This document shows positions 1-64,000 of a stretch of DNA of 64,000 bases, one piece after another. Within the stretch, counting starts at the first letter, position 1; every line of letters starts with the position of its first letter. Source of the DNA: Bacteroidota bacterium (GTDB taxonomy: Bacteria; Bacteroidota; Rhodothermia; Rhodothermales; UBA10348); assembly GCA_029262835.1 (NCBI GenBank), contig JAJCYQ010000043.1:1-64000 (forward strand), in the 5' to 3' direction. The notes below the pieces were generated by a model, which saw only the letters and a list, made by a program, of their open reading frames with translations, was not told where the DNA came from and made no database searches. A program made the translations under genes and the position numbers.

Positions 1-92
1 ACGATGGCGGACGCGAAATTGGCCCCGTCCCGCAGGGTAGCGTCGAAAATGGCGTTTCTCTGTGTTGTTCGTCGCTCGAATGACGCTGCCAT
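1..92 (-). CDS. 5' end of a protein running off the window, possible pentapeptide-repeat protein
   Basis: Reading leftward from an ATG whose first base is 92, there are 30 codons without a stop up to the window edge. A GGAG motif lies about 8 bases before the ATG, which is a good Shine-Dalgarno sequence for this window. The visible protein has a possible five-residue rhythm (AIFDA, TLRDG, ANFAS) that resembles pentapeptide-repeat proteins. With only 30 residues the family call is weak. The gene would be divergent from the DUF2721 gene at 181. Confidence 0.45.
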   Translation of the reverse strand, partial: MAASFERRTTQRNAIFDATLRDGANFASAI

Positions 93-180
93 ACTTCGCT
101 CCTCACGCCTTGATAAACGCCATTTTCGTCGGCTACAGCGGGCTCTGGCGTAGTGTTAACAGGCCCTAAAATACGACGTT

Positions 181-633
181 ATGGAAACCATTGAAATCGC
201 ACTCACGCCGCTTGTTTTCGTATCCGGCATGAGCCTCTTCCTGCTGGTGCTCACCAACCGGTTCACAACGCTTACAAGCCGCGCACAGGAATTCATAACA
301 AACTGGGTTCGGGACGCGAACGATGCACGTGGGCGGCGTTTCGCCCGGCGTCATCCGGAGCGGATTGAAAAACTGGCAGCCCGGATCGACATCCTGAAAG
401 CATCGATCTTTTTTGCCGCCACATCGATCGCCGTCTCGCTCGCGGCGAGCGGCCTGATCCTGTTCTTCTCGACGTCGGCGCGCGAGCTCAAGGAGCTGAT
501 GTTGGTCGTGGCGTTGTCGGCGCTCGTGAGCGTGGTCCTGTTTCTGGTCGATATCATGCGGGCAGCGTCGAATACCCGCGCGGACCTGAAGGATCTCGCC
601 GACATGGTTCGTGAGGGCGAGGAGGCAGGCTGA
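181..633 (+). CDS. DUF2721 family membrane protein
   Basis: This 150-residue protein starts with a hydrophobic segment carrying the DUF2721 signature (residues about 8-35: TPLVFVSGMSLFLLVLTNR, then TSRAQEF). Two more hydrophobic segments follow at about 75-97 and 105-125, giving three membrane passes in all. The function of the family is unknown. No ribosome binding site is visible before the ATG. The gene converges with the cytochrome c gene, whose stop is 22 bases away. The family call is fairly firm; no role can be given. Confidence 0.8.
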   Translation: METIEIALTPLVFVSGMSLFLLVLTNRFTTLTSRAQEFITNWVRDANDARGRRFARRHPERIEKLAARIDILKASIFFAATSIAVSLAASGLILFFSTSARELKELMLVVALSALVSVVLFLVDIMRAASNTRADLKDLADMVREGEEAG

Positions 634-655
634 ACGCTACGTCTTCAGCGGGCTT

Positions 656-1414
656 TTACTGCCGGAGCGTATTAATCCGGTCCTGGACGCCGCGCGCGTT
701 CGGGTTGATTTCCAGCACGCGCTCGTAGGCCACAATGGCCTTGTCGGTATCTCCGATCTGCTCAAAAGCCTGGGCCAGGGCTACCCAGGCGGGCGCCGAG
801 TCCGGATGGAACTCCGTATTGAGCTCATAGAGCGCAATGGCCTCCTCTGTCAGACCTTCGGCGAGCAGCTCCTGGGCGACGGAGGCCGTTTCCTGCTCCG
901 TGAAATCAAACGCGCCCGCCTGCAGGTACTTCCCTCGCAGTTCGCGGTAGCGGGCTGTCGCGGCATCGGCTCCCTGGTCGTGCGCCGCCATGTAGAGCTC
1001 CTGGGACAGCAGGAAGGGGCGGACCTGTCCGCGGTGACACGTCTTGCACGTCATGGTGACGGGTGGTTCGCGGCGGTTCTCCATGGCGGGCAGCGTGCGC
1101 GTGTTCAGCTCCTCGAGCATGCGCATCATGTAGCGCGCCTTTTCCTTCTCTGGCTTCTCGTCGGCCGCAAAGTCCATGTCGGCGAATGTCGCACCGCGGT
1201 TCACGTGGCAGTGCGTGCACCGCACGCCGAGCGCCCCTGAAAAACTGCGCATGGTCGCGACGAGGTCGGCCCTGTCAATATCTTCGGGAAGCACCTGCAG
1301 ATTGGTGAACGTCTCCGGGATCTGGGCCGATGCCCGGTCCACCGCGCCAAAAAGCACAGCGGCAATGGCGAGCAGGGACAGGAAGAGAGGAGAAGCGGAC
1401 AGGAGCTTTTTCAT
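656..1414 (-). CDS. Secreted multiheme-type cytochrome c with C-terminal TPR
   Basis: The start is placed at the ATG before MKKLLSASP because a signal peptide follows at once (cleavage probably after DRASA, residue 30); upstream in-frame codons do not look coding. The 252-residue protein has two heme-binding motifs, CTHCH at 66-70 and CKTCH at 123-127, in a context (NLQVLPEDIDRADLVATM, then GVRCTHCH) typical of the photosynthetic reaction-centre cytochrome c subunit family (CytoC_RC). That family is widespread in non-phototrophs as periplasmic electron-transfer proteins. Two TPR-like helical pairs fill residues 170-250. Nothing phototrophic is seen nearby, so a role in respiration or in an oxidative secreted pathway is more likely than photosynthesis. 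Confidence 0.85.
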   Translation of the reverse strand: MKKLLSASPLFLSLLAIAAVLFGAVDRASAQIPETFTNLQVLPEDIDRADLVATMRSFSGALGVRCTHCHVNRGATFADMDFAADEKPEKEKARYMMRMLEELNTRTLPAMENRREPPVTMTCKTCHRGQVRPFLLSQELYMAAHDQGADAATARYRELRGKYLQAGAFDFTEQETASVAQELLAEGLTEEAIALYELNTEFHPDSAPAWVALAQAFEQIGDTDKAIVAYERVLEINPNARGVQDRINTLRQ

Positions 1415-1568
1415 GGCGCAGGCACGGGAAAATTCGGGCTCATTGACGGATTGCAAGTGTACCACGGGCGGATACACCCCGCACGTGCGGTGTTACGGAT
1501 AGTAGGGCAGATGCCACGAACAGCCCGATTGGCGCGATGAGTTGCTCTACATGCAACCGGTGGCGGCG

Positions 1569-2627
1569 TCACGACTCGGCCAGTTCTTTCGAGAACGTCT
1601 CCCCGTAGAGGTACCAGATGGCCAGAAAGAGGCTCGCCACGATGGGACCAATGATGAAGCCGACCGCGCCAAAGAGTACAATGCCGCCTAGCGTCCCGAC
1701 CAGAATGAGTAGATCCGGCATCTTGGTGTCGCGCCCCACGAGCTTCGGCCTCAGGAAGTTGTCGACCGAGCCCACCACGAGCGCGCACCAGGTCGTGAAC
1801 ACAATGGCGACCCACACCGGACCCTGCACGAAAAGGATGACGGCGGCCGGAATCCAGACCAGGGCCGATCCGATAGCCGGAATAATGGACAGCACGATCA
1901 TGACCGTCATCCAGAAGGCCCAGCCCGGAAATCCAACGAGCAAAAACGCCAGGCCGGCGAGCGATCCCTGGATGAGCCCGATCATCAGGCTGCCTTTGAG
2001 CACGGCGCGCGTGACCGATACGATTTTGTCGAGCAGAACCTCCTCCGACTCCCTCGGCAGCGGGCTGTAATAGAGCATCCGGTCCAGAATCCGCGACCCA
2101 TCCCGCACGAAAAAAAACATCGCGTAGATGAGGATGAACAGGTGAAGGAAGAACGTCGCCGTGCCACGCGTGAGGCCCACCACGGAGTTGGCCAGGAACC
2201 CCCCGGCGGCCGCCGCGAATTCGCTGAGCTTGGTCACCAGTTCCTCCTCATCGGGCATGAGTTCGCCCACGAACGGAAGATGCGCCAGGCGGTCGCTGAG
2301 CACACCCGGGTCCTCGATCTGGCTCAGGATCCATGGCCGTGCGGCCTCGCTGATTTCCAGCGCCTGGTTTGCCACGAGCCCGAGGAAGCCCGCGAGCGGG
2401 AGCCCGACGCCAACCAGCAGGATCACCAGCGTACCGGTCGCCCCGAGCGTCCGGCGGCCCCGCGACATGCGGTTGCATACGCGCGAGAGCGGCTGCGCCA
2501 TGGCGCTGAAGACGGCGGCCAGGAACAGCGTGATCAGAAAATCGCGCACCATCCAGAGGAACAGCAGCGAAATGCCGGTCACCAGGATGAGCAGCCAGCG
2601 GCGGTGGAACGTGTTCTCAATCTGCAT
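1569..2627 (-). CDS. AI-2E family transporter (permease)
   Basis: This 352-residue integral membrane protein has the AI-2E/YdiK/PerM layout. There are two to three hydrophobic segments near the N terminus (WLLILVTGISLLFLWMVRDF), a soluble middle part, then a cluster of membrane segments ending in the conserved region with GxxIFGxxGxxxGP-like residues (GIVLFGAVGFIIGPIVA) near 320-340. The family exports small molecules or sodium ions, and the substrate cannot be read from sequence. The start is chosen at MQIENTF because the earlier in-frame residues are proline/arginine rich and unlike the family. A TACATTTG box sits 3 bases upstream of this start. Confidence 0.85.
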   Translation of the reverse strand: MQIENTFHRRWLLILVTGISLLFLWMVRDFLITLFLAAVFSAMAQPLSRVCNRMSRGRRTLGATGTLVILLVGVGLPLAGFLGLVANQALEISEAARPWILSQIEDPGVLSDRLAHLPFVGELMPDEEELVTKLSEFAAAAGGFLANSVVGLTRGTATFFLHLFILIYAMFFFVRDGSRILDRMLYYSPLPRESEEVLLDKIVSVTRAVLKGSLMIGLIQGSLAGLAFLLVGFPGWAFWMTVMIVLSIIPAIGSALVWIPAAVILFVQGPVWVAIVFTTWCALVVGSVDNFLRPKLVGRDTKMPDLLILVGTLGGIVLFGAVGFIIGPIVASLFLAIWYLYGETFSKELAES

Positions 2628-2630
2628 GCC

Positions 2631-2638
2631 CAAATGTA
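2631..2638 (-). promoter_or_regulatory. Candidate Bacteroidetes-type -7 box upstream of the AI-2E gene
   Basis: The minus strand reads TACATTTG, a match to the TAnnTTTG consensus of Bacteroidetes promoters, only 3 bases before the ATG. If used, the transcript would begin at or very near the start codon. The same octamer occurs before hemA. No clear -33 element was found, so this is tentative. Confidence 0.3.
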
Positions 2639-2714
2639 GCAATTCCCGGCGAGCCGCGCGTGGCGCATGCGCGCGCCCAGGGGGCACGAATCCGAGCGCG
2701 GCAGAGAGCCCGAT

Positions 2715-3041
2715 TCAGCCCTGCCAGACGGCGAATCCCTTTGCGCGCAGCCGATCGGCAAGCCATACCTCGATTTCAAGCGCATCGGCGCGCGTTGGGA
2801 TGGGATTATACGCCTCGAACAGGTCCGGCCGAAGCCTCAGCCCGAACTCCTTCGCATACCGGTTCGATTTATAGCCTTCCTTGTGCTGATCCAGGCGCAG
2901 CGCCGGCCTTCGCACACTGCTGCCCACATACAGGCACGTACTTTCGGTAGATGCGCCGGGGTTCGCCCGGCGGAACCGGGCGCGCCCCCAGACCGCACGG
3001 TCCAGCTCAATCACATAGACGTAATAGGCCGCGACTGCCAC
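2715..3041 (-). CDS. GIY-YIG nuclease-like protein
   Basis: This 108-residue protein has the GIY-YIG core: YYVYVIELD at 6-14 stands for the GIY strand and CLYVGSS at about 36-42 for the YIG strand. Conserved arginine, lysine and histidine residues follow (RRPALRLDQHKEGY), then an acidic residue in ALEIEVWLADRL that could supply the metal-binding glutamate. Small proteins of this kind are common and mostly uncharacterised; a role in DNA processing is inferred from the fold. The start overlaps the end of the upstream hydrolase gene by 31 bases, so the two are probably co-transcribed. Confidence 0.7.
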   Translation of the reverse strand: MAVAAYYVYVIELDRAVWGRARFRRANPGASTESTCLYVGSSVRRPALRLDQHKEGYKSNRYAKEFGLRLRPDLFEAYNPIPTRADALEIEVWLADRLRAKGFAVWQG

Positions 3042-4045
3042 ACCTCTTCTCCCTGACTGTGTTTCTCAACAGACCGATGCGCCACAGGCTCATTCCCGTC
3101 CCAGAGGCGCGCCAGAAAATCCAGCGTGCGACGCTCGGTGTAGTAGGGTCCGCGCCGCGTGACAAACCCAATGTGTCCACCGAAGCGGGGCGTATCGACC
3201 TCGAGCCATTCATTGGACGTCTCGGGCGTGCAGGTGGGCGAAAGGAACGAATCGTCCTGGGCATTGATGAGGAGCGCCGGCCGGCGGATGTCATCGAGCA
3301 CATGGATGCAGCTCGCCTTGTCCCAATAGTCGAGGGCATCCCGGAAGCCGTGCATGGGCGCCGTGAAGCGGTCATCGAATTCCCGGAAGGACTCAATTTT
3401 TTCGAGGCCGTCGGTGTCCAGGTGCCCGGGAAACAGCGCGGCCTTCTCCGCGATCTTATCCCGCATGGAGCGCATGAACCGCTTCAGATAAATCCGGTTT
3501 TCGCGCCGCTCAATAACCTCGCTGCTCGTCGTGAGGTCGCACGGAACGGAAAACGCGACGGCACCATCTGCGAGGCACGCACGGCCCTGTTCTCCAAGGT
3601 ACTTGAGAACCTTGTTGCCTCCCATACTGAAGCCTACGAGCGCGGCGTGGTCATACAGCGTGCGGACGTGTTGCAGCACGGTATGCAGATCGTCGGTTGC
3701 GCCGCTGTGATAGAAATGGACCTGCCGGTTGGGCTCGCCCGAGCAGCCACGGAAATTCCATGCCACGACATCGTGACCGGCGCCCGTGAGCGCGCGCACC
3801 ATGCCCCGGATGTAGGGCTTGTCGGAGTTGCCCTCGAGGCCGTGCCCAATAATGACGGCGTGGCGCGCCCGCGCGTGCTCACCATTGGCATACGCCCAGT
3901 CGAGGTCCAGGAAATCGCCGTCCGGCGTATCGATCCGCTCGCGCACATACGCCGGAGGGGGCACGCGGCGCAGACGTCCTCCGACGATCGTATTCAGATG
4001 GCCATTGCGCAGCAGCAGTGGCGGCGAGTAAGTGTGACGCGGCAT
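3011..4045 (-). CDS. YheT-type alpha/beta hydrolase
   Basis: This 344-residue protein belongs to the YheT/COG0429 hydrolases. The N terminus has the family motif LLLRNGHLNTI, followed by a glycine-rich oxyanion region (IIGHGLEGNSDKPY), WNFRGCSGEPNR, the nucleophile elbow GFSMGGNK, the acid loop AQDDSFLSP and the catalytic histidine in RFGGHIGF. The family is thought to hydrolyse esters, but the physiological substrate is unknown. An upstream in-frame ATG at 4102 would add 19 residues, but it sits 8 bases from a strong hairpin (4110-4130), so I prefer the ATG at 4045. The gene probably forms an operon with the GIY-YIG gene. Confidence 0.85.
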   Translation of the reverse strand: MPRHTYSPPLLLRNGHLNTIVGGRLRRVPPPAYVRERIDTPDGDFLDLDWAYANGEHARARHAVIIGHGLEGNSDKPYIRGMVRALTGAGHDVVAWNFRGCSGEPNRQVHFYHSGATDDLHTVLQHVRTLYDHAALVGFSMGGNKVLKYLGEQGRACLADGAVAFSVPCDLTTSSEVIERRENRIYLKRFMRSMRDKIAEKAALFPGHLDTDGLEKIESFREFDDRFTAPMHGFRDALDYWDKASCIHVLDDIRRPALLINAQDDSFLSPTCTPETSNEWLEVDTPRFGGHIGFVTRRGPYYTERRTLDFLARLWDGNEPVAHRSVEKHSQGEEVWQSRPITSM

Positions 4046-4109
4046 GGGTGGGCAGATTTTCGACGTGGCCGTATACACGCCCACCCGCTGCAGGTTCTTC
4101 AATCCGCTT

Positions 4110-4130
4110 CTGGGCCGTTTTTCGGCCCAG
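4110..4130. terminator. Perfect 8-bp hairpin between zinc-ribbon and YheT genes
   Basis: CTGGGCCG and CGGCCCAG pair perfectly around a loop of five T (five A on the minus strand). The hairpin lies just after the palindromic element that ends the zinc-ribbon gene, so it probably helps terminate that transcript. There is no T-run after it on the minus strand, so an attenuator or mRNA-stabilising role is equally possible. Confidence 0.5.
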
Positions 4131-4134
4131 AATT

Positions 4135-4159
4135 AAATGTAACTTTTATTGTTACATTT
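4135..4159 (-). repeat. Palindromic dispersed repeat, copy 1 (AAATGTAAC-N7-GTTACATTT)
   Basis: A perfect 9-bp inverted repeat with a 7-base spacer. On the minus strand it supplies the stop codon of the zinc-ribbon gene (GAA ATG TAA, then the rest of the palindrome). The identical sequence, in the same relation to a stop codon, occurs at 48999-49023 on the plus strand. The identity covers 26 bases including the spacer. Confidence 0.85.
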
Positions 4160-4373
4160 CTTGATGCTGCACGCGGACCGCCTGGTCTCGTGATTCGGCG
4201 ATCACGGTGCCGCACGTGCGGCAGCGCCAGCGAATTCTGTCGGGTAGGGAGGGTGCCACGCCGAGCAGGAGCCCGGCGAAGAAGGACCAGAGCGGATAGT
4301 GCGCTTCGGGACTTACCCAGAAGCTGTCAATTCCATTGTTGCATTTGCACCGAGCGTCAAGCTTGTCTCCCAT
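4152..4373 (-). CDS. Small zinc-ribbon / single-pass membrane protein
   Basis: This 73-residue protein starts behind a strong Shine-Dalgarno sequence (GGAGGT, 8 bases before the ATG), which is unusual in this window and supports a real gene. It has a CKC pair near residue 9-11, one hydrophobic segment at about 28-42 (LWSFFAGLLLGVA) and a WRCRTCGTVI zinc-ribbon half-site near 49-58. A second small zinc-ribbon/membrane protein of different order lies at 47641. No function is recognised. The stop codon lies inside the palindromic repeat at 4135-4159. Confidence 0.65.
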   Translation of the reverse strand: MGDKLDARCKCNNGIDSFWVSPEAHYPLWSFFAGLLLGVAPSLPDRIRWRCRTCGTVIAESRDQAVRVQHQEM

Positions 4374-4468
4374 GATGGTTACCTCCGGGATTCGTGACGT
4401 GGGTGCGTTCTCCTTCCGGGCACCAGTTACGTTGCAGCCGGGCCGGGCGTGTTACTCCGCTGGGCGAA

Positions 4469-5674
4469 TTACTCCCCGACCGGCACGCGGAGTTCGAGCA
4501 CCGGGTGCGTGCCGGGCGCGGTTACGACCGAAAGCAATTCGAACGTCATGCGGACGTTCTCGAGCCGATCGAGCGTTTTTACGTCGAGGACCGTCGTGTG
4601 GTGCGGCGGCAGCATGATGAGGTCGCCCTGCTTGTGGAAGCCGTACGGCGAGGTATTACGCAGCACGAACTCGGCGTCGGAGACGTTCTCGATTTCAAGA
4701 CGCAGCACCGATGTATCGCCCGGGTAGTGGGCCCTTTTGATGCGGATGGATGCGCCGACCAGCGGCATCACGTGCTGCTCGCGCCCGATCAACATGTTCC
4801 GGTGCCAGACGACCGTACGGCGGTCCACGAGCGCCTGGCGGATGCCTTCCTGCGAGCGTTCCGTGGCGAGCACGATGGTGACGGGGCGGTGGCCGCCCTC
4901 CGGCACATGATAGTCCCAGTCCACAAGGCCGTGTATGTCCGACGTGCCAATGATGGTGAGATTGTTGTCGAGCGCAATCTGGAGCGCTTCGCGCGAGTAG
5001 GTGCTTTCGTTTACGACTTCGATGCCCGAGAGCAGGCCATCGGCAATGAGCGCATCGTGCAGGGGCTCCAGCCTGGCGACGCCGTCTTTTCGCTGCGCCG
5101 TCCAGTTGGGGTGGTTCCAGAACGTGAATCCGCCCTGACCCGCCGCGGCTTCAAAGGCGGCGCGCGCGTCGTCTACCAGAAGGGCGTTGGCATCGGTCAG
5201 AAAAATGGCATTCGAGTGCCCAGGCGGCATGCTGCGCGTTATTTCCGAGCCGGCAATCACGATCAGGTCGGAGTTCTGGGCTGCACGGGTCGCGATATCG
5301 TATGCCCGGTTACGGTCGGGGTGCGGAATATCTGCCTTGTGAGGCTGGTACTCGATGTGCTCGGTGATGGCAATGCAGTCCAGGTTGTCGCGCAGCGCCT
5401 CCTGGACGCGGATTGTGGGCCACACGCTGCCGTCGGAGAAGACCGTGTGCATGTGGAAGTCGCACGTGAGCGAGAGGAAATCGGCCGTATCTGGAAACTG
5501 AATGGCGCGCGCCGCCGGGTGCGTGTGCGGGGCGGTCGGATCGCCGGACGCCTGGGCGCGGGCCGGCTCCGGGAGGGCCATCAACAGCAGGGCCAGCGTG
5601 GCGGCAAAAAGGCGGGCAATGAGCGCTTGTCGGAAGCGGAAAGGGAGAGAGAGCAACCGGGTTGATACGAGCAT
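4469..5674 (-). CDS. Secreted PHP-domain metal-dependent phosphoesterase
   Basis: This 401-residue protein has a signal peptide (cleavage probably after PARAQA, near 41) and a PHP domain. The metal ligands are visible in order: FHMH at 73-76, FSDG at 79-82, ITEHIEY at 103-109, a glutamate in AGSEITR, HSNAIFL, WNHPNW and TSDIHG. PHP enzymes hydrolyse phosphoesters using two or three divalent metals; exported forms probably scavenge phosphate from nucleotides or sugar phosphates outside the cytoplasm. The last 120 residues form a separate beta-rich domain. The closest group I recall is the Sb-PDE-type secreted phosphodiesterases, but that subfamily call is uncertain. Confidence 0.8.
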   Translation of the reverse strand: MLVSTRLLSLPFRFRQALIARLFAATLALLLMALPEPARAQASGDPTAPHTHPAARAIQFPDTADFLSLTCDFHMHTVFSDGSVWPTIRVQEALRDNLDCIAITEHIEYQPHKADIPHPDRNRAYDIATRAAQNSDLIVIAGSEITRSMPPGHSNAIFLTDANALLVDDARAAFEAAAGQGGFTFWNHPNWTAQRKDGVARLEPLHDALIADGLLSGIEVVNESTYSREALQIALDNNLTIIGTSDIHGLVDWDYHVPEGGHRPVTIVLATERSQEGIRQALVDRRTVVWHRNMLIGREQHVMPLVGASIRIKRAHYPGDTSVLRLEIENVSDAEFVLRNTSPYGFHKQGDLIMLPPHHTTVLDVKTLDRLENVRMTFELLSVVTAPGTHPVLELRVPVGE

Positions 5675-5766
5675 GGGTTCGTTGACGATGAGCCAAAGCA
5701 GCAGGGTGAAGCCACAATATGCAACGCCGCGCGGCCGAAATCACGGCCTGGGCGTGATGTTCACGA

Positions 5767-7266
5767 TCATGTAATACGCGATATGAGAAGCAGCGTGGCA
5801 TCGTCTTCGAATCGCGTCCCCGGCGTTGTGGCGAGCACCTCCCGGTGGAGCGCCTCGAGTGGTCCAGGCGGCATGTCCTGCCACAATCGGGCCAGCCCGT
5901 CGACCCCGAGTTGCTCTCCGCCCGGCCGAGCGGCTTCGCTGTAGGCATCGGAATAGAAAAGCAGGGTGTCGCCGGGGGCAAGCGTGGTCGACGCCGTTTC
6001 GAAGAGTCCGTCGCGAGACGGCATGAGTCCGAGCAGGAAGCCATCCGAGGTGAGGCGCTCGACGCGGCCCAATCCGGCGCGCAACAGCAGCCCATCGGGG
6101 TGGCCAGCCACGGCGAAGTCCGCACGCCCGGTGCTGGTATCGAGAATGGCCAGAATGGCCGATGCAAAGCGGTCCGTGGAGACGGCGCTCCCGAGCCCTT
6201 CGTTGACGCGCAGCAGTACGCGTGCGGGGTCCAATTCGGCGCGGAGGGCGTGGCGGAACTCGGAGGCGAGGAGCGACGAAATGAGCGCGGCCGATACGCC
6301 GTGCCCCGTGACATCGGCCAGCACAACGGCCACACGATCGCTTCCGAGCGGGACCACGTCGTAATAATCACCACCAATGTGTTCGGCGGCTTCGTAGCGC
6401 GCATCGAACGAAAAAACACCTTGTGACGCAATGGATTGTGGGAGCAGGCGGCGCTGTGTTCGGCGGGCGTGTTCCAGATTTTCCGTCATCTGATCGCGCT
6501 GCGCCTCGATGGTTGCAAGCGCCTCGCGCAGGCTGAACTCGAGCTCTTTCTGCGCCGTCACGTCCTCTTTTACGGCCAGGAAATAGAGAATGCGCTGTTT
6601 TTCGTCGACGACCGGAGAAATGGAGGCGTATTCCCAGTAGAGGTCGCCGTTTTTCTTGCGGTTGTGGAACTCGCCGTGCCACTCGCGGCCGGACGTGATG
6701 GTTTCCCACATCTGGCGGTACTCCGCGGGAGATTTCTCCCCGGATTGCAGAATACGTGGATTTTTTCCTTCGACCTCCCGGAGCGTGTAGCCCGTGAGGC
6801 GCTCGAACTTGGGGTTCACGTATTCGATTTCGCCATCGACATTGGTGATCACGATCGAGGCCGGGCTTTGCTCAACGGCCTTTGTGAGTTTTTGAAGCTC
6901 GATCTCGGTCTCTTTCTGCGCCGTGATGTCCTCCTTGATGGCCATGTAATGGGTAATTTGGCCGGCATCGTCCATGAGGGGCGAAATGGAGGCGCTCTCC
7001 CAGTAGAGTTCGCCATTTTTCTTTCGGTTGCGGAACTCGCCCCGCCACGTGGTGCCCGAGAGCAGGGTCTCCCACATCTGGCGGGTTTCTTCGGGTTTCC
7101 GATAGCCCGAATTCAGCACGCGCGGATTTTTTCCGCGGACCTCTTCGAATGCGTAGCCGGTGAGCGCTTCGAATTTGGGATTCACGTACTCGATGTTGCC
7201 ATCGGCATCTGTGATGACGACCGACGATGGGCTCTGCCTGACCGCTTCCTCAAAAAAGTTGTTCAT
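5767..7266 (-). CDS. PAS-PAS-SpoIIE (PP2C-type) phosphatase
   Basis: This 499-residue signalling protein has two PAS/PAC modules (about 1-118 and 125-241), a short coiled coil (about 242-275) and an RsbU/SpoIIE PP2C phosphatase domain (about 285-495). The phosphatase domain shows IGGDYYDV and VLADVTGHGVSAAL metal-binding motifs and a C-terminal FEDDATLLLI. The two PAS modules are closely related (IEYVNPKFEALTGY versus IEYVNPKFERLTGY), which points to an internal duplication. Such proteins usually dephosphorylate anti-sigma-factor antagonists in partner-switching cascades; no partner is encoded nearby. It is divergent from hemA, so the two share a 182-base control region. Confidence 0.9.
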   Translation of the reverse strand: MNNFFEEAVRQSPSSVVITDADGNIEYVNPKFEALTGYAFEEVRGKNPRVLNSGYRKPEETRQMWETLLSGTTWRGEFRNRKKNGELYWESASISPLMDDAGQITHYMAIKEDITAQKETEIELQKLTKAVEQSPASIVITNVDGEIEYVNPKFERLTGYTLREVEGKNPRILQSGEKSPAEYRQMWETITSGREWHGEFHNRKKNGDLYWEYASISPVVDEKQRILYFLAVKEDVTAQKELEFSLREALATIEAQRDQMTENLEHARRTQRRLLPQSIASQGVFSFDARYEAAEHIGGDYYDVVPLGSDRVAVVLADVTGHGVSAALISSLLASEFRHALRAELDPARVLLRVNEGLGSAVSTDRFASAILAILDTSTGRADFAVAGHPDGLLLRAGLGRVERLTSDGFLLGLMPSRDGLFETASTTLAPGDTLLFYSDAYSEAARPGGEQLGVDGLARLWQDMPPGPLEALHREVLATTPGTRFEDDATLLLISRIT

Positions 7267-7401
7267 GGCGATGCGTAGGTATCTGGCAACAGGTATCTGG
7301 CTATTTGTGCGGGGTCATCAATGTACGATGATCAGCGGCCGGCGCGACTTCTTCGCACGCTCTTGGTGGATCTTTTTCATGGTGTGCCATAGAATTGTGC
7401 C

Positions 7402-7440
7402 TGGTCATTTTATAATGATGACCAAGATTGCTTACATTTG
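7402..7440 (+). promoter_or_regulatory. Candidate promoter/operator of the heme operon
   Basis: An inverted repeat TGGTCAT-N9-ATGACCA (7402-7424) contains TATAAT in its spacer. It is followed by TACATTTG (7433-7440), a TAnnTTTG box ending 8 bases before the hemA ATG. The symmetry overlapping a -10-like hexamer suggests a repressor or activator site. Which of the two promoter-like motifs is used cannot be decided by eye. Confidence 0.45.
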
Positions 7441-7448
7441 CTCCACTT

Positions 7449-8780
7449 ATGCCGTCTTCTGAAACCTACTGCATCGGAATTAATCACCACACGGCTCCTG
7501 TGCACATCCGGGAGCAGGTGGCGCTTACCAAGGCCCGGCAGCGCGAGGTATTGGCGACGGCGGTGTCGGAAGGGGCGGGGGTACAGGGCCTGCTTGTGCT
7601 CGCTACCTGCAACCGGGTGGAGTTCTACGCGTCGCTTCCCGGTAGGATGGGCTCGCTTCCCAGCCGGACGGGCCAGGGCGCGGGTGCAGACGTTTCGCTC
7701 TCGCGGCGCGAGGCGATGCGCCTGCTTGCAGGGTTCGGCGTGGATCTGCGTCCGGTCGAGGAGCACCTGTTCATTCAGTGCGGAGAGGAGGCGGCCAGGC
7801 ACCTGGGGCGCGTGGCGGCTGGACTCGACGCCGTCGTGCTCGGAGAAGCCCAGATCCTCGGCCAAATCGATGCAGCCGTGCGAATGGCCCGGGAGCACGG
7901 CGCGCTCGATGCGCATCTGGAGGCGCTCGTGCAGTTCGGCCTGAAGGCCGGGCGACGGGCACGCGCTGAAACCGGTATTGGTCGCAATCCCGTGAGCGTC
8001 AGCTCGGTCGGCATCCGCCTGGCGGAACGTGTGCTCGGGACGCTTCGGGGCCGAACCGTTGTGGTACTTGGTCTTGGCGAGACGGGACAGCTGGCCCTCA
8101 AAGTCCTCCTCCGTATGCATCCGGGGCGGCTTGTACTCATTAATCGAACCCACGAAACGGCCGTTCGGCAGGCCGCCGAGTGGGGCGCCGAGGCGGCCAC
8201 GATCCAGGATCTACCCACTGTGCTCGCGGACGCGGACCTGGTGTTCAGCGCGACCGGGTGTCCCTACCCGATGATGGGACGCGACATGCTGGCCCGCACC
8301 ATGGCTGGGCGGGCCGCGCGCGAGCTGGTCGTCATGGACATGGCGGTTCCGCACGACGTGGAGCCGGAGGCCGCCCATATTCCGGGCGTTCGTCTTTTTG
8401 ATGTGGATGCGCTTGAGAGCGAGGTGACGGCAAGTCTTGCGCGGCGCCGGCAGGCCATTCCGGATGTTGAGCGCATTGTGGACGAGGAGCTGGGTCGGCT
8501 CATGACCTGGCGCGCACAGCGCCACACCGAGCCGCTGATTTCTGAGCTGCGCCAGCAGGCTGAGGCCATCCGGCAGCAGGAAGTGGCGCGGTTTGCGCGC
8601 CGCATGGCAACGCTCGAGCCGGACGTGCAGGAGCAGGTAGATCGTTTTTCGCAGGCGCTCGTCCAGAAACTGCTGCACCACCCGACCATCCAGCTACGCG
8701 AGACAGGCGGTGAGAGCGGGCCCGACGTGACAGGTGTTGTGCGGCAGCTGTTCCAGCTCGACAGAAGGGCGGGCACATGA
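7449..8780 (+). CDS. hemA: Glutamyl-tRNA reductase
   Basis: HemA reduces glutamyl-tRNA(Glu) to glutamate-1-semialdehyde with NADPH, the first step of the C5 heme pathway. The 443-residue protein shows IGINHHTAPV at 9-18, the catalytic cysteine C54 in LATCNRVEF, the long helix region around VVLGEAQILGQI, and an NADPH-binding VVLGLGETG. The C-terminal dimerisation helices end in KLLHHPTIQLRE. A 21-bp direct duplication (7632-7673, SLPGRMG then SLPSRTG) lengthens a loop just after the active-site region. The ATG at 7449 fits the family better than one 21 bases earlier. It heads the heme operon and overlaps hemC by 4 bases (ATGA). Confidence 0.95.
   Translation: MPSSETYCIGINHHTAPVHIREQVALTKARQREVLATAVSEGAGVQGLLVLATCNRVEFYASLPGRMGSLPSRTGQGAGADVSLSRREAMRLLAGFGVDLRPVEEHLFIQCGEEAARHLGRVAAGLDAVVLGEAQILGQIDAAVRMAREHGALDAHLEALVQFGLKAGRRARAETGIGRNPVSVSSVGIRLAERVLGTLRGRTVVVLGLGETGQLALKVLLRMHPGRLVLINRTHETAVRQAAEWGAEAATIQDLPTVLADADLVFSATGCPYPMMGRDMLARTMAGRAARELVVMDMAVPHDVEPEAAHIPGVRLFDVDALESEVTASLARRRQAIPDVERIVDEELGRLMTWRAQRHTEPLISELRQQAEAIRQQEVARFARRMATLEPDVQEQVDRFSQALVQKLLHHPTIQLRETGGESGPDVTGVVRQLFQLDRRAGT
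7632..7673 (+). repeat. 21-bp tandem duplication inside hemA
   Basis: Two copies of 21 bases (7632-7652, 7653-7673) encode SLPGRMG and SLPSRTG. The copies differ at a few positions. The unit length keeps the reading frame. Confidence 0.75.
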
Positions 8781-10561
8781 ATCTCGTCCGCGCCGGAACG
8801 CGAAAATCTGAACTGGCCCGCTGGCAGACGGAGCGGGTCCTGGAACTGCTCCGACGGGCACATGCCGGTCTCCAGTCGGAGATGATGCTGATGGATACGA
8901 CGGGTGATCTCAACCAGCACGATCCGCTGCCCTCGATAGGCGCGAAGGGCCTCTTCACGGCTGAACTGGAGGAAGCGCTCCGCAGCGGAACGATAGATAT
9001 TGCCGTGCACTCCCTGAAAGATTTACCGACGCATGATGCAGACGGGCTCGTCGTGGGAGCGATTCTGGACCGCGCCGATGTGCGGGACGTATTGGTGACG
9101 CGCCGCGGGCTCGAGGCGGATACTGGCAGCGAAGGGCTGGAGGCTGAGGGTGCGAGGGCTGGGCTGGAGGCGCTGCCGCCGGGCGCGGTCGTCGGCACGA
9201 GCAGCATGCGCCGCGCCGCCCAGATCCGCATGCTGCGGCCCGATGTGCGGGTTGAGAGCATTCGGGGAAACGTACAGACGCGGCTCGGGAAAATAGACGA
9301 GGGGACGTTCGATGCGGCCGTGATGGCAGCGGCCGGACTGCAGCGAATGGGTCTCGAAAGTGCTGTAACCGAATATTTTGAGCCGGACATCATGCTGTCG
9401 GCCCCGGGTCAAGGTGCCCTGGCGGTGCAGTGCCGCCGGGATGACGAGCGCGTGCTCGGCCTGTTGGCTGCCATCCACGAGGAGCGCGTAGCGCTGGCCA
9501 CTGCGGCCGAGCGGGCCTTCCTGGCGGCGCTTGAGGGCGGCTGCTCGTCGCCCGTTGCAGCCCTCGCGGTTGTAGACGAGGACGGAGAAACAATCACGCT
9601 GGAAGGGCTCGTGGCTGCGCACTCCGGAAAAAAAAGCATCCGTCTCGTGGACCAGGGGCGGGATGCGGACGTGCTCGGGCGGTCGCTCGCGCAGATGGCG
9701 CTCGAGCGGGGCGCGGCGCAGATGGTTCTGGAACGGGGCGGGGCGCAGTTGGTGCGTTCCGAGAAGGAAGCCTCTGGCGGTGGTCGGCTCGGCGGTTGGC
9801 GGGTCGTGGTCACGCGGGCCGCGCACCAGGCCGGGCCGCTCTGCCGCGCCCTTCGGGCCGAGGGCGCGCGCGTCCTGGCCATTCCTGCCATCCAGATTAC
9901 GCCCATTGACCCGAATCCGGCGCTCCGCGCAGCTGTCGGGCGACTCGGTGCCTTCGACTGGGTGGTCTGCACCAGTTCGAACGGCGTGGACATGCTGTTC
10001 CGTGCGCTTGCGGAGCATGATGGGGCGGACGGCCCGGAGGGCCGCCCTGCGTGGCCGCCCCTCGTGCACGCGGCGGCGGTGGGCACGCAGACAGCGGCAG
10101 CCTTCAGGCGGCATGGTGTAGACGATGTCGTCGTGCCTGCTGAGCATACGAGTGAAGGGCTGGCCCGCGCGCTGTCTGGACCGGGTGGCGCGTCGGGTGC
10201 GCGTGTGCTGCTTGTGCAGGCGTCGGCGGCGCGGCCGGTGCTGGCTGGCACATTGCGCGCGGCGGGCGCGCAGCTCGAGGTGGTCGCGGCCTACGATACA
10301 TCCCAGGCACCGGCCGCGCCCGAAGACCGGGCGGCGCTCGAGGCGGGCGTCGATGCCATCACATTCACCAGCCCCTCTACGGCGCGGGCCTTCCGCTCGC
10401 AGTTCGGCGAGCTGGCGGACCGGGTAGCCCGGGGCGCCGTGGTGGCGGCCATCGGCCCGGTCACGGCCCGCGCCGCAGAAGAACTGGGCTACAAGGTGCA
10501 CGTGGTGGCCGATCCGCACACGTCAGAAGGCCTCGTCGAGGGCCTGGCACAATTCGCCTGA
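8777..10561 (+). CDS. hemCD: HemC-HemD fusion: porphobilinogen deaminase / uroporphyrinogen-III synthase
   Basis: Residues 1 to about 310 are porphobilinogen deaminase: VRAGTRKSELA at 4-14, HSLKDLPT at 78-85, TSSMRRAAQI at 141-150, SAPGQGALAVQ at 208-218, and the dipyrromethane-cofactor cysteine C256 in LEGGCSSPVA. Residues from about 335 to 594 form a HemD domain (VVVTRAAHQAGPL, VCTSSNGVDML, ITFTSPSTARAF). The enzyme would therefore make hydroxymethylbilane and close it to uroporphyrinogen III. Two sets of 27-bp repeats occur: at 9107-9187 in HemC and at 9689-9769 in the linker between the domains. HemC and HemD are usually separate polypeptides, and a second, free-standing HemD lies at 17632. 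Confidence 0.93.
   Translation: MNLVRAGTRKSELARWQTERVLELLRRAHAGLQSEMMLMDTTGDLNQHDPLPSIGAKGLFTAELEEALRSGTIDIAVHSLKDLPTHDADGLVVGAILDRADVRDVLVTRRGLEADTGSEGLEAEGARAGLEALPPGAVVGTSSMRRAAQIRMLRPDVRVESIRGNVQTRLGKIDEGTFDAAVMAAAGLQRMGLESAVTEYFEPDIMLSAPGQGALAVQCRRDDERVLGLLAAIHEERVALATAAERAFLAALEGGCSSPVAALAVVDEDGETITLEGLVAAHSGKKSIRLVDQGRDADVLGRSLAQMALERGAAQMVLERGGAQLVRSEKEASGGGRLGGWRVVVTRAAHQAGPLCRALRAEGARVLAIPAIQITPIDPNPALRAAVGRLGAFDWVVCTSSNGVDMLFRALAEHDGADGPEGRPAWPPLVHAAAVGTQTAAAFRRHGVDDVVVPAEHTSEGLARALSGPGGASGARVLLVQASAARPVLAGTLRAAGAQLEVVAAYDTSQAPAAPEDRAALEAGVDAITFTSPSTARAFRSQFGELADRVARGAVVAAIGPVTARAAEELGYKVHVVADPHTSEGLVEGLAQFA
9107..9187 (+). repeat. 27-bp degenerate tandem repeat (3 units) inside hemC
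   Basis: Three 27-base units start at 9107, 9134 and 9161. Each begins with the codons for GLEA (GLEADTGSE, GLEAEGARA, GLEALPPGA). They insert residues just before the conserved TSSMRRAAQ segment. Confidence 0.75.
9689..9769 (+). repeat. 27-bp degenerate tandem repeat (3 units) in the HemC-HemD linker
   Basis: Units begin at 9689, 9716 and 9743 and encode AQMALERGA, AQMVLERGG and AQLVRSEKE. The first two are closely similar; the third has drifted. They form most of the linker joining the two catalytic domains. Confidence 0.75.
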
Positions 10562-10578
10562 ACAAACCAATCCCATTC

Positions 10579-11613
10579 ATGCTCGATGAATCTGCACACT
10601 CCTTGACGCGGCGACCACGCCGGCTCCGCCAGTCCGCGGCGCACCGGGCGCTCGTGCGCGAAGCGCATGTGTCGGCGAGCGATTTGATCCAGCCGCTTTT
10701 CGTGGAAGAAGCCGCGGGCGGTGGTGCCGGCAGGACGCCCATCGCGGCCATGCCCGGTCAGTACCGGTTTTCTGTTAGTGCGCTCGTCGAGGAGGCGGGC
10801 CGCCTGGCCGCGCTCGGTATTCCGGGCGTTGCGCTCTTTCCGGCCATCTCGCCCGATCTGAAAGACGCCGAGGCGCGTCATGCCCTCGACGAGGACGGGC
10901 TCTATCCACGTGCCATCCGCGCGCTGAAAGCTGCGCATCCAGAGATGCTGGTCATGACCGACGTCGCGCTCGATCCGTACTCGTCCGACGGACACGATGG
11001 GCTCGTGCTCGGCGGGCGCATCCACAATGACAGAACCCTGGACGTGCTGGCTGCCATGGCCGTACTTCACGCGCAGGCGGGGGCGGATTTTGTGGCGCCG
11101 AGTGACATGATGGATGGGCGCGTGGCGGCTATTCGCGGCGCACTCGATGGGGCGGGGTTCACGGACGTCGGCATACTGTCGTACACGGCGAAGTATGCGT
11201 CGGCGTTCTACGGACCGTTCCGCCATGCGCTCAGCTCGGCGCCGAGGCCGCGCGAGGGCGTGCCGGCCGACAAGAAAACGTACCAGATGGATCCCGCGAA
11301 CGGCCGCGAGGCGCTACTGGAGGCCGAGCTCGATGTGGCCGAGGGGGCGGACGTGCTCATGGTAAAGCCGGGTCTTCCGTACCTGGACGTCGTGAGCGCG
11401 CTGAAGGCGCACTTTCCGGCGCATCCCGTTGCCGTGTACAATGTGAGCGGGGAATATGCCATGGTGAAGGCGGCCGTGGCCGCCGGGTATCTGGAGGAGC
11501 GCGGCGTCGTCATGGAAACGCTCCTCTCCATGAAGCGCGCGGGCGCCGATATCATTTTGACCTATCACGCGAAAGACGCAGCCGTATGGCTGAGAGAGGG
11601 TACGCATGGCTGA
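10579..11613 (+). CDS. hemB: Porphobilinogen synthase (delta-aminolevulinate dehydratase)
   Basis: HemB condenses two 5-aminolevulinate molecules into porphobilinogen. The 344-residue protein shows both Schiff-base lysines, K205 in SYTAKYASAF and K263 in MVKPGLPYLD. The conserved APSDMMDGR (173-181) and YQMDPANGREA are also present. The metal site reads MTDVALDPYSSDGHDG (126-141). It has A and D where zinc enzymes have cysteines, so this is the magnesium-type enzyme. It starts 17 bases after hemCD and its last codons overlap the hemQ start by 8 bases. Confidence 0.95.
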   Translation: MLDESAHSLTRRPRRLRQSAAHRALVREAHVSASDLIQPLFVEEAAGGGAGRTPIAAMPGQYRFSVSALVEEAGRLAALGIPGVALFPAISPDLKDAEARHALDEDGLYPRAIRALKAAHPEMLVMTDVALDPYSSDGHDGLVLGGRIHNDRTLDVLAAMAVLHAQAGADFVAPSDMMDGRVAAIRGALDGAGFTDVGILSYTAKYASAFYGPFRHALSSAPRPREGVPADKKTYQMDPANGREALLEAELDVAEGADVLMVKPGLPYLDVVSALKAHFPAHPVAVYNVSGEYAMVKAAVAAGYLEERGVVMETLLSMKRAGADIILTYHAKDAAVWLREGTHG

Positions 11614-12373
11614 GGGCATTTCCATTTCAGAACAGGGCCGCGGTGAAAACGGCCCCATCACTTCGGACAGAAGGCTGTTCATGCAGCTGCTCGTACTTGA
11701 CGCAGCGGTGCCAGGGGGAGGGGTGCCAGGCCGGACAGCGCCGGGTCCGGCAGTCCCGTCTCCTGATACAGATGCGCTCGTGGCCACGCTGTCGGCCGCT
11801 GGCGTTCCGGGCGTACTCTACGCGGACGTACTGAGTGCGCGGAGCGTGGGGCTGCTCACGTGGTCGACCGACCCGGCGTGGTTCGTCGAGGCGCTGCGGC
11901 CGCTCCTGAACGCGCCGCCATTTGCGGACCTCGCGCTGCGACCTGCCTTCACAATGATGGGCCGCACGTACGCCATTGGCTACGAGTCGGATCTGGATGA
12001 GGTACTCCTCAACCGCCCGGTGCGGCACGCCACCACGGCGGCCTGGCCCTGGGCCGTGTGGTATCCCCTTAAGCGCAAGGGGAGTTTTGTGCGGGAACCG
12101 GCTGAAGAGCAGCGCCGCATGCTCATGGAGCATGGCGGAATTGGCATGGCATATGGCCGCGCCGACCACGCGCACGATATCCGTCTGGCCTGTCACGGGC
12201 TCGATGCGAACGACAACGATTTTGTGGTCGCGCTCGTCGGCAGGGAGCTGGCGCCGCTTTCGAAGGTGGTCGAGCACATGAGAAAAACGAAGCAGACGTC
12301 CGAGTACATGGACCACATGGGCCCCTTCTTCGTGGGGCATGCCCTCTGGCAGAACGCCCCTTCCGCGCCCTGA
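11606..12373 (+). CDS. hemQ: Coproheme decarboxylase (HemQ/ChdC, chlorite-dismutase family)
   Basis: HemQ oxidatively decarboxylates coproheme to heme b, the last step of the coproporphyrin-dependent route. The 255-residue protein shows the family pattern: a first ferredoxin-like half, then WPWAVWYPLKRKG with Y153 as the expected catalytic tyrosine, the candidate heme-ligand histidine H176 in EHGGIGMAY, GLDANDNDFVVA at 199-209 and YMDHMGPFFVG at 234-244. The C terminus is short and ends soon after this motif. Residues 35-54 are a 15-bp repeat expansion (11708-11767). The gene sits inside the heme operon, which supports the decarboxylase role over chlorite dismutation. Confidence 0.92.
   Translation: MAEGISISEQGRGENGPITSDRRLFMQLLVLDAAVPGGGVPGRTAPGPAVPSPDTDALVATLSAAGVPGVLYADVLSARSVGLLTWSTDPAWFVEALRPLLNAPPFADLALRPAFTMMGRTYAIGYESDLDEVLLNRPVRHATTAAWPWAVWYPLKRKGSFVREPAEEQRRMLMEHGGIGMAYGRADHAHDIRLACHGLDANDNDFVVALVGRELAPLSKVVEHMRKTKQTSEYMDHMGPFFVGHALWQNAPSAP
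11708..11767 (+). repeat. 15-bp degenerate tandem repeat (4 units) inside hemQ
   Basis: Units start at 11708, 11723, 11738 and 11753 and encode VPGGG, VPGRT, APGPA and VPSPD. They extend a proline/glycine loop near the N terminus. Confidence 0.7.
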
Positions 12374-12473
12374 CACGCGCGCCGTGACACCTGGGCCCCG
12401 ACACTTGTGCCCTGACTCCTTCGCGCTCACACCGCTTTCAAGACCTGATACACGCATTATGACACACCATTCC
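12371..12473 (+). repeat. 14-bp degenerate tandem repeat joining hemQ and hemE
   Basis: A TGACAC-like core recurs at 12371, 12385, 12399, 12413 and 12427, exactly 14 bases apart. It recurs again at 12446 (after a 19-base step) and at 12460 (14 bases on). The first core holds the hemQ stop codon (TGA) and the last overlaps the hemE start (ATGACAC). This fills the whole 85-base spacer and is probably how the spacer arose. Confidence 0.75.
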
Positions 12474-13535
12474 ATAGATTCGGCAACCCGCGCGGGCCGC
12501 TTCATGACGACGCTTCGCGGAGAGCGTGCCGACTCTACGCCCATCTGGCTCATGCGACAGGCCGGCCGCTATATGCCCGAATACCGGGCGCTGCGCGAGC
12601 GCCACACCATGCTCGAGAGCATCCACTCGGCGGAGCTCTCGGCCGAAATCACGATGCAGCCCATCGAGGCTTTTGACCTCGATGCGGCGATCATTTTTTC
12701 CGATATCCTGCCGCCGCTGGCCGGGATGGGGCTGGACCTTGAATTCATCAAGGGGGTCGGACCACGGCTCGGGAATCCGGTGCGCAGCCGGGCCGATATT
12801 GACGCCCTCCGAACGCCTCCGATGGAGGAGGTCATGGCGGGCACGCTCGGTGCCATCAAGATGGTACGCCGGGAGTTGAATCCACGCGGCATTCCACTCA
12901 TTGGGTTTTCCGGGGCGCCCTTCACGCTGGCCAGCTATGCCATCGAAGGGGGCGGCTCGAAGAGCTACGTACATGCCAAGGGGCTCATGTACAGTGATCC
13001 TCCGTCGTGGGATGTACTGATGTCGAAGCTCGTCACGGTCGTGTCAGATTATCTCACGGCGCAGGCTGCGGCCGGGGCCCAGGTGCTGCAACTCTTCGAT
13101 TCCTGGGCGGGGGCGCTCGGGCGGCTTGACTACGAGCGCTTCGTGCAGCCGTACACGCGCCAGGTGCTGACGGCGGCGCTCGCTACGGGTGTACCGGTCA
13201 TCCACTTTTCGACGGGGACGGGCGCCTACCTGGAGAGCATTGCGGCGGCGGCGCCTACGGCGGTCGGGGTGGATTTCCAGACGCCGCTCGACGAGGCATG
13301 GGCCCGGATTGGCACGGACCGTGTGATCATGGGAAATCTCGATCCGGTGCTGTTGCATGCGCCGTGGGAGGTGCTGAAGCGGGGCGCGGACGACGTGCTG
13401 GCGCGTGCAGCCGGGCGCGCGGGACACGTTTTCAATGTGGGCCACGGCATTCTTCCCGAAACGCCCGTCGATAACGTCCGGCGCCTGGTTGACCACGTGC
13501 ATGCGGCGAGTGCGAGGGCGGGCACGTCGGTATGA
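12459..13535 (+). CDS. hemE: Uroporphyrinogen decarboxylase
   Basis: HemE removes four carboxyl groups from uroporphyrinogen III to give coproporphyrinogen III. The 358-residue protein shows PIWLMRQAGRYMPEYR (the signature carrying conserved arginines), FSDILPPLAGMG with the conserved aspartate, GFSGAPFTLASYAIEGGGS, QLFDSWAGAL and FNVGHGILPETP near the C terminus. The start at 12459 gives a normal length; the reading frame stays open further upstream only because of the 14-bp repeat array. It overlaps hemY by 4 bases. Confidence 0.95.
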   Translation: MTHHSIDSATRAGRFMTTLRGERADSTPIWLMRQAGRYMPEYRALRERHTMLESIHSAELSAEITMQPIEAFDLDAAIIFSDILPPLAGMGLDLEFIKGVGPRLGNPVRSRADIDALRTPPMEEVMAGTLGAIKMVRRELNPRGIPLIGFSGAPFTLASYAIEGGGSKSYVHAKGLMYSDPPSWDVLMSKLVTVVSDYLTAQAAAGAQVLQLFDSWAGALGRLDYERFVQPYTRQVLTAALATGVPVIHFSTGTGAYLESIAAAAPTAVGVDFQTPLDEAWARIGTDRVIMGNLDPVLLHAPWEVLKRGADDVLARAAGRAGHVFNVGHGILPETPVDNVRRLVDHVHAASARAGTSV

Positions 13536-15172
13536 TGCATTCCCACGAAGACGCCCAGCCGTCCCGGTCGGACGTGCTGATTGTTGGTGGGGGTATTTCG
13601 GGGCTTGGGGCCGCCTGGCGCCTGCGCCAGGCGGCCCCACACCATCGTATTACGCTGCTCGAAGCCGCCACGGCGGGTGGCGGCAAGCTGGTGACCGAGC
13701 ACGTGGACGGGTATACGATTGAGCACGGCCCGGATATTTTCCTGGCGCGCAAGCCGTGGGCGCTCGCGCTGTGCCATGAACTGGGCCTGGAGAACGACCT
13801 GGTGCCGACCAATCCGGCATTCCAGGGTAGTTTCGTGCAGCTCGGAGGGCAGCTCCATCCGCTTCCGCCGGGCATGAGCGGACTTGTGCCATCGCGGCTT
13901 GGGCCCCTTCTTTCGACGCGCCTGCTCTCGCCCGCCGGGAAACTTCGGCTGGCCATGGAGTGGTTTGTGCCGCGGCGCCGGGGCGGGGCTGATGAGGCGC
14001 TGGGGCGGTTCATCCGGCGCCGTTTTGGGCGCGAAATGCACGAGCGCCTGATGGGACCGCTGCTGGGCGGGATTTATGGGGGCGACGTGGACTCGTTGAG
14101 CCTGAAGGCCACGTTTCCGCAGTTCCATGAACTCGAAGCGGCGCACGGAAGCCTGTTGAGGGGCGCGAGGGCTGGCCAGAGGCGCGAAAGTGGGGTGACC
14201 GCGGTTGGCTCGCAGGCGTCCGGGAGCTCCGATCCTGTTGCGGAGAGCGCCTTTCTATCCCTTCAAGGCGGCATGCAGCGGCTACCGGAAACGCTCGTCC
14301 AGCGCCTGGTGGCTGGGGACAACCCGGTTCGAATCGTGACCAGTTGCCGCGTGGACCGTGTGGAACAGGCCAGCCGGCCGAACGACGCGCCCGGCAAATG
14401 CGGGGCGCCCGAATCCGGGCCGGAGTGGCGCGTACGGGCGAAGGTCGGGGATACAGGAGGCCAAAACGCAGGAGAGCAGGATGCAGGAGGCCAGACAGCC
14501 AATGATCACGTCGCCGGAAGGCATGAATGGGCCGAGCACGCCTTCGAAGCGCAGCACGTCATCATTACCACGCCCGCCTACACAGCCGCCGACATGCTGG
14601 GGGGCGCGCTCGCCGATGAGCTTCGGGGAATCGGGTACAACTCGAGCGTGATGGTGACGGTCGGATTCGCGCGCGACGCTATTTCCCATCCGCTTGACGG
14701 CTACGGCTACCTGGTGCCCGAAGCTGAGGGCAAGGCCGTCCGGGCGTGCACCTGGAGCTCGTCGAAAATTGCCGGCCGCGCGCCTTCGGACCGCGTCCTG
14801 ATGCGCTTCTTTTTCGGGCGCCACGCCGAGGACCCGCTGCTCCAGGCCAGCGAGCAGCAGCTTCTGAGCCACGTCGCCTGCGAACTCGTTGACGTCCTCG
14901 GCGTGGCGCCCGGCGTGGCCGCGCGGCCGGCGCTCGTCCGCATCCGGCGCTGGCTCCGCTCGCAGCCCGCCTACACGCTGGGCCATCTGGACCGCCTCGA
15001 GCGCGTGGACCGCCTCGTCGCGGGGCTCCCCGGACTTGTGCTGACAGGCTCGGCCTACCGGGGCGTCGGCATTCCGGATGCCATCCGGCAGGCCAACGAG
15101 GCGGCGAGCCGGGTACTCGGCGATATCCAGCGGGCCAACGAACACCCTTCAGTACAGACCACAACGACGTGA
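13532..15172 (+). CDS. hemY: Coproporphyrinogen III / protoporphyrinogen oxidase (HemY/CgoX-type)
   Basis: This FAD-dependent oxidase would convert coproporphyrinogen III to coproporphyrin III, given HemQ in the same operon. Visible features are the dinucleotide fold DVLIVGGGISGLGAAWRL (about 14-31), the FAD-contacting EHGPDIFLA, GPLLGGIYGGDVDSLSLKA in the middle, the GYGYLVPE region and a C-terminal LTGSAYRGVGIPDAI that closes the FAD site. At 546 residues it is longer than the usual 460-480; the excess sits in low-complexity insertions around residues 210-235 and 290-335. One of these is a 15-bp repeat (14453-14497). ATGA overlap with hemE, GTGA overlap with hemL. Confidence 0.9.
   Translation: MMHSHEDAQPSRSDVLIVGGGISGLGAAWRLRQAAPHHRITLLEAATAGGGKLVTEHVDGYTIEHGPDIFLARKPWALALCHELGLENDLVPTNPAFQGSFVQLGGQLHPLPPGMSGLVPSRLGPLLSTRLLSPAGKLRLAMEWFVPRRRGGADEALGRFIRRRFGREMHERLMGPLLGGIYGGDVDSLSLKATFPQFHELEAAHGSLLRGARAGQRRESGVTAVGSQASGSSDPVAESAFLSLQGGMQRLPETLVQRLVAGDNPVRIVTSCRVDRVEQASRPNDAPGKCGAPESGPEWRVRAKVGDTGGQNAGEQDAGGQTANDHVAGRHEWAEHAFEAQHVIITTPAYTAADMLGGALADELRGIGYNSSVMVTVGFARDAISHPLDGYGYLVPEAEGKAVRACTWSSSKIAGRAPSDRVLMRFFFGRHAEDPLLQASEQQLLSHVACELVDVLGVAPGVAARPALVRIRRWLRSQPAYTLGHLDRLERVDRLVAGLPGLVLTGSAYRGVGIPDAIRQANEAASRVLGDIQRANEHPSVQTTTT
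14453..14497 (+). repeat. 15-bp tandem repeat (3 units) inside hemY
   Basis: Units at 14453, 14468 and 14483 share the core CAGGAGGCC or a close variant and encode TGGQN, AGEQD and AGGQT. They lie in a hydrophilic insertion absent from typical HemY proteins. Confidence 0.75.
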
Positions 15173-16488
15173 TACACGACATGCAGATTGAGGAATCCAT
15201 CCGACTTTTCGCCGAGGCCCGTGAGCTGATGCCGGGCGGCGTCAATTCGCCCGCGCGTGCGTTCGGAGCCGTGGGCGGGCAGCCACTGTTCATTGACCGG
15301 GCCGATGGCGCCACATTGACCGACGTCGACGGCAACCAGTTCGTTGACTACGTGCTCTCCTTCGGGCCCATGATCCTCGGCCATGCCGATCCCGAGGTAA
15401 CGCGGGCGCTGGCCGATACCGCGGCCAGGGGCACCAGTTTTGGCGCGCCGAGTCCGCTGGAAATTGAACTCGTTCGGCTCATCCAGGCCGCCATGCCCGG
15501 TCTTGAGCGCGTACGGCTCGTGAACTCAGGTACCGAGGCGACCATGAGCGCGATCCGCCTGGCGCGCGCATTCACCGGGCGTGACAAGGTCATCAAGTTC
15601 AAGGGCAACTACCACGGGCACGCCGACATGCTGCTCGCCAGCGCAGGATCGGGCGTGGCTACGCTCGGACTGCCCGACTCCCCGGGCGTCCCGCGGCGCG
15701 CCGTCGAAGACACGATTGTGCTACCCTGGAACGACCTTGAGGCGGTGGAGCGCTGCCTGGGGGCCCACCGGGGACACGTTGCTGCCGTCATCATGGAGCC
15801 CGTGACGGGCAACATGGGCGTTATTCCGCCTGCCGATGGGTATCTGGAGGGCATTCGTAGCGCTACAGAGGCGGAGGGCACGCTGCTCATTTTCGATGAG
15901 GTCATGACCGGGTTCCGCGTGCATCCGGGAGGCGCCCAGGCGCTCTATGGCGTGAAGCCCGACATCACAGCGCTTGGGAAGGTGATCGGGGGCGGCCTGC
16001 CGGTGGGTGCCTACGGCGGAAGGCAGGATATCATGGATATGGTGGCCCCCGTCGGCCCGATGTACCAGGCGGGCACCCTCTCGGGCAACCCGCTGGCCAT
16101 GGCGGCCGGCATTGTGACGCTCCGCCGCCTGGCCGAGCCGGGCGTGTGGGAGCAGGTTGCTGGCACCACGCGCCGCGTGGAAGAGGTGATCGGCGAGGCG
16201 GCACGGCGCGCCCGCGTACCCATTCAGCAGACTCGCGTCGGGACTATGTTCACGACGTTTTTTACGAAGTCGGGGAGCCCGCCGGCCGCCATGCACGACT
16301 ACGAATCCGTGGCCGCCTGTGATACGGACCGTTTCGCCCGCTTTTTCAACGGCATGCTGCGCAGGGGCGTATACCTGCCTCCGTCGCAGTTCGAAGCCTG
16401 TTTCGTGAGCGCACGGCACGGCGAACAGGAGATCGAGGCGACGGCCCGCGCGGCCGGCGAAGCACTCCGCGACCTGCAGAATGCGTAG
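15169..16488 (+). CDS. hemL: Glutamate-1-semialdehyde 2,1-aminomutase
   Basis: HemL is a PLP enzyme converting glutamate-1-semialdehyde to 5-aminolevulinate, the second C5-pathway step. The 439-residue protein shows LMPGGVNSPARAFG at 20-33, NSGTEATMSAIRLAR at 119-133, KGNYHGHADMLL at 145-156, IFDEVMTGFR at 241-250, the Schiff-base lysine K271 in ALGKVIGGGLPVGAYGG and QAGTLSGNPLAMAAG. The GTG at 15169 overlaps the hemY stop (GTGA); an ATG four codons later is an alternative start. That the gene lies after hemY, not beside hemA, shows that operon order does not follow pathway order. Confidence 0.95.
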   Translation: MIHDMQIEESIRLFAEARELMPGGVNSPARAFGAVGGQPLFIDRADGATLTDVDGNQFVDYVLSFGPMILGHADPEVTRALADTAARGTSFGAPSPLEIELVRLIQAAMPGLERVRLVNSGTEATMSAIRLARAFTGRDKVIKFKGNYHGHADMLLASAGSGVATLGLPDSPGVPRRAVEDTIVLPWNDLEAVERCLGAHRGHVAAVIMEPVTGNMGVIPPADGYLEGIRSATEAEGTLLIFDEVMTGFRVHPGGAQALYGVKPDITALGKVIGGGLPVGAYGGRQDIMDMVAPVGPMYQAGTLSGNPLAMAAGIVTLRRLAEPGVWEQVAGTTRRVEEVIGEAARRARVPIQQTRVGTMFTTFFTKSGSPPAAMHDYESVAACDTDRFARFFNGMLRRGVYLPPSQFEACFVSARHGEQEIEATARAAGEALRDLQNA

Positions 16489-16534
16489 GAACGGGATGAC
16501 TGGCCGCCGCAGGCCTGTCTCCGTGCGTCGCATC

Positions 16535-16564
16535 TACAATAAATACAATTACAATAAATACAAC
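16535..16564 (+). repeat. 15-bp AT-rich direct duplication upstream of hemH
   Basis: TACAATAAATACAAT is repeated at once as TACAATAAATACAAC, ending 4 bases before the hemH ATG. It is strikingly AT-rich in a GC-rich operon. It may act as an unstructured ribosome landing site or an internal promoter. Confidence 0.75.
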
Positions 16565-16568
16565 GATC

Positions 16569-17654
16569 ATGGCACGGACGTTTGGACTTATCATGCTCAA
16601 TTTCGGCGAGCCCGAGGCGCCGACCATGGAAGCGGTGCAGCCGTTTCTGGAGCGCATTTTTTACAACAATGCGCCGCTCGAGCGCTTTCCGACCGACGAG
16701 GCCCGCCGCGCGCGCTGTCGGGAGCTGGCCGAAAAGCGGGCTCCAGGGCTCATTGAAGACTATGCGCGTATCGGCGGCTCGCCCCTCAACAGGCAGGCGC
16801 GTGAGGAGGCGGCGCTGACACAAAAGGTGCTGACCGGCCGCGGGCACAACGTGCGCACGTACGTGGCCATGCAGTTCACCGACCCCTCGATCAGGGACGT
16901 GGTGGCGAGCGCCCGCGAAGACGGGGTAGATGCGCTCGTCGCGCTTCCCATCTACCCGATCTGCGGCTTTTCCACCAATGTAGCGGCGCTCGAGGATGTC
17001 GAACGGGCAGCCCGTGACATGGCGTGGGACGTGCCCATCCACGAGCTGACGGCCTGGCATCACGATGCGGCGTATACGCGGCTGCGAGCGGAGAACATCC
17101 GCCGATTTGCCGTCGATGCGGGCGTCGACCTGCTCGATGCCGACACGCTGCTCTATTTTTCGGCGCACGGCACGCCCATCAGGTATCTCGAGATGGGAAG
17201 CCGCTATGACGGATACGTCGAGGAGCACTGCAGGCAGATCGCTGAGCTTCTCGGCGGCCCGGCCTGGACGCTGGGTTACCAGAACCACGCCAATCGGGGT
17301 ATTGCCTGGACCCAGCCGGACAACGAAGCGCATATTCATACGCTTGGCGCCAAACGCCTCGTCGTCGAACCCATTTCGTTCGTTCACGAGCAGTCGGAGA
17401 CGCTCGCCGAGCTCGATCTGGACTTTCGAAGCGAAGTCGAAGCGCTCGGCATGCAAATGCACCGCGTACCGGTACCGACCGACCGCCGCGGCCTGGCCAC
17501 CGTCCTCGCTGACCTCGTGACCCCCTTCCTTCTCGGCAATGCACCGGCCACGCGTGGCCTGTACCCCTGTCGCTGTCGACAAAGCGAGGCGGCCGTGTGC
17601 ACAAATGGACACCGCGACGTACCCTGTCATTATGCCCGAACAACAACGTCCTGA
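16569..17654 (+). CDS. hemH: Ferrochelatase (coproporphyrin-type, CpfC) with C-terminal cysteine cluster
   Basis: HemH inserts ferrous iron into coproporphyrin III (or protoporphyrin IX). The 361-residue protein shows the N-terminal GLIMLNFGEPEAP, PIYPICGFST at 127-136, the catalytic histidine H200 in YFSAHGTPIRY and the glutamate pair in PISFVHEQSETLAELD. The C terminus carries four cysteines (C334, C336, C344, C353) and C132 is internal. A CxC plus further cysteines at the end and one internal cysteine recall the [2Fe-2S] ferrochelatases known from actinobacteria. The last residues overlap the next gene by 23 bases. Confidence 0.92.
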   Translation: MARTFGLIMLNFGEPEAPTMEAVQPFLERIFYNNAPLERFPTDEARRARCRELAEKRAPGLIEDYARIGGSPLNRQAREEAALTQKVLTGRGHNVRTYVAMQFTDPSIRDVVASAREDGVDALVALPIYPICGFSTNVAALEDVERAARDMAWDVPIHELTAWHHDAAYTRLRAENIRRFAVDAGVDLLDADTLLYFSAHGTPIRYLEMGSRYDGYVEEHCRQIAELLGGPAWTLGYQNHANRGIAWTQPDNEAHIHTLGAKRLVVEPISFVHEQSETLAELDLDFRSEVEALGMQMHRVPVPTDRRGLATVLADLVTPFLLGNAPATRGLYPCRCRQSEAAVCTNGHRDVPCHYARTTTS

Positions 17655-18417
17655 GGCAAAGCCCCGCGTCCTGCTGCTTCGCAGCGAAGACGGATGCGAG
17701 CCGTACCTGCGCGCCTTCGCGGGCGAAGGGCTGACCGCCGCGTGCGCCGATGTGGTGTCGTTTGAATACCTGAACGAGGAGGCCATGCTGACGGCGCTGG
17801 CGCACCCCCAGGCCTACGGCGGCCTGATTGTGACGAGCCCTCGAACGACGATGGCCTGGGCGCGCTCTGCGCAGGCAAGGCAGCTTCTCGCGGCCTGGAA
17901 CCACGCGCCCCTCTACACCGTCGGCCCCCGAACAGCCAGTGAGGCGGCGGCGCTCGGGCTCGCGCCGCGCGGGCAGGAGGAAGGAGGGGCCGAGGCGCTG
18001 GGTCGCCGCATTGTGCGCGATCAGATGGCGCTGGCCTCCGAGATATCACCGGACGTGCCGCTGCCGCTGCTTTTCTGCTGCGCGGAAGAGCGCCGGGACG
18101 AGCTCCCCGACGTGCTGGCACGGGCCGGCGTGCGCCTGCGCGAGATTGTCGTGTACCGCACCCTGATTCAGCGCGAACCGCCGCTGGCCGAGCCGCCGGA
18201 CTGGGTGGTTTTTTTCAGCCCCAGGAGTATGCGTGCGGCCTCCCACTGGCCCTGGCCGTGGGATCGGATCAGGAAGGCAACAGTCGGCGAAACCGGCAGG
18301 ACAGCCATCCGGGAGTTCGGGTGGGATGCGGAGGTGGCGGTTCCGTATCATGACGTCAAGGCGCTGGTAAGCGGTATTGCGGGGCCAGGCTCTACTATTG
18401 ACATTTCGAACGGATGA
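17632..18417 (+). CDS. hemD: Second, free-standing uroporphyrinogen-III synthase (HemD)
   Basis: This 261-residue protein has the HemD fold pattern: RVLLLRSEDGCEPYLRAFAGEGL near the N terminus, LIVTSPRTTMAWARS, YTVGPRTASEAAALG, then REIVVYRT and VVFFSPRSMRAA in the second half. It would close hydroxymethylbilane to uroporphyrinogen III, duplicating the HemD domain of the HemCD fusion. The two HemD regions look diverged, not recently copied. The ATG at 17632 is chosen as it gives the smallest overlap with hemH; one at 17605 is possible. It is the last obvious heme gene. Confidence 0.85.
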   Translation: MPEQQRPEAKPRVLLLRSEDGCEPYLRAFAGEGLTAACADVVSFEYLNEEAMLTALAHPQAYGGLIVTSPRTTMAWARSAQARQLLAAWNHAPLYTVGPRTASEAAALGLAPRGQEEGGAEALGRRIVRDQMALASEISPDVPLPLLFCCAEERRDELPDVLARAGVRLREIVVYRTLIQREPPLAEPPDWVVFFSPRSMRAASHWPWPWDRIRKATVGETGRTAIREFGWDAEVAVPYHDVKALVSGIAGPGSTIDISNG

Positions 18418-18424
18418 AACGGAT

Positions 18425-19810
18425 ATGACCCACTACGACTACGTCATTCTGGGCACTGGCCAGGCACTTGGCACACTGCTCGGCAAACTCATTCCAACCG
18501 GGAAAACCATCGCGGTCGTGGAAGGCGGCCGCGTCGGCGGTTCGTGCGTCAATTATGGATGCACGCCGACCAAGACACTCGTGGCATCGGCGCGCGCTAT
18601 TCACCAGGCGCGGCGGGGCGATGAATTCGGGTTTCGCGTGTCCGGCCTTGAGGTCAATTACGGCCGGATCCGCGAGCGCATGAACGCCATCCGGAACGGC
18701 TCGACGACGGGACTCACGAAATGGATGGAATCTACCGACAATGTGACGCTCATCCGGGGATGGGGCCGCTTCACTGGCGGTAAGATGATTGAAGTCGGCG
18801 GCACCACGCGCATCCAGGGTGAGACAATTTTCATCAATACGGGTACGCGGCCATCGGCGCCGCCCATCGACGGCCTGGACACTGTGCCGTGGCTTGACAG
18901 CGCCGGCCTGCTTGACCTGGAAGAGCTTCCCGAACACCTGATCGTATTGGGTGGAGGATATATCGGTGCAGAGTTTTCCCAGATTTTCCGGCGGTTCGGT
19001 TCGAAGGTGACGCTCGTGCAGCGTTCCGGACGGATCATGCCACAGGAAGACGAGGACGTGTCCGGTGCGCTCCACGATATCCTGGAGGCAGAAGGAATCA
19101 AGATCATGACCGGTACAGAGACGACGCGTGCCGAGGCGACGCACGCAGGCGGCGTTGCACTCGAGACCAATCATGGCCGCCTCGAGGGCACACACCTGCT
19201 GGTCGCGGCGGGCCGCGTTCCCAATTCAGACCGGCTTGCGCTTGAGAATACGGCTGTTCGCGTCAGCGACCGCGGCTTCATCCAGGTCGATGACCAGTGC
19301 CGGACGCATGAACCGGGTGTCTTCGCGCTCGGAGATGTGAACGGGGAGGGAGCGTTTACGCATACGGCGGTAAACGATGCCGAAATCGCGCTTGACTGCC
19401 TGTTTGGTGGATCGCGTACGGTATCGCTCCGAAATCCGGTCTATGCACTCTTCACCGACCCGCCGCTCGGTCGCGTGGGAATGACCGAGCGGGAGGCGCT
19501 CGCCGCGGGCCACCGCGTGCTCAAGGCGACGCGTCCCATGAGCAAAATCAGCCGGGCGAAGGAAATGAGCGAGACGCAGGGGTTTGCGCTTCTCCTGGTC
19601 GATGCCGATACCGATCTTGTGCTGGGCGCGAGCGTGCTGGGACCCGGAGGCGACGAAATCATCAACATGTTCGCGGCCATCATGCACAGCCAGATTCCGT
19701 GCCGCAATTACCGGCAGGTTGTTCTGGTGCATCCGACCGTATCGGAACTCATGCCGTTCGTGCTCGACGGATTGGAAGAAGTGACCGCGCGTGATCAGGC
19801 GGCGTCCTGA
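18425..19810 (+). CDS. Mercuric-reductase-like FAD/NAD(P) disulfide oxidoreductase
   Basis: This 461-residue protein is a pyridine-nucleotide disulfide oxidoreductase. The FAD fold is at YDYVILGTGQALGTLL (the usual GxGxxG is altered to GTGQAL). The redox disulfide is GGSCVNYGCTPTK, the NAD(P) fold VLGGGYIGAEFSQIF, the second FAD contact VFALGDVNGEG and the C-terminal dimer motif VHPTVSELMP. There is no N-terminal metal-binding domain and no C-terminal CC pair, so mercury reduction is unlikely. It starts 7 bases after hemD, so it may be part of the heme operon. A role in thiol or porphyrin redox balance is speculation. Confidence 0.85.
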   Translation: MTHYDYVILGTGQALGTLLGKLIPTGKTIAVVEGGRVGGSCVNYGCTPTKTLVASARAIHQARRGDEFGFRVSGLEVNYGRIRERMNAIRNGSTTGLTKWMESTDNVTLIRGWGRFTGGKMIEVGGTTRIQGETIFINTGTRPSAPPIDGLDTVPWLDSAGLLDLEELPEHLIVLGGGYIGAEFSQIFRRFGSKVTLVQRSGRIMPQEDEDVSGALHDILEAEGIKIMTGTETTRAEATHAGGVALETNHGRLEGTHLLVAAGRVPNSDRLALENTAVRVSDRGFIQVDDQCRTHEPGVFALGDVNGEGAFTHTAVNDAEIALDCLFGGSRTVSLRNPVYALFTDPPLGRVGMTEREALAAGHRVLKATRPMSKISRAKEMSETQGFALLLVDADTDLVLGASVLGPGGDEIINMFAAIMHSQIPCRNYRQVVLVHPTVSELMPFVLDGLEEVTARDQAAS

Positions 19811-19824
19811 CAGGGTCCGGCGAC

Positions 19825-19864
19825 AAAAAAACGCCTCCTGACGGCGCGGGCTGTCAGGAGGCGC
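19825..19864 (-). terminator. Intrinsic terminator after tRNA-Gln
   Basis: On the minus strand an 11-bp perfect stem (CGCCTCCTGAC with GTCAGGAGGCG, 19832-19863, 10-base loop) is followed by seven T. It stands directly after the tRNA 3' end and also separates it from the convergent oxidoreductase gene. Confidence 0.85.
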
Positions 19865-19868
19865 GTTG

Positions 19869-19941
19869 TTGCCCCACAAGGAGTCGAACCTTGAACCTTC
19901 GGAACCAGAATCCGACGCTCTGCCAATTGAGCTATGGGGCA
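19869..19941 (-). tRNA. tRNA-Gln (anticodon CTG)
   Basis: The minus strand folds as a tRNA. The acceptor stem TGCCCCA/TGGGGCA is fully paired. The D arm reads GCTCAATTGGCAGAGC, the anticodon stem is TCGGA/TCCGA around the loop TTCTGGT, and the T arm CAAGG/CCTTG carries the loop TTCGACT. The anticodon CTG reads CAG, glutamine. The discriminator is A and the CCA end is not encoded. Its own terminator follows at once. Confidence 0.95.
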
Positions 19942-19976
19942 GCGTAGACTGCCAATTTACGGCGAGCGGGAAATTT

Positions 19977-20804
19977 TTACAACTGGCTGGCGCCGTCTGC
20001 GGTGGCTTCGGTGTCTGCGGCGGCTTCGGCGTCTATGGTAGCTTTGGCGTCTACGGTGGCATCGGCGTCCACCGCTGCCGCGGGTACGCCCCGCCAGGCG
20101 GCAATCTGCTCCACGATCATGCCGCGAACATGGGCTGTAAGCGCCACACCGTCGTCCCACGTCGATGTATCGACGGGATCAAATACGTGAAGCCGGATGG
20201 TGCGGGGCGGGCCGAACTTCCAGCCGTCCCTCGGCAGCATGTCGAATGTGCCATCGAGCGCAATGGGAAGTACAGGTACACCCAGCTTCATGGCGATCTT
20301 GAAGGCGCCGTCGTTGAACGGGAGTACGCGGCCGTTGGGCGAGCGTGTGCCTTCAGGCATGATCATGACGCTCATGTGGCCGCGGATGCGCTTGGCCACT
20401 TCCACCATGACGGCCGCCCGGCTTCTTCTGTCGGAGCGATCGACGGCAATATCCTTGGCCTTGTGCATAAGCCAGCCCAGGATGGGAAGCCGGAACATCT
20501 CGGCTTTACCTACCCACTTCATGTCCCACGGCAGGCGGCTCACGACCGGAATATCTGCAAACGACTGGTGGTTGCAGACCACGATATATGGATTCCGGAT
20601 GTTTTCAGGGTAGCGCCCGGTGATGGCCACCCGCCACATCGGATTGGCGGCCACCATCATCCACCCGAGGCGACGGAACTGGCGGCCCGTGGCGTAACTC
20701 CATTCGTCTTTATCAAACAGGCTGGTCACCCACATGACGGGTACCCAGATCAGGATGAGTAGTGAAATAGACAGCCAGCCCCATAGGGAGCGCAGTACAA
20801 CCAA
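19977..20804 (-). CDS. 1-acyl-sn-glycerol-3-phosphate acyltransferase (PlsC-like)
   Basis: This 275-residue membrane enzyme has an N-terminal hydrophobic helix (about 5-27) and the acyltransferase motifs NHQSFADIP (H and D of the HX4D site, near 78-86), the block around GWLMHKAKDIAVDR and MPEGTRSPNG. It would acylate lysophosphatidic acid in phospholipid synthesis at the inner membrane. The last 30 or so residues are an unusual tail of six-residue repeats (DADATV, DAKATI, DAEAAA and so on), made by an 18-bp tandem repeat. This tail is outside the catalytic fold. Confidence 0.88.
   Translation of the reverse strand: MVVLRSLWGWLSISLLILIWVPVMWVTSLFDKDEWSYATGRQFRRLGWMMVAANPMWRVAITGRYPENIRNPYIVVCNHQSFADIPVVSRLPWDMKWVGKAEMFRLPILGWLMHKAKDIAVDRSDRRSRAAVMVEVAKRIRGHMSVMIMPEGTRSPNGRVLPFNDGAFKIAMKLGVPVLPIALDGTFDMLPRDGWKFGPPRTIRLHVFDPVDTSTWDDGVALTAHVRGMIVEQIAAWRGVPAAAVDADATVDAKATIDAEAAADTEATADGASQL
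19983..20072 (-). repeat. 18-bp tandem repeat (4-5 units) encoding the acyltransferase tail
   Basis: Four units beginning at 20001, 20019, 20037 and 20055 match the plus-strand pattern GGYRGCWTYGGYGTCYRY; 19983-20000 is a fifth, more diverged unit. The unit keeps frame and encodes six residues, alternately acidic and small. Confidence 0.8.
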
Positions 20805-20884
20805 TGTGACCTCCGTGCGTAGTTTGTGCCCCGCTACTTGTTCAACACGCTTTCAACGCGCATCCAAAGATACCGGAAGTCGCC

Positions 20885-21520
20885 GTGTATGTCCTGAAAT
20901 ATTTCTTTGAAGAACCGGCGCCACTGGGACTCGGTCACCGGGGGTACGTGGCCGCGACCGATCTCGAAACCGGACGCATGGGAGCGTCCGTGCTGCCGGA
21001 AACGTTGACCCGGCTTGTCGATGGCCTGTTGCCAACCGAACGCACGTGTTTCTGGAGCGATAAGGCGGGACGTGCAGCCTCTGGCGCGGGTGATGGTATG
21101 GCCTTCGAAGACCTCACGGCGTCTGCCCAGGCGCTGCCCGGGGCACTGACCCGTCGGGCACAGAGCGTACTCATCATAGGGGGACCCTACAGGGCTTCGG
21201 CGCACGGAGCGGCCGCGGCCGAGCTGCTCGTGGAGGGCCTACGCGAGGCGGCAAACGCTGCGCGGCTGCTCATCGAGGCCGGGCTGACGCTGCTCTTACC
21301 CGAGCCGTCTCACGACGGTCTGGACTGGGCCATCCACGCGCCGGACGCATTGTCAGGGCGCGTCCGCGTGCTCGCGTGCGACATGGTGGCAGAACACCAC
21401 GACCTGGAAGCCTATGTGATTCCGTTCCAGATGGCCCGGAGCGAGCACAAATTCTACTTTGAGCTCTACGACCGGTCGCTCTTTGATGATTACCGGATGG
21501 GCGTGACCGAGAACCTGTAG
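20885..21520 (+). CDS. Hypothetical protein, GTG start
   Basis: This 211-residue protein is not recognised. Coding likelihood rests on a long open frame with sensible, aromatic-rich composition (YVLKYFFEEPAP at the start; YVIPFQMARSEHKFYFELYD near the end) and no obvious gene on the other strand. The only suitable start in frame is GTG at 20885. The frame stays open further upstream without an ATG. No signal peptide or membrane segment is evident. Its last 31 bases overlap the end of the convergent lipoprotein gene. Confidence 0.55.
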   Translation: MYVLKYFFEEPAPLGLGHRGYVAATDLETGRMGASVLPETLTRLVDGLLPTERTCFWSDKAGRAASGAGDGMAFEDLTASAQALPGALTRRAQSVLIIGGPYRASAHGAAAAELLVEGLREAANAARLLIEAGLTLLLPEPSHDGLDWAIHAPDALSGRVRVLACDMVAEHHDLEAYVIPFQMARSEHKFYFELYDRSLFDDYRMGVTENL

Positions 21521-22986
21521 CCAGCTGCTGTTTCTTCGGATGTGACGTCACCGCTGTCATGCGTGACAACGCGTGGCGCCGACCCTCCTTCAGGCGGTAG
21601 TACGATTTCGATCGATCCATTCTCGCCGTTGAGCTCGATGGTAATGGAACTGATTGCCGGGATGGCCGGCGCATCCGGATCAATGTCTTCCACGACAAAG
21701 AACTGGAACTCGGTGATACCCGCACCTCGCACGACGTGCTCGAAGTTCAGTCCGCCAGAGAACGAGGTTTCCGGGATCTGGACTTCCGTGTTTCCGGTCG
21801 CCTTGACCGCTGTGCCTTCCGCCGCGACGGAGATTGTCGTGCCAGCAACGAGGGGGTTACCATTGAAGTCTGTGACCGTCAACGAATAGGCCTGACCAAT
21901 GCGCGCCACGCCGGGTGAAACCTGTACGACCGGCGTCCCGGTGAATACCACGGGCGTCGTGGACGTGACTACGTTCTGCTGGTCATCGGCAGTGACGGCC
22001 GTGACATGGGCAATCCCGTCAGGCGGCAATGGGTTGGCGCTCGTAAGGTTGACGGAGCCGCGGCCCTCGGCATCGGTCAGCGTTGATCCCCCGACGATTC
22101 CGTGTGTGGAACTGAAATTGACCGACGTTCCCGGACGGACCGGGTTGGAGAACCTGTCTCCTACAATGACGGAGATTTCATTGGTCAGCCCAATGACATT
22201 CAGGCCCGGGAAATTCCGCCGAACGGGGCCGAGCGAAAAATGTGCCTGGTCCGGATGACCACCATGAATAGTGAGCGCAACGGGCTGCGAACGGACGGTT
22301 CGTCCAGCCACGTCGGTTTCCGCGATGACCTGTACGACGCCGGCGCGCGTACCACTCGAAAGCGTTACTTCCACCTGTCCCTGGTCATTGGTCTGGGCCT
22401 CCTGTGGGGCAATTTCCTCGCCGCCGCCAGGGCGGACGCCGAAGGAAAACCGGACGCGGCTCGACTGGTTCAGAATGACCGGTCGACCCACTGAGTCGGC
22501 GAGTTGAAAGGTCAGCGTGGCCACTTCCTCGGAACCACTCTCACGTACACCAATGACCGATGCCGTCTGGCGGAGCAACAACATGTTGGCAGCGCGGCCT
22601 GACTCGCGGGGGGCATCGGCCGCCGGACTGAGCGACAGATTGGGCACCGTGATGGCCCGTTCGGCCAGCGCCAGCACCTGTGTAGCCGCTTCAGAAAATC
22701 CATCTTTCGTAGCCCGGATGGACAAATCCATGGTGCTGTCTATTTCAACCACGGCTTCGTATCGGCCGTCGGTCGTGGTTTCGAAAAGAAGATCAAACGG
22801 CAGGATGCGCACGAATGCGCCAGCAATGGGCTCGGCGGTTGAAGCGTTTATGACCTGCCCGGAGAGCGAAACAACTCCTCCCGTCTCCGTTTCGTCGTCC
22901 GGCCGGAATGCGTCGCATCCAGCGGAAAAAAACAGGGCAACGAGGAGCACAGGCAGGATATGGTGCGATGCAAACGGTCGGGGCAT
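21490..22986 (-). CDS. Lipoprotein with bacterial Ig-like domains
   Basis: This 498-residue exported protein starts at MPRPFASHH and has a signal sequence ending in a lipobox (FSAGC). A carboxypeptidase-regulatory-like beta-sandwich follows (VSLSGQVINASTAEPIAGAFVRI), then two or three Big_1-type Ig domains, each with the pattern of free valine, threonine and asparagine strands (VGDRFSNPVRPGTSVNFSST; VTDFNGNPLVAGTTISV). Such domains are structural, and surface attachment or adhesion is the usual inference. An upstream in-frame ATG at 23052 lacks signal-peptide character and was not used. Confidence 0.8.
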   Translation of the reverse strand: MPRPFASHHILPVLLVALFFSAGCDAFRPDDETETGGVVSLSGQVINASTAEPIAGAFVRILPFDLLFETTTDGRYEAVVEIDSTMDLSIRATKDGFSEAATQVLALAERAITVPNLSLSPAADAPRESGRAANMLLLRQTASVIGVRESGSEEVATLTFQLADSVGRPVILNQSSRVRFSFGVRPGGGEEIAPQEAQTNDQGQVEVTLSSGTRAGVVQVIAETDVAGRTVRSQPVALTIHGGHPDQAHFSLGPVRRNFPGLNVIGLTNEISVIVGDRFSNPVRPGTSVNFSSTHGIVGGSTLTDAEGRGSVNLTSANPLPPDGIAHVTAVTADDQQNVVTSTTPVVFTGTPVVQVSPGVARIGQAYSLTVTDFNGNPLVAGTTISVAAEGTAVKATGNTEVQIPETSFSGGLNFEHVVRGAGITEFQFFVVEDIDPDAPAIPAISSITIELNGENGSIEIVLPPEGGSAPRVVTHDSGDVTSEETAAGYRFSVTPIR

Positions 22987-23145
22987 GACAATGTCGGTAT
23001 GCTTGGATACCCGGGGTATCGACCGTGCATGGACACGCTTAAGGAGGCGCACATGCCTTGAATGCGTGTCAAGATCACGTTAACTTGGAAACAGAACGCG
23101 CGTGCGCGGCGATTAAGCAGGTCCTCACACTTCTGACTACGAGCT

Positions 23146-23448
23146 ATGGCTATCAAATCGATTGACATGGACGCGATTGCAGCGTTCACGGGTAACATTT
23201 ACGAGAGCGTGACCGTGCTGTCCAAGCGCTCCCGGCAGGTCGCTACCCAGGAAAAGGCAGAGCTCGACGAGAAGCTGGCCTATTTCGAGGGTTTTGAGCA
23301 GGAACTGGAAGACCCGCGCTTCCAGGAGGAGCAGGCGCGCGTCAGCCTGGAGTACGAAGTGCGCGCAGAACCGTCGGAGGTGGCCATTCATGAGCTGCTG
23401 GACGGAGATGTATACTACCGGGACTCGTCGAAGGAACAGGATATTTAG
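23146..23448 (+). CDS. rpoZ: RNA polymerase omega subunit, Bacteroidetes type
   Basis: This 100-residue protein matches the omega/Rpb6-like subunit of Bacteroidota: FTGNIYESVTVLSKRSRQV at 14-32, a middle acidic helix with the pattern EKAELDEKLAYFEGFEQELE, and an end in HELLDGDVYYRDSS. Omega binds the beta-prime subunit and helps assemble the polymerase. The family is distinct in sequence from proteobacterial RpoZ, which makes this a useful taxonomic marker. It is followed 32 bases later by the Fe-S membrane protein gene. Confidence 0.88.
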   Translation: MAIKSIDMDAIAAFTGNIYESVTVLSKRSRQVATQEKAELDEKLAYFEGFEQELEDPRFQEEQARVSLEYEVRAEPSEVAIHELLDGDVYYRDSSKEQDI

Positions 23449-23480
23449 GGCCTGCTTCCGGGTCCATTCGAGGAAACCTC

Positions 23481-24449
23481 ATGTTGAAGCGGTCGACAAC
23501 CGGTAAGTCCCTGTCAGCCGCAGAGAAGCGTCTCTGGAGTGCCGCCCAGGTGACGGCCTTCGTTGCGGCGCTTGCTGTCATTGCCGGGCTCCTGGTCTAC
23601 CCGGACTGGACGCTGCGTCTGGCGTGGTTCGGCGTGGTGCCACTGCTGCCCGCGTCCTTCCTGATCAACGCCGGGCTCTGGCGGGGCCTCTGTCCCATAG
23701 CCACGGCCAATACACTTGGCGCGCAGGACGGTGGACGCATACTGCATGGAAAAACGCTCCAGATCCTGCTTGTTGTTGGTATGATGCTCCTGATAGTGCT
23801 CATTGCCGGGCGGCGCCTTGTCCTCAATACCCAGGGTCCCGTGCTGGCGGGTCTTCTGTTGGCCATCGTGGCCGCTGCGTTCGTGCTTGGCCGCGTTTTC
23901 CGCTCGAAGGCGGGGTTCTGCAATTCCCTGTGCCCCGTGCTTCCGGTCGAAAAACTTTACGGCCAGTCGCCGCTTCTATATGTTCGCAACCCGCGCTGCG
24001 TACCGTGCGATCTGTGTAGTACGGACGGGTGCCTGGATATCGATCCCGTCCGTGCTGTTGCGCCGAAGACCCGCCCGCTTGACTGGATGAAAACTCCCTT
24101 TGGCCTGTTCTCGGTGGCGTTTCCGGGTGTCATTCTGGGGTATTTCCTGACGTCTGACTATCCGGCGGCGGGTGCGGCGGCGCTGGCGACGAGTATTTTC
24201 GGCGGTGGACTGGCCAGTCTCGTGCTGCTGGGCGCAGGGACGGCGCTGGTCTCCACCGTGTTTCACCTGCCCGTCCGCAAGGTGGTCGCCACGCTTGGCG
24301 CCCTGAGTATCGGAACGTATTACTGGTTTGCCGCTCCCGCCTCTGTCGCGGCTTTTGGCGGCGCTGACCTGCTCGGAACGGTGCTTCGTGCGGCGCTCAT
24401 GGCGCTCGTCTCGGTGTGGCTCGTGGTCGCCATCCGGCGCGCTGCATGA
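23481..24449 (+). CDS. Membrane protein with ferredoxin-like cysteine motif
   Basis: This 322-residue protein has about eight hydrophobic segments, in the style of the 4Fe-4S membrane proteins of the NapH/NosR kind. Cysteines occur at GLCPIA, GFCNSLCPVLPVEKLYG and CVPCDLCSTDGCLDIDP (C-x2-C-x2-C-x4-C), enough for at least one iron-sulfur cluster at the membrane surface. This suggests electron transfer across or along the inner membrane. The exact partner is unknown. Its stop overlaps the uvrA start (ATGA). Confidence 0.7.
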   Translation: MLKRSTTGKSLSAAEKRLWSAAQVTAFVAALAVIAGLLVYPDWTLRLAWFGVVPLLPASFLINAGLWRGLCPIATANTLGAQDGGRILHGKTLQILLVVGMMLLIVLIAGRRLVLNTQGPVLAGLLLAIVAAAFVLGRVFRSKAGFCNSLCPVLPVEKLYGQSPLLYVRNPRCVPCDLCSTDGCLDIDPVRAVAPKTRPLDWMKTPFGLFSVAFPGVILGYFLTSDYPAAGAAALATSIFGGGLASLVLLGAGTALVSTVFHLPVRKVVATLGALSIGTYYWFAAPASVAAFGGADLLGTVLRAALMALVSVWLVVAIRRAA

Positions 24450-27382
24450 ACGATCGTATTGTCATCCGCGGTGCGCGGGAGCACAACCTGGACAATGTGG
24501 ATCTGGACATCCCACGCCATTGCCTGGTCGTCATCACAGGGTTGTCCGGATCGGGTAAGAGCTCGCTCGCCTTCGACACGATCTATGCCGAAGGGCAGCG
24601 GCGCTACATGGAGAGCCTTTCGGCGTATGCCCGCCAGTTTCTGGGCATGATGGAGCGCCCGGATGTGGACTTCATCGATGGGCTCAGCCCCGTCATCGCC
24701 ATCGAGCAGAAAACGGTCAGCCGGAATCCGCGCTCCACGGTCGGTACGGTTACCGAGATCTACGACTTTCTGCGCCTGATCTACGCGCGCGCATCGACCC
24801 CCCACAGCTATGTGTCGGGTGGTATCATGCGCAAGCAGTCGGATGACGAGATCATTGACGGCATTCTGGCGCTTCCCGAGGGTGCGCGCGTCGTGCTGCT
24901 CTCGCCGGTCGTCCGGGGACGAAAGGGGCATTACCGCGAGCTCTTCGAGCAGGTGGCGCGGCAGGGTTTTGAACGGGTCCGGGTCGATGGCGAGCTTACC
25001 ATGATTGAGTCAGGTATGAAGCTGGACCGCTACAAAACACACGACGTGGAGGTGGTCGTGGACCGGCTGGTCATCAAGGAGGGGATCCGCAGCCGGGTCA
25101 GCCAGTCGGTAGAGACCGCTCTCGGCATGGGCAGCGGAACGCTCATTGCCTATCTGGTCGATGAAGCCGAGGATCGCGTGTTCAGTCGGCACCTGTACAG
25201 CCCGGAAGATGGCATTTCGTACGATGATCCCTCGCCGAATACCTTCTCGTTCAACTCGCCCTACGGCGCGTGTCCGGACTGCAACGGGCTCGGTTCGAAG
25301 CGCGAGCTGGATCCCGAACTGATTATTCCGGATCCAGGGAAAAGCATAGCGGAAGGAGGCATTGTACCTCTCGGCGAGCCGCGTGATATATGGGCTTTTT
25401 CGCAGCTCAGGGCGGTTGCCGATGCCTATGGATTTGATTTTGACACCCCGCTCGGCACGCTCCGTGAAGAAGCCCGCACGGTGTTGCTCGAAGGCGCGGG
25501 AGAGCGCCAGTTCGACATCGTGTACGCGTACAAGGACCGGGAAGTCACCTACAAACATCGTTTTACCGGGATATACGGTCATATTCAGCATACCTACGAG
25601 AATACCTCGTCCAACACGTCACGCAAGTGGGCCGAGGCCTATATGCGGGAAATGCCATGTACGGCGTGTGGTGGTGGTCGCCTTCGCAGGGAAAGCCTGT
25701 CCTACCGGCTCGGTGGCAGGAACATCGCCGAGCTCGTGCAGATGGATCTGGGGGGCCTGAAGGCGTGGTTTGCAGATCTGGAGCTCACGGGCAGGCAGGA
25801 AGTGATTGGTGGGCCCATTGTGAAGGAGATCAGGGAGCGCCTCGACTTCCTGGTCGGCGTGGGCGTGGGGTACCTGAGCCTGGACCGCTCCGCGCGGACG
25901 CTCTCGGGCGGTGAAAGCCAGCGCATTCGCCTGGCTACCCAGATCGGAACGCAGCTTACGGGCGTTCTCTACGTGCTCGATGAGCCTTCGATCGGGCTGC
26001 ATGCACGCGATAATGAGCGTCTCATTGCGTCGCTCATGCAGCTCCGTGACCTGGAGAACTCGGTGCTCGTCGTGGAGCACGACCGCGACATGATTGAGGC
26101 GGCCGATTTTGTTGTCGATCTGGGACCCGGAGCCGGCGAGCTGGGAGGTCGCGTCGTGGGCGCGGCACCTCCAGCAGAGCTGCCGCTCATGACCAATGGG
26201 CAGATGTCGCTTACGACGGCCTACCTGCAGGGCAAGCGCTCCATACGGGTGCCTGCGGTGCGCCGGAAAGGGAGCGGCCAGCGACTCGTCATGACGGGCG
26301 CGCGCGGGCACAACCTTGTGGGTGACACGCTGGAGCTCCCTCTCGGGACGCTGACGTGCGTAACCGGCGTGTCGGGCAGCGGCAAGTCGTCGCTAATCAA
26401 TCAGACCCTCTACCCGGCGCTGTCGAAGCACTTTTTCAGCGCGAAGAGTGTCCCGTTGCCGTACGATGACATCGAAGGTCTTGAGCACATTGACAAGGTC
26501 ATCGACATTGACCAGAGCCCTATTGGACGTACGCCTCGCTCGAATCCGGCGACCTACACCGGACTGTTCGGACATATCCGTGATCTGTTCGCCCAGCTGC
26601 CCGAAGCGCAGATCCGCGGTTACAAGCCCGGTCGGTTCTCGTTCAACGTCAAGGGAGGGCGGTGCGAAACGTGCAAGGGTGCAGGCATAGTCAAGCTGGA
26701 AATGAACTTCCTGCCGGACGTCTATGTGGAGTGCGAAACCTGCGGCGCGAACCGGTACAACGCCGAAACCCTCGAGGTCCGATTCAAGGGCAAGTCCATC
26801 GCGGAGGTGCTGAACCTGACCGTGGAAGATGCGCTCGGTTTCTTCGAGCACATTCCCCGAATTGCCCGGAAGCTGCGCACGCTCCACTCGGTAGGTCTCG
26901 GCTATATCCGTCTGGGGCAGCAGGCCACGACGCTGTCGGGTGGGGAGGCGCAGCGCGTCAAGCTCTCCAAGGAGCTCTCCCGGCCCGGTACCGGCTCTAC
27001 ACTCTACATCCTGGACGAGCCGACGACCGGCCTGCATTTCGAAGACATCCGTCATCTTCTGGCGGTGCTCCAGGCGCTTGTCGGCAAGGGGAATACAGTG
27101 GTCGTGATTGAGCACAACATGGACGTCGTGAAAGTCTCCGACCACGTAATCGATCTCGGGCCGGATGGCGGTTCGGGTGGGGGCCGCATCCTGTTTTCCG
27201 GTACGCCGGAAGACCTGGCGGAGACAAAGACCCACACCGGCCATTTCCTGAAACAGGAACTGGCCCGTGTGGCTGAGGACGACGACGAGTCAGACGATGC
27301 CGTCGATCTCGACGCGCTGGCAGGCGATAACGATGACGAGCCCGATGAACACGAGGAACACGAAGAAGAAACGGCAACGTGA
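24446..27382 (+). CDS. uvrA: Excinuclease ABC subunit A
   Basis: UvrA recognises bulky DNA lesions in nucleotide excision repair. The 978-residue protein has two ABC ATPase halves: Walker A GLSGSGKSS at about 34-42 and GVSGSGKSS in the second half, and signature motifs LSGGESQR and LSGGEAQR. DEPSIGLH and DEPTTGLH follow them. Zinc knuckles are CPDCNGLG with CTACGGGRL, and CETCKGAG with CETCGANR. The first CxxC knuckle found in proteobacterial UvrA is absent, as in Bacteroidota enzymes. The last 35 residues are a strongly acidic tail (DDDESDD onward), an uncommon extension. Confidence 0.97.
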   Translation: MNDRIVIRGAREHNLDNVDLDIPRHCLVVITGLSGSGKSSLAFDTIYAEGQRRYMESLSAYARQFLGMMERPDVDFIDGLSPVIAIEQKTVSRNPRSTVGTVTEIYDFLRLIYARASTPHSYVSGGIMRKQSDDEIIDGILALPEGARVVLLSPVVRGRKGHYRELFEQVARQGFERVRVDGELTMIESGMKLDRYKTHDVEVVVDRLVIKEGIRSRVSQSVETALGMGSGTLIAYLVDEAEDRVFSRHLYSPEDGISYDDPSPNTFSFNSPYGACPDCNGLGSKRELDPELIIPDPGKSIAEGGIVPLGEPRDIWAFSQLRAVADAYGFDFDTPLGTLREEARTVLLEGAGERQFDIVYAYKDREVTYKHRFTGIYGHIQHTYENTSSNTSRKWAEAYMREMPCTACGGGRLRRESLSYRLGGRNIAELVQMDLGGLKAWFADLELTGRQEVIGGPIVKEIRERLDFLVGVGVGYLSLDRSARTLSGGESQRIRLATQIGTQLTGVLYVLDEPSIGLHARDNERLIASLMQLRDLENSVLVVEHDRDMIEAADFVVDLGPGAGELGGRVVGAAPPAELPLMTNGQMSLTTAYLQGKRSIRVPAVRRKGSGQRLVMTGARGHNLVGDTLELPLGTLTCVTGVSGSGKSSLINQTLYPALSKHFFSAKSVPLPYDDIEGLEHIDKVIDIDQSPIGRTPRSNPATYTGLFGHIRDLFAQLPEAQIRGYKPGRFSFNVKGGRCETCKGAGIVKLEMNFLPDVYVECETCGANRYNAETLEVRFKGKSIAEVLNLTVEDALGFFEHIPRIARKLRTLHSVGLGYIRLGQQATTLSGGEAQRVKLSKELSRPGTGSTLYILDEPTTGLHFEDIRHLLAVLQALVGKGNTVVVIEHNMDVVKVSDHVIDLGPDGGSGGGRILFSGTPEDLAETKTHTGHFLKQELARVAEDDDESDDAVDLDALAGDNDDEPDEHEEHEEETAT

Positions 27383-27783
27383 TGGAAGAACCCCAATTCA
27401 TTCCCAACTACAGCAAGCCCGACGCGCCCGGCATCGCCATGAATTTCGACAACACGGTGTCGATTTATCACATCGTGGAACCGGGCGACACGTTCGAAGA
27501 TGCGGTAGGCACGGTCTTTCACCTGCTCAAGAAGGCCCAGGAAGACTACCCGGACTGGCCGCGGGTTATTTATATTGATATTCTGGGGCACAAGGGCGAC
27601 AGATCGGGCTTCGATGATGATTTCTACGAATTCCAGCAGGAGTTCTGGTTTTCGACAATTGCCCATTTCGTGACCGCCTTCGACGTCCCCATGCTCGGCG
27701 GTCTGGTCAACCCGCAGCCGCAGCGCAACGATATTCCCGATGAACTGGTCCTGAAAGGCCCTCTGCAACCTCCCACTGAATGA
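27382..27783 (+). CDS. Conserved hypothetical protein
   Basis: This 133-residue cytoplasmic protein is not assigned to a family. The open frame begins directly at the uvrA stop (TGATG junction) and ends in an ATGA overlap with the peptidase gene. This supports translational coupling and a real gene. The sequence is rich in aromatic and acidic residues (DFYEFQQEFWFSTIAHF near 79-95). A GTG one codon earlier is an alternative start. No function is inferred. Confidence 0.65.
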   Translation: MEEPQFIPNYSKPDAPGIAMNFDNTVSIYHIVEPGDTFEDAVGTVFHLLKKAQEDYPDWPRVIYIDILGHKGDRSGFDDDFYEFQQEFWFSTIAHFVTAFDVPMLGGLVNPQPQRNDIPDELVLKGPLQPPTE

Positions 27784-29126
27784 CACGCCTGCCCACCCCG
27801 TATCGCGCCGTCCTCGTTCTTGTTTTTGGTGCGATGCTCAGCACAGCGCCCGGCTACTCGCAGGGCGTCCTCCCCATGAAAGAACGCGCGGCAGTCATGG
27901 ATGCCTGGCTCCAGGAGCGGCTCGATACGGTCGTTCCCGCGCTCATGCGCAGGGAAGGGTTTGACGTCTGGATGGTGGCTGCCCGGGAGTACAACGAGGA
28001 TCCCGTGATCGAGACCATGTTGCCGGCGACGTGGCTGGCGGCGCGGAGGCGAACCGTTCTGCTTTTCCATGACCCCGGTGCCGACGCGCCCGTTGAGCGG
28101 TTGGCGGTGGCGCGGTACGACATCGGCTCGCTGTTCAAGGGCGCCTGGAATCCTGGGGAGCAGCCCGACCAGTGGGCCCGTGTGGCGGAGATCCTGAAGG
28201 AATGGGATCCCGAGCGGATCGGCATCAACGTGTCGGAGACATTCGGTCTGGCCGATGGACTCACATCGAGTGAACACGCCCTGTTCCTGGAGGCGCTCGG
28301 GCCGGAACTGGCAGCACGGGTGCACGGGGCGGAGCGTCTGGCCGTGGGGTGGCTGGAAACCCGTACGCCAAGTGAAATGCAGACCTATCCGACGATCATG
28401 CGCATTGCCCGGGCAATTATTGAGGAGGGATTGTCGGAAAAAGCCATTACGCCTGGAGTGACAACGACCGCGGATGTAGAGTGGTGGTATCGGGACCGGA
28501 TCCGCGAGCGGGGTCTCGATACATGGTTCCACCCGTCGGTCGATGTGCAGCGCGCCGACGACGCGGGCCGGGACAATGACTTTTCAGCCCGTGAGGGAAG
28601 CCAGGTCATCCTGCCCGGAGACCTGGTGCACATGGACTTCGGCATTACATATCTGGGCCTGAATACCGACACGCAGATGCTCGCCTACGTGCTTCGGCCC
28701 GGTGAAACCGAGGCGCCAAGGGGACTGGTCGACGGCCTGGCAACCGGCAACCGGTTGCAGGATATACTCACCAATGCCTTCAAAACGGGCAGGACCGGAA
28801 ACGCCATTCTGGCGGCAGCACTCGCGCAGGCGGCCGAAGAAGGCATTCAGGCTACCATCTATACACACCCGATCGGGGTGCACGGACACGCTGCCGGGCC
28901 GACAATCGGCCTCTGGGACCAGCAGGGCGGCGTACCCGGAAAGGGCGATTATCCACTTTTTCCAAATACGGCCCATTCCATTGAGCTCAATGCCGCCGTT
29001 TCCGTCCCCGAATGGGGAGGAAAGACCGTTCGGATCATGCTCGAGGAAGACGCTTTCTTTGACGGCCGTGAAGTGCGCTACATTGACCCGCGCCAGGAGG
29101 AACTGCTGCTCATACCGAGGCAGTAA
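27780..29126 (+). CDS. Exported M24 family metallopeptidase (Xaa-Pro aminopeptidase-like)
   Basis: This 448-residue protein has a signal peptide (about 1-28). It has a creatinase/aminopeptidase N-terminal domain and a C-terminal pita-bread domain. Metal ligands are visible as the aspartates of MDFGITYLGLNTDT, the histidine of THPIGVHGHAAGP, and glutamates in HSIELNAA and MLEEDAFF. It would cleave X-Pro bonds or act on related amides outside the cytoplasm, using two metal ions. It overlaps the upstream hypothetical gene by 4 bases and the convergent lipoprotein gene by 17. Confidence 0.85.
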   Translation: MTRLPTPYRAVLVLVFGAMLSTAPGYSQGVLPMKERAAVMDAWLQERLDTVVPALMRREGFDVWMVAAREYNEDPVIETMLPATWLAARRRTVLLFHDPGADAPVERLAVARYDIGSLFKGAWNPGEQPDQWARVAEILKEWDPERIGINVSETFGLADGLTSSEHALFLEALGPELAARVHGAERLAVGWLETRTPSEMQTYPTIMRIARAIIEEGLSEKAITPGVTTTADVEWWYRDRIRERGLDTWFHPSVDVQRADDAGRDNDFSAREGSQVILPGDLVHMDFGITYLGLNTDTQMLAYVLRPGETEAPRGLVDGLATGNRLQDILTNAFKTGRTGNAILAAALAQAAEEGIQATIYTHPIGVHGHAAGPTIGLWDQQGGVPGKGDYPLFPNTAHSIELNAAVSVPEWGGKTVRIMLEEDAFFDGREVRYIDPRQEELLLIPRQ

Positions 29127-29820
29127 CAGCCTCCACGTGGACTTCGAGTCCGTGGTTGAGGCGGAAGCCGAAGTGACCGTCCGTGGGGAGTGAGCTGTCG
29201 GTGCTTACGTGTACGTCTGCTCCATTGACACGGAAGTGGATCATGTCGCCCATCGTTTCTATTTCGAGCCTGTTCATGGCCGTACCCTCGGTGTCGTCGT
29301 TATACGGGACGACGGCGTCGTGCGCGGTCCAGTCCACGATGGTTTCCGTTTCGCTGCCACGGCGCACCTTGATGAGGAACTCGCCCGTGCGACGGACCAA
29401 AAAGTAGAGGTACTCCTGGTCCGGTCCATCGAGGTTGGAACCGCCAACCAGGAGTCCATGTGCCTCGCGGCGCTGACCGGGATCGAAGAGGTGCATGGTC
29501 GCCTGGGCGCGGTAATCCCCCGAAGCCGTGGAGTCCGGATGCCAGAAGATAGCCCGGGGGCGGTACATGTTGACATGGAACCCGGGCTCCATGACGGCGA
29601 ATCGTATGTCGACGTCCTCACCTTCGGTCGCCGATACACTTGCCTCCGAGCCGTCGTCGGTTCGGATCTGCCAGCCTGCAGGTACGCTCGCCGCGGCAGA
29701 CGTGGCTTCGGTGCTGTTCCCGGTGTCGGCATCGCTCGTAGATGCGTCGCCGGGTGAATCGGGAGAAGCACATGCGGCCAGGAGCAGCAGCGCGACGAGA
29801 GGAATACGTAGTGGGTTCAT
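29110..29820 (-). CDS. Lipoprotein with a concanavalin/LamG-like domain
   Basis: This 236-residue lipoprotein has a short signal and lipobox (LLAAC), then a serine/threonine/alanine/aspartate-rich linker of about 30 residues. A beta-sandwich domain follows, reminiscent of DUF1080 or LamG folds (GDYRAQATMHLF, GLLVGGSNLDG, MGDMIHFRVNGADVHV, GHFGFRLNHGLEVHVEAV). Such domains bind or cleave sugars; no catalytic residues are evident here. It sits tail to tail with the M24 peptidase gene. Confidence 0.7.
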   Translation of the reverse strand: MNPLRIPLVALLLLAACASPDSPGDASTSDADTGNSTEATSAAASVPAGWQIRTDDGSEASVSATEGEDVDIRFAVMEPGFHVNMYRPRAIFWHPDSTASGDYRAQATMHLFDPGQRREAHGLLVGGSNLDGPDQEYLYFLVRRTGEFLIKVRRGSETETIVDWTAHDAVVPYNDDTEGTAMNRLEIETMGDMIHFRVNGADVHVSTDSSLPTDGHFGFRLNHGLEVHVEAVTASV

Positions 29821-29895
29821 GACAATGGTAATGGGTCAGGTGAGAATGAGAGGGCGGGTCAGGAACCCGCGGGTGCTTCGGTCTTACAGTTCGGC

Positions 29896-31368
29896 ATGAA
29901 GCATATGTCCCATGATAACAAGAAGTACCGATTTCTGCTCGGTCTCGTGATGGCTGCCGCCATGATGTGGTCGCCGATCACCACGTTGACCCGCGACGCC
30001 CAGGCGCAGGATGCTCCGGGCCGCGACGAGGTGGCGGCCGAGGTTGCCGCGCTCATGCAGGAAGCCCGGATTGAAGGCGCGGCCATAGCGCTTATTTCTC
30101 GCGGCGAGGTGGCGTGGAGACTACCACTTGGCGTGCGTAGCCGTGTGAGTGGTGAACCGGTCACAGAGGAAACAGTCTTTGAAGCGGCGCTGCTCACCAA
30201 GCCCGTCGTGGCATATCTGGCACAGGCACTCAGCGATGCTGGCCTGTTCAACCTGGACCGCCCGTTGGCAGCATACCTGGGATATGACAGACGGGTGGCC
30301 GACCCGCGACTTTTTGAGGTGTCGGCGAGAACAGCTCTCATGCACAGCACGGGCTTTCCGAACTGGCGCCCGGCGGGTGGGGACCTGCTTATCGAATACG
30401 ATCCTGGAACCACGTTTTTGTATTCGGGTGAAGGGTTCGTCTTTCTCCAGCTTGCCATCGAAGAAGCGACAGGACGCACGCTCGAGTCCCTGGCCACTGA
30501 GTTCGTGTTTGAACCGCTTGGTATGACATCGAGCAGCCTGATCTGGAAAGAAGCGTTTGCCAGTCACCTGGCCGTCGCGCACGATTCCGAGGGAAACGGT
30601 CTCAACAAGTTCACTCCCGCCGAGGCGAATGCGGCGTTCAGTCTGCATACCACGGTCGGGGACTATGCCACGTTCATGTTGGCGCTTGCCAGAGGCGAGG
30701 GGCTGACCGAGGCCGCGCACATGGCGCTTACGACGCCGCAGATGTCGGCAGAGGATGGCATTTACTGGAGTGAGGGTCTGGGCCTCGAACCTCGGCGAGA
30801 AGGTCAGGCATTGTGGCACTGGGGCGACCAGAGCGGATATCGGAGCTTTGCCTACATTACGCCCGGGGCGGAAGAGGGCATGGTCTACCTGTCGAACAGC
30901 GAAAACGGTATGCTCATCCTGGACCGGCTCTATGAATTGCTCCTGTCGGGCCCGGCAACATCCATAGCGTGGCTCAATTACGAATCGCTCGATGATCCAG
31001 GATACCGGCTGGGGCGTCGCCTGCTCGATGCTCTGACCCTGGGCGGAGTGGAAGCGGCATTCGCAGAGTACGATGCCGCGCGCGCGCTGCTACCGGAAGA
31101 AGCCTTCGCCGAAGAGTCCCTCAACACGCTCGGGTACAAACTGTTACGGCAGGGACGGGTCGATGAGGCGATTGCCATGTTCGAGCTCAACACGGTCCAG
31201 TTTCCTCAGAGCTACAATGTGTATGATTCGCTCGGAGAAGCGTGGTACGCCAAAGGAGATCTCGAAAAAAGCCTGGACTTTTACCGGCGTTCGGTCCTTC
31301 TCAACCCGGACAATGAGAGCGGTAAGGCCATGATTGTTGTCATCCGCGACCGGATGGCCAGGAACTGA
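29896..31368 (+). CDS. Beta-lactamase/esterase-fold protein lacking the catalytic serine, with TPR domain
   Basis: This 490-residue exported protein has a signal peptide (cleavage after AQAQ, near 38). A class C beta-lactamase-like domain (about 45-345) is followed by a TPR region (about 375-480). The first motif normally reads SxxK in a context FEAASLSKP, but here it reads FEAALLTKP. The nucleophile position is L99 while K102 is kept. The second motif YSG (Y176) and the third, HWGDQSGYRS, are intact. Unless another nucleophile is used, the protein is a pseudoenzyme, perhaps a binding protein. The codon is CTG in clean surrounding sequence, with no frameshift. Confidence 0.85.
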   Translation: MKHMSHDNKKYRFLLGLVMAAAMMWSPITTLTRDAQAQDAPGRDEVAAEVAALMQEARIEGAAIALISRGEVAWRLPLGVRSRVSGEPVTEETVFEAALLTKPVVAYLAQALSDAGLFNLDRPLAAYLGYDRRVADPRLFEVSARTALMHSTGFPNWRPAGGDLLIEYDPGTTFLYSGEGFVFLQLAIEEATGRTLESLATEFVFEPLGMTSSSLIWKEAFASHLAVAHDSEGNGLNKFTPAEANAAFSLHTTVGDYATFMLALARGEGLTEAAHMALTTPQMSAEDGIYWSEGLGLEPRREGQALWHWGDQSGYRSFAYITPGAEEGMVYLSNSENGMLILDRLYELLLSGPATSIAWLNYESLDDPGYRLGRRLLDALTLGGVEAAFAEYDAARALLPEEAFAEESLNTLGYKLLRQGRVDEAIAMFELNTVQFPQSYNVYDSLGEAWYAKGDLEKSLDFYRRSVLLNPDNESGKAMIVVIRDRMARN

Positions 31369-31393
31369 GACCCGTTTCCACGGAGTCGTCGCC

Positions 31394-33136
31394 TCACTCC
31401 GTGACCTCGAAGCCGAGCATCATGCCGGCGTGCAGGTGCTCAGCAATGTGGCAGTGCGCCATCCATTTCCCCGGGTTTGACATGTGTACGAGCAGGTCGA
31501 CCGTGGAGCCCACGGGGATAATGGTCGTGTCTTTCCAGACCAGGTTCGGATTCTCCACACCATCGATGTGCGTGACCAGGAAGCGCTGCCCATGGAAGTG
31601 GATGGGGTGATTCATGGGGTGGAATGAATCGGGCGTATTGAATATCCGCACCTTCACCACGTCATCCTTCTCGAAGGTCCATTCAATGTCCATGGACTCC
31701 CGGCCGGTGCTCTTCTCGCGCAGCAGCCACTCTACCTGCTCGCCGGTCGACAACCAATTCATCATAGGCATGGCATCGTTCCATTCAATGGGGGGCACGT
31801 AGAGCGTGTCGACCTCCATCATGCGCATGATTGGAAGGGGTAAATTGTCGACGCGCACGGTCAGTTCAAGCTCCTTGTCAGGCGCCTTGTCGAAGTAGGG
31901 CCGGAAGGTGTCGATGTCTGAGACCACATCTTCGTTCGTGCGGAGTTTGTGGAAAGCGTCTGCGTGCGACACGTCTGCGGGCGTGTCCGAGACGCGGATC
32001 GTTGCCAGGTTATGAATGGACGGGTAGAATTCTCCGCGGAAATGATCAATGGCCTGTACGGTATTGGTGACCGTGACCTCCCCCGCATCCTCAAACAGAA
32101 CATCCACGATGTAGCGCTCGGCGGGTGCAATGACGACGCTGCCGACGCTCATTTCCCGCTCGTATTTGCTGACGTCAGATGCCACAATTTTGATCGGGTT
32201 GCCACCGAAGACCACGTTGTAGGTGCGCGAATTGGCCACGTTCGTGAGGAAAAACCGGACCACTTCACCCTGCCTGACATCCATGGAAAAATCAGTTACG
32301 CCGTTGGTCAGCATGACGTTACCGAAGCGCCCCATGAGGGCGTGTGTAGGGGCGCTCTCGCCGTATGGAATGATTCCATTCGCATCGATCAGGATGTCGT
32401 CGAGAATGAGCGTCTGCTCGCGGTTGACCGGGGCGTAGTAGTCGTCCTCAATGGGAGAGACTAGCATGTTGCCGTAGAGTCCAAGGTCCTGTTGGACGTC
32501 CTCCCGCATGTGAGGATGATACCAGTAGAGGCCCGTATCGGGGAAATTAAGCTTGTAGAGGAAGCTCTCGCCCGATTCGACGGGCGCCTGTGAAATACCT
32601 GGAATGCCATCGAACCGGTAGTCATCAAGACGGAGGCCGTGCCCGTGCACGGTGGTAGGCTGGTCGATCGCGTTGACGAAGTGAACGTTGATATTGGCGC
32701 CTTTGTCTACGCGCAGCAGCGGTCCGGGGTACTGCCCGTTGTAACCCATCATGACGAGCGTCTGATCGCCGATCTGGCGCCTCACGAGTCCCGCCTGCAG
32801 ATGGATCGTGTCTCCATTTTTCACGTCCATGATTTCGAAGGGCCGGGCCTCGGGCACGGACATGGGGTCCAGACCCGCACCAGGCAGGTAAGCCGCCGTA
32901 ATGGGCACTTCGGATTCCATACCGGGCAGCATGGGCATGGACATGTTCATGGGAGGCATGCGCCATAGTACGCTGTCTCCCTGCATGACCGGCATGTCCA
33001 TGTTGTGGCCAGCGTGCATGTCCATATCCTGGGCCACGGCCGATGCCGACAGGCCACCGATGAGGAGTATGCCGACAAGAAGGGAGCCGGAGAGGGGAGT
33101 GCATGCCGGAAGGGCACGCAGAGGTCGGAGATGCAT
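31394..33136 (-). CDS. Multicopper oxidase (CopA/laccase-like), methionine-rich N terminus
   Basis: This 580-residue exported oxidase has a signal peptide to about 36. All copper-site motifs are present: HGHG at 164-167, WYHPH at 205-209, HPMNHPIHFHG late in the protein, and HCHIAEHLHAGMM at 561-573 with the type 1 copper ligands C562, H567 and probably M572. Residues 37-75 are unusually rich in methionine and histidine (MDMHAGHNMDM), as in copper-resistance oxidases. It probably oxidises Cu(I) or phenolic substrates outside the cell. It is the last gene of the minus-strand run that contains the LVIVD array. Confidence 0.93.
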   Translation of the reverse strand: MHLRPLRALPACTPLSGSLLVGILLIGGLSASAVAQDMDMHAGHNMDMPVMQGDSVLWRMPPMNMSMPMLPGMESEVPITAAYLPGAGLDPMSVPEARPFEIMDVKNGDTIHLQAGLVRRQIGDQTLVMMGYNGQYPGPLLRVDKGANINVHFVNAIDQPTTVHGHGLRLDDYRFDGIPGISQAPVESGESFLYKLNFPDTGLYWYHPHMREDVQQDLGLYGNMLVSPIEDDYYAPVNREQTLILDDILIDANGIIPYGESAPTHALMGRFGNVMLTNGVTDFSMDVRQGEVVRFFLTNVANSRTYNVVFGGNPIKIVASDVSKYEREMSVGSVVIAPAERYIVDVLFEDAGEVTVTNTVQAIDHFRGEFYPSIHNLATIRVSDTPADVSHADAFHKLRTNEDVVSDIDTFRPYFDKAPDKELELTVRVDNLPLPIMRMMEVDTLYVPPIEWNDAMPMMNWLSTGEQVEWLLREKSTGRESMDIEWTFEKDDVVKVRIFNTPDSFHPMNHPIHFHGQRFLVTHIDGVENPNLVWKDTTIIPVGSTVDLLVHMSNPGKWMAHCHIAEHLHAGMMLGFEVTE

Positions 33137-33196
33137 GGAATTCGGGTCTTTCGGGGTGGGGTCTATCGATCCGGAGCACGATGCCGATCACGGCTC

Positions 33197-33778
33197 TCAG
33201 CGGTACCCGTACACAGCGCAGGGTTCGCTTTCAAAGGGGCCGTGGCCAGCCATGGTATGCATGAGTCCACTGCGGGACATGCCGCGGGCAACGATGGGGC
33301 CCGTCCATGTGGCCCCAGGATCCTCGGCGGCCGATTCGAGTGTTACAACGACCAGAAACTTGTTCCAGTCGACAGTTCCCTTGGTTTTGAGCTCATCGTC
33401 GAGCCGTCCAATGTGCCTGATTTTGTCCAGGTCGGGCGTCGTGACCCAGACGTCGAGTGCCTGGCCGTCTCGCAGGCGAACCTTCTCCATCGCAATGGAA
33501 AGATTATAGACGTACTGGCCGTTTTCAGAGATGGAGACCCCGAACGGACTTGTGGCAAACGTGACATCACCTTGGCCCTCGGCCATGCGGGTGCCCGGTA
33601 CCTTACGAGTAGGTACGAGGTCGATGGCGTAATACACCGGTGGATCTGGATCCAAGTCGGAACAGGCGGATACGGGTACAGGAATCCTTGCGTCGGACGC
33701 CGAAGGAAAGCTCATCCACGTGGCCGCAAGCAGCAACGCGCCGACCACGCCAAGTACGGAAAGAGTGGGAAGTTTCAT
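33197..33778 (-). CDS. Secreted protein of unknown function
   Basis: This 193-residue protein has an N-terminal signal segment (LGVVGALLLAATWM) and a mature part with many beta-strand-like stretches (VYYAIDLVP, VYNLSIAMEKVRL, KFLVVVTLESA). Two cysteines (near 39 and 187) could form a disulfide. No family is recognised. It lies between the last LVIVD gene and the multicopper oxidase with gaps of 54 and 60 bases, so it probably belongs to the same transcript and process. Confidence 0.65.
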   Translation of the reverse strand: MKLPTLSVLGVVGALLLAATWMSFPSASDARIPVPVSACSDLDPDPPVYYAIDLVPTRKVPGTRMAEGQGDVTFATSPFGVSISENGQYVYNLSIAMEKVRLRDGQALDVWVTTPDLDKIRHIGRLDDELKTKGTVDWNKFLVVVTLESAAEDPGATWTGPIVARGMSRSGLMHTMAGHGPFESEPCAVYGYR

Positions 33779-33832
33779 GGCATAAGGGTCTGATTCGATC
33801 CTCTTTACGCCATTACGGAGCGCTGGTTCGGC

Positions 33833-35197
33833 TCACTGGGCAGTATGTTCGTCCCATTTCTGCGCACTCGATACGTCGGGCAGTCCCCAGTCGGCACCGT
33901 TCCAGCCATCGAACCCTTCCATGCGGAAAGCCCAAAACCCGGTGGTCATGTCGGAAATCACAATAAGGCCATCGGCATTGCGGACATCCACACCGAATGC
34001 CCCATTACCCACGTTGCCCCCCATGGACCCGAGGCTGCGGGCTCCTGTGTAGGTGTCATAATAGCCGACCGTCTGCGGGTTCTCCGGATCCATGAGACTG
34101 AACACCTGCAGACCATCGTGGTAGCCCGATACAAAAACGTACGGCCAGCGCACTTCATGGTTGTGGACCAGATTCTCCCAGTGTGCGGTCCACGCACTGA
34201 TGGGCGAGCGGATATTCGACTGCTCACCGTCGAGTGCAGGTTGAACGTCAAATATGCGCAGCGGCGCGTACTGGTATTCCGTTTCCGTGATGACGTACCG
34301 ACCACGGGGCCCCGGGGTAACCGTATGCCCGCGCGACACACCCGTAATGCCGGTCATGGTCACAAGCAGGTCCGGGTTCTGGAGATCGGTAATATCGAAG
34401 ATGTAGTACCCGCCCGAGCCTCCACCGTAGAATCGGTCCGTATCCGTATCGACGTGGTACCCGGCATAGAAATCGTGGTAGCTCCCGCTTCCATTGCCAG
34501 CCCCGTCCGGGACCGGTATGTTGGCCACGAGTGCATTTTCGGCATCTCCCTCGACCACACGGCCAAGATCATACACATTGGCACCGGGACCACGTATGGT
34601 CGTCATCAGATAGACCCGGCCGTCTGAGTGGGCATAGACGAAGATGTTATGGAAGCCACCGGGTGTATCGGGCGCATGAATACGCGCCACTTCGCGGACG
34701 CTGCCGGCGTCGGGAAGACCTGTGACATCAAGCACAACGGCGCCGAGGTCGTTATTCGGTCCGGTTCCCAGTTGCAAGCCCTGCACTACGTAGTAGCGGC
34801 CGTTCCACTTGAAATGCTTCACGTCAACGCCTCCGGCTCCCGTGTGCAACTCCTGGTTCTCAATGCGCCACCGGTACACGACCTGTGGCCGTGCAGGATC
34901 GGAAATGTCGATGATATCTGTCCCGCGCTCCACACTTTCATTTCGGGCCCGCCTCGAGACATACACATAGGGCCGGTCGAGTTCCTGCTCCATGTCCATA
35001 TCAGCCACTGTCATCACGGCTCCAAGCGGAAGGTGCCCAACGACTTCGATGTTATCCGACCCCGGGTTGAGTGCCGTCCACGGGGTGCCCTGCTCCTGGG
35101 CCGAGGCCCGGTTCGTGCTTCCTGCGCACAATACAAGCAGGCCAAGCACGAGGAGGCGGGCAACCGGGTTGAGCGCGTGACAGGATCGGCACATCAT
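33833..35197 (-). CDS. LVIVD beta-propeller protein, array copy 7 (last)
   Basis: This 454-residue secreted protein has a signal ending at NRASA. Features shared with its six neighbours are a PGSDNIEVVGHLPLG start, GGFHNIFVYAHSDGRVYL, DRFYGGGSGGYYIFDI, HNHEVRWPYVFVSGYHDGLQ, and a closing FRMEGFDGWNGADWGLPD. The repeated strand-rich blades fit the LVIVD repeat family, whose molecular function is unknown. The start overlaps copy 6 by 4 bases in the ATGA style. It differs from copies 5 and 6 mainly in the signal peptide and in a glycine-rich loop (DGAGNGSGS). Confidence 0.85.
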   Translation of the reverse strand: MMCRSCHALNPVARLLVLGLLVLCAGSTNRASAQEQGTPWTALNPGSDNIEVVGHLPLGAVMTVADMDMEQELDRPYVYVSRRARNESVERGTDIIDISDPARPQVVYRWRIENQELHTGAGGVDVKHFKWNGRYYVVQGLQLGTGPNNDLGAVVLDVTGLPDAGSVREVARIHAPDTPGGFHNIFVYAHSDGRVYLMTTIRGPGANVYDLGRVVEGDAENALVANIPVPDGAGNGSGSYHDFYAGYHVDTDTDRFYGGGSGGYYIFDITDLQNPDLLVTMTGITGVSRGHTVTPGPRGRYVITETEYQYAPLRIFDVQPALDGEQSNIRSPISAWTAHWENLVHNHEVRWPYVFVSGYHDGLQVFSLMDPENPQTVGYYDTYTGARSLGSMGGNVGNGAFGVDVRNADGLIVISDMTTGFWAFRMEGFDGWNGADWGLPDVSSAQKWDEHTAQ

Positions 35198-36555
35198 CGT
35201 GAGCCCTCCCGGGACTCCTCATCCCATTTCTGGACGCTCGATACGTCGGGTACGCCCCAGTCGGCACCATTCCAGCCATCGAACCCTTCCATTTTGAAGG
35301 TCCAGAAGCCGGTCATCATGTCCGAGACCACAATCAGGCCGTCGGCATTGCGCACATCGACCCCGAAAGCGCCGTTCATGACGCCGCCATTTCCGGGCTC
35401 AAGCGCGGGTCCCGTGTAGGTATCGAAGTATCCGACCGTCTGCGGATTTTCCGGATCCATCAGGCTGAAGACCTGCAGACCGTCAAGGTAGCCCGAGACG
35501 AAAACGTAGGGCCAGCGCACTTCATGGTTGTGGGACAGGTTCTTCCAGTTGGCCGTCCAGGCCGAGATGGGCGAGCGGATGTTGGTCACCTCTCCGTCGA
35601 GTGCCGGCTTCAGATCGAAAATGCGAAGCGGTGCGTACTGGTACTCGGTTTCGGCAATGACGTAGCGCCCGTTGGGTCCTGGCGTGAACGTGTGCCCCCG
35701 CGTGACGCCGTTGATGCCAGTGAGTGAAACCACCAGTTCCGGATTTTCCAGATCCGTGATGTCATAGACGTAGTATCCGCCCGAGCCGCCACCATAGAAC
35801 CGGTCCGTTTCGGTTTCTTCGTGCCATCCGACGTAGAAATCGTGATACGCCCGCCGGATGTCACCGTCGGCAGGTATCGGCACCTGGCCAATCAGGGCAC
35901 GACCGGCATCGCCAGAGACGACCTTCGACAGATCGTAGATGTGCGCCGTGTCACCACTTATGGTCGTGAACAGAAGCGGCACCCCACTCGAGTGCTTGTA
36001 GATAAAGATGTTGTGGAAGCCACCCGGCTTGTCGGGCTCGGCAATCCTGGCCACTTCGACAGGTGGTTTGCCGCTGGGCAGGTCAGTGACGTCGAATACA
36101 ATGCCTCCAAGATCGTAATTCGGTCCCGGGCGGAATTGCACGGCAAGCACCACGTAGTACCGGCCTGCATGCTTGAAATACTTTACGTCCAGCCCGCCGC
36201 GACCCAGGTGAAGTTCTTCATTCTCAATACGCCACTCGTGTGCCACGACGGGCGCAGAAGGGTCGGTCAGGTCAATGACGTCCATGCCCATGGCAAGCGC
36301 CTCGTTGAATCGCGCGCGCGCCACGTAGGCATAGGGCCGGGAGAGTTCCTGTTCCAGTTCAATGTCGGCCACGGTCTCGGGTCCGCCCAGCGGTACATGG
36401 GCCACGACTTCCATGTTGTCAGAGCCCGGCTTGATGGGTGTCCAGGGAGCGTCCTGGGCCACGACACCAGGACCTGCCAGCGCCCAGACCAGGATTGTCG
36501 CCAAGGCGGCCGTTGCCCCATGCCGTTTCCAGCAGTGAATGATGGTCGTGTTCAT
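35194..36555 (-). CDS. LVIVD beta-propeller protein, array copy 6
   Basis: 453 residues, with the signal ending near GVVAQ. The blade repeats read VEVARIAEPDKPGG, LIGQVPIPADGDIRRAYHDFYVGWHEETETDRF and VSLTGINGVTRGHTFTPGPNGRYVIAETEYQ. The segment YHDFYVGWHEETETDRFYGG is almost the same in copy 5, so these two look like the most recent duplicates. It is separated from copy 5 by 20 bases. A candidate calcium- or metal-binding acidic stretch (EETETD) is inferred only from composition. Confidence 0.85.
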   Translation of the reverse strand: MNTTIIHCWKRHGATAALATILVWALAGPGVVAQDAPWTPIKPGSDNMEVVAHVPLGGPETVADIELEQELSRPYAYVARARFNEALAMGMDVIDLTDPSAPVVAHEWRIENEELHLGRGGLDVKYFKHAGRYYVVLAVQFRPGPNYDLGGIVFDVTDLPSGKPPVEVARIAEPDKPGGFHNIFIYKHSSGVPLLFTTISGDTAHIYDLSKVVSGDAGRALIGQVPIPADGDIRRAYHDFYVGWHEETETDRFYGGGSGGYYVYDITDLENPELVVSLTGINGVTRGHTFTPGPNGRYVIAETEYQYAPLRIFDLKPALDGEVTNIRSPISAWTANWKNLSHNHEVRWPYVFVSGYLDGLQVFSLMDPENPQTVGYFDTYTGPALEPGNGGVMNGAFGVDVRNADGLIVVSDMMTGFWTFKMEGFDGWNGADWGVPDVSSVQKWDEESREGSR

Positions 36556-36575
36556 GTGTTTGTCCTCGTGTCTGT

Positions 36576-37913
36576 TCAGTCGTCGAATTTCTGTGCGCTC
36601 GATACGTCGGGTACACCCCAGTCCGCACCGTTCCAGCCATCGAACCCTTCCATTTTGAAGGTCCAGAAGCCGGTCGACATGTCCGAAATGACGATAAGTC
36701 CGTCTTCGTTGCGGACGTCGATCCCGAAGGCGCCGTTGAACATCGGGTTGCGCCCTTCGGCATACGGACCCACATAGGTATCGTAGTAGGCGACGGTCAC
36801 CGGGTTTTCGGGATCGGCCATACTGACAACCTGCAGTCCGTCGTGATAGCCGGAAACGAACACGTAGGGCCAGCGCACTTCGTGGTTGTGCACAACGTGT
36901 CGCCAGTTGGGCGTCCAGCCGGCAATGGGTTGGCTGATGTTGGAGACCTCGCCGTCGAGTGCGGGTTTGAGGTCAAAAATCCGGAGCGGTGCAAACTGGT
37001 ACTCCGTTTCGGCAATGACGTACCGGCCAGTCGGGTCGGGCGTGAACGTGTGGCCGCTCGTTACCCCATTGATCCCGGTCAGGGATGCCAACAGCTCAGG
37101 GTTTTCAAGATCCGTGACATCATATACGTAGTACCCGCCGCGGCCCCCTCCGTAGAATCGGTCGGTTTCGGTCTCTTCGTGCCATCCGACATAGAAATCG
37201 TGATACGCCCGGCGGGACGTCTCCTGGGGCAGCGGGACGCGGCCTACGAGCGCCTCATCCATGCGGCCCTCGACGACATGGCCCAGATCATAGATATGGG
37301 CCGTTGAGCCCTGGACCGTCGAGAACAGGTAGACACGTCCGTTTGAATGCCTGTAGACAAAAATGTTGTGGAACCCACCCGGGAAATCAGGCTCATGGAT
37401 GCGCGCCACTTCGGTGACGGCGTCCGGGTTGGGCAGCCCGGTTACATCGAGCACCACAGCGCCCAGGTCATTGTTCGGGCCGCCCTGTCCGAATTGCAAC
37501 GATTGCACCACATAGTAGCGCCCGTCCCACTTGAAGTACTTAACATCCATGCCGCCCGTGCGCTGGTGCAGCTCCTGGTTTTCTATCCGCCAGCGGTAAA
37601 TGACCTCAGGGTTGGCGGGGTCGGATACGTCTATGATATCCGTTCCTTTGTCCCCCTCCCAGCCATAGACCATTCGCGATACGTAGGCATACGGCCGGTT
37701 CATTTCCTGCTCCAGGTCCACATCGGCCACGCTCAGGATGGGTCCGAGCGGAATGTGTCCCAGAACTTCGATATTGTCAGAACCCGGGTTGAGTGCTGTC
37801 CAGGGCGTGTCCTGCTGCGCTGCGGCGCGATCCGTGATGGCGAAAGCCATCAGGATCGCGCCCAGTGCCGCCGTGAGCATGCCGCGCGAGCCGGAATGTA
37901 GTCCAGAAGTCAT
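36576..37913 (-). CDS. LVIVD beta-propeller protein, array copy 5
   Basis: 445 residues; the signal ends near TDRAAAQ. It keeps the conserved HNHEVRWPYVFVSGY blade and the C-terminal FKMEGFDGWNGADWG. It is distinguished by HQRTGGMDVKYFKWDG and by VSMADPENPVTVAYYDTYVG instead of the FSLMDPENPQT found in copies 6 and 7. It overlaps copy 4 by 4 bases. Nucleotide similarity to copies 6 and 7 over the last 75 codons is visibly high, which suggests recent duplication or gene conversion. Confidence 0.85.
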   Translation of the reverse strand: MTSGLHSGSRGMLTAALGAILMAFAITDRAAAQQDTPWTALNPGSDNIEVLGHIPLGPILSVADVDLEQEMNRPYAYVSRMVYGWEGDKGTDIIDVSDPANPEVIYRWRIENQELHQRTGGMDVKYFKWDGRYYVVQSLQFGQGGPNNDLGAVVLDVTGLPNPDAVTEVARIHEPDFPGGFHNIFVYRHSNGRVYLFSTVQGSTAHIYDLGHVVEGRMDEALVGRVPLPQETSRRAYHDFYVGWHEETETDRFYGGGRGGYYVYDVTDLENPELLASLTGINGVTSGHTFTPDPTGRYVIAETEYQFAPLRIFDLKPALDGEVSNISQPIAGWTPNWRHVVHNHEVRWPYVFVSGYHDGLQVVSMADPENPVTVAYYDTYVGPYAEGRNPMFNGAFGIDVRNEDGLIVISDMSTGFWTFKMEGFDGWNGADWGVPDVSSAQKFDD

Positions 37914-39283
37914 TTCGTGCCTTCTTTCGATTCTTCGTCAAACTGCTGTGCGCTGGAAATATTCGGCTGTCCCCAGTCCTCACCGTTCCAGCCATTGAAT
38001 CCTTCCATGCGGAACGTCCAGAAACCGGTGGTCATGTCGCTGATCACGATCAGGCCGTCTTCGTTTCGGACGTCCACGCCGAAGGCGCCGTTCGCTACCG
38101 CGCCCTCCATGACGCCTGCTTCACGCGATCCCGTGTAGGTGTCGAAGTAGCCGACCGTGACAGGGTTGTCCGGATCCATCATGGAAAAGACCTGGAGTCC
38201 GTCGTGGTAGCCTGAAACAAAAACGAATGGCCAGCGCACTTCGTGGTTGTGCACCAGGTTCTTCCAGTTGGCGGTCCAGGCCGAAATGGGCTCGCGAATG
38301 TTTGTTACTTCGCCGTCGAGTGCCGGCTTGAGGTCGAACATGCGGAGCGGGGCATACTGGTATTCGGTTTCCGTGACGACGTAGCGGCCATCTGGGCTGG
38401 GAGTGAACGTGTGGCCGTAGCGCACGCCCGTTACGCCCGCGAGCGTAATCTCAAGCCCCGGATTCTCGGGATCGGTCACGTCATATACATAGTATCCACC
38501 CGTACCACCGCCATAGAACCGGTCCTGCTGCGTGTCCGGATGCCAGGCTACATACAGGTCATGGTAGGAACCACTCGTTTCGCCGCCCGGGAGCGGGACC
38601 GGGACGGTGCCGACAAAGCCCTTGTCCGAGTCGCCGTCCACAATTGCGCCCAGGTCATAGATGTGCGCATTCGGTCCGGAAACCGTTGTGAAGAGGTAGA
38701 CGCGCCCGTTCGAGTGCTTGTACACAAAAATGTTGTGGAAGCCACCGGGCAGGTCCGGTTCGTGGATTCGTCCCACTTCGCGTACGGTGTCGGCATCGGG
38801 AAGGCCGGTCACGTCCAGGATGTAGGCCCCGAGATCATTGTTCGGTCCGGGCCCGAACTGGGTGGACTGCACCACATAATAGCGGCCGTTCCATTTGAAA
38901 TACTTCACGTCCATTCCCCCGAGGCCTGTGTGGAGCTCCTGGTTCTCTATGCGCCAGCGCTTGAGGACTTTCGGATTCGCTGGGTCGGAGATGTCAATGA
39001 TATCCGTACCCCGCTCAATGCCCTCCCCCACCGTGCCACGGGATACATAGACATAGGGGCGCGACATTTCCTGCTCAATGTCGAGGTCTTTCGTGTTGAG
39101 CGGCATGCCGAGGGGCAGGTGTCCCTCGACTGTCATGTTGTCCGAGCCGGGCTTGAGCGGCGTCCATGGGGTTTCGTCCTGTGCCAGGACGGCCGGGGCC
39201 GCCAGGCCACTTGCGAGCAGGGCGAAGGTAAATGTGGCGGCCAGCAGGCGGGTGGCCACTGGGCGCGCGGAGAACTTTTTCAT
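37910..39283 (-). CDS. LVIVD beta-propeller protein, array copy 4
   Basis: 457 residues from MKKFSARP, with a signal ending at AVLAQ; an upstream in-frame ATG at 39337 was rejected because it delays the signal peptide. The body keeps GGMDVKYFKWNGRYYVVQ, GGFHNIFVYKHSNGRVYLFTTV and RFYGGGTGGYYVYDV. The closing motif reads FNGWNGEDWGQPNISSAQ, shared with copy 3 but not with copies 5-7, so the array splits into two C-terminal subtypes. A 100-base gap to copy 3 is the longest in the array and could hold an internal promoter. Confidence 0.85.
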   Translation of the reverse strand: MKKFSARPVATRLLAATFTFALLASGLAAPAVLAQDETPWTPLKPGSDNMTVEGHLPLGMPLNTKDLDIEQEMSRPYVYVSRGTVGEGIERGTDIIDISDPANPKVLKRWRIENQELHTGLGGMDVKYFKWNGRYYVVQSTQFGPGPNNDLGAYILDVTGLPDADTVREVGRIHEPDLPGGFHNIFVYKHSNGRVYLFTTVSGPNAHIYDLGAIVDGDSDKGFVGTVPVPLPGGETSGSYHDLYVAWHPDTQQDRFYGGGTGGYYVYDVTDPENPGLEITLAGVTGVRYGHTFTPSPDGRYVVTETEYQYAPLRMFDLKPALDGEVTNIREPISAWTANWKNLVHNHEVRWPFVFVSGYHDGLQVFSMMDPDNPVTVGYFDTYTGSREAGVMEGAVANGAFGVDVRNEDGLIVISDMTTGFWTFRMEGFNGWNGEDWGQPNISSAQQFDEESKEGTK

Positions 39284-39383
39284 GCGTTTGAATCGTGTTG
39301 GTCTGTAAAAAATGTGTGGCAGCCCGACGCTGCCCATGCGCTATAGAAGCGTGTGCGACGGTTTTTCAACGAACATTCAGGGC

Positions 39384-40709
39384 TCACCGGGTGCCGTCCT
39401 TGGACTCCTCGTCCCAGTTCTGCACGCTTGAAATATTGGGCTGGCCCCAATCTTCCCCGTTCCAGCCGTTGAAGCCTTCCATGCGGAAGGTCCAGAAGCC
39501 GGTCGACATGTCGCTCACCACGATGAGTCCGTCTTCATTGCGAACATCGACACCGAAGGCTCCGTTGATGACGGCGTTCAGGCCAGTGTCGGGGTCACCG
39601 ATGAACGTATCGTAGTACCCCACCGTCTGCGGGTTCTTCGGATCCATCAGGCTGAAGACCTGGAGCCCATCGAGATAGCCCGATACGAAGACGTATGGCC
39701 AGCGGACCTCATGATTGTGGGAGAGGTTCTTCCAGTTGGCTGTCCAGGCGGAAATGGGCGAACGGATGTTCGATACCTCACCATCGAGTGCCGGTTTGAG
39801 GTCAAAAATGCGCAGCGGCGCGTACTGGTACTCGGCCTCGGCGACCACGTATCGGCCATCAGGGCTCGGCGTAAAGGTGTGCCCCCATTCAACGCCGTTG
39901 ATGCCGGTCAGTGTGGCGCGGATTTCCGGATTCTGAAGGTCAGTGATGTTGAAGACAAAATAGCCACCCGTTCCACCACCGTAGAAACGGTCTTCACCGC
40001 TGTCGGGATGGTACCCGACGTACATGTCGTGGTAGGACGTCTGTGCCACGCCTTCCATCGGGTTGGGAATCGTGGCCACGTGCGCGCGGGCCAGGTCGCC
40101 CGCTACAACGCGTTCCAGGTCATAGACGCGGACGTCATCGCCGCGGACCGTGGCAAACAGGTAGGTGCCGCCATCAGAGTGCTTGTATATAAAAATGTTG
40201 TGGAAGCCGCCGGGATGCTCCGGCTCTTCCATGCGTGCAATCTCGATGACCTTCGACGGATCGGGCAGACCGGTCACGTCAAAAACGACCGCGCCGAGTT
40301 CCCGGGCCGGGCCGCTACTGAATTCGAACGACTGCACCACATAGTACCGGCCGTCTATCTTGAAATACTTTACGTCCATGCCGCCTCGATTCTGCAGCAG
40401 GTCCTGGTTCTCGAGGCGCCAGCGCAGGATTACCTCCGGCTTGGCAGGATTCGAAAGGTCGATGATATCCATGCCCTTGGGACCTCCGTCGACGATGGAT
40501 GCCCGGCTGACATAGGCATAGGGCCGCGACAGCTCCTGTTCGAGCTCCATATCGGTCACACTGGACGTCTTGCCGAGCGGAACGTGCCCAAGGACCTCCA
40601 TATTGTCTGAACCCCGCTTGAGTTCAGTGGCCTGGCCGAGGACAGGTGAGGTCCCGGCGGCAAAAAGGAGGACGAAAAAGAGGAGAAAGGTGGGGAATCT
40701 CATGTTCAT
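39384..40709 (-). CDS. LVIVD beta-propeller protein, array copy 3
   Basis: 441 residues; the signal MNMRFPTFLLFFVLLFAAG ends near PVLGQ. This copy has lost the tryptophan-containing TPW stretch after the signal and goes straight to ELKRGSDNMEVLGHVPLG. It carries RVYDLERVVAGD and QTSYHDMYVGYHPDSGEDRFYGG. The C-terminal subtype is FNGWNGEDWGQPNISSVQ. Its start codon overlaps the copy 2 stop by one base (TAATG), a strong sign of translational coupling. Confidence 0.85.
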   Translation of the reverse strand: MNMRFPTFLLFFVLLFAAGTSPVLGQATELKRGSDNMEVLGHVPLGKTSSVTDMELEQELSRPYAYVSRASIVDGGPKGMDIIDLSNPAKPEVILRWRLENQDLLQNRGGMDVKYFKIDGRYYVVQSFEFSSGPARELGAVVFDVTGLPDPSKVIEIARMEEPEHPGGFHNIFIYKHSDGGTYLFATVRGDDVRVYDLERVVAGDLARAHVATIPNPMEGVAQTSYHDMYVGYHPDSGEDRFYGGGTGGYFVFNITDLQNPEIRATLTGINGVEWGHTFTPSPDGRYVVAEAEYQYAPLRIFDLKPALDGEVSNIRSPISAWTANWKNLSHNHEVRWPYVFVSGYLDGLQVFSLMDPKNPQTVGYYDTFIGDPDTGLNAVINGAFGVDVRNEDGLIVVSDMSTGFWTFRMEGFNGWNGEDWGQPNISSVQNWDEESKDGTR

Positions 40710-42082
40710 TAATCGAGTAGTTTGCGCTGGGCAGAAGATTCGTTGGGCATGCCCCAGTCTTCGCCGTTCCAGCCGTTGAAGCCATCCATGCGGAAGGCCC
40801 AGAATCCGGTGGTCATATCGGAAATCACGATGAGCCCGTCGGCGTTGCGCACGTCAACGCCCCAGGCGCCATCATACACGTTCCAGGTATACGGGCTGCC
40901 AAGGCGCTCCAGAGCGGCCTGGCGGTCATTATGAACGCCACTATACGTATCATAATACGCCACGGTATACGGATTCGTGGGGTCGGCCATATTGAAGACG
41001 CCGAGCCCGGTTTCGTACCCGGACACAAACACGTATGGCCAGCGCATTTCATGGTTGTGGGCTACGGCGCGCCAGTCGGCCTGCCAGTACCCCACGGCAT
41101 GATCAATCTTGTCCACCTCACCACTCAGGCCCGGGCGGAGATCGAAAATCCGCAGCGGCTGGTACTGGAATTCGGTCTCACCGACCGCAAAGTTGCCATC
41201 GGGCGTGGGCGTGAACGTGTGTCCCCAGGATACGCCGGGGACGTCCAGGATTTTGGTGAGCAGGTTGGGAGATCCGGGGTCGGTCACGTCATACACGTAA
41301 AAACCGCTGCCTCCGCCCCCGTAGAACCGGTCCTGGCCACTCTCGGGGTGATACTGCACCATGAAATCATGGTACCCGCGAGACCACATGTTTTCAGATT
41401 CAGCCACGGGCACCATGCCAACGAGTTCGCGGTTCTCATCCCGCAGGACGTCTTCCATTTCAGACTGATCGCCGTCGACGAAACGGGCCATGTCGAATAC
41501 CTTCGCGTGTTGGCCTGACGTGGCAAAAAGCAGCGGTTTGCCCTCGGAGTGCTCGTACATGAAAATGTTGTGGAAGCCCCCAGGCGCGGACGACTGGCGA
41601 ATGCGCCCAACTTCGGTGAAGGACTCCGGCAGGTCGGTCACGTCGAATACGATGGCTCCAACATCCGAATTTGGTCCGCTCTGGCGAAGCTGCATGGACT
41701 GGACATAGTAGACCCGGCCGTCCCAGGCGAAATACCGCCCATCCATGGCGCCACCCACATGCAGCTCCTGGTCTTCGATGCGCCAGCGGTGAATGACGCG
41801 GGCCCGGTCCGGATTGGAGAGGTCAATAATGTCGAACCCGATCTCATCTACCCGACGCGCCACGTACGCGTACGGTCGGTCCAGTTCCTGTTCTATCTCA
41901 ATGTCCGATATGCTGCCTGGCGTGCCCAGCGGGATATGCGAGAGCACCGTGATGTTGGCCGATCCCCGTTCACCGGGCGGCGGCGGGTGCGCGGGTTGTT
42001 CGATACCGAGTTGGGCGAGGGCCGGCAGGCCCGAGCCCATAAGGAGTAGGGCTATGCCGGATAAAAGTGCATTTTTTACCAT
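40709..42082 (-). CDS. LVIVD beta-propeller protein, array copy 2 (diverged)
   Basis: 457 residues from MVKNALLSG, with the signal ending at PALAQ, followed by a proline-rich stretch (HPPPPGERG). The core motifs remain (GGFHNIFMYEHSEGKPLLF, DRFYGGGGSGFYVYDV, AHNHEMRWPYVFVSGYETG). A loop before the propeller midpoint is longer than in copies 3-7 (FVDGDQSEMEDVLRDENREL). It ends in FNGWNGEDWGMPNESSAQ. It overlaps copy 1 by 7 bases. It is clearly a member of the same family but an older branch. Confidence 0.83.
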   Translation of the reverse strand: MVKNALLSGIALLLMGSGLPALAQLGIEQPAHPPPPGERGSANITVLSHIPLGTPGSISDIEIEQELDRPYAYVARRVDEIGFDIIDLSNPDRARVIHRWRIEDQELHVGGAMDGRYFAWDGRVYYVQSMQLRQSGPNSDVGAIVFDVTDLPESFTEVGRIRQSSAPGGFHNIFMYEHSEGKPLLFATSGQHAKVFDMARFVDGDQSEMEDVLRDENRELVGMVPVAESENMWSRGYHDFMVQYHPESGQDRFYGGGGSGFYVYDVTDPGSPNLLTKILDVPGVSWGHTFTPTPDGNFAVGETEFQYQPLRIFDLRPGLSGEVDKIDHAVGYWQADWRAVAHNHEMRWPYVFVSGYETGLGVFNMADPTNPYTVAYYDTYSGVHNDRQAALERLGSPYTWNVYDGAWGVDVRNADGLIVISDMTTGFWAFRMDGFNGWNGEDWGMPNESSAQRKLLD

Positions 42083-43362
42083 GATACATTCTCCATAGGT
42101 CCATTTTCCCAGTCCTGCACGTCGCTCACGTTGGGAAGACCCCATCCGCGGCCGTCCCAGCCCTCGAAGGCCTCGAGCCTGAACAGGAACAGGCCTTCAT
42201 GCTGGTCGGCGACAGCCACCAGGCCATCATGATTGCGTACATCCACGTCGCGCGCCCCGACTGGTGCCTGGCCCGGCGCGGGAACGGAGCCCTGGTAGGT
42301 GCGGAAGAACGCGTCGGTGTAAGGCGCGACCGGATCCATCATGTTGACCACCTGGAGCCCTTCCTCGAAGGCGGCCACGAAAATAAAGGGCCACCGGACC
42401 GTGTGACGCTCGATCGGGCGTCGCCAGTTGGCCGTCCATGCTCCCACAGCGGTCCGCATGACGGGCACAGCGCCGTCAAGCGCGGGGCGCATGTCGAAAA
42501 TCCGAATAGGTGCCGTCTCGTAACCCGCCGTCGTGACCAGATGCGTACCGTCGGGCGTTGCCCGCACGGCGCGTCCCACCTGGACCGCAGCGGAGTTGAC
42601 CTGGGTCACCAGACGCGGAGCGTCCATGTCCGTGATATCAAAAATGTAGTATCCGCCCGCTCCGGAGGCGTACAGGCGGTCCGATTCGGAATCCGCGTGG
42701 TAGGCGGCCCAGGCGTCGTGGAATCCATAATCCACATTCGGAACGGGTTCGGGCAGACCAATCTGCGCGTAAGGCTCATCCCGGCCCGAGAGGACCGCTT
42801 CGATGTCATGGACCAGGATATCTCCGCCCGCCGCGACAAAGAGCCAGGACGCGCCGCTTCCTGAACGGTAGGCGAATACGTTGTGGATGGCGGAGGCGGC
42901 ACCTGCTGCGCCCGTCAGCACGGCGACCGGCTCGGGGCGCTCTGGATCGGAGACGTTCCAGACTTCAAGTGATGACCCACCGAGTACGAGATAGCTGTCG
43001 CCACCGTGGCGAAAGCCGTCGAGTGAGGACCATGAGCTCCCGTCCGTTCTGGCCGCATGGACAATGCGTGGCGCGCGTTCGTCAGAGACGTCGACAATAT
43101 GCCATGCGCCGGGGCCCGCTGCGTAGATGAATGGACGCTCCGCGTGCTGATCAACGAAAACAGCCCGAAGTGCGTCATGTCCTCCAAGCGGTATCTGTGC
43201 GAGGAGCTCGACGTTGCGGCTCGCCCGTTCGTCACGCTGTTGGGCGTCGACCGTGGGCACAAAAAGGGGCAACACGAGCGCAAAAAGCAGTAAAGTGAGC
43301 GACGGGCAGGAAGTAAGCGCTCGCGCGAACGATCGGCCGCGCGGCCAGCAGGAAACCGTCAT
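42076..43362 (-). CDS. LVIVD beta-propeller protein, array copy 1 (most diverged)
   Basis: 428 residues, the first copy in the direction of transcription. A signal-like segment (SLTLLLFALVLPLFV) is followed by VDAQQRDERASRNVELLAQIPLGG. Blade motifs are recognisable but altered: IHNVFAYRSGSGASWLFVA, DRLYASGAGGYYIFDI, RHTVRWPFIFVAAFEEGLQ and FEGWDGRGWGLPNVSDVQ. The HNHE sequence of the other copies is replaced by IERHT, and the YGGG of RFYGGG by YASG. If those residues form an active or binding site, this copy may be a structural or regulatory partner. Confidence 0.75.
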   Translation of the reverse strand: MTVSCWPRGRSFARALTSCPSLTLLLFALVLPLFVPTVDAQQRDERASRNVELLAQIPLGGHDALRAVFVDQHAERPFIYAAGPGAWHIVDVSDERAPRIVHAARTDGSSWSSLDGFRHGGDSYLVLGGSSLEVWNVSDPERPEPVAVLTGAAGAASAIHNVFAYRSGSGASWLFVAAGGDILVHDIEAVLSGRDEPYAQIGLPEPVPNVDYGFHDAWAAYHADSESDRLYASGAGGYYIFDITDMDAPRLVTQVNSAAVQVGRAVRATPDGTHLVTTAGYETAPIRIFDMRPALDGAVPVMRTAVGAWTANWRRPIERHTVRWPFIFVAAFEEGLQVVNMMDPVAPYTDAFFRTYQGSVPAPGQAPVGARDVDVRNHDGLVAVADQHEGLFLFRLEAFEGWDGRGWGLPNVSDVQDWENGPMENVSW

Positions 43363-43425
43363 TTGGGCACAACAATTGGGTCTTGAAGGAATTCAGGTTA
43401 AGAACCAGACACGGAACTTGCAATA

Positions 43426-44346
43426 TTACATGGACTTCCGGGGAGCGACACGCCGTACGTCATCCGAACGCTCCCCGCAATGGCTCAGCACGCCGTCCCA
43501 TGCCCCGATGAGCCGCCGACGCAGCTCCTGCGCCCGCCCGAAAAAAACCCGTTGCCGCTCCGCGTACTCGGCGCGTCCTTCGGGTGTTTCGACGCAGACG
43601 GGCGAGAGCCCCCTGGCGCGGAGATCGTACGGGCTCGCCCGCATGTCCAGCATACGGATGTCAAAGGCCAGCGCAAGGCCATCTACAATGAGCTCTGAAG
43701 CAATCCAGGGCCACCCCTTGTACGCCCACTTGTAGAGATCCATGCCGGCATGCAGGCACCCTGGTTGCTCCACCTCCAGCGCGTCCTCGCGCGCGAAACT
43801 GGCCGCATTCAGGGGCTTGGCCGGTTCGGTAAAGAACCGGAATGCGTCGAAGTGCGTGCAGCGCGGCCCGACGTCTTCGACCGTACGGTCGATGTCCCTG
43901 CGCGAGAGCCGGAGCGGTACGTTTCCGTGGCGCACGGCCCCACCGCCATAAACCATGGCCCACTCGTGCATGCCCGCGCAGCCGTAGAGCGGCGGCCTAT
44001 CCGCCGTTCGCACGAGGAGTTCGCGTATATACCGGAATCCATCCTGTCGATGCGCCGGTATGCGCCCGGGATCGAGCCGGACGCGCCCCTCGCCAACGGG
44101 CATCCAGAAGCCGATTACCACGCCATGTGGCTCCAGCGGACCATCGATTTCCAGTTCCACACCCAGCCCTGGCGACCAGGCCCGGAGGTGGGCCATGCGG
44201 AACCGGTAGTACTCGAACAGGAAATCGGTGACGGGGTCTTTCTCGTGCCGCGCCCTGCGCTCCACATGCGAATCCACGAGTTCAGACACGCGTTTTGCGT
44301 GCTTGTGAGCGGCTTGTTTCCATGCTGTGTGCGTCATGACAACCAT
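43426..44346 (-). CDS. Conserved protein related to actinobacterial proteins annotated 3-methyladenine DNA glycosylase
   Basis: This 306-residue cytoplasmic protein shows DPVTDFLFEYYRFR, CAGMHEWAMVYGG, RCTHFDAFRFFTEPA, QPGCLHAGMDLYKWAYKG and LDMRASPYDLRARG. I recall this pattern from proteins automatically labelled 3-methyladenine DNA glycosylase, a label with little support; it has no helix-hairpin-helix. The function is therefore open. The conserved histidines, cysteines and aspartates suggest an enzyme. The start at 44346 has GAGG 5 bases upstream; an ATG three codons later is possible. It lies 63 bases upstream of the first LVIVD gene and may share its transcript. Confidence 0.65.
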   Translation of the reverse strand: MVVMTHTAWKQAAHKHAKRVSELVDSHVERRARHEKDPVTDFLFEYYRFRMAHLRAWSPGLGVELEIDGPLEPHGVVIGFWMPVGEGRVRLDPGRIPAHRQDGFRYIRELLVRTADRPPLYGCAGMHEWAMVYGGGAVRHGNVPLRLSRRDIDRTVEDVGPRCTHFDAFRFFTEPAKPLNAASFAREDALEVEQPGCLHAGMDLYKWAYKGWPWIASELIVDGLALAFDIRMLDMRASPYDLRARGLSPVCVETPEGRAEYAERQRVFFGRAQELRRRLIGAWDGVLSHCGERSDDVRRVAPRKSM

Positions 44347-44453
44347 ACTCGCCTCAAACACCCCGGGTACGCGGCAGATCCGCCTTGTCCCCGTCATGCA
44401 TCCATTCGTCCCACCTGGCTTGCCATCCATCCCTCACACGCGTAGTCTGTGAC

Positions 44454-45569
44454 ATGATTTCGCCAGCCATCAGAAACACGATATGGCGGGTCGCGGGGCA
44501 GCTCCTGCTCTGGACATCGCTCGGTCTGTTCTTCACCGTACAGAGCGTGTTGACCTATGTTGCCCAGGGAAATGAGGCCCGGCTGGGGGCGCCCCTGATA
44601 TATCAGCTTGGTTACTGGTATGTCTGGGGCCTGCTGTCTCCACTCATGTTCCTGGCTGCTCGGCGCTGGCCTATTGGAGAAATCGGCACCCGGCAACCGG
44701 GTGTCACGCCCGGGGGGCGCTCGCCGCACAGGGGAAATGTACTCCGCCTCATCGGTCTCTCCCTGGTGATGGCGCCGCTGCAGGTCGTCGTATCGACGCT
44801 CGTCCGCTCCGGGGGCATGTACTCGGCGGGGATTATTTCGGAAGAGGTTTTTCATTCGCAGCTTGGGAGGCTGTTGCCGCTGCTCCCGATCCAGAGTTTC
44901 GATGCGCTCTTCACGTTCTGGGTCATCCTTGGCGTGTACCTCGGCATCCGGTACTACAGGCAGTCCAAGGAACAGGACCTTGCCAATCAGCGGCTGCAGG
45001 CGGACCTTTCCGACGCCCGGTTGCAGAACCTGCGCGCGCAACTGCGTCCCCACTTTCTGTTCAATACGCTGAACAGCATCAGCGCCCTGGTCGCCGAATG
45101 TCCGGACAGGGCCGAGCAGATGATTGCGCGGCTGAGCCACCTGCTCCGGCGATCCCTCGACTCGGACACGCGAACGCTCGTCCCGGTGGTCGAGGAGATG
45201 GATTTCATTCGGACCTACCTGGAAATCGAAGAAACGCGGTTCGGGGACCGGCTTTCGATTGAGATCGATGTCCAGCCAGAGACGGAGCTGCTCACCGTGC
45301 CCGCGCTGATCCTGCAGCCGCTTGTAGAGAACGCCGTGGTGCACGGCGTCGCTCCGTTCGACAGTCCTGGCAGGATCACGGTCATGTCGCGCCTCGAGGG
45401 GGATGTGCTCTGCCTCTCGGTCCGGGATACCGGTCCGGGTGTGCCGCCGGGCACAGTGTTCGGCATTGGGCTTTCCAACACGCGTTCACGGCTCGCGCAG
45501 CTCTACGGAGAGGCGGCCGAGCTGAAGGTGGACGGCAACCTGGTCACCATTCGACGAAAGAACCCATGA
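44454..45569 (+). CDS. LytS/YehU-type sensor histidine kinase
   Basis: This 371-residue membrane kinase has about four N-terminal hydrophobic segments (10-165) and no separate sensor domain. The His_kinase motif is LRPHFLFNTLNSIS with H200 as the phosphorylated histidine. The ATPase part shows LQPLVENAVVHG (N box), DTGPGVPPGTVFGIGL (G boxes) and NTRSRLAQLYG. Kinases of this family pair with LytTR regulators, as here: the stop overlaps the regulator start by 4 bases. The signal sensed is unknown. It is divergent from the run leading into the LVIVD array, which makes that array a possible target. Confidence 0.9.
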   Translation: MISPAIRNTIWRVAGQLLLWTSLGLFFTVQSVLTYVAQGNEARLGAPLIYQLGYWYVWGLLSPLMFLAARRWPIGEIGTRQPGVTPGGRSPHRGNVLRLIGLSLVMAPLQVVVSTLVRSGGMYSAGIISEEVFHSQLGRLLPLLPIQSFDALFTFWVILGVYLGIRYYRQSKEQDLANQRLQADLSDARLQNLRAQLRPHFLFNTLNSISALVAECPDRAEQMIARLSHLLRRSLDSDTRTLVPVVEEMDFIRTYLEIEETRFGDRLSIEIDVQPETELLTVPALILQPLVENAVVHGVAPFDSPGRITVMSRLEGDVLCLSVRDTGPGVPPGTVFGIGLSNTRSRLAQLYGEAAELKVDGNLVTIRRKNP

Positions 45570-46324
45570 TACGCACACTCATTGTCGATGATGAGCCGCT
45601 CGCGCGCGACCGCATGCGGCGTCTTCTGTCCGAGGAGCCGGACATCGAGCTTCTTACGCCATGCGGCTCGGGTCCTGCGGCGCTCGCGGCCATCCGAAAA
45701 CACGCACCGGACCTGGTGTTTCTGGATATCCAGATGCCCGGCATGTCGGGTCTCGATGTCGTAGAGAAGCTCGGAGAGGGCGAGTATCCATACATTATTT
45801 TCGTAACGGCGCACGATACCTACGCGCTGAAGGCCTTCGACGTGCATGCGCTCGACTACCTGCTCAAGCCCTACGACCGGGAGCGATTCCGGCGGGCGGT
45901 CGCGCACGCCCGGTCCATGCTGCTTGGAAACGGATCGGAACGTGTGCTCGAGCGCATAAAAGCGCTTGGCGAGCGCTTCCACGTGGTTACGGGTGGCCGC
46001 GTTACGGTTGTACCGGCGCGCGACGTGGACTGGATTGAATCGGCGGGTAATTATCTGGTGCTGCACGAAGGTCCCCGCAAACACCTGCTGCGCTCAACCA
46101 TGCACGAAGTGGAAGAGCGCCTCGGGCCTCCTTTTTTCCTGCGTGTGCATCGATCGGCCATGGTGCGCCTCGCCGCCGTGCGCGAATTCCGGCCGACGGG
46201 AAGTGGCTCCTATATCCTGGAACTGAGCAGTGGAGCACAGGTCGCAGCCAGTCGATCCTACCGGAAAAGCATCCGCGAGCACCTTTCGTCCCAGCGCCCG
46301 GCACCCTCGTCACAGAAAAGGTAA
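45566..46324 (+). CDS. LytTR-family response regulator
   Basis: This 252-residue regulator has a receiver domain (1-120). The acidic pocket is in IVDDEPLARDR, the phosphorylated aspartate is D54 in VFLDIQMPG, and the receiver ends in ALDYLLKPYDRERF. A LytTR DNA-binding domain follows (about 148-245), with the signatures IESAGNYLVLHEG and FFLRVHRSAMVRLAAV. LytTR regulators bind direct repeats upstream of targets, often cell-surface or secretion genes. Its own neighbours are candidate targets, but no LytTR direct repeat was identified by eye. Confidence 0.92.
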   Translation: MIRTLIVDDEPLARDRMRRLLSEEPDIELLTPCGSGPAALAAIRKHAPDLVFLDIQMPGMSGLDVVEKLGEGEYPYIIFVTAHDTYALKAFDVHALDYLLKPYDRERFRRAVAHARSMLLGNGSERVLERIKALGERFHVVTGGRVTVVPARDVDWIESAGNYLVLHEGPRKHLLRSTMHEVEERLGPPFFLRVHRSAMVRLAAVREFRPTGSGSYILELSSGAQVAASRSYRKSIREHLSSQRPAPSSQKR

Positions 46325-46386
46325 CCGAGCGGCAACGGGGTCGTCACAGCGGTCACATTCATTTTGAACATGACCAGGACGAATCC

Positions 46387-46983
46387 ATGCTGATCTTCTT
46401 CTCCCTGCTGGCTGCGCTGTCGGCGGCGCCGACAGCGCCTTCTCTCTCCCCGGCACAGGTTGCTGACACCATCGAGTACGAGATTGACCGCGAGCACTCC
46501 TTTGTCACCTTCAAAGTAGACCGGTTCACCATGGTCAAGGTGGTCGGCTCTTTTGAAAAAGTGGAGGGCACGATTGAGGTCGACGCTGAATCGGGCCAGC
46601 CGGTGGCCGCCGACGTGGATATCCCCACGACAAGCGTCTACCTCGGGAAATCGAAAGGGCGTTACCAGGCTGTAACCGGCAAAGCATTTCTGAACGTCCA
46701 GCGGCACCGCTCCATCACATTCAAGACGCTCTCCATCGATGGCGGCGTGGCCCGGGGCGAGCTTACCATCAACGGCGTCACGCAGACGGTCGAGTTTCCC
46801 TTTGAGTACAAGCGCCCATTTGTCGACCCCACCGGGCTCACCACGATTGGTATCCATGGCGAACTGACCATCAATCGCCAGGATTACGGCATCACATTCA
46901 GCCAGAAGCTCCCAAACGGAGGAGACTTTGTTGGCAATGAAGTGGAAATCGAGATCGACGTGCTGGCCATCAAGAACGATTGA
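46387..46983 (+). CDS. YceI family protein
   Basis: This 198-residue protein has a short signal peptide and a lipocalin-like YceI domain (YEIDREHSFVTFKVDRF; VDIPTTSVYLGKSKGRYQAVTGKAFLNV; HRSITFKTLSI; LTINGVTQTVEFPFEY; DYGITFSQKLPNGGDFVGNEVEIEI). YceI proteins bind isoprenoid-type lipids such as quinones in the periplasm. It is followed 9 bases later by a second, more diverged member. Confidence 0.88.
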   Translation: MLIFFSLLAALSAAPTAPSLSPAQVADTIEYEIDREHSFVTFKVDRFTMVKVVGSFEKVEGTIEVDAESGQPVAADVDIPTTSVYLGKSKGRYQAVTGKAFLNVQRHRSITFKTLSIDGGVARGELTINGVTQTVEFPFEYKRPFVDPTGLTTIGIHGELTINRQDYGITFSQKLPNGGDFVGNEVEIEIDVLAIKND

Positions 46984-46992
46984 CGGCGCGTC

Positions 46993-47595
46993 GTGACGAC
47001 AATGAGGGTCTCATCCTTGCTCTCATTCGTCCTGAGGGTGGGCATGGCTGTCTGGGTCTCGGCCGTGCCCACCCGACTGGACGATACCTCTTCCACCTGG
47101 CAGCTCGTTCCCTCGCGCAGCCACGTCACCTTTCATGCCGTCCACATGGGATTCATGGAGGTGGACGGCCAGATTCCGGGCCTGGAAGGAGAGATCCGCC
47201 TGACGGGCGGCGCTGCAGACGGCCGCACCGGGCTGGACCGGGCGCCGGACCTCGATGCTGCTTCCGTTCGTGGACACGTTCGAATCCCCGTAGACCGGAT
47301 CAATACAGACAACCGGCTCCGCGACCGCTCCCTCCGGTCGGAACCCTTTCTGGATGCCACGACGCATCCGTTCATTCTGGTAGATGCGACCGATGGAGGA
47401 TGGCTCCTGACCATCCGGGGCCAGCAGCGGCCCATGCATCCAGCGTCCATCCGGTACACCATCTCGGCCGATACGCTCCGCATTGACGCCCAATACACGC
47501 TTTCACGCCGCGCATTCGACCTTGATCTGGGCACGATGGATGCGCTCGTGAGCGACGAGGTCGAAGTAGCGGCGCACGTCGTGGCTGTGCGCTAA
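46993..47595 (+). CDS. Diverged YceI-like protein
   Basis: This 200-residue secreted protein follows the YceI gene and keeps the family outline: WQLVPSRSHVTFHAVHMGFM, VPVDR-like strands (HVRIPVDRINTDNRLRDRSLRSEPFLDATTHP is the 'sensitive-loop' region), RRAFDLDLGTMD and a closing VSDEVEVAAHVVAV. Core glycine positions differ from its neighbour, so the duplication is old. The GTG at 46993 or the ATG three codons on can serve as start. It is probably co-transcribed with the first YceI gene. Confidence 0.75.
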   Translation: MTTMRVSSLLSFVLRVGMAVWVSAVPTRLDDTSSTWQLVPSRSHVTFHAVHMGFMEVDGQIPGLEGEIRLTGGAADGRTGLDRAPDLDAASVRGHVRIPVDRINTDNRLRDRSLRSEPFLDATTHPFILVDATDGGWLLTIRGQQRPMHPASIRYTISADTLRIDAQYTLSRRAFDLDLGTMDALVSDEVEVAAHVVAVR

Positions 47596-47640
47596 CTTGG
47601 GGCCCGTCCATTTTGTCCTGCAGCCCGACGTGCCTCACGC

Positions 47641-47850
47641 ATGCGACTCGTAGACGTCCCTGAGAATGCTGACCAGTTTCCCGCACAGGAGTGCCCCTCC
47701 TGCGGGCTTGACGTGGAGGCGGGTCACGAGACATGTCCGTGGTGCCAGTACGAATTTCCTCCGCAGAAGAAGTCCGCCAGGTGGATGGCGTGGGTGTTCG
47801 CATGTCTGCTCATCCTGCCTCTGATGTGGATTCTGAACCGAATTTTATAG
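47641..47850 (+). CDS. Small zinc-ribbon protein with C-terminal membrane helix
   Basis: This 69-residue protein has a complete zinc ribbon: CPSC at 18-21 and CPWC at 32-35, followed by a hydrophobic helix (about 48-66) ending in MWILNRIL. The ribbon would face the cytoplasm, with the helix as anchor. It is 4 bases from the start of the cupin gene, so the two are probably translated together. No further function is recognised. Confidence 0.7.
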   Translation: MRLVDVPENADQFPAQECPSCGLDVEAGHETCPWCQYEFPPQKKSARWMAWVFACLLILPLMWILNRIL

Positions 47851-47854
47851 AAGC

Positions 47855-49006
47855 GTGTCGACTAGCTTTTTTGGATTACTGACTACGCGCGAGTTCCTGT
47901 CGGAGTACTGGCAGAAGAAACCGCTCCTGGTTCGGGGTGCCGCTGGGGCATTCGAATCTCCGCTCACGCCGGCGGCATTCAAGGAATTGGCGACGCGCCC
48001 CGACGCGCAGGTCCGTCTCGTTCTCGAAGAAGGAGGCGACTACCCATGGCAACTCGTTGAAGGTCCCTTCCGGGCATCGGAGCTCGACCCCGTTCCGGCA
48101 TCGGTATGGAGCATGCTCATCCAGGAGGTCGATCAGCAACATGCCGGCGTGCGCGCGCTCTGGCAGTACCTGGATTTCCTGCCCACGTGGCGGCTCGATG
48201 ACATCATGGTCAGCCTGGCATCGGACCGGGGCGGTGTCGGAGCGCATATCGATGAATACGATGTGTTCCTGCTCCAGGGACACGGCCAGCGGCGGTGGCT
48301 CATTGGTGGCGAGCCGGTCGAGGACGAAACGCTGGTAGAGGACCTGGACGTCCGTATCCTGGCCACGTTCGAGCCCGCGTACGACTGGCTTGTGGAGCCT
48401 GGTGATCTGGTCTACCTGCCACCCCGGTTTGCCCATCATGGAATCGCCGTGGGAGAGTGCATGACGTATTCGCTCGGATGCCGGGCGCCGTCGGCGGCCG
48501 ATGTCCTGGGCGGCCTGCTGGAGGAGGCGCTCATGGCGCTCCCGGAAGGCGAGCGCTACAGCGACCCGGATCTTCGGCCGGCGACGGCGCCCGGCGCGCT
48601 CAGCCCCGACGCTGTAGCCTGGGCGCGCCAGCTGGTGCAGCGCGTCGCCGCAGAGGCCGAGCGCCCGCTTGGCCGGTTGCTGACCGAGCCTCGCCGCCAG
48701 TCAGAGATGGAGGCGGAGCCCGTGGACATGACTCCGCATGCGCTCATGCAGGCGCTGGGCCAAGGTGCGCGCCTTGCCGCCCCGGGCCGCTATCAGAGCC
48801 AATACATGACGGCCGCGCCCGTCCTCGTCTGGTTCCTGCGCGGTGAAGAGATTGAGCTCGACGCGGCGCTCGAGCCCATGGTAGCGGCCATCGGCACGGT
48901 GCACGGCGCCCGGGCCGAGGATATTCCCGCGGGAAGCGACGTGCGCACGCTCCTGGCCGATCTGGTGTCGGAAGGAGCACTTGTTCTCCTACCCGGCGAA
49001 ATGTAA
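47855..49006 (+). CDS. JmjC/cupin-type ribosomal oxygenase-like protein (RoxA/YcfD family)
   Basis: This 383-residue protein resembles the 2-oxoglutarate/Fe(II) ribosomal oxygenases that hydroxylate an arginine of ribosomal protein L16. The N terminus FLSEYWQKKPLLVRGA is typical. The iron ligands are the HxD pair in GVGAHIDEYDVFLLQGHGQRRW and a later histidine in YLPPRFAHHGIAVG. The C-terminal winged-helix-like half is present, so length is normal. RoxA is best known from gammaproteobacteria, so presence here is of interest. The start is GTG at 47855. The stop codon lies inside the palindromic repeat. Confidence 0.82.
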   Translation: MSTSFFGLLTTREFLSEYWQKKPLLVRGAAGAFESPLTPAAFKELATRPDAQVRLVLEEGGDYPWQLVEGPFRASELDPVPASVWSMLIQEVDQQHAGVRALWQYLDFLPTWRLDDIMVSLASDRGGVGAHIDEYDVFLLQGHGQRRWLIGGEPVEDETLVEDLDVRILATFEPAYDWLVEPGDLVYLPPRFAHHGIAVGECMTYSLGCRAPSAADVLGGLLEEALMALPEGERYSDPDLRPATAPGALSPDAVAWARQLVQRVAAEAERPLGRLLTEPRRQSEMEAEPVDMTPHALMQALGQGARLAAPGRYQSQYMTAAPVLVWFLRGEEIELDAALEPMVAAIGTVHGARAEDIPAGSDVRTLLADLVSEGALVLLPGEM

Positions 49007-49023
49007 CAATAAAAGTTACATTT
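48999..49023 (+). repeat. Palindromic dispersed repeat, copy 2 (AAATGTAAC-N7-GTTACATTT)
   Basis: This is identical to the element at 4135-4159 including the spacer (AATAAAA on the coding strand). The cupin gene ends GAA ATG TAA inside the left arm, just as the zinc-ribbon gene does at copy 1. It may be a weak terminator or a protein-binding site. Confidence 0.85.
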
Positions 49024-49029
49024 GAATCT

Positions 49030-49340
49030 CATCTTTCAAAAATCCACCAGGTGACATACGCGGTGCAGACCTGCCCGCCCAGGAAACAAGCTGAGGTTTC
49101 AAAGTCTGAAGGCTGAGCTTGCGTCTTTGGCCCACCCCCCACGAGCGCGATATGTTACTCTTTCGAGATAGACAGGCTCATCTTTCATGGGCCGGGAAGC
49201 CGCCTATCCGGGAAGCCGGGCAGCCGAGCATCCGGGCAGCCGGGCAGCCGACCGCGAATCGAACTCTTCTTCTCGCCGATACCGGCGCGCGTCCCGGCAT
49301 ACACTGGTTCTTCAACGCGCTTCCAACGTTGTGCATGGCA
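49030..49340. other. Intergenic stretch without a convincing gene
   Basis: About 310 bases between the cupin and OmpA genes contain only short open frames with no family resemblance. The recognisable contents are the 24-bp repeat at 49191-49262 and, next to it, the OmpA terminator. Confidence 0.6.
49191..49262 (+). repeat. 24-bp tandem repeat (2.6 units), intergenic
   Basis: The motif GCCGGGCAGCCGA (first copy GCCGGGAAGCCGC) starts at 49191, 49215 and 49239, exactly 24 bases apart, with ATCCGGG between. The third unit decays after 13 bases. Confidence 0.75.
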
Positions 49341-49375
49341 ATAAAAGAGGGGGCGGCCTGGCGGCCGCCCCCTCT
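49341..49375 (-). terminator. Intrinsic terminator of the OmpA gene
   Basis: On the minus strand a very GC-rich stem (GAGGGGGCGGCC with GGCCGCCCCCTC) is followed by TTTTATT. It lies about 70 bases after the OmpA stop codon. Confidence 0.8.
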
Positions 49376-49441
49376 TCATCAAGGCGTGATACGTCTGCTA
49401 CGCGTACCCGGATGAGACCGGATGGCAGCATGTGCGCGTGG

Positions 49442-50995
49442 TCAGCGCAGCGGGATCGTGTCCACGCGGCGGTGCTGACCGGCACCTTCTTTCTTGCTCG
49501 TACCGGCGGCGCGACCCATTGGCTGCAGCACCAGACGGCTTGCCGCCACACCATTGTCCACGTAGAACTGCTCGGCAGCCCGGGCGCGGTCCTCGCTGAG
49601 TTCCTGTGCGCGGCGCTCACCCGGAGCCGCCCATCCTTCGAGGCGGGCATTCAGGTTCGGGCACTCAAGCAGGATTTCGAGGTTCTCGCTCAGCGCAGCG
49701 CGTGCGTCAGCCGAGAGGTCCGACGAGTTGTGCGCGAAGAACGCCGGGTTCATCTCCGTAACATCTCGGCAAATAGCGGCTTCGAACGGAACGACGGTAA
49801 TCGTCATGGTCCGGCTGACCGTGCCTGCGCAGTTGGTGACTTCGAGCGTCACCGTGTAGGTGCCCGCCCGCTCGTACCGGTGCGTGGCCATGGCTCCCGT
49901 ACCCGTCGTGCCGTCACCGAAGTTCCAGCGGTAGCTCGTCGCGTCGCTTCCTGACACGGTGGACGAAAAGCGGACATCCGTCTGCGTATCCGGGTTCATG
50001 TTCGATGCGCGCATGCCCGTAATCTGTGCTTCCTCGCACGGCTCTGTCACCGTAACCGGGCACTCGGCCGATGCGCTGCCTTTGCCGTTTCCGTTCGTTG
50101 CGGTCAGCGAGACCATGAATTCGCCCGCTCGATTGAACGTATGCGTGGCCGTGGGACCCTGTGCCGAGGCGCCGTCGCCGAAGCTCCAGCGGTAATTCAC
50201 CGGCTGCGTGGCATTTTCATTCGCCGAGCCCGTGAACGTCATGGGAACGCCCGTGTTGAACTCGTCCGTGGGGCAGATGACGGAAACCGTCTCCACCGGG
50301 TTGAACCGCTTCAGGTTGACCTGCAGGCCGGCCGTATGGGCGCCCAGGAATTCGATATCCGTGAACGCATTGTAATCCCGGCCATCCACATTGTCGTCTG
50401 GCAGGCGGGCATCGAGACTCGTCTGAACGAAGAACGACGTGGACGGGTTGAGCATGAAGTCGAGGCCGAAGCCCGCTCCAACGCCGCCGGTAAGCAGACC
50501 CGTTTCCACGTCACAGGCGCCGACGACGTTCGCGGCGCACGCGTCGCTGAACGTGGTGACATCACCACCGCCGACCGAAATCATACCAAACCAGTAGGGC
50601 GCAATTTTCCTGTCACTCAGGAGTTGCCGCCCGACGAGACTCACCGTCCAGCGCGTGGATTCGTGGCCATCAAGCGAAACGTCTGTATTGGCCTCAAAGT
50701 CACTGATCTGGTTGAAGTTGCCGTAGCTGTAGGCGAGGCCGAGGCTGTACCGGGGGCTGAAGCGCCAGCCGATTTCGCCGCCTACGTTGTACGGGAAGGA
50801 ATCTTCGAAAATGTCCCCGTCAAAGTTGAACGGTGACTGCTCGTTATCCCCCAGATACCAGGAAAGTCCGACGTGAGGCCGGATATACAGGGTTTTATCA
50901 CCCCGCTCCACCTGCGCGTCGGCAGACAGGGGGGCAATCAGTAGAATAAACAGGGCGGTCAGAAGGCCCGACGCAAATAGTAGTGGGTGTTTCAT
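49442..50995 (-). CDS. OmpA-family outer-membrane protein with two PKD domains
   Basis: This 517-residue protein has a signal peptide (to about 27). An N-terminal outer-membrane beta-barrel-like region follows (about 30-255: LYIRPHVGLSWYLGDN, GGEIGWRFSPRYSLGLAYSYGNF). Then come two PKD domains (YRWSFGDGASAQGPTATHTF and YRWNFGDGTTGTGAMATHRY) and a C-terminal OmpA peptidoglycan-binding domain, in which LEGWAAPGERRAQELSEDRARA replaces the usual GHTD stretch. It would link the outer membrane to the cell wall. The peptidoglycan-binding aspartate and arginine pattern is partly altered. Confidence 0.88.
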   Translation of the reverse strand: MKHPLLFASGLLTALFILLIAPLSADAQVERGDKTLYIRPHVGLSWYLGDNEQSPFNFDGDIFEDSFPYNVGGEIGWRFSPRYSLGLAYSYGNFNQISDFEANTDVSLDGHESTRWTVSLVGRQLLSDRKIAPYWFGMISVGGGDVTTFSDACAANVVGACDVETGLLTGGVGAGFGLDFMLNPSTSFFVQTSLDARLPDDNVDGRDYNAFTDIEFLGAHTAGLQVNLKRFNPVETVSVICPTDEFNTGVPMTFTGSANENATQPVNYRWSFGDGASAQGPTATHTFNRAGEFMVSLTATNGNGKGSASAECPVTVTEPCEEAQITGMRASNMNPDTQTDVRFSSTVSGSDATSYRWNFGDGTTGTGAMATHRYERAGTYTVTLEVTNCAGTVSRTMTITVVPFEAAICRDVTEMNPAFFAHNSSDLSADARAALSENLEILLECPNLNARLEGWAAPGERRAQELSEDRARAAEQFYVDNGVAASRLVLQPMGRAAGTSKKEGAGQHRRVDTIPLR

Positions 50996-51046
50996 CGTGG
51001 TGCTGGTATTGTGTAGCTATGGGAGGGAAGAACCGTCCCCAAGTTC

Positions 51047-51085
51047 CAAATATACACAAGCAGAGTTACCAGGATAATATTATCC
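51047..51085 (-). promoter_or_regulatory. Candidate ompA promoter region with palindrome
   Basis: The minus strand carries TATATTTG (51047-51054), a TAnnTTTG match 52 bases before the OmpA ATG. A perfect 14-bp palindrome GGATAATATTATCC (51072-51085) lies 18 bases further upstream. The palindrome could be an operator or a -33-region element. Confidence 0.4.
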
Positions 51086-51160
51086 CATGAATTGTAACGA
51101 GACGTGCATCATGCACACACGTCCGATACCGTTCACCGATCACTTGCCCCGGGCTGGCGC

Positions 51161-52435
51161 TCAGCGCTGGCGAATGGGCTGGTAACTGCGCTCTGTGCTC
51201 CCTGTATAAATCTGGCGCGGCCGGTAAATACGGGTCGCCGGATCCTTCTTCATTTCAAGCCACTGGGCAATCCATCCGGGCAGACGGCCGAGGGCAAACA
51301 TGACGGTGAACATGTTCGTCGGAATGCCCATGGCGCGGTAAATAATACCGGAATAGAAGTCCACGTTGGGATAGAGTTTTCGCTCGACGAAGAACTCGTC
51401 CTCGAGCGCAATCCGCTCCAGTTCACGGGCAATATCGAGCAGCGGGTCGTCCACGCCGAGCTGATCGAGCACTTCGGATGCCTTCTGCTTGATGACGCGG
51501 GCGCGGGGGTCGAAATTTTTGTACACACGGTGTCCGAAGCCCATGAGCCGGAAATCCGAGTCCTTGTCCTTGGCCATGTCCACGTACTTGGCAATGTTGC
51601 GCCCGTCATTCTCAATCTGCTCGAGCATCTCGATGACCGCCTGGTTCGCGCCGCCATGCAGTGGCCCAGAAAGTGCCTGGATGCCGGCCGATATGGATGA
51701 GAACAGATCCGCGCCGGAGCTGCCCACCATGCGCACCGTGGACGTGGAACAATTCTGCTCATGATCGGCATGCAGGATGAGCAGCATGTCGAGTGTTTTT
51801 GTAAGCAGCGGATCAATGTCGTACTTCTCTGCCGGGACGGCGAACATCATATGCAGGAAATCGCCTGCATAGGAATGATCATTGCAGGGGTATATGTATG
51901 GCTGGCCGACGGACTTCTTGTAAGCAAATGCTGCAATTGTATTGAGCTTTGCAATCAGTCGGATGATGTTCAGGTTCAGGTCATCATCGGTGTTGGCTAC
52001 CGGATAGTAGGCCGCAAGAGATGCCACGATTGTACTGAGCACGCTCATGGGCGGAGCGCTCGGCGGATAGCCTTCGAAGAACTTCTTCATGTCCTCGTGG
52101 AGCAGGCTGTGGCGCCGGAGCTGTCGGCGGAAAGATTCCAGCTCACCGGCCGTCGGCAGATCGCCGTAGATGAGCAGGTAGGCCACTTCGGTAAAGGTGG
52201 ACTTCTCGGCCAGCTCCTCGATCGAGTAGCCACGGTATCGGAGAATGCCCTTCTCGCCGTCGATGAACGTGATCGCGCTCTCGCACGAACCTGTGTTGGC
52301 AAACCCCGGATCCATCGTAATAACCCCTGTTTTGGGGCGTAGCGTCTTGATCCCGATGGCCACCTCGTTCTCGGTGCCTTTCGTGAGCGGCAGTTCCAGT
52401 GTCTGGTCCTGAACGTGAAGTGTTGCGTTGTCCAT
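51161..52435 (-). CDS. gltA: Citrate synthase
   Basis: GltA condenses oxaloacetate and acetyl-CoA, the entry step of the TCA cycle. The 424-residue protein from MDNATLHVQ is the long, type II-like form with an N-terminal beta-rich extension. Visible sites are FIDGEKGILRYRGYSIEELA, the catalytic histidine in GPLHGGANQAV, MGFGHRVYKNFDPRA with the second histidine, and the catalytic aspartate in NVDFYSGIIYRAMG. Upstream in-frame codons to 52531 look non-coding. The gene is divergent from the uracil-DNA glycosylase-like gene. Confidence 0.96.
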   Translation of the reverse strand: MDNATLHVQDQTLELPLTKGTENEVAIGIKTLRPKTGVITMDPGFANTGSCESAITFIDGEKGILRYRGYSIEELAEKSTFTEVAYLLIYGDLPTAGELESFRRQLRRHSLLHEDMKKFFEGYPPSAPPMSVLSTIVASLAAYYPVANTDDDLNLNIIRLIAKLNTIAAFAYKKSVGQPYIYPCNDHSYAGDFLHMMFAVPAEKYDIDPLLTKTLDMLLILHADHEQNCSTSTVRMVGSSGADLFSSISAGIQALSGPLHGGANQAVIEMLEQIENDGRNIAKYVDMAKDKDSDFRLMGFGHRVYKNFDPRARVIKQKASEVLDQLGVDDPLLDIARELERIALEDEFFVERKLYPNVDFYSGIIYRAMGIPTNMFTVMFALGRLPGWIAQWLEMKKDPATRIYRPRQIYTGSTERSYQPIRQR

Positions 52436-52568
52436 GGGGCGTCTCCGGTCTATGTCCATCCTTGGCGAATTACGTACAGGGCAGATTAACGCTGTACATT
52501 CAAAAATGAACCCGGATTGTTCGATCTGCAAGGAAAATTCGTCTCAACCTGCTGCGTATCATGGAGTC

Positions 52569-53243
52569 ATGGATGCGGACGCCCTTATATCCCTGTTTCG
52601 TCGACGGCTCTATACAGAGGCGGGACAGGCCCTGCTGTTCAATCCCTACGTGGACCGTGATCCAGACGAGGACGGCGACGACGCCGTGCCCATCCGGCGC
52701 GCCAATCTGGAAGCCTATGTCCGCGACCGAACCCGTTCGCCGCGGGTACTGCTTCTTGCAGAAGCCCCTGGTCCGTGGGGATGCCGGTTCTCGGGCGTCC
52801 CGATAACGAGCGAGGCGCAGCTCGTGGACCCTGGTTTTCCGATCTCTGGGCGGCCCTCAAGCCGGCGCGACGTGCCCCACGCCGAATACAGCGCATCCAT
52901 CTACTGGCGCATCCTGGCGCCGTATCACGAAGAGATCTTTACCTGGAATGCTGTGCCGTGCCACCCTTTCAAAAAGGGCAAGCCCCTGTCCATTCGCACG
53001 CCCCGCGTGTCGGAAATCAAGTACTTCCTCCCACTTGTGGAGGGCGTGGTCCAGGCGGTTGGCGCCGAACATCTGGTTGCGGTTGGCCGCAAGGCCGAGC
53101 GGGCATTCCACGAACTGGGCCTTGACTGCACGTACGTGCGGCATCCGTCGCAGGGCGGGGCGGCCTTGTTTGAATCCGGCATCCGTCGCATCTTGACGCC
53201 CGATTCGGATTTTCCCGGGACACCCCGCCAGCACGATGAATGA
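52569..53243 (+). CDS. Uracil-DNA glycosylase superfamily protein
   Basis: This 224-residue protein resembles a UDG-superfamily branch with the motif RVLLLAEAPGPWGCRFSGVPITSE (about 57-80, equivalent to motif 1) and a late motif YVRHPSQGG (histidine of motif 2). The nucleotide-binding pocket lies between. It would remove uracil or a related base from DNA. The start is uncertain: the ATG at 52569 gives the family-like N terminus, while an ATG at 52506 adds 21 residues with a CxxC pair. It overlaps rarA by 8 bases, a DNA-maintenance pairing. Confidence 0.78.
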   Translation: MDADALISLFRRRLYTEAGQALLFNPYVDRDPDEDGDDAVPIRRANLEAYVRDRTRSPRVLLLAEAPGPWGCRFSGVPITSEAQLVDPGFPISGRPSSRRDVPHAEYSASIYWRILAPYHEEIFTWNAVPCHPFKKGKPLSIRTPRVSEIKYFLPLVEGVVQAVGAEHLVAVGRKAERAFHELGLDCTYVRHPSQGGAALFESGIRRILTPDSDFPGTPRQHDE

Positions 53244-54612
53244 TGATCTGTTCGATGCATCGACCCGCGATTTCATGAAAAGCCGCGCCCCGCTTGCCGA
53301 TCGCATGCGGCCGCAGACGCTCCATGAATTCGCTGGGCAGGAGCACATTCTGGGCCAGGGGCGCATGCTGCGCCGGGCCATTGAGGCCGACCGGATTTCG
53401 TCGCTCATTTTCTATGGGCCGCCGGGCACCGGCAAGACGACATTGGCGCGGATCATTGCCAACACGACCCGCTCGGCGTTTGAGACCATGAACGCGGTAC
53501 TTGCGGGCGTGAAGGACATCCGCGCGGCCATTGGTCGGGCCGAGGAGCGGCTGCGCCTGCACGGCCAGCGGACCATCCTGTTTATTGACGAGGTGCACCG
53601 GTTCAACAAGGCGCAGCAGGATGCCCTTTTGCCGCACGTGGAAAACGGGACGGTTACGCTGATCGGAGCCACGACCGAGAATCCGTACTTCGAAGTCATC
53701 AAGGCGCTCGTGTCGCGCAGCCGGATATTCGAGCTCAAGTCGCTCACCGAAGCCGATCTGCATGGGGTCATTCGCCGTGCGCTGGCCGAAGGGGAGCGCG
53801 GGTACGGAGGGCTCAACGTGCGTCTCGACGCGGATGCTGCCGAGCACCTGGTCTCGACGTCCAATGGCGATGCGCGCTCGCTGCTCAATGCGCTCGAGCT
53901 GGCCGTTGAGACGACCGCGGAGGACGACGCTGGCGTGCGGCATATTACGCTGGATGTGGCCGAGGAGTCGATCCAGAAGCGTGCGGTGCTCTACGACAAG
54001 GAGGGCGATGCCCACTACGATACGATCAGTGCGTTCATCAAGAGCCTGCGCGGATCCGATCCCGATGCGTCGCTCTATTGGATGGCGCGCATGCTCTATG
54101 CCGGCGAGGACCCCCGCTTTATTATAAGGCGCATGATGATTTTTGCGGCGGAGGACATCGGGCTGGCCGATCCGCGGGCCATACAGATAACGACGGCGTG
54201 CGCCCAGGCTTTCGACTACGTGGGGCTTCCGGAAGGCCGATTCCACCTGGCCGAGTGCTGCCTGTACCTGGCGACCGCGCCCAAAAGCAACAGCACGTAT
54301 GCTTTTTTCGACGCCATCGGGCATGTGGCCCGCGAACAGACTGGCGACGTTCCCGATCCGCTCAAGGATGGCAGTCGGGATGCCAAGGGGCTGGGGCATG
54401 GGGAAGGCTACCTCTACCCGCATGCGTACCGGAATCACTATGTGCCGCAACAATATCTGCCGGACGGTATGCAGGGTACGTATTTTTACTCGCCTTCCGA
54501 CGTAGGGTATGAGCGCACAATTCAGGAGCGCATGGAATATCTTCGCGGTCGTGACGCCGAGGAAACCCTCGAGCGCCGCATCCGGCAATATGGTAGTGAC
54601 GAGACGGATTGA
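53236..54612 (+). CDS. rarA: Replication-associated recombination protein A (RarA/MgsA)
   Basis: RarA is an AAA+ ATPase that acts at stalled replication forks. The 458-residue protein shows PLADRMRPQTLHEFAGQEHILG, Walker A GPPGTGKTT at about 61-69, Walker B ILFIDEVHRFNKAQQD, sensor 1 LIGATTENPYFEV and sensor 2 GDARSLLNALE. The C-terminal tetramerisation/MgsA domain follows (DPDASLYWMARMLYAGEDPRF, EDIGLADP, PKSNSTYAFFDAI, GYLYPHAYRNHYVPQQYLPD). Length and order are normal. Confidence 0.95.
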   Translation: MNDDLFDASTRDFMKSRAPLADRMRPQTLHEFAGQEHILGQGRMLRRAIEADRISSLIFYGPPGTGKTTLARIIANTTRSAFETMNAVLAGVKDIRAAIGRAEERLRLHGQRTILFIDEVHRFNKAQQDALLPHVENGTVTLIGATTENPYFEVIKALVSRSRIFELKSLTEADLHGVIRRALAEGERGYGGLNVRLDADAAEHLVSTSNGDARSLLNALELAVETTAEDDAGVRHITLDVAEESIQKRAVLYDKEGDAHYDTISAFIKSLRGSDPDASLYWMARMLYAGEDPRFIIRRMMIFAAEDIGLADPRAIQITTACAQAFDYVGLPEGRFHLAECCLYLATAPKSNSTYAFFDAIGHVAREQTGDVPDPLKDGSRDAKGLGHGEGYLYPHAYRNHYVPQQYLPDGMQGTYFYSPSDVGYERTIQERMEYLRGRDAEETLERRIRQYGSDETD

Positions 54613-54615
54613 CGC

Positions 54616-55200
54616 ATGCCTCTTCTTCTTCGCATAGCCGATGGCATTGACCGCTTCCAGGAGCGGTTCGGACGCGTGCTCGTGTGGCTCTCGGTCCTCA
54701 TGGTGCTGGTCGGCGCGCTCAACGCGGTGGCCCGCTATACCGACCGATTCACCGGTTTCGGGCTCAGTTCGAACATGTGGCTCGAATTGCAGTGGTACCT
54801 GTTCAGCCTGCTGTTTCTGCTCGGGGCGGCGTGGACGCTCAAGGAAGATGCGCACGTGCGCGTCGATGTGTTCTATGGACGGTTGTCGGCACGGGGCAAG
54901 GCGTGGGTATACATGTTGGGGACTGTGTTTCTGATGCTGCCGTTCTGCGGGCTCATGCTCTGGTCCGCGTGGCCTGCCGTTGTGAACTCGTGGGCGGTCC
55001 TCGAGGCCTCGCCGGACCCCGGAGGCCTGCCGCGCTATCCCATCAAGACGGTCATACCGGTCGCGTTTCTGCTTCTGGTGCTGCAGGGGGTTTCGCTCTT
55101 TGCGCGTAGCCTGGGCGTGATCCTGGGCGCCAACGTGGACGAATTCGAGGATGAATCGGCGCATGGCTCCGCTCACCCGACACCAGGGGGAGGCGCATGA
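54616..55200 (+). CDS. dctQ: TRAP transporter small permease (DctQ)
   Basis: This 194-residue protein has four hydrophobic helices (about 25-42, 60-78, 98-120, 138-160) and the DctQ pattern: WLELQWYLFSLLFLLGAAWTLKEDAHVRVDVFYGRLS in helices 2-3. It forms the membrane part of a TRAP transporter with DctM; the genes overlap by 4 bases. The N-terminal helix and the acidic C-terminal tail are unremarkable. Confidence 0.9.
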   Translation: MPLLLRIADGIDRFQERFGRVLVWLSVLMVLVGALNAVARYTDRFTGFGLSSNMWLELQWYLFSLLFLLGAAWTLKEDAHVRVDVFYGRLSARGKAWVYMLGTVFLMLPFCGLMLWSAWPAVVNSWAVLEASPDPGGLPRYPIKTVIPVAFLLLVLQGVSLFARSLGVILGANVDEFEDESAHGSAHPTPGGGA

Positions 55201-56516
55201 ACGAGGACCTGCTGGCCCCCCTCATGTTCGTGGGCGCCTTCGTGCTCATTTTTACGGGTTTTCCGGTGGCGTTCGCACTCGGCGGGACGGCCCTCATTTT
55301 TGCGTTTATCGGCGTCGAGATGGGACTTCTTGACTGGCCGCTGCTATTGGCCATGCCCGACCGCACGTTCGGCATCATGTCGAATTTTGTCCTCCTGGCC
55401 GTCCCCTTCTTCATTTTCATGGGGACCATGCTCGAGAAGTCGCGCCTGGCGGACGACCTGTTGACCACGATTGGCCAGCTGTTCGGGCCGCTACGGGGCG
55501 GGCTGGCCCTCGCCGTGGTGTTCGTTGGGGCGCTGCTGGCGGCGGCGACGGGTGTCGTCGGGGCCAGCGTCGTCGCCATGGGGCTGATTTCGCTCCCGGT
55601 CATGATGCGCTACGGCTACGACAAACAACTCGCCGCCGGGTTCATTACGGCATCGGGCACGCTCGGCCAGATCATTCCGCCGTCGGTGGTGCTGATCGTG
55701 CTCGCCGATCAGATGGGGATTTCGGTCGGGGACCTGTTCTGGGGGGCGCTCGTTCCGGGGCTCATGCTCGCGGGGCTCTACGGCGTGTACGCCGTGTGTG
55801 TGGCCATTTTTCAGCCGCACCGCGCGCCGGCGCTCCCGCCAGACGCACGGCCTGCCAACCTGGGTCTGCTTTTTCGCCGCGTGCTGCTGGTGCTGCTGCC
55901 ACCTCTTGGGCTCATCCTCGTCGTTCTGGGGAGTATTTTCGCGGGGCTTGCGACGCCCACCGAGGCCGGCGCGCTGGGAGCGGTGGGCGCCATGGCACTC
56001 GCCGCAGTGAACGGGCGTCTGTCGTGGCGGGCCCTGCGCGAAACCATGGCCCGGACCACATCGCTGACCTCCATGGTCCTCTTCCTGCTCATTGGTTCGA
56101 CCGCGTTTGCGCTCGTGTTCCGCGGGCTGAACGGAGACCTCTGGATTGAACATTATCTCACAAATCTGCCGGGTGGCGTGATCGGCCTGTTGATCGTGGC
56201 CAACCTCGTGGTCTTCGTGCTCGGATTCTTCATCGACTTTTTCGAGATCGCCTTTATCGTCGTTCCGCTTCTTGTGCCTGCTGCCGCGCTGCTGGGCGTG
56301 GACCTCGTGTGGTTCGGCGTCATGCTCGGCATGAACCTGCAGATGTCCTTTCTCACGCCGCCATTCGGCTTTGCGCTCTTCTATCTACGGGGCGTCGCGC
56401 CTCCCGAAATAACGACGGGCGATATCTATCGGGGGGCCATCCCGTTCATCATCATCCAGATGATTGGCCTTGTGGCCATCATCATCTGGCCGGAACTCGT
56501 GACGTGGGAGTGGTAG
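55197..56516 (+). CDS. dctM: TRAP transporter large permease (DctM)
   Basis: This 439-residue protein has about twelve hydrophobic segments and DctM signatures: FLGFPVAFALG-like start (FTGFPVAFALGGTALIFAF), MFIFMGTMLEKS-like (PFFIFMGTMLEKSRLADDLL), the ASGTLGQIIPPSVVLIVLADQ motif near 158-178 and a C-terminal MQMSFLTPPFGFALFYLRG. It would use the sodium gradient to import an organic acid delivered by a periplasmic receptor. The likely receptor gene is DctP at 58210, on the other strand. Confidence 0.93.
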   Translation: MNEDLLAPLMFVGAFVLIFTGFPVAFALGGTALIFAFIGVEMGLLDWPLLLAMPDRTFGIMSNFVLLAVPFFIFMGTMLEKSRLADDLLTTIGQLFGPLRGGLALAVVFVGALLAAATGVVGASVVAMGLISLPVMMRYGYDKQLAAGFITASGTLGQIIPPSVVLIVLADQMGISVGDLFWGALVPGLMLAGLYGVYAVCVAIFQPHRAPALPPDARPANLGLLFRRVLLVLLPPLGLILVVLGSIFAGLATPTEAGALGAVGAMALAAVNGRLSWRALRETMARTTSLTSMVLFLLIGSTAFALVFRGLNGDLWIEHYLTNLPGGVIGLLIVANLVVFVLGFFIDFFEIAFIVVPLLVPAAALLGVDLVWFGVMLGMNLQMSFLTPPFGFALFYLRGVAPPEITTGDIYRGAIPFIIIQMIGLVAIIIWPELVTWEW

Positions 56517-56524
56517 GAGGGGGC

Positions 56525-57469
56525 ATGAGCACCATCGACTACCAATACATTCTCACGTCCATCCACGACAGGATGGTCCATGGCGCGGGCCCAACCGCAG
56601 AGGACATTTCCAGTGGCCATGTGGCGGCCTACATTCCAGAGCTGGCCTCGGTGGAGCCGGATCAGTTCGGGATGAGTCTCCAGTGCCTCGACGGCAGCGT
56701 GCACAGCGCGGGCCATGCCGACGTGGCGTTCTCCGTGCAGAGTATTGCCAAGGTGCCCGCACTGCTTCTGGCGCTGACCATTGACCCGGATGAAGTCTGG
56801 GAGCGGATGGATGTGGAGCCTTCCGGGAACGCGTTCAATTCGCTCTTCCAACTGGAGTACGAACAGGGTATTCCGCGCAATCCGCTCATCAATGCGGGCG
56901 CGCTTGTGGTGTGCGATATCCTGATTTCGGCGCTCAAGCGGCCGCTCGAGGAGCTGTACGCATTCGTGCACGCACTCTCGGGCGACCCGTCCATTTCGTG
57001 GAACGAGCGCGTGGCGCAGTCCGAGCGGGCGGCGAGCCATCGCAACGCGGCGCTCGTCAACCTGATGAAAGCCTTCGGCAATATCCACAACGAGCCGGAC
57101 GAGGTGCTCGATCTCTACGTGCGGCTGTGCGCGATGGAGATGACCTGCACGCAGCTGGCCTGTACGTTCGGCCTGCTCGCCAATGAGGGGCGCACGCTGC
57201 ACGATGGAAAGGCGCTCGCGCCGCCCGTCATGGTGCAGCGCGTGAATGCGGTCATGCAGACGTGTGGGTTTTACGACGAGGCGGGGGAATTCGCCTTCCG
57301 CGTCGGTCTTCCGGGCAAAAGTGGGGTTGGTGGCGGTATTGTGGCCATACACCCGCGCTATTATTCGGTGGCGGTCTGGAGTCCGCGCCTGAACGAGCGG
57401 GGCAACTCGCACCTGGGCATGCGCGCCCTTGAACTGCTGACGGCAGATATCGGGCACACGATTTTCTGA
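56525..57469 (+). CDS. glsA: Glutaminase A
   Basis: This 314-residue protein hydrolyses glutamine to glutamate and ammonia. It has the serine-dependent beta-lactamase-like fold: FSVQSIAKVPALLLAL with the SxxK nucleophile serine and lysine, EPSGNAFNSLFQLE, GIPRNPLINAGALVV, RNAALVNLMKAFGNI and GLPGKSGVGGGIVAIHP. A Shine-Dalgarno GGAGG lies 8 bases before the ATG. It starts 8 bases after dctM, so the permease and enzyme are probably co-expressed. Confidence 0.95.
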   Translation: MSTIDYQYILTSIHDRMVHGAGPTAEDISSGHVAAYIPELASVEPDQFGMSLQCLDGSVHSAGHADVAFSVQSIAKVPALLLALTIDPDEVWERMDVEPSGNAFNSLFQLEYEQGIPRNPLINAGALVVCDILISALKRPLEELYAFVHALSGDPSISWNERVAQSERAASHRNAALVNLMKAFGNIHNEPDEVLDLYVRLCAMEMTCTQLACTFGLLANEGRTLHDGKALAPPVMVQRVNAVMQTCGFYDEAGEFAFRVGLPGKSGVGGGIVAIHPRYYSVAVWSPRLNERGNSHLGMRALELLTADIGHTIF

Positions 57470-57509
57470 TCGGTGTGTCAGGCGGCGGCTGCTTCCGGCA
57501 CCGGCTGTG

Positions 57510-58199
57510 TCAGGACGCGGCGAGCGAAGCCAGAACGGCGGCGTCCAGGTGGTGCGCTCCCGCATGCGTGATGAGCCGCGCATTGCACCCGGCGCTCGTG
57601 AGGTCCGCTTCGGCCTCCTGCAGCCGCTCGGGCGCCACGATCCGGTCGTTTTCGCCCGCTACCAGGATGATTTCGCCCGTCTGGCGCAGGGCCTCCCACT
57701 CTTCCTCCGTCAAATCGCGCGCGTGGTCGCCGCCCCAGAGAATGAGGCGCTGGGCCGTAAACTGTCCGTTCCCGAGCCACCGGGTGGCCGTGGGGCAGCC
57801 CTGGCTGAATCCGATGACCGTTGTTTCCATGGATGGATGCGATGCTCCGGCTTCATTCTCCGCGGCTTGGCCGTCATTTTCCATCACGTCTTCGACGACG
57901 TCTTCCCAGAGGGCGTCCAGGTACGTGACCTGGTCCAGGATTTCATACTCGCGGCCGAGGCTCGTCATCCAACTGGCGCCGATTTCCCGTTTCCCGTGGT
58001 GGGTGTAGAAGTGCGAGAGGGCTTCCGGGCAGAGGAGGGCGCGGCCGGGGCGGGAAATCGGCGCCAGTTCATCGGCAAATGCCGGTGCCAGCTGCCCGTA
58101 TCCGTGCAGGCCGACCCAGAGCTCGGTCGTGCGCGCGCCGGGTTCGACGCGCAGGTCATAACGCGCGCTGCGCGCCGTCGGGAAGTGATGAATGGACAT
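57510..58199 (-). CDS. Phospholipase/carboxylesterase-type hydrolase
   Basis: This 229-residue alpha/beta hydrolase shows WVGLHGYGQ for the oxyanion region, the nucleophile motif GFSQGCPTATRW (the typical GFSQGG is GFSQGC here), an acid in AGENDRIVAPERL and the histidine in THAGAHHLD. The family cleaves short-chain or lysophospholipid esters. The insertion with repeated acidic residues (EDVVEDVMENDGQAAENEAG) is unusual. It is convergent with glsA and precedes the TRAP receptor gene. Confidence 0.8.
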   Translation of the reverse strand: MSIHHFPTARSARYDLRVEPGARTTELWVGLHGYGQLAPAFADELAPISRPGRALLCPEALSHFYTHHGKREIGASWMTSLGREYEILDQVTYLDALWEDVVEDVMENDGQAAENEAGASHPSMETTVIGFSQGCPTATRWLGNGQFTAQRLILWGGDHARDLTEEEWEALRQTGEIILVAGENDRIVAPERLQEAEADLTSAGCNARLITHAGAHHLDAAVLASLAAS

Positions 58200-58209
58200 G
58201 GGTTCTAAT

Positions 58210-59313
58210 CTATCCGCGGCGGAAAGCGAAGGAATTATAGGTGTTCTCGGCCGTGCCGAGCCAGGCGTTCGAGGCGTCGGAAAATGCGCGGTAGCTCTCC
58301 AGTATGCGGGCGTACTCGGGGCGCGAGGCGGCTTCCTGCGCCTGCAGGTCTCGCGTTATTTCCTCCGCCGCCGACATGATGTCGCGCGAGAAGGGCCGCA
58401 GCGTAATGTCCGTTGCAAGCAGACGCTTCAGCGCCGGGGGGTTTTTGGCGTCGTAGGAGGCCACCATGTCCACATTCGCCTCGGCGCAGGCTGCCTCGAG
58501 GGCCGCCTGGTAGGTCGACGGCAGTGTGGCCCACGCATCCTGGTTGATATAGAAACTCAGCCCCGGTCCGGGCTCCCACCATCCTGGGTAGTAGTAATTC
58601 CTGGCCACCTGGTGGAAACCAAGCTTTTCGTCATCGTAGGGGCCCGACCACTCCGTGGCGTCGATGGTGCCGGTTTCGAGGGCCGCATAGATTTCGCCGC
58701 CGCCGAGGACCTGCACATTCACGCCAAGCTCGGCCATGACCTTGCCGCCGAGGCCCGGGATCCGCATTTTGAGTCCATTCAGATCCTGCGCGCTTTCGAC
58801 CTGCCGGCGGAACCAGCCGCCCATCTGCACGCCCGTGTTGCCCCCGGGATAGTTGCGGATGTTGAAGTCGGCAAAGAGGGCGCGCATGAGCTCCATGCCC
58901 TCACCGTAGTACATCCACGCATTGAGCTGTCGCGCGTTCATGCCGAAGGGCACGGTCGCGTCGAACGCAAAAGCCGGATTGAGCCCCGTGAAATAGTAAC
59001 TCGCCGAGTGGCCCATCTGCAGTGTGCCCTTCTGGACGGTCTCCAGGACCTGGTCGTAGGGCACGATTTCTCCGGCTGGAAACACGCGGATGGTGAAGCG
59101 GCCATCGGTGAGCGCATCGACCCGGCGCGCCATGACCTCGGCCGCTCCATAAATGGTATCGAGCGAGCGGGGAAAGCTCGATGCGAGCCGCCACGACACC
59201 CGCGGACGGGTCTGCACGGCGGCCGGGCCCTCCTCCGAAGCGGCGCATCCACCAAGAACAGCCCCGGCAGCGGCTGTTACGGAAGCCTTTTTGACAAAAT
59301 CACGGCGTTTCAT
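58210..59313 (-). CDS. dctP: TRAP transporter substrate-binding lipoprotein (DctP, TakP-like)
   Basis: This 367-residue receptor has a twin-arginine signal (MKRRDFVKKAS) ending in a lipobox (LGGC). The mature protein resembles TakP, the alpha-keto-acid receptor of Rhodobacter: LASSFPRSLDTIYGAAEVMARRV, TLQMGHSASYYFTG, FGMNARQLNAWMYYG, GNTGVQMGGWFRRQV, MRIPGLGGKVMAELG and ETGTIDATEWSGPYDD. The substrate is probably a 2-oxo acid such as pyruvate or 2-oxoglutarate (inference). It is convergent with the dctQ-dctM-glsA run and separated by 1.7 kb, an unusual split. Confidence 0.9.
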   Translation of the reverse strand: MKRRDFVKKASVTAAAGAVLGGCAASEEGPAAVQTRPRVSWRLASSFPRSLDTIYGAAEVMARRVDALTDGRFTIRVFPAGEIVPYDQVLETVQKGTLQMGHSASYYFTGLNPAFAFDATVPFGMNARQLNAWMYYGEGMELMRALFADFNIRNYPGGNTGVQMGGWFRRQVESAQDLNGLKMRIPGLGGKVMAELGVNVQVLGGGEIYAALETGTIDATEWSGPYDDEKLGFHQVARNYYYPGWWEPGPGLSFYINQDAWATLPSTYQAALEAACAEANVDMVASYDAKNPPALKRLLATDITLRPFSRDIMSAAEEITRDLQAQEAASRPEYARILESYRAFSDASNAWLGTAENTYNSFAFRRG

Positions 59314-59352
59314 AGGCGGTCACATGGCAGGGTTGGAGGACGCGGCGCGCGG

Positions 59353-60069
59353 TCAGGTTTTCATCTTCGGGCGGAGGGGCCGCATGACGATTTCCGAGAC
59401 AAGGTAGTTGTCCGGCGCCTGAAGCACATGCAGGACTGAACTTGAAACGTCCTCGCTCGTCATGGGGTTTTCCGAAATGGGCACCCCGGCTTGCTCGAAA
59501 AACTCGGTTTCGATCGATCCCGGGAAAATGCACGTGACCTTGATGCCGTCCTCGCGGAGCTCTTTGAAGAGGGCTTCAGAGTAGCCCTTGAGGCCGAATT
59601 TGGTCACATTATAAGCGCTCACGTTGGGGTTGCCCATGAGGCCGGCGACGGAGCTCACGTTCACGATGTGGCCGCCGAAGCCCGAATGCCGGTTCTGTTC
59701 CTGCATGAGGGGAATGGCAGCACGCGTGCACAGGAAAACGCCTCTCAGGTTGACGTTCATCTGCAGGTCCCAGTCGGCGGTCGGTGTATCTTTGGCCTGG
59801 CCGAATTTGCCGAGCCCGGCGTTGTTGACCAGGATGTCGAGCCGGTCGCCGATGCGCTGGAAGGCCTGCTGGATGGCCTCTTCACTCGTGACGTCAGCGG
59901 CGAGCGGAACGAACGCGTTGCCCAGTTCCTGCTGGAGAGCCGCGAGGCGCTCCTCGCGCCGGGCCAGTCCAAAGACGCGGGCACCGCGGGCCACGAGATC
60001 GCGGGATATCTGGGCGCCGAGACCAGCGCTGGCACCTGTAACAAGGGCGATTTTATCTGTAAGTTGCAT
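59353..60069 (-). CDS. Short-chain dehydrogenase/reductase
   Basis: This 238-residue enzyme has the NAD(P)-binding TGASAGLGAQISRDL at 12-26, LVNNAGLGKFGQ near 84-95, the catalytic serine in VNVSSVAGL and the YNVTK pair (Y152, K156). It ends soon after TCIFPGSIETEF. The substrate cannot be predicted. It precedes the TRAP receptor gene on the same strand with a 39-base gap. Confidence 0.92.
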   Translation of the reverse strand: MQLTDKIALVTGASAGLGAQISRDLVARGARVFGLARREERLAALQQELGNAFVPLAADVTSEEAIQQAFQRIGDRLDILVNNAGLGKFGQAKDTPTADWDLQMNVNLRGVFLCTRAAIPLMQEQNRHSGFGGHIVNVSSVAGLMGNPNVSAYNVTKFGLKGYSEALFKELREDGIKVTCIFPGSIETEFFEQAGVPISENPMTSEDVSSSVLHVLQAPDNYLVSEIVMRPLRPKMKT

Positions 60070-60415
60070 GTAATGCTGTAATTGTTGTCAGTGGCGGCTT
60101 GCATGCTGCGACGGGGGGTGGTGTTCCCGCGCGCGTCCTAGTGTCACGTCACGCCTGATCTGTCGGGTTCTGCGTGGCCTGCCTGCCCGCTGACAGCGTT
60201 CCCCTCACTCGCCGTAGCTGTGGCTACGCCTCTTTCGGGCGCCTTGTCAACAAGCAGGCATCCACACGCATCCAACCGACATTCCAGACGTGACGTGACA
60301 CGGGGGGCGTTTTCGGGAGTATCCTGGCCCCGTTTCCGGAAGTATATTGCGGCAAAGCTGCGGCCTATTTTCTCGGCGTGGTCAACAGCCAGGGACCATT
60401 TCGTTACGTGTGATT
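60070..60415. other. 346-base intergenic region carrying a foldback element
   Basis: The region between the divergent SDR and trmH genes holds no plausible gene. Half of it is the 161-bp inverted-repeat element at 60141-60301. The last 100 bases are less structured and must include the trmH promoter. Confidence 0.7.
60141..60301. mobile_element. 161-bp foldback (MITE-like) element
   Basis: The element starts with GTGTCACGTCACG and ends with its exact complement CGTGACGTGACAC. Inside, the two arms stay alignable for most of their length: TGTCGG, TGCGTG, TGCCTGC, TGACA and GGCGTAGC (GCCGTAGC on the left) recur in both in the same order. A 6-bp hairpin (CGTAGC/GCTACG) forms the apex. No open reading frame and no clear target-site duplication are present. 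It could be a MITE-like miniature element or a REP-like structured repeat. Confidence 0.6.
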
Positions 60416-61222
60416 ATGGATGATTCGGTGCATGACAATTCGGTGCATGACAATTCGATGCATGACAATGCGCACGGTGCGGTAGAGGAGACGCCAGCGC
60501 GCGCCTCGGCCGCACGCGAGCTTTCCCGAATAGAGGAGGATGCCCGCGGCCGCTTCGAAGGGTTTTGCGTCGGCAGTCAGCACCTTTCGCCCGCCGACAT
60601 TATTCGGCGCCTTGGGCCACATCTGTCGGAGGAGCGCGCCGAGCGCATTCGTCGCGTGGTGCGCGAGCGGACGTACCATGTGGTGACGGTGGTCGAGGGG
60701 CTCGCCAATACGGGGAACGTAAGCGCTGTCATGCGGACCGCCGAGGGACTCGGGATGCAGGAGTTCCACGTCATTCGCGGCAGCGTACCCCCCAAGAAAT
60801 CAGCCCGCACAACACAGGGCGCGCACAAATGGCTTGATTTGCACTTCCACGAATCGGCTGCGGCGTGCGTTCGGCCGCTGCGGCGCCGTGGTTACCGCGT
60901 TGCGGTCACGCATCTGGATGCGAAGGCTGTGCCAATCTCCTCGCTCGATTTCTCCGAGCCGGTGGCGATTGTACTGGGGAATGAGTTGTCCGGCGTCTCG
61001 GAGGAGATGATTGCGCTTGCTGACCAGACCGTTCTTCTGCCTCTCGCGGGTTTTGTACAGAGTTACAATATCTCTGTCGCCGCAGCCATGGCGCTCTACC
61101 ACGCCGACCAGGCGCGTCGGGCCGCGGGCGTCGGTTCTCTGGAAGCAGGGGAGCGCGAGCGGCTCGAGGCTGACTTCATGATACGCGCCGTGCGGCACGC
61201 CGAGCGGCTGCTCCGGCTCTGA
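60416..61222 (+). CDS. TrmH-type tRNA/rRNA 2'-O-methyltransferase (SpoU family)
   Basis: This 268-residue protein has all three SpoU motifs: ANTGNVSAVMRTAEGLG with the conserved asparagine and arginine, VAIVLGNELSGVSEEM, and LPLAGFVQSYNISVAAAMAL. It has the deep-knot SAM-binding fold and would methylate ribose in tRNA (most probably G18) or rRNA. The first 18 residues are a five-residue repeat (DDSVH, DNSVH, DNSMH, DNAHG) encoded by a 15-bp tandem array, which is not part of the family. The real start might be later if that array is not translated. Confidence 0.88.
   Translation: MDDSVHDNSVHDNSMHDNAHGAVEETPARASAARELSRIEEDARGRFEGFCVGSQHLSPADIIRRLGPHLSEERAERIRRVVRERTYHVVTVVEGLANTGNVSAVMRTAEGLGMQEFHVIRGSVPPKKSARTTQGAHKWLDLHFHESAAACVRPLRRRGYRVAVTHLDAKAVPISSLDFSEPVAIVLGNELSGVSEEMIALADQTVLLPLAGFVQSYNISVAAAMALYHADQARRAAGVGSLEAGERERLEADFMIRAVRHAERLLRL
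60419..60478 (+). repeat. 15-bp tandem repeat (4 units) at the trmH N terminus
   Basis: Units at 60419, 60434, 60449 and 60464 encode DDSVH, DNSVH, DNSMH and DNAHG. The first three differ by one to three bases and the fourth is degenerate. Confidence 0.85.
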
Positions 61223-61744
61223 TCAGCCAGACGTGACGGTGTGGTTGCAAAGCCCGCCCGAAGGATTGCATCCAGTGGGACAACTTTCACAGTCACACCC
61301 TGTGATTTCATCGTCGGCACCTGTTGTGAAGGAGCATGACGTACAGGGAGCACCTTCACACGAATGCGTATCCGGGCGCTTTGAAAGCGCATATTGACCG
61401 GTGATGTTACCACCTGTATCCATTTCGAGAGGGATGGCAATATTGGCACACTCGCCCGTAGCGCTCGTACCTTTGCCAATCAGATAGATGTAGTTACCAG
61501 TCTGGATCCAGACATCAGAAATGACGGCATCGGGTTGTTTGGTCTCAGCGCGGAGTGCATCTGATTTTTCCTGCGCAAGAGCCAGCATGGCTTCTCGTTC
61601 ACTTCCTGTGAGCTCAATCCGGTCGGGTGTCGAATTGTTGACAGCTGATTCGGACTCCGACAAAGTAGATCCGTCGTCACACGCGCTCAGAAGAAGAAAC
61701 GCAATTACAACGGCAGGAGTGATACGGCGAAATGGGCGATTCAT
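61223..61744 (-). CDS. Lipoprotein with a cysteine-rich C terminus
   Basis: This 173-residue lipoprotein has a signal and lipobox (LLSAC). A helical acidic stretch follows (ELTGSEREAMLALAQEKSDALRAETKQ as a pair of helices), then a beta-rich segment and a C-terminal tail with nine cysteines in 40 residues (CEGAPCTSC, CDCESCPTGC, GLC). The cysteine spacing could bind a metal or form a disulfide knot. No family is recognised. The stop codon lies directly next to the trmH stop. Confidence 0.65.
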   Translation of the reverse strand: MNRPFRRITPAVVIAFLLLSACDDGSTLSESESAVNNSTPDRIELTGSEREAMLALAQEKSDALRAETKQPDAVISDVWIQTGNYIYLIGKGTSATGECANIAIPLEMDTGGNITGQYALSKRPDTHSCEGAPCTSCSFTTGADDEITGCDCESCPTGCNPSGGLCNHTVTSG

Positions 61745-61809
61745 GTCGTTGGCGTTGACTTTGCTGATTATTTATACCGATGGTAAAAGAGACATGATAG
61801 AAGTGCAAA

Positions 61810-62460
61810 TCAACGAGGAAACCCATTGGATAACGGTTTTCTGGCACTTTTGGTAAACGTCAGTGCCCGGAAAAGGCCACCGAAAGCGACCGGAGTCTCT
61901 GTGATCTTCTCCAACGGGAGCCCTGCCGTCAGGTCTTTTGCGCGGCGATTTATGTCGGAGAAAAAAAGGCGCGCCGGAACGTTCAACAGGCGGCGCAGAA
62001 GGCCGGGCGAAGGCTCCGGCCCGCTCCGGAATTTGTCGAAGAGGCTGAGCGTGCCGCCGGTTTTCAGCACGCGCGTGGCCTCGGCCACGGCGGCCCGGCC
62101 GTCTGGCACGACGGCGGCAATGAGGTGCACGAGTACGACGTCAAACCCTTCGCTGTCGTTGCCGTCGGGGAAGTCGAGGTCTTCGGCGTTCATCCGCTGC
62201 GCGCTGACATCTCGGCCGAGCGCGCGGGCGCGGCGGCGCATGCTGGCCAGCTTGCGCACCGACAGGTCGGTGGCCGTGACGCGGCAGCCGCGTGGGATGT
62301 GCGCAAGGTCCAGACCTGTGCCGCAGCCGACGATGAGCACATGGTCGTCGGGGCCAATGGCTGCCTGCGTCACGGCCCGCCGCCGCGCCCCGCGGAGCGG
62401 CCAGGCGAGCAGGTCGTAAATGGGAGCGTACAGAGAGTAACGGAAGCTGGTCCAGGGCAT
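61810..62460 (-). CDS. Class I SAM-dependent methyltransferase (UbiE-like)
   Basis: This 216-residue protein shows motif I VLIVGCGTGLDLAHI (about 41-55), an acidic motif II in VTATDLSVRKL, and VLVHLIAAVVPDG with VLKTGGTLSLFDKF further on. The N terminus SFRYSLYAPIYDLLAWPLRGARRRAV resembles UbiE/COQ5-type quinone or lipid methyltransferases. The substrate is not predictable. Its upstream region is the 17-bp pyrimidine-rich repeat. Confidence 0.85.
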   Translation of the reverse strand: MPWTSFRYSLYAPIYDLLAWPLRGARRRAVTQAAIGPDDHVLIVGCGTGLDLAHIPRGCRVTATDLSVRKLASMRRRARALGRDVSAQRMNAEDLDFPDGNDSEGFDVVLVHLIAAVVPDGRAAVAEATRVLKTGGTLSLFDKFRSGPEPSPGLLRRLLNVPARLFFSDINRRAKDLTAGLPLEKITETPVAFGGLFRALTFTKSARKPLSNGFPR

Positions 62461-62483
62461 GCGCGTCCGGTTTCAGTGGGCAA

Positions 62484-62569
62484 CGGAAAGCACAACAAAA
62501 CGGAAAACTCGATAAAACAGAAAGCCCAAAAGAATGGGAAATCCGAAAAAAAGGGATGTCCGAAAAAGG
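62484..62569. repeat. 17-bp degenerate tandem repeat (5 units) in an intergenic region
   Basis: Units start at 62484, 62501, 62518, 62536 and 62553 (lengths 17, 17, 18, 17 and 17). Each opens with a core like CGGAAA or GGGAAA and most end in an A-run. The array is purine-rich on the plus strand and lies between the divergent methyltransferase and TPR lipoprotein genes. Confidence 0.7.
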
Positions 62570-62638
62570 TGATGCTGGCTTGTGGCGTGAGGGAATAAAC
62601 AGCATATTGCCCTTTCCTACCCAATGCTTTCAGAACCC

Positions 62639-64000
62639 ATGCCGAATTCCCGTTCATTTTTCACGCTCCCGGCCGCCCTGTTGGCGGCCACACTGCTCAC
62701 GCTCGTCGCCACGGGCTGCCAGCCACAGAGTCCACCGAATCTGGCCGACGGCCCGGTGCCCATCAGCGCCATGACCGATATGGACGGGCTCGGCCGCATC
62801 TACTTTCCCAACTCCGGAAATGAGGCCGCCCAGGAGCCCTTCTATCGGGGCGTGCTGCTGCTTCACAGCTTTGAGTTCGGGCGCGCGGCCGAAGCGTTCC
62901 GCGAAGCCCAGGAGGCGGACAGCACGTTCGCGCTCGCCTACTGGGGCGAAGCCATGACGTACAATCATCCGCTGTGGCGTGCGGTGGATCTTGACGCAGG
63001 CCGCGCCGTGCTCGCGCGCCTGGCCCCCACGCGGGATGAGCGCCAGCGCCGTGCCGGGACGCCGCGCGAAGCCATGTACCTTGATGCGGTCGAGGAGCTG
63101 TATGTGGATGAGGGTGGTGCGTCAAAGTCGGTGCGCGACCGCAACTACATGGAGGCCATGAAGAATCTCCACCTGTCCTGGCCTCATGATGACGAGGCCC
63201 GGACGTTTTACGCCCTGTCCATCCTGGGACTCACCAACGGCGAGCGCGATTTCCGGACGTACATGCAGGCGGCGGCCGTCGCCCAGCCTGTGTTTGAGCG
63301 CAATCCGAGGCACCCCGGCGCGGCGCACTACCTGATACACTCGTTCGACGACCCGATTCACGCTCCGCTCGGCCTTCCGGCAGCCGATGCCTATGCCGAG
63401 GTCGCGCCGGGTGCGGGTCATGCCCAGCATATGACAACGCATATTTTTGTGGCGCTTGGGCTGTGGGAGCGGGTCGTGGAAAACAACGCTCTGGCGGTTG
63501 CCACCATCCGCTCCCAGCGCGGCGACCAGGATCCGGCTCCGTGGGCATGTGGCCACTATACCTCCTGGCAGCATTATGGCCATCTGCAGCTTGGCCAGTG
63601 GACCGAGGCCGAAACCCTCATGGATGCGTGCTACGCCTGGGTTGAAGCGGGCGATGTGCATGCTGGACAGTGGGGATACTTTGCGTCCATGCGTTCGCTG
63701 CATCTACTGGAAGCTGCGCCACCGCTGGGGCAGGAGGGCGCGCCAGATTCTCTCTGGATGCGCTGGGTTGCCGACGTTCCAGCTGGCCGAAGCGAAACGG
63801 CTCCCAACGGACGCCCGGACAACCGTGCGGTCTACCTTTCGGGCGAAGGGCTTGCCCGTGTCCGGGCCGGGGATGTGCGCGGCGCGCGCGAAGCGCTCTC
63901 GGACATTCCTGTTACACCATCGGGCAACCACGTGATCCGACTGCAACTTGAAGGGTTGTTGGCGCTTGAGACGGGCCGTGCCCGCGACGGTATTGCCAAA
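62639..64000 (+). CDS. TPR-containing lipoprotein, 3' end outside the window
   Basis: The frame is open for 454 codons from ATG 62639 to the window edge. The signal ends in a lipobox (VATGC, near residue 27). The rest is helical with TPR-like features: FYRGVLLLHSFEFGRAAEAFREAQEADS, AYWGEAMTYNHPLW, HPGAAHYLIHSFDDP and QHMTTHIFVALGLWERVVENN. Conserved histidines recur in the middle (AHYLIHSFDDPIHAP), as in a set of large exported TPR proteins of unknown function. An in-frame ATG 15 bases earlier is possible. Confidence 0.8.
   Translation, partial: MPNSRSFFTLPAALLAATLLTLVATGCQPQSPPNLADGPVPISAMTDMDGLGRIYFPNSGNEAAQEPFYRGVLLLHSFEFGRAAEAFREAQEADSTFALAYWGEAMTYNHPLWRAVDLDAGRAVLARLAPTRDERQRRAGTPREAMYLDAVEELYVDEGGASKSVRDRNYMEAMKNLHLSWPHDDEARTFYALSILGLTNGERDFRTYMQAAAVAQPVFERNPRHPGAAHYLIHSFDDPIHAPLGLPAADAYAEVAPGAGHAQHMTTHIFVALGLWERVVENNALAVATIRSQRGDQDPAPWACGHYTSWQHYGHLQLGQWTEAETLMDACYAWVEAGDVHAGQWGYFASMRSLHLLEAAPPLGQEGAPDSLWMRWVADVPAGRSETAPNGRPDNRAVYLSGEGLARVRAGDVRGAREALSDIPVTPSGNHVIRLQLEGLLALETGRARDGIAK

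Follow-up and report, generated by a model that had tools for sequence, protein, structure and literature searches.

Why should a bacterium keep seven consecutive genes for versions of one exported protein, and what do the extra copies do? We asked this of a Rhodothermales locus, analysed within a window of 64,000 nucleotides (contig JAJCYQ010000043.1, assembly GCA_029262835.1).

An array of seven exported paralogues

The array occupies positions 33833-43362 on the minus strand and consists of seven exported paralogues, here called LV. They are 428-457 aa long, counted from likely internal starts for copies 2 (42082) and 4 (39283), and neighbouring open reading frames overlap by 1-7 bases or are separated by 20-100 bases. 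In all these respects the original prediction, which had been made from the sequence alone, was borne out by the open reading frames. Two further genes, D193 and MCO, follow on the same strand, and no gap in the whole run exceeds 100 bases. Scans for promoters and terminators gave results at chance level only. The features are as follows.

LV copy 1, 42076..43362, minus strand: transcribed first; diverged class with a degenerate ring (see below), 34-36% identical to the other copies
LV copy 2, 40709..42082, minus strand: begins at an internal ATG (42082), giving 457 aa and a 7-base overlap with copy 1
LV copy 3, 39384..40709, minus strand: member of a 22-member cross-genus clade (support 0.98)
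LV copy 4, 37910..39283, minus strand: begins at an internal ATG (39283), giving 457 aa; the protein chosen for the structure model
LV copy 5, 36576..37913, minus strand: clusters with copy 5 of locus L019 (support 1.0)
LV copy 6, 35194..36555, minus strand: member of a 10-member clade with low support (0.21)
LV copy 7, 33833..35197, minus strand: adjoins D193; member of a 72-leaf clade (support 0.97)
D193, 33197..33778, minus strand: exported beta-sandwich protein of 193 aa with no family above threshold
MCO, 31394..33136, minus strand: multicopper oxidase carrying the superfamily's copper-ligand motifs, its N-terminal segment rich in Met and His (WRMPPM..MPM.PG)
U334, 43426..44430, minus strand: protein of 334 aa, upstream of the array

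Four motifs had been predicted to occur in every copy, with only the closing one altered in copy 1. This description holds for copies 2-7, with small variants of the HNHE motif in copies 2 and 4 (HNHEMRWP, HNHEVRWPF). Copy 1, however, has lost all four, and has SAIHNVF, RLYASGAGGYY, ERHTVRWPFIFVAAF and GWDGRGWG in the equivalent places.

A recurrent module with a multicopper oxidase

The arrangement of one to eight LV genes, D193 and MCO recurs in Rhodothermales, in other Bacteroidota, and in Gemmatimonadota and Acidobacteriota. We defined this module by gene neighbourhood, and many of the source sequences are metagenome assemblies; among the 78 LV loci, D193 is present in 56 and MCO in 57, and the remainder are mostly cut by contig ends or carry solitary LV genes. 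D193 tracks LV across the order: when 114 genomes of the order are compared (association assessed by Fisher test), a stand-alone D193 gene is found in 43 of 45 genomes with LV and in none of the 69 without it. Two genomes of the same class but outside the order also carry the module, although D193 could be recognised in only one, and D193 and MCO are fused into one gene in Gemmatimonadota loci and in the genome analysed here. Some LV genes (L030, L041, L047, L080, L086 and L087) have neither D193 nor MCO nearby, so LV proteins can work without the oxidase. Our literature search for LVIVD proteins together with multicopper oxidases found no paper, and LV-D193-MCO is apparently a conserved gene module that has not been described before.

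The window MCO is a member of the multicopper oxidase superfamily, as judged by its type 1, 2 and 3 site motifs. It has three Cu-oxidase domains, and the motifs HxHG, HPH, HPMNHPxHxHG and HCHIAEHLxAGM are conserved in 53 orthologues. It shares the three domains, the motifs HxHG, HPH, HPxHxHG and HCHxxxHxxxxM, and a Met-rich segment with CueO, CopA/PcoA and laccases. However, it scores far below the cut-offs of the CueO (137 against 525 bits) and CopA (136 against 479 bits) equivalogs, has no twin-arginine-type signal, and is partnered with D193 and LV. A twin-arginine-like pattern occurs in only 2 of 48 MCO orthologues, and in both the true start may be downstream of it; the enzyme is therefore probably exported unfolded, acquiring its copper outside the cytoplasm. 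In nearly all orthologues a His/Met-rich stretch opens the mature protein.

D193 ends in a nearly invariant tail, RGMSRSGxMHTMAGHGPF, which is modelled with low confidence. Its best Pfam trace is to RskA_C, which shows in 15 of 53 members at a best E of 2.5e-4. By fold, D193 gives weak matches to sandwich proteins (SOD1-like, Z 8.6; P19/HftA, E about 0.01), from which no function can be read.

The original prediction had likened the array to surface receptor arrays. This analogy is not supported. We found no anchor and no TonB/SusD-type partner in the operon, and the proteins conserved alongside LV, namely MCO and the small D193, are both exported, which points to a putative periplasmic or secreted oxidase module.

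Relationship to LVIVD and choice-of-anchor B proteins

The LVIVD label given to these proteins at the outset is loosely right. Like the LVIVD repeat proteins of Pfam (PF08309), LV proteins appear to be secreted propeller repeats of broadly the same kind, but only one of the five window copies scanned touches that family, at 16.3 bits against a gathering score of 20.2, and the other four have no match. Among 58 LV relatives, 13 match PF08309 at E <= 0.01. The NCBIfam choice-of-anchor B model (TIGR04312) matches each of the 58 core and copy-2 sequences, with a best E no better than 5e-18; the scanned window copies reach 17-63 bits, and every LV score seen is below the curated cut-off of 100. Formally, LV proteins count as sub-threshold relatives of both families. 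An hhalign alignment of full-length LV with the TIGR04312 profile gives 98.8% probability and E 1.4e-16, and at six of the seven blade positions the two align with the same type of residue (LV D31, D90, H148-N149, H206-D207, H256 and H310-N311). LV differs in adding the HNHE (H312, E313), E270/E272, YGGG and GWNG-DWG motifs, in lacking the C-terminal extension of the Rhodothermales choice-of-anchor B members, and in the placement of its genes with D193 and MCO. True choice-of-anchor B members are also abundant in LV-bearing genomes. To our knowledge, no molecular function has been established for LVIVD or choice-of-anchor B propellers; the literature searched yielded neither a functional study of LVIVD proteins nor any use of the phrase ‘choice-of-anchor B’, and a choice-of-anchor B protein had no match among PDB sequences.

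A conserved ring on a seven-bladed propeller

The model of copy 4 (pLDDT 93.4, pTM 0.93) has the strand pattern of seven four-stranded blades. It matches propellers with Z of about 30, in a Z-ranked list filled with unrelated WD40 proteins. Six of the seven blades each contribute one residue to a ring made up of four His and two Asp (D31, D90, H148, H206, H256 and H310). Conservation of this ring is 100% across 135 core sequences and 25 of the copy-2 type; its geometry and its ‘top face’ were deduced from where the strands lie and from the usual topology of propellers. The original prediction would have been refuted by the lack of a shared pocket, but copies 2-7 all keep this one invariant ring. 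Copy 1 retains only part of it, with no equivalents of D31, D90, H256, E270, E272 and H310.

The positions that distinguish the copies from one another are enriched in blades 1-2 at six of six settings and on ring-side loops at four of six, and on the model they probably share a face with the invariant ring. The LV copies thus appear to differ mainly around one conserved pocket that resembles a metal site.

SBP56/methanethiol oxidase (PF05694) is a metal-associated propeller family. A profile comparison of LV with it by hhalign gave 5% probability, over 79 columns only, and SBP56 had no match in the organism's own genome. By E-value, the best Foldseek match of the copy 4 model is 5hrm, the propeller phosphotriesterase (haloalkylphosphorus hydrolase) of Sphingobium sp. 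TCM1 (Sb-PTE; 5hrm, 5ioj), which is seven-bladed like LV and has, according to a title cited in PMC11656708, a binuclear metal centre within the propeller. Sb-PTE is also the only noteworthy PDB sequence match of LV, a weak one (E 0.005) with 16% identity; by fold the match is moderate (TM-score 0.64 at best) and not unique, given the WD40 proteins in the Z-ranked list. We found no reported link between Sb-PTE and a multicopper oxidase.

The copies are old

Within the window, copies 3-7 are 63-67% identical to one another and 52-55% identical to copy 2. Fourfold-degenerate sites are 34-49% identical between copies, that is, synonymous sites are saturated. Arrays of at least three copies occur in 27 of the 78 loci (the window counted among them), in a survey of relatives that gave one to eight LV copies per module. 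Their order is fixed: a degenerate copy 1, then the copy-2 type, then core copies, with the diverged copy at the head in 25 of the 27. Several copies are positional orthologues across genera. Copy 2 forms an orthologous class of its own (25 members, support 0.99), the 72-leaf clade of copy 7 also takes in copy 5 and single-copy genes from other phyla, and the groupings of copies 4 and 6 are poorly supported. Given the saturated sites, the cross-genus orthology and the occurrence of such arrays at 27 loci, the array is no assembly artefact, and the one-off duplication that the original prediction had named as a possible refutation is ruled out. By these sequence comparisons, the copies are old and separately maintained.

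The fourfold-site comparison revealed no recent homogenisation between copies. We considered gene conversion as the reason for the better-conserved C-terminal half, but fourfold identity there is barely raised, and equally so between genomes; selection therefore accounts for it.

What the array may do

We propose, with a probability of about 0.45, that the array supplies metal-site propellers differentiated by substrate, which feed or gate a single copper oxidase. The array would be the expanded part of an exported three-component module of LV, D193 and the Met/His-rich MCO. A putative metal would be bound where the innermost strands begin, by the ring together with the second His of HNHE and two Glu, as the functional site. 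In copies 2-7 the pocket rim (blades 1-2) would be tuned, copy by copy, to different small ligands or partners. All copies would serve the single MCO, whose gene closes the operon, and D193 would be the adaptor of MCO or its copper-handling subunit. Copy 1, whose site is degraded yet which heads nearly every array, may have a non-catalytic role, as a scaffold or in regulation. The further step, that up to eight positionally fixed propellers with different putative pockets, a degenerate scaffold first, provide combinatorial substrate selection for one oxidase, is rather doubtful.

The original prediction had left a choice between a set of related ligands and a quantity effect, and the age of the copies, their positional orthology and the clustering of their distinguishing residues support the former. 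That the array simply makes more of one protein agrees with the identical ring in copies 2-7 and the shared operon; saturated synonymous sites with no visible homogenisation, cross-genus clades of copies 2 and 3, class-fixed differences concentrated in two blades, and retention of copy 1 despite its degraded site speak against it, and we regard functional equivalence of the copies as improbable. A role in copper handling is a stronger competitor, though also on the unlikely side: the module would oxidise Cu(I) and store or deliver copper, with LV and D193 as periplasmic copper binders that load MCO and the array raising capacity. The His/Met-rich start of MCO, its probable unfolded export with a need for copper outside the cytoplasm, the conserved Met/His tail of D193, and a gene for a HupE/UreJ-type membrane protein upstream in some Gemmatimonadota loci all agree with this. 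However, in the loci examined we saw no copper-resistance genes next to the module, a single copy suffices in most Gemmatimonadota and Acidobacteriota loci, and pure storage leaves unexplained why the copies are old, are conserved separately and have their differences clustered around one site. Least probable of all, in our estimate, is a hydrolase function for LV proteins, like that of the propeller phosphotriesterases, unrelated to the oxidase and with a linkage that is historical. Both the Sb-PTE matches and the solitary LV genes could be read this way, but the sequence similarity is marginal, and linkage and co-occurrence with D193 and MCO hold within the order and across phyla.

The association of an LV subfamily with a multicopper oxidase and a new small exported protein makes the function of a large orphan superfamily directly testable, the more so since the invariant, metal-site-like ring is common to LV and choice-of-anchor B. 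The single-copy loci of Gemmatimonadota and Acidobacteriota and the three- to eight-copy arrays of Rhodothermales offer a natural comparison for what extra copies add.

Neighbouring genes

An open reading frame at 8082-9482 of locus L049, at first sight a conserved neighbour, resembles an antisense shadow reading frame. U334 has no Pfam, NCBIfam or clear PDB relative. It lies upstream of 12 arrays, this one included, is absent from single-copy loci, and is probably a neighbour outside the core module.

A conserved gene module and its ordered expansion

As the original prediction held, positions 33833-43362 are filled by seven ORFs on one strand (minus), transcribed from 43362 downward, which encode exported beta-propeller proteins (here LV, copies 1-7 in transcription order). 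Given likely internal starts for copy 2 (42082) and copy 4 (39283), these are 428-457 aa long. Identity is 63-67% among copies 3-7, 52-55% between copy 2 and copies 3-7, and only 34-36% between copy 1 and the others. The four motifs described as common to all seven copies do not extend to copy 1, where every one is gone, and the analogy to surface receptor arrays is not supported; for the most part, the earlier observation on the array was correct. A terminator-like hairpin lies between copies 3 and 4 (39318-39334), and such sites are no more numerous in the region than shuffled sequences would predict.

Genes directly downstream of the array
33197-33778, minus strand (as the array): D193, a small 193-aa exported protein, 54-base gap from the array
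31394-33136, minus strand (as the array): MCO, a Met/His-rich multicopper oxidase, 60-base gap after D193

The real finding is a conserved LV-D193-MCO module, together with an ordered expansion in Rhodothermales. A single scan across bacterial and archaeal genomes yielded 77 loci; with the window added, 56 have D193 and 57 have MCO. Many loci that lack either gene stop at a contig edge, and some LV genes are truly solo. In loci labelled as Gemmatimonadota or Acidobacteriota, the module usually has one LV copy. Two genomes outside the order but within the same class carry the module as well, and in one of them (locus L098) the gene caller yielded no D193. Among 114 Rhodothermales genomes, stand-alone D193 is present in 43 of the 45 with LV versus none of the 69 without (Fisher p 2e-29, without phylogenetic correction). 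Moreover, D193 and MCO are fused in several Gemmatimonadota loci and on contig 12 (C12) of the window's own genome. Taken together, neighbourhood, co-occurrence and fusion make a functional LV-D193-MCO module very likely (probability roughly 0.85); the full mechanism proposed for it is tentative, with at best somewhat less than even odds. The natural fusions of a D193-like domain to a multicopper oxidase are at L093 4182-6290 (on C12) and at L046, L048-L051 and L056-L059; the Gemmatimonadota forms are apparently lipoproteins (LAGFLPGC).

The diverged copy 1 heads 25 of the 27 loci having three or more copies, the exceptions being L027, which is cut by a contig end, and L032. The copy-2 type follows, and then the remaining (core) copies. 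In the tree, where the long branch of copy 1 leaves the root uncertain, copies 2 (support 0.99) and 3 (0.98) form cross-genus clades, copy 4 groups more weakly, and copies 5 and 7 fall within a 72-leaf clade with single-copy genes of other phyla (0.97). Between copies, identity at fourfold-degenerate sites is 34-49%, and these sites give no sign of recent homogenisation. LV matches usually number 4-9 per genome in the window's family and about 4-5 in two other families, with none in most others.

Relationship to choice-of-anchor B proteins

The window copies scanned stay below the PF08309 (LVIVD) threshold (best 16.3 versus 20.2 bits). TIGR04312 (choice-of-anchor B) matches 58/58 core and copy-2 sequences, with every score seen below its 100-bit cut-off (window copies, 17-63 bits). 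Profile-profile comparison with 20 true members from relatives gave 98.8% probability (E 1.4e-16, 338 columns). LV proteins are a separate subfamily adjoining choice-of-anchor B. TIGR04312 has 18 matches in the window's own genome, array included, which leaves about 11 further members; these true choice-of-anchor B proteins (contigs C12, C13, C15, C27, C56, C75, C92 and others) represent another large expansion within this superfamily, and most genomes of the window's family hold a similar number.

A conserved ring in the propeller

Copy 4, modelled without its signal peptide from an alignment of 58 sequences, is a seven-bladed propeller (pLDDT 93.4, pTM 0.93). The Z-ranked structural matches are filled by WD40 proteins, so the fold match by itself says little.

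Residues invariant across 135 core and 25 copy-2 sequences (mature copy 4 numbering)
Blade 1: D31
Blade 2: D90
Blade 3: H148
Blade 4: H206
Blade 5: H256
Blade 6: H310, with N311-H312-E313
Blade 7: D369

E35, D59, E270 and E272 are likewise 100% conserved in these sequences. In every set the leading residue is in or beside its blade's innermost strand, near the strand start; by standard propeller topology, this would be where propellers hold central-pocket ligands. In choice-of-anchor B proteins the same residue types align with D31, D90, H148, H206, H256 and H310, whereas D369 has no matching type. The best reading of this invariant four-His two-Asp ring is a putative metal site, which we consider reasonably probable. 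Window copy 1 carries A, S, R, T, G and E at the positions matching D31, D90, H256, E270, E272 and H310, respectively.

An array of this kind could serve dosage or bind different ligands or partners. Positions fixed inside a copy class and differing among classes 3, 4, 6 and 7 were compared, in an indirect test with our own script, with equally conserved positions without such a difference. The differing positions are over-represented in blades 1-2 at 6/6 threshold settings (p 1e-4 to 7e-4), and on ring-side loops (D-A, B-C) versus the opposite loops at 4/6 (p 8e-4 to 0.03). This clustering speaks for distinct ligands or partners rather than dosage, and we lean slightly towards diversified specificity among the LV copies.

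MCO and D193 proteins

The copper-ligand motifs of MCO and a WRMPPM..MPM.PG segment, preceded by a His/Met-rich mature N-terminus, are kept in 53 orthologues, and MCO scores far below both the CueO and CopA cut-offs. A twin-arginine-like pattern occurs in only 2/48, and in both it may precede the true start; given this rarity, MCO probably leaves the cytoplasm in unfolded form and acquires its copper outside. The D193 model is a beta-sandwich (pLDDT 79.7), and the protein's nearly invariant tail (residues 165-180), partly of low confidence in the model, would fit a docking or metal-binding segment.

Other neighbouring genes

Upstream of the array, 43426-44430 encodes a 334-aa protein of no known family that is found upstream of 12 Rhodothermales arrays and is absent from single-copy loci. 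A LytTR-type two-component system (44385-46324), divergent from the array and also adjacent in locus L016, lies beside two tandem YceI-domain genes (46387-47595). A beta-lactamase-fold and TPR gene (29896-31368), convergent with MCO, is conserved as a downstream neighbour in 10 further loci that carry the module. The solo LV gene at L030 8702-9850 is directly downstream of a putative Rieske-type oxygenase gene. In Gemmatimonadota loci L060, L061, L062, L064, L065, L067, L070-L073, L079 and L081, the genes directly upstream of LV encode a CehA/McbA-like PHP metallohydrolase and a membrane protein of the HupE/UreJ type, for which the Pfam match was tested in L060.
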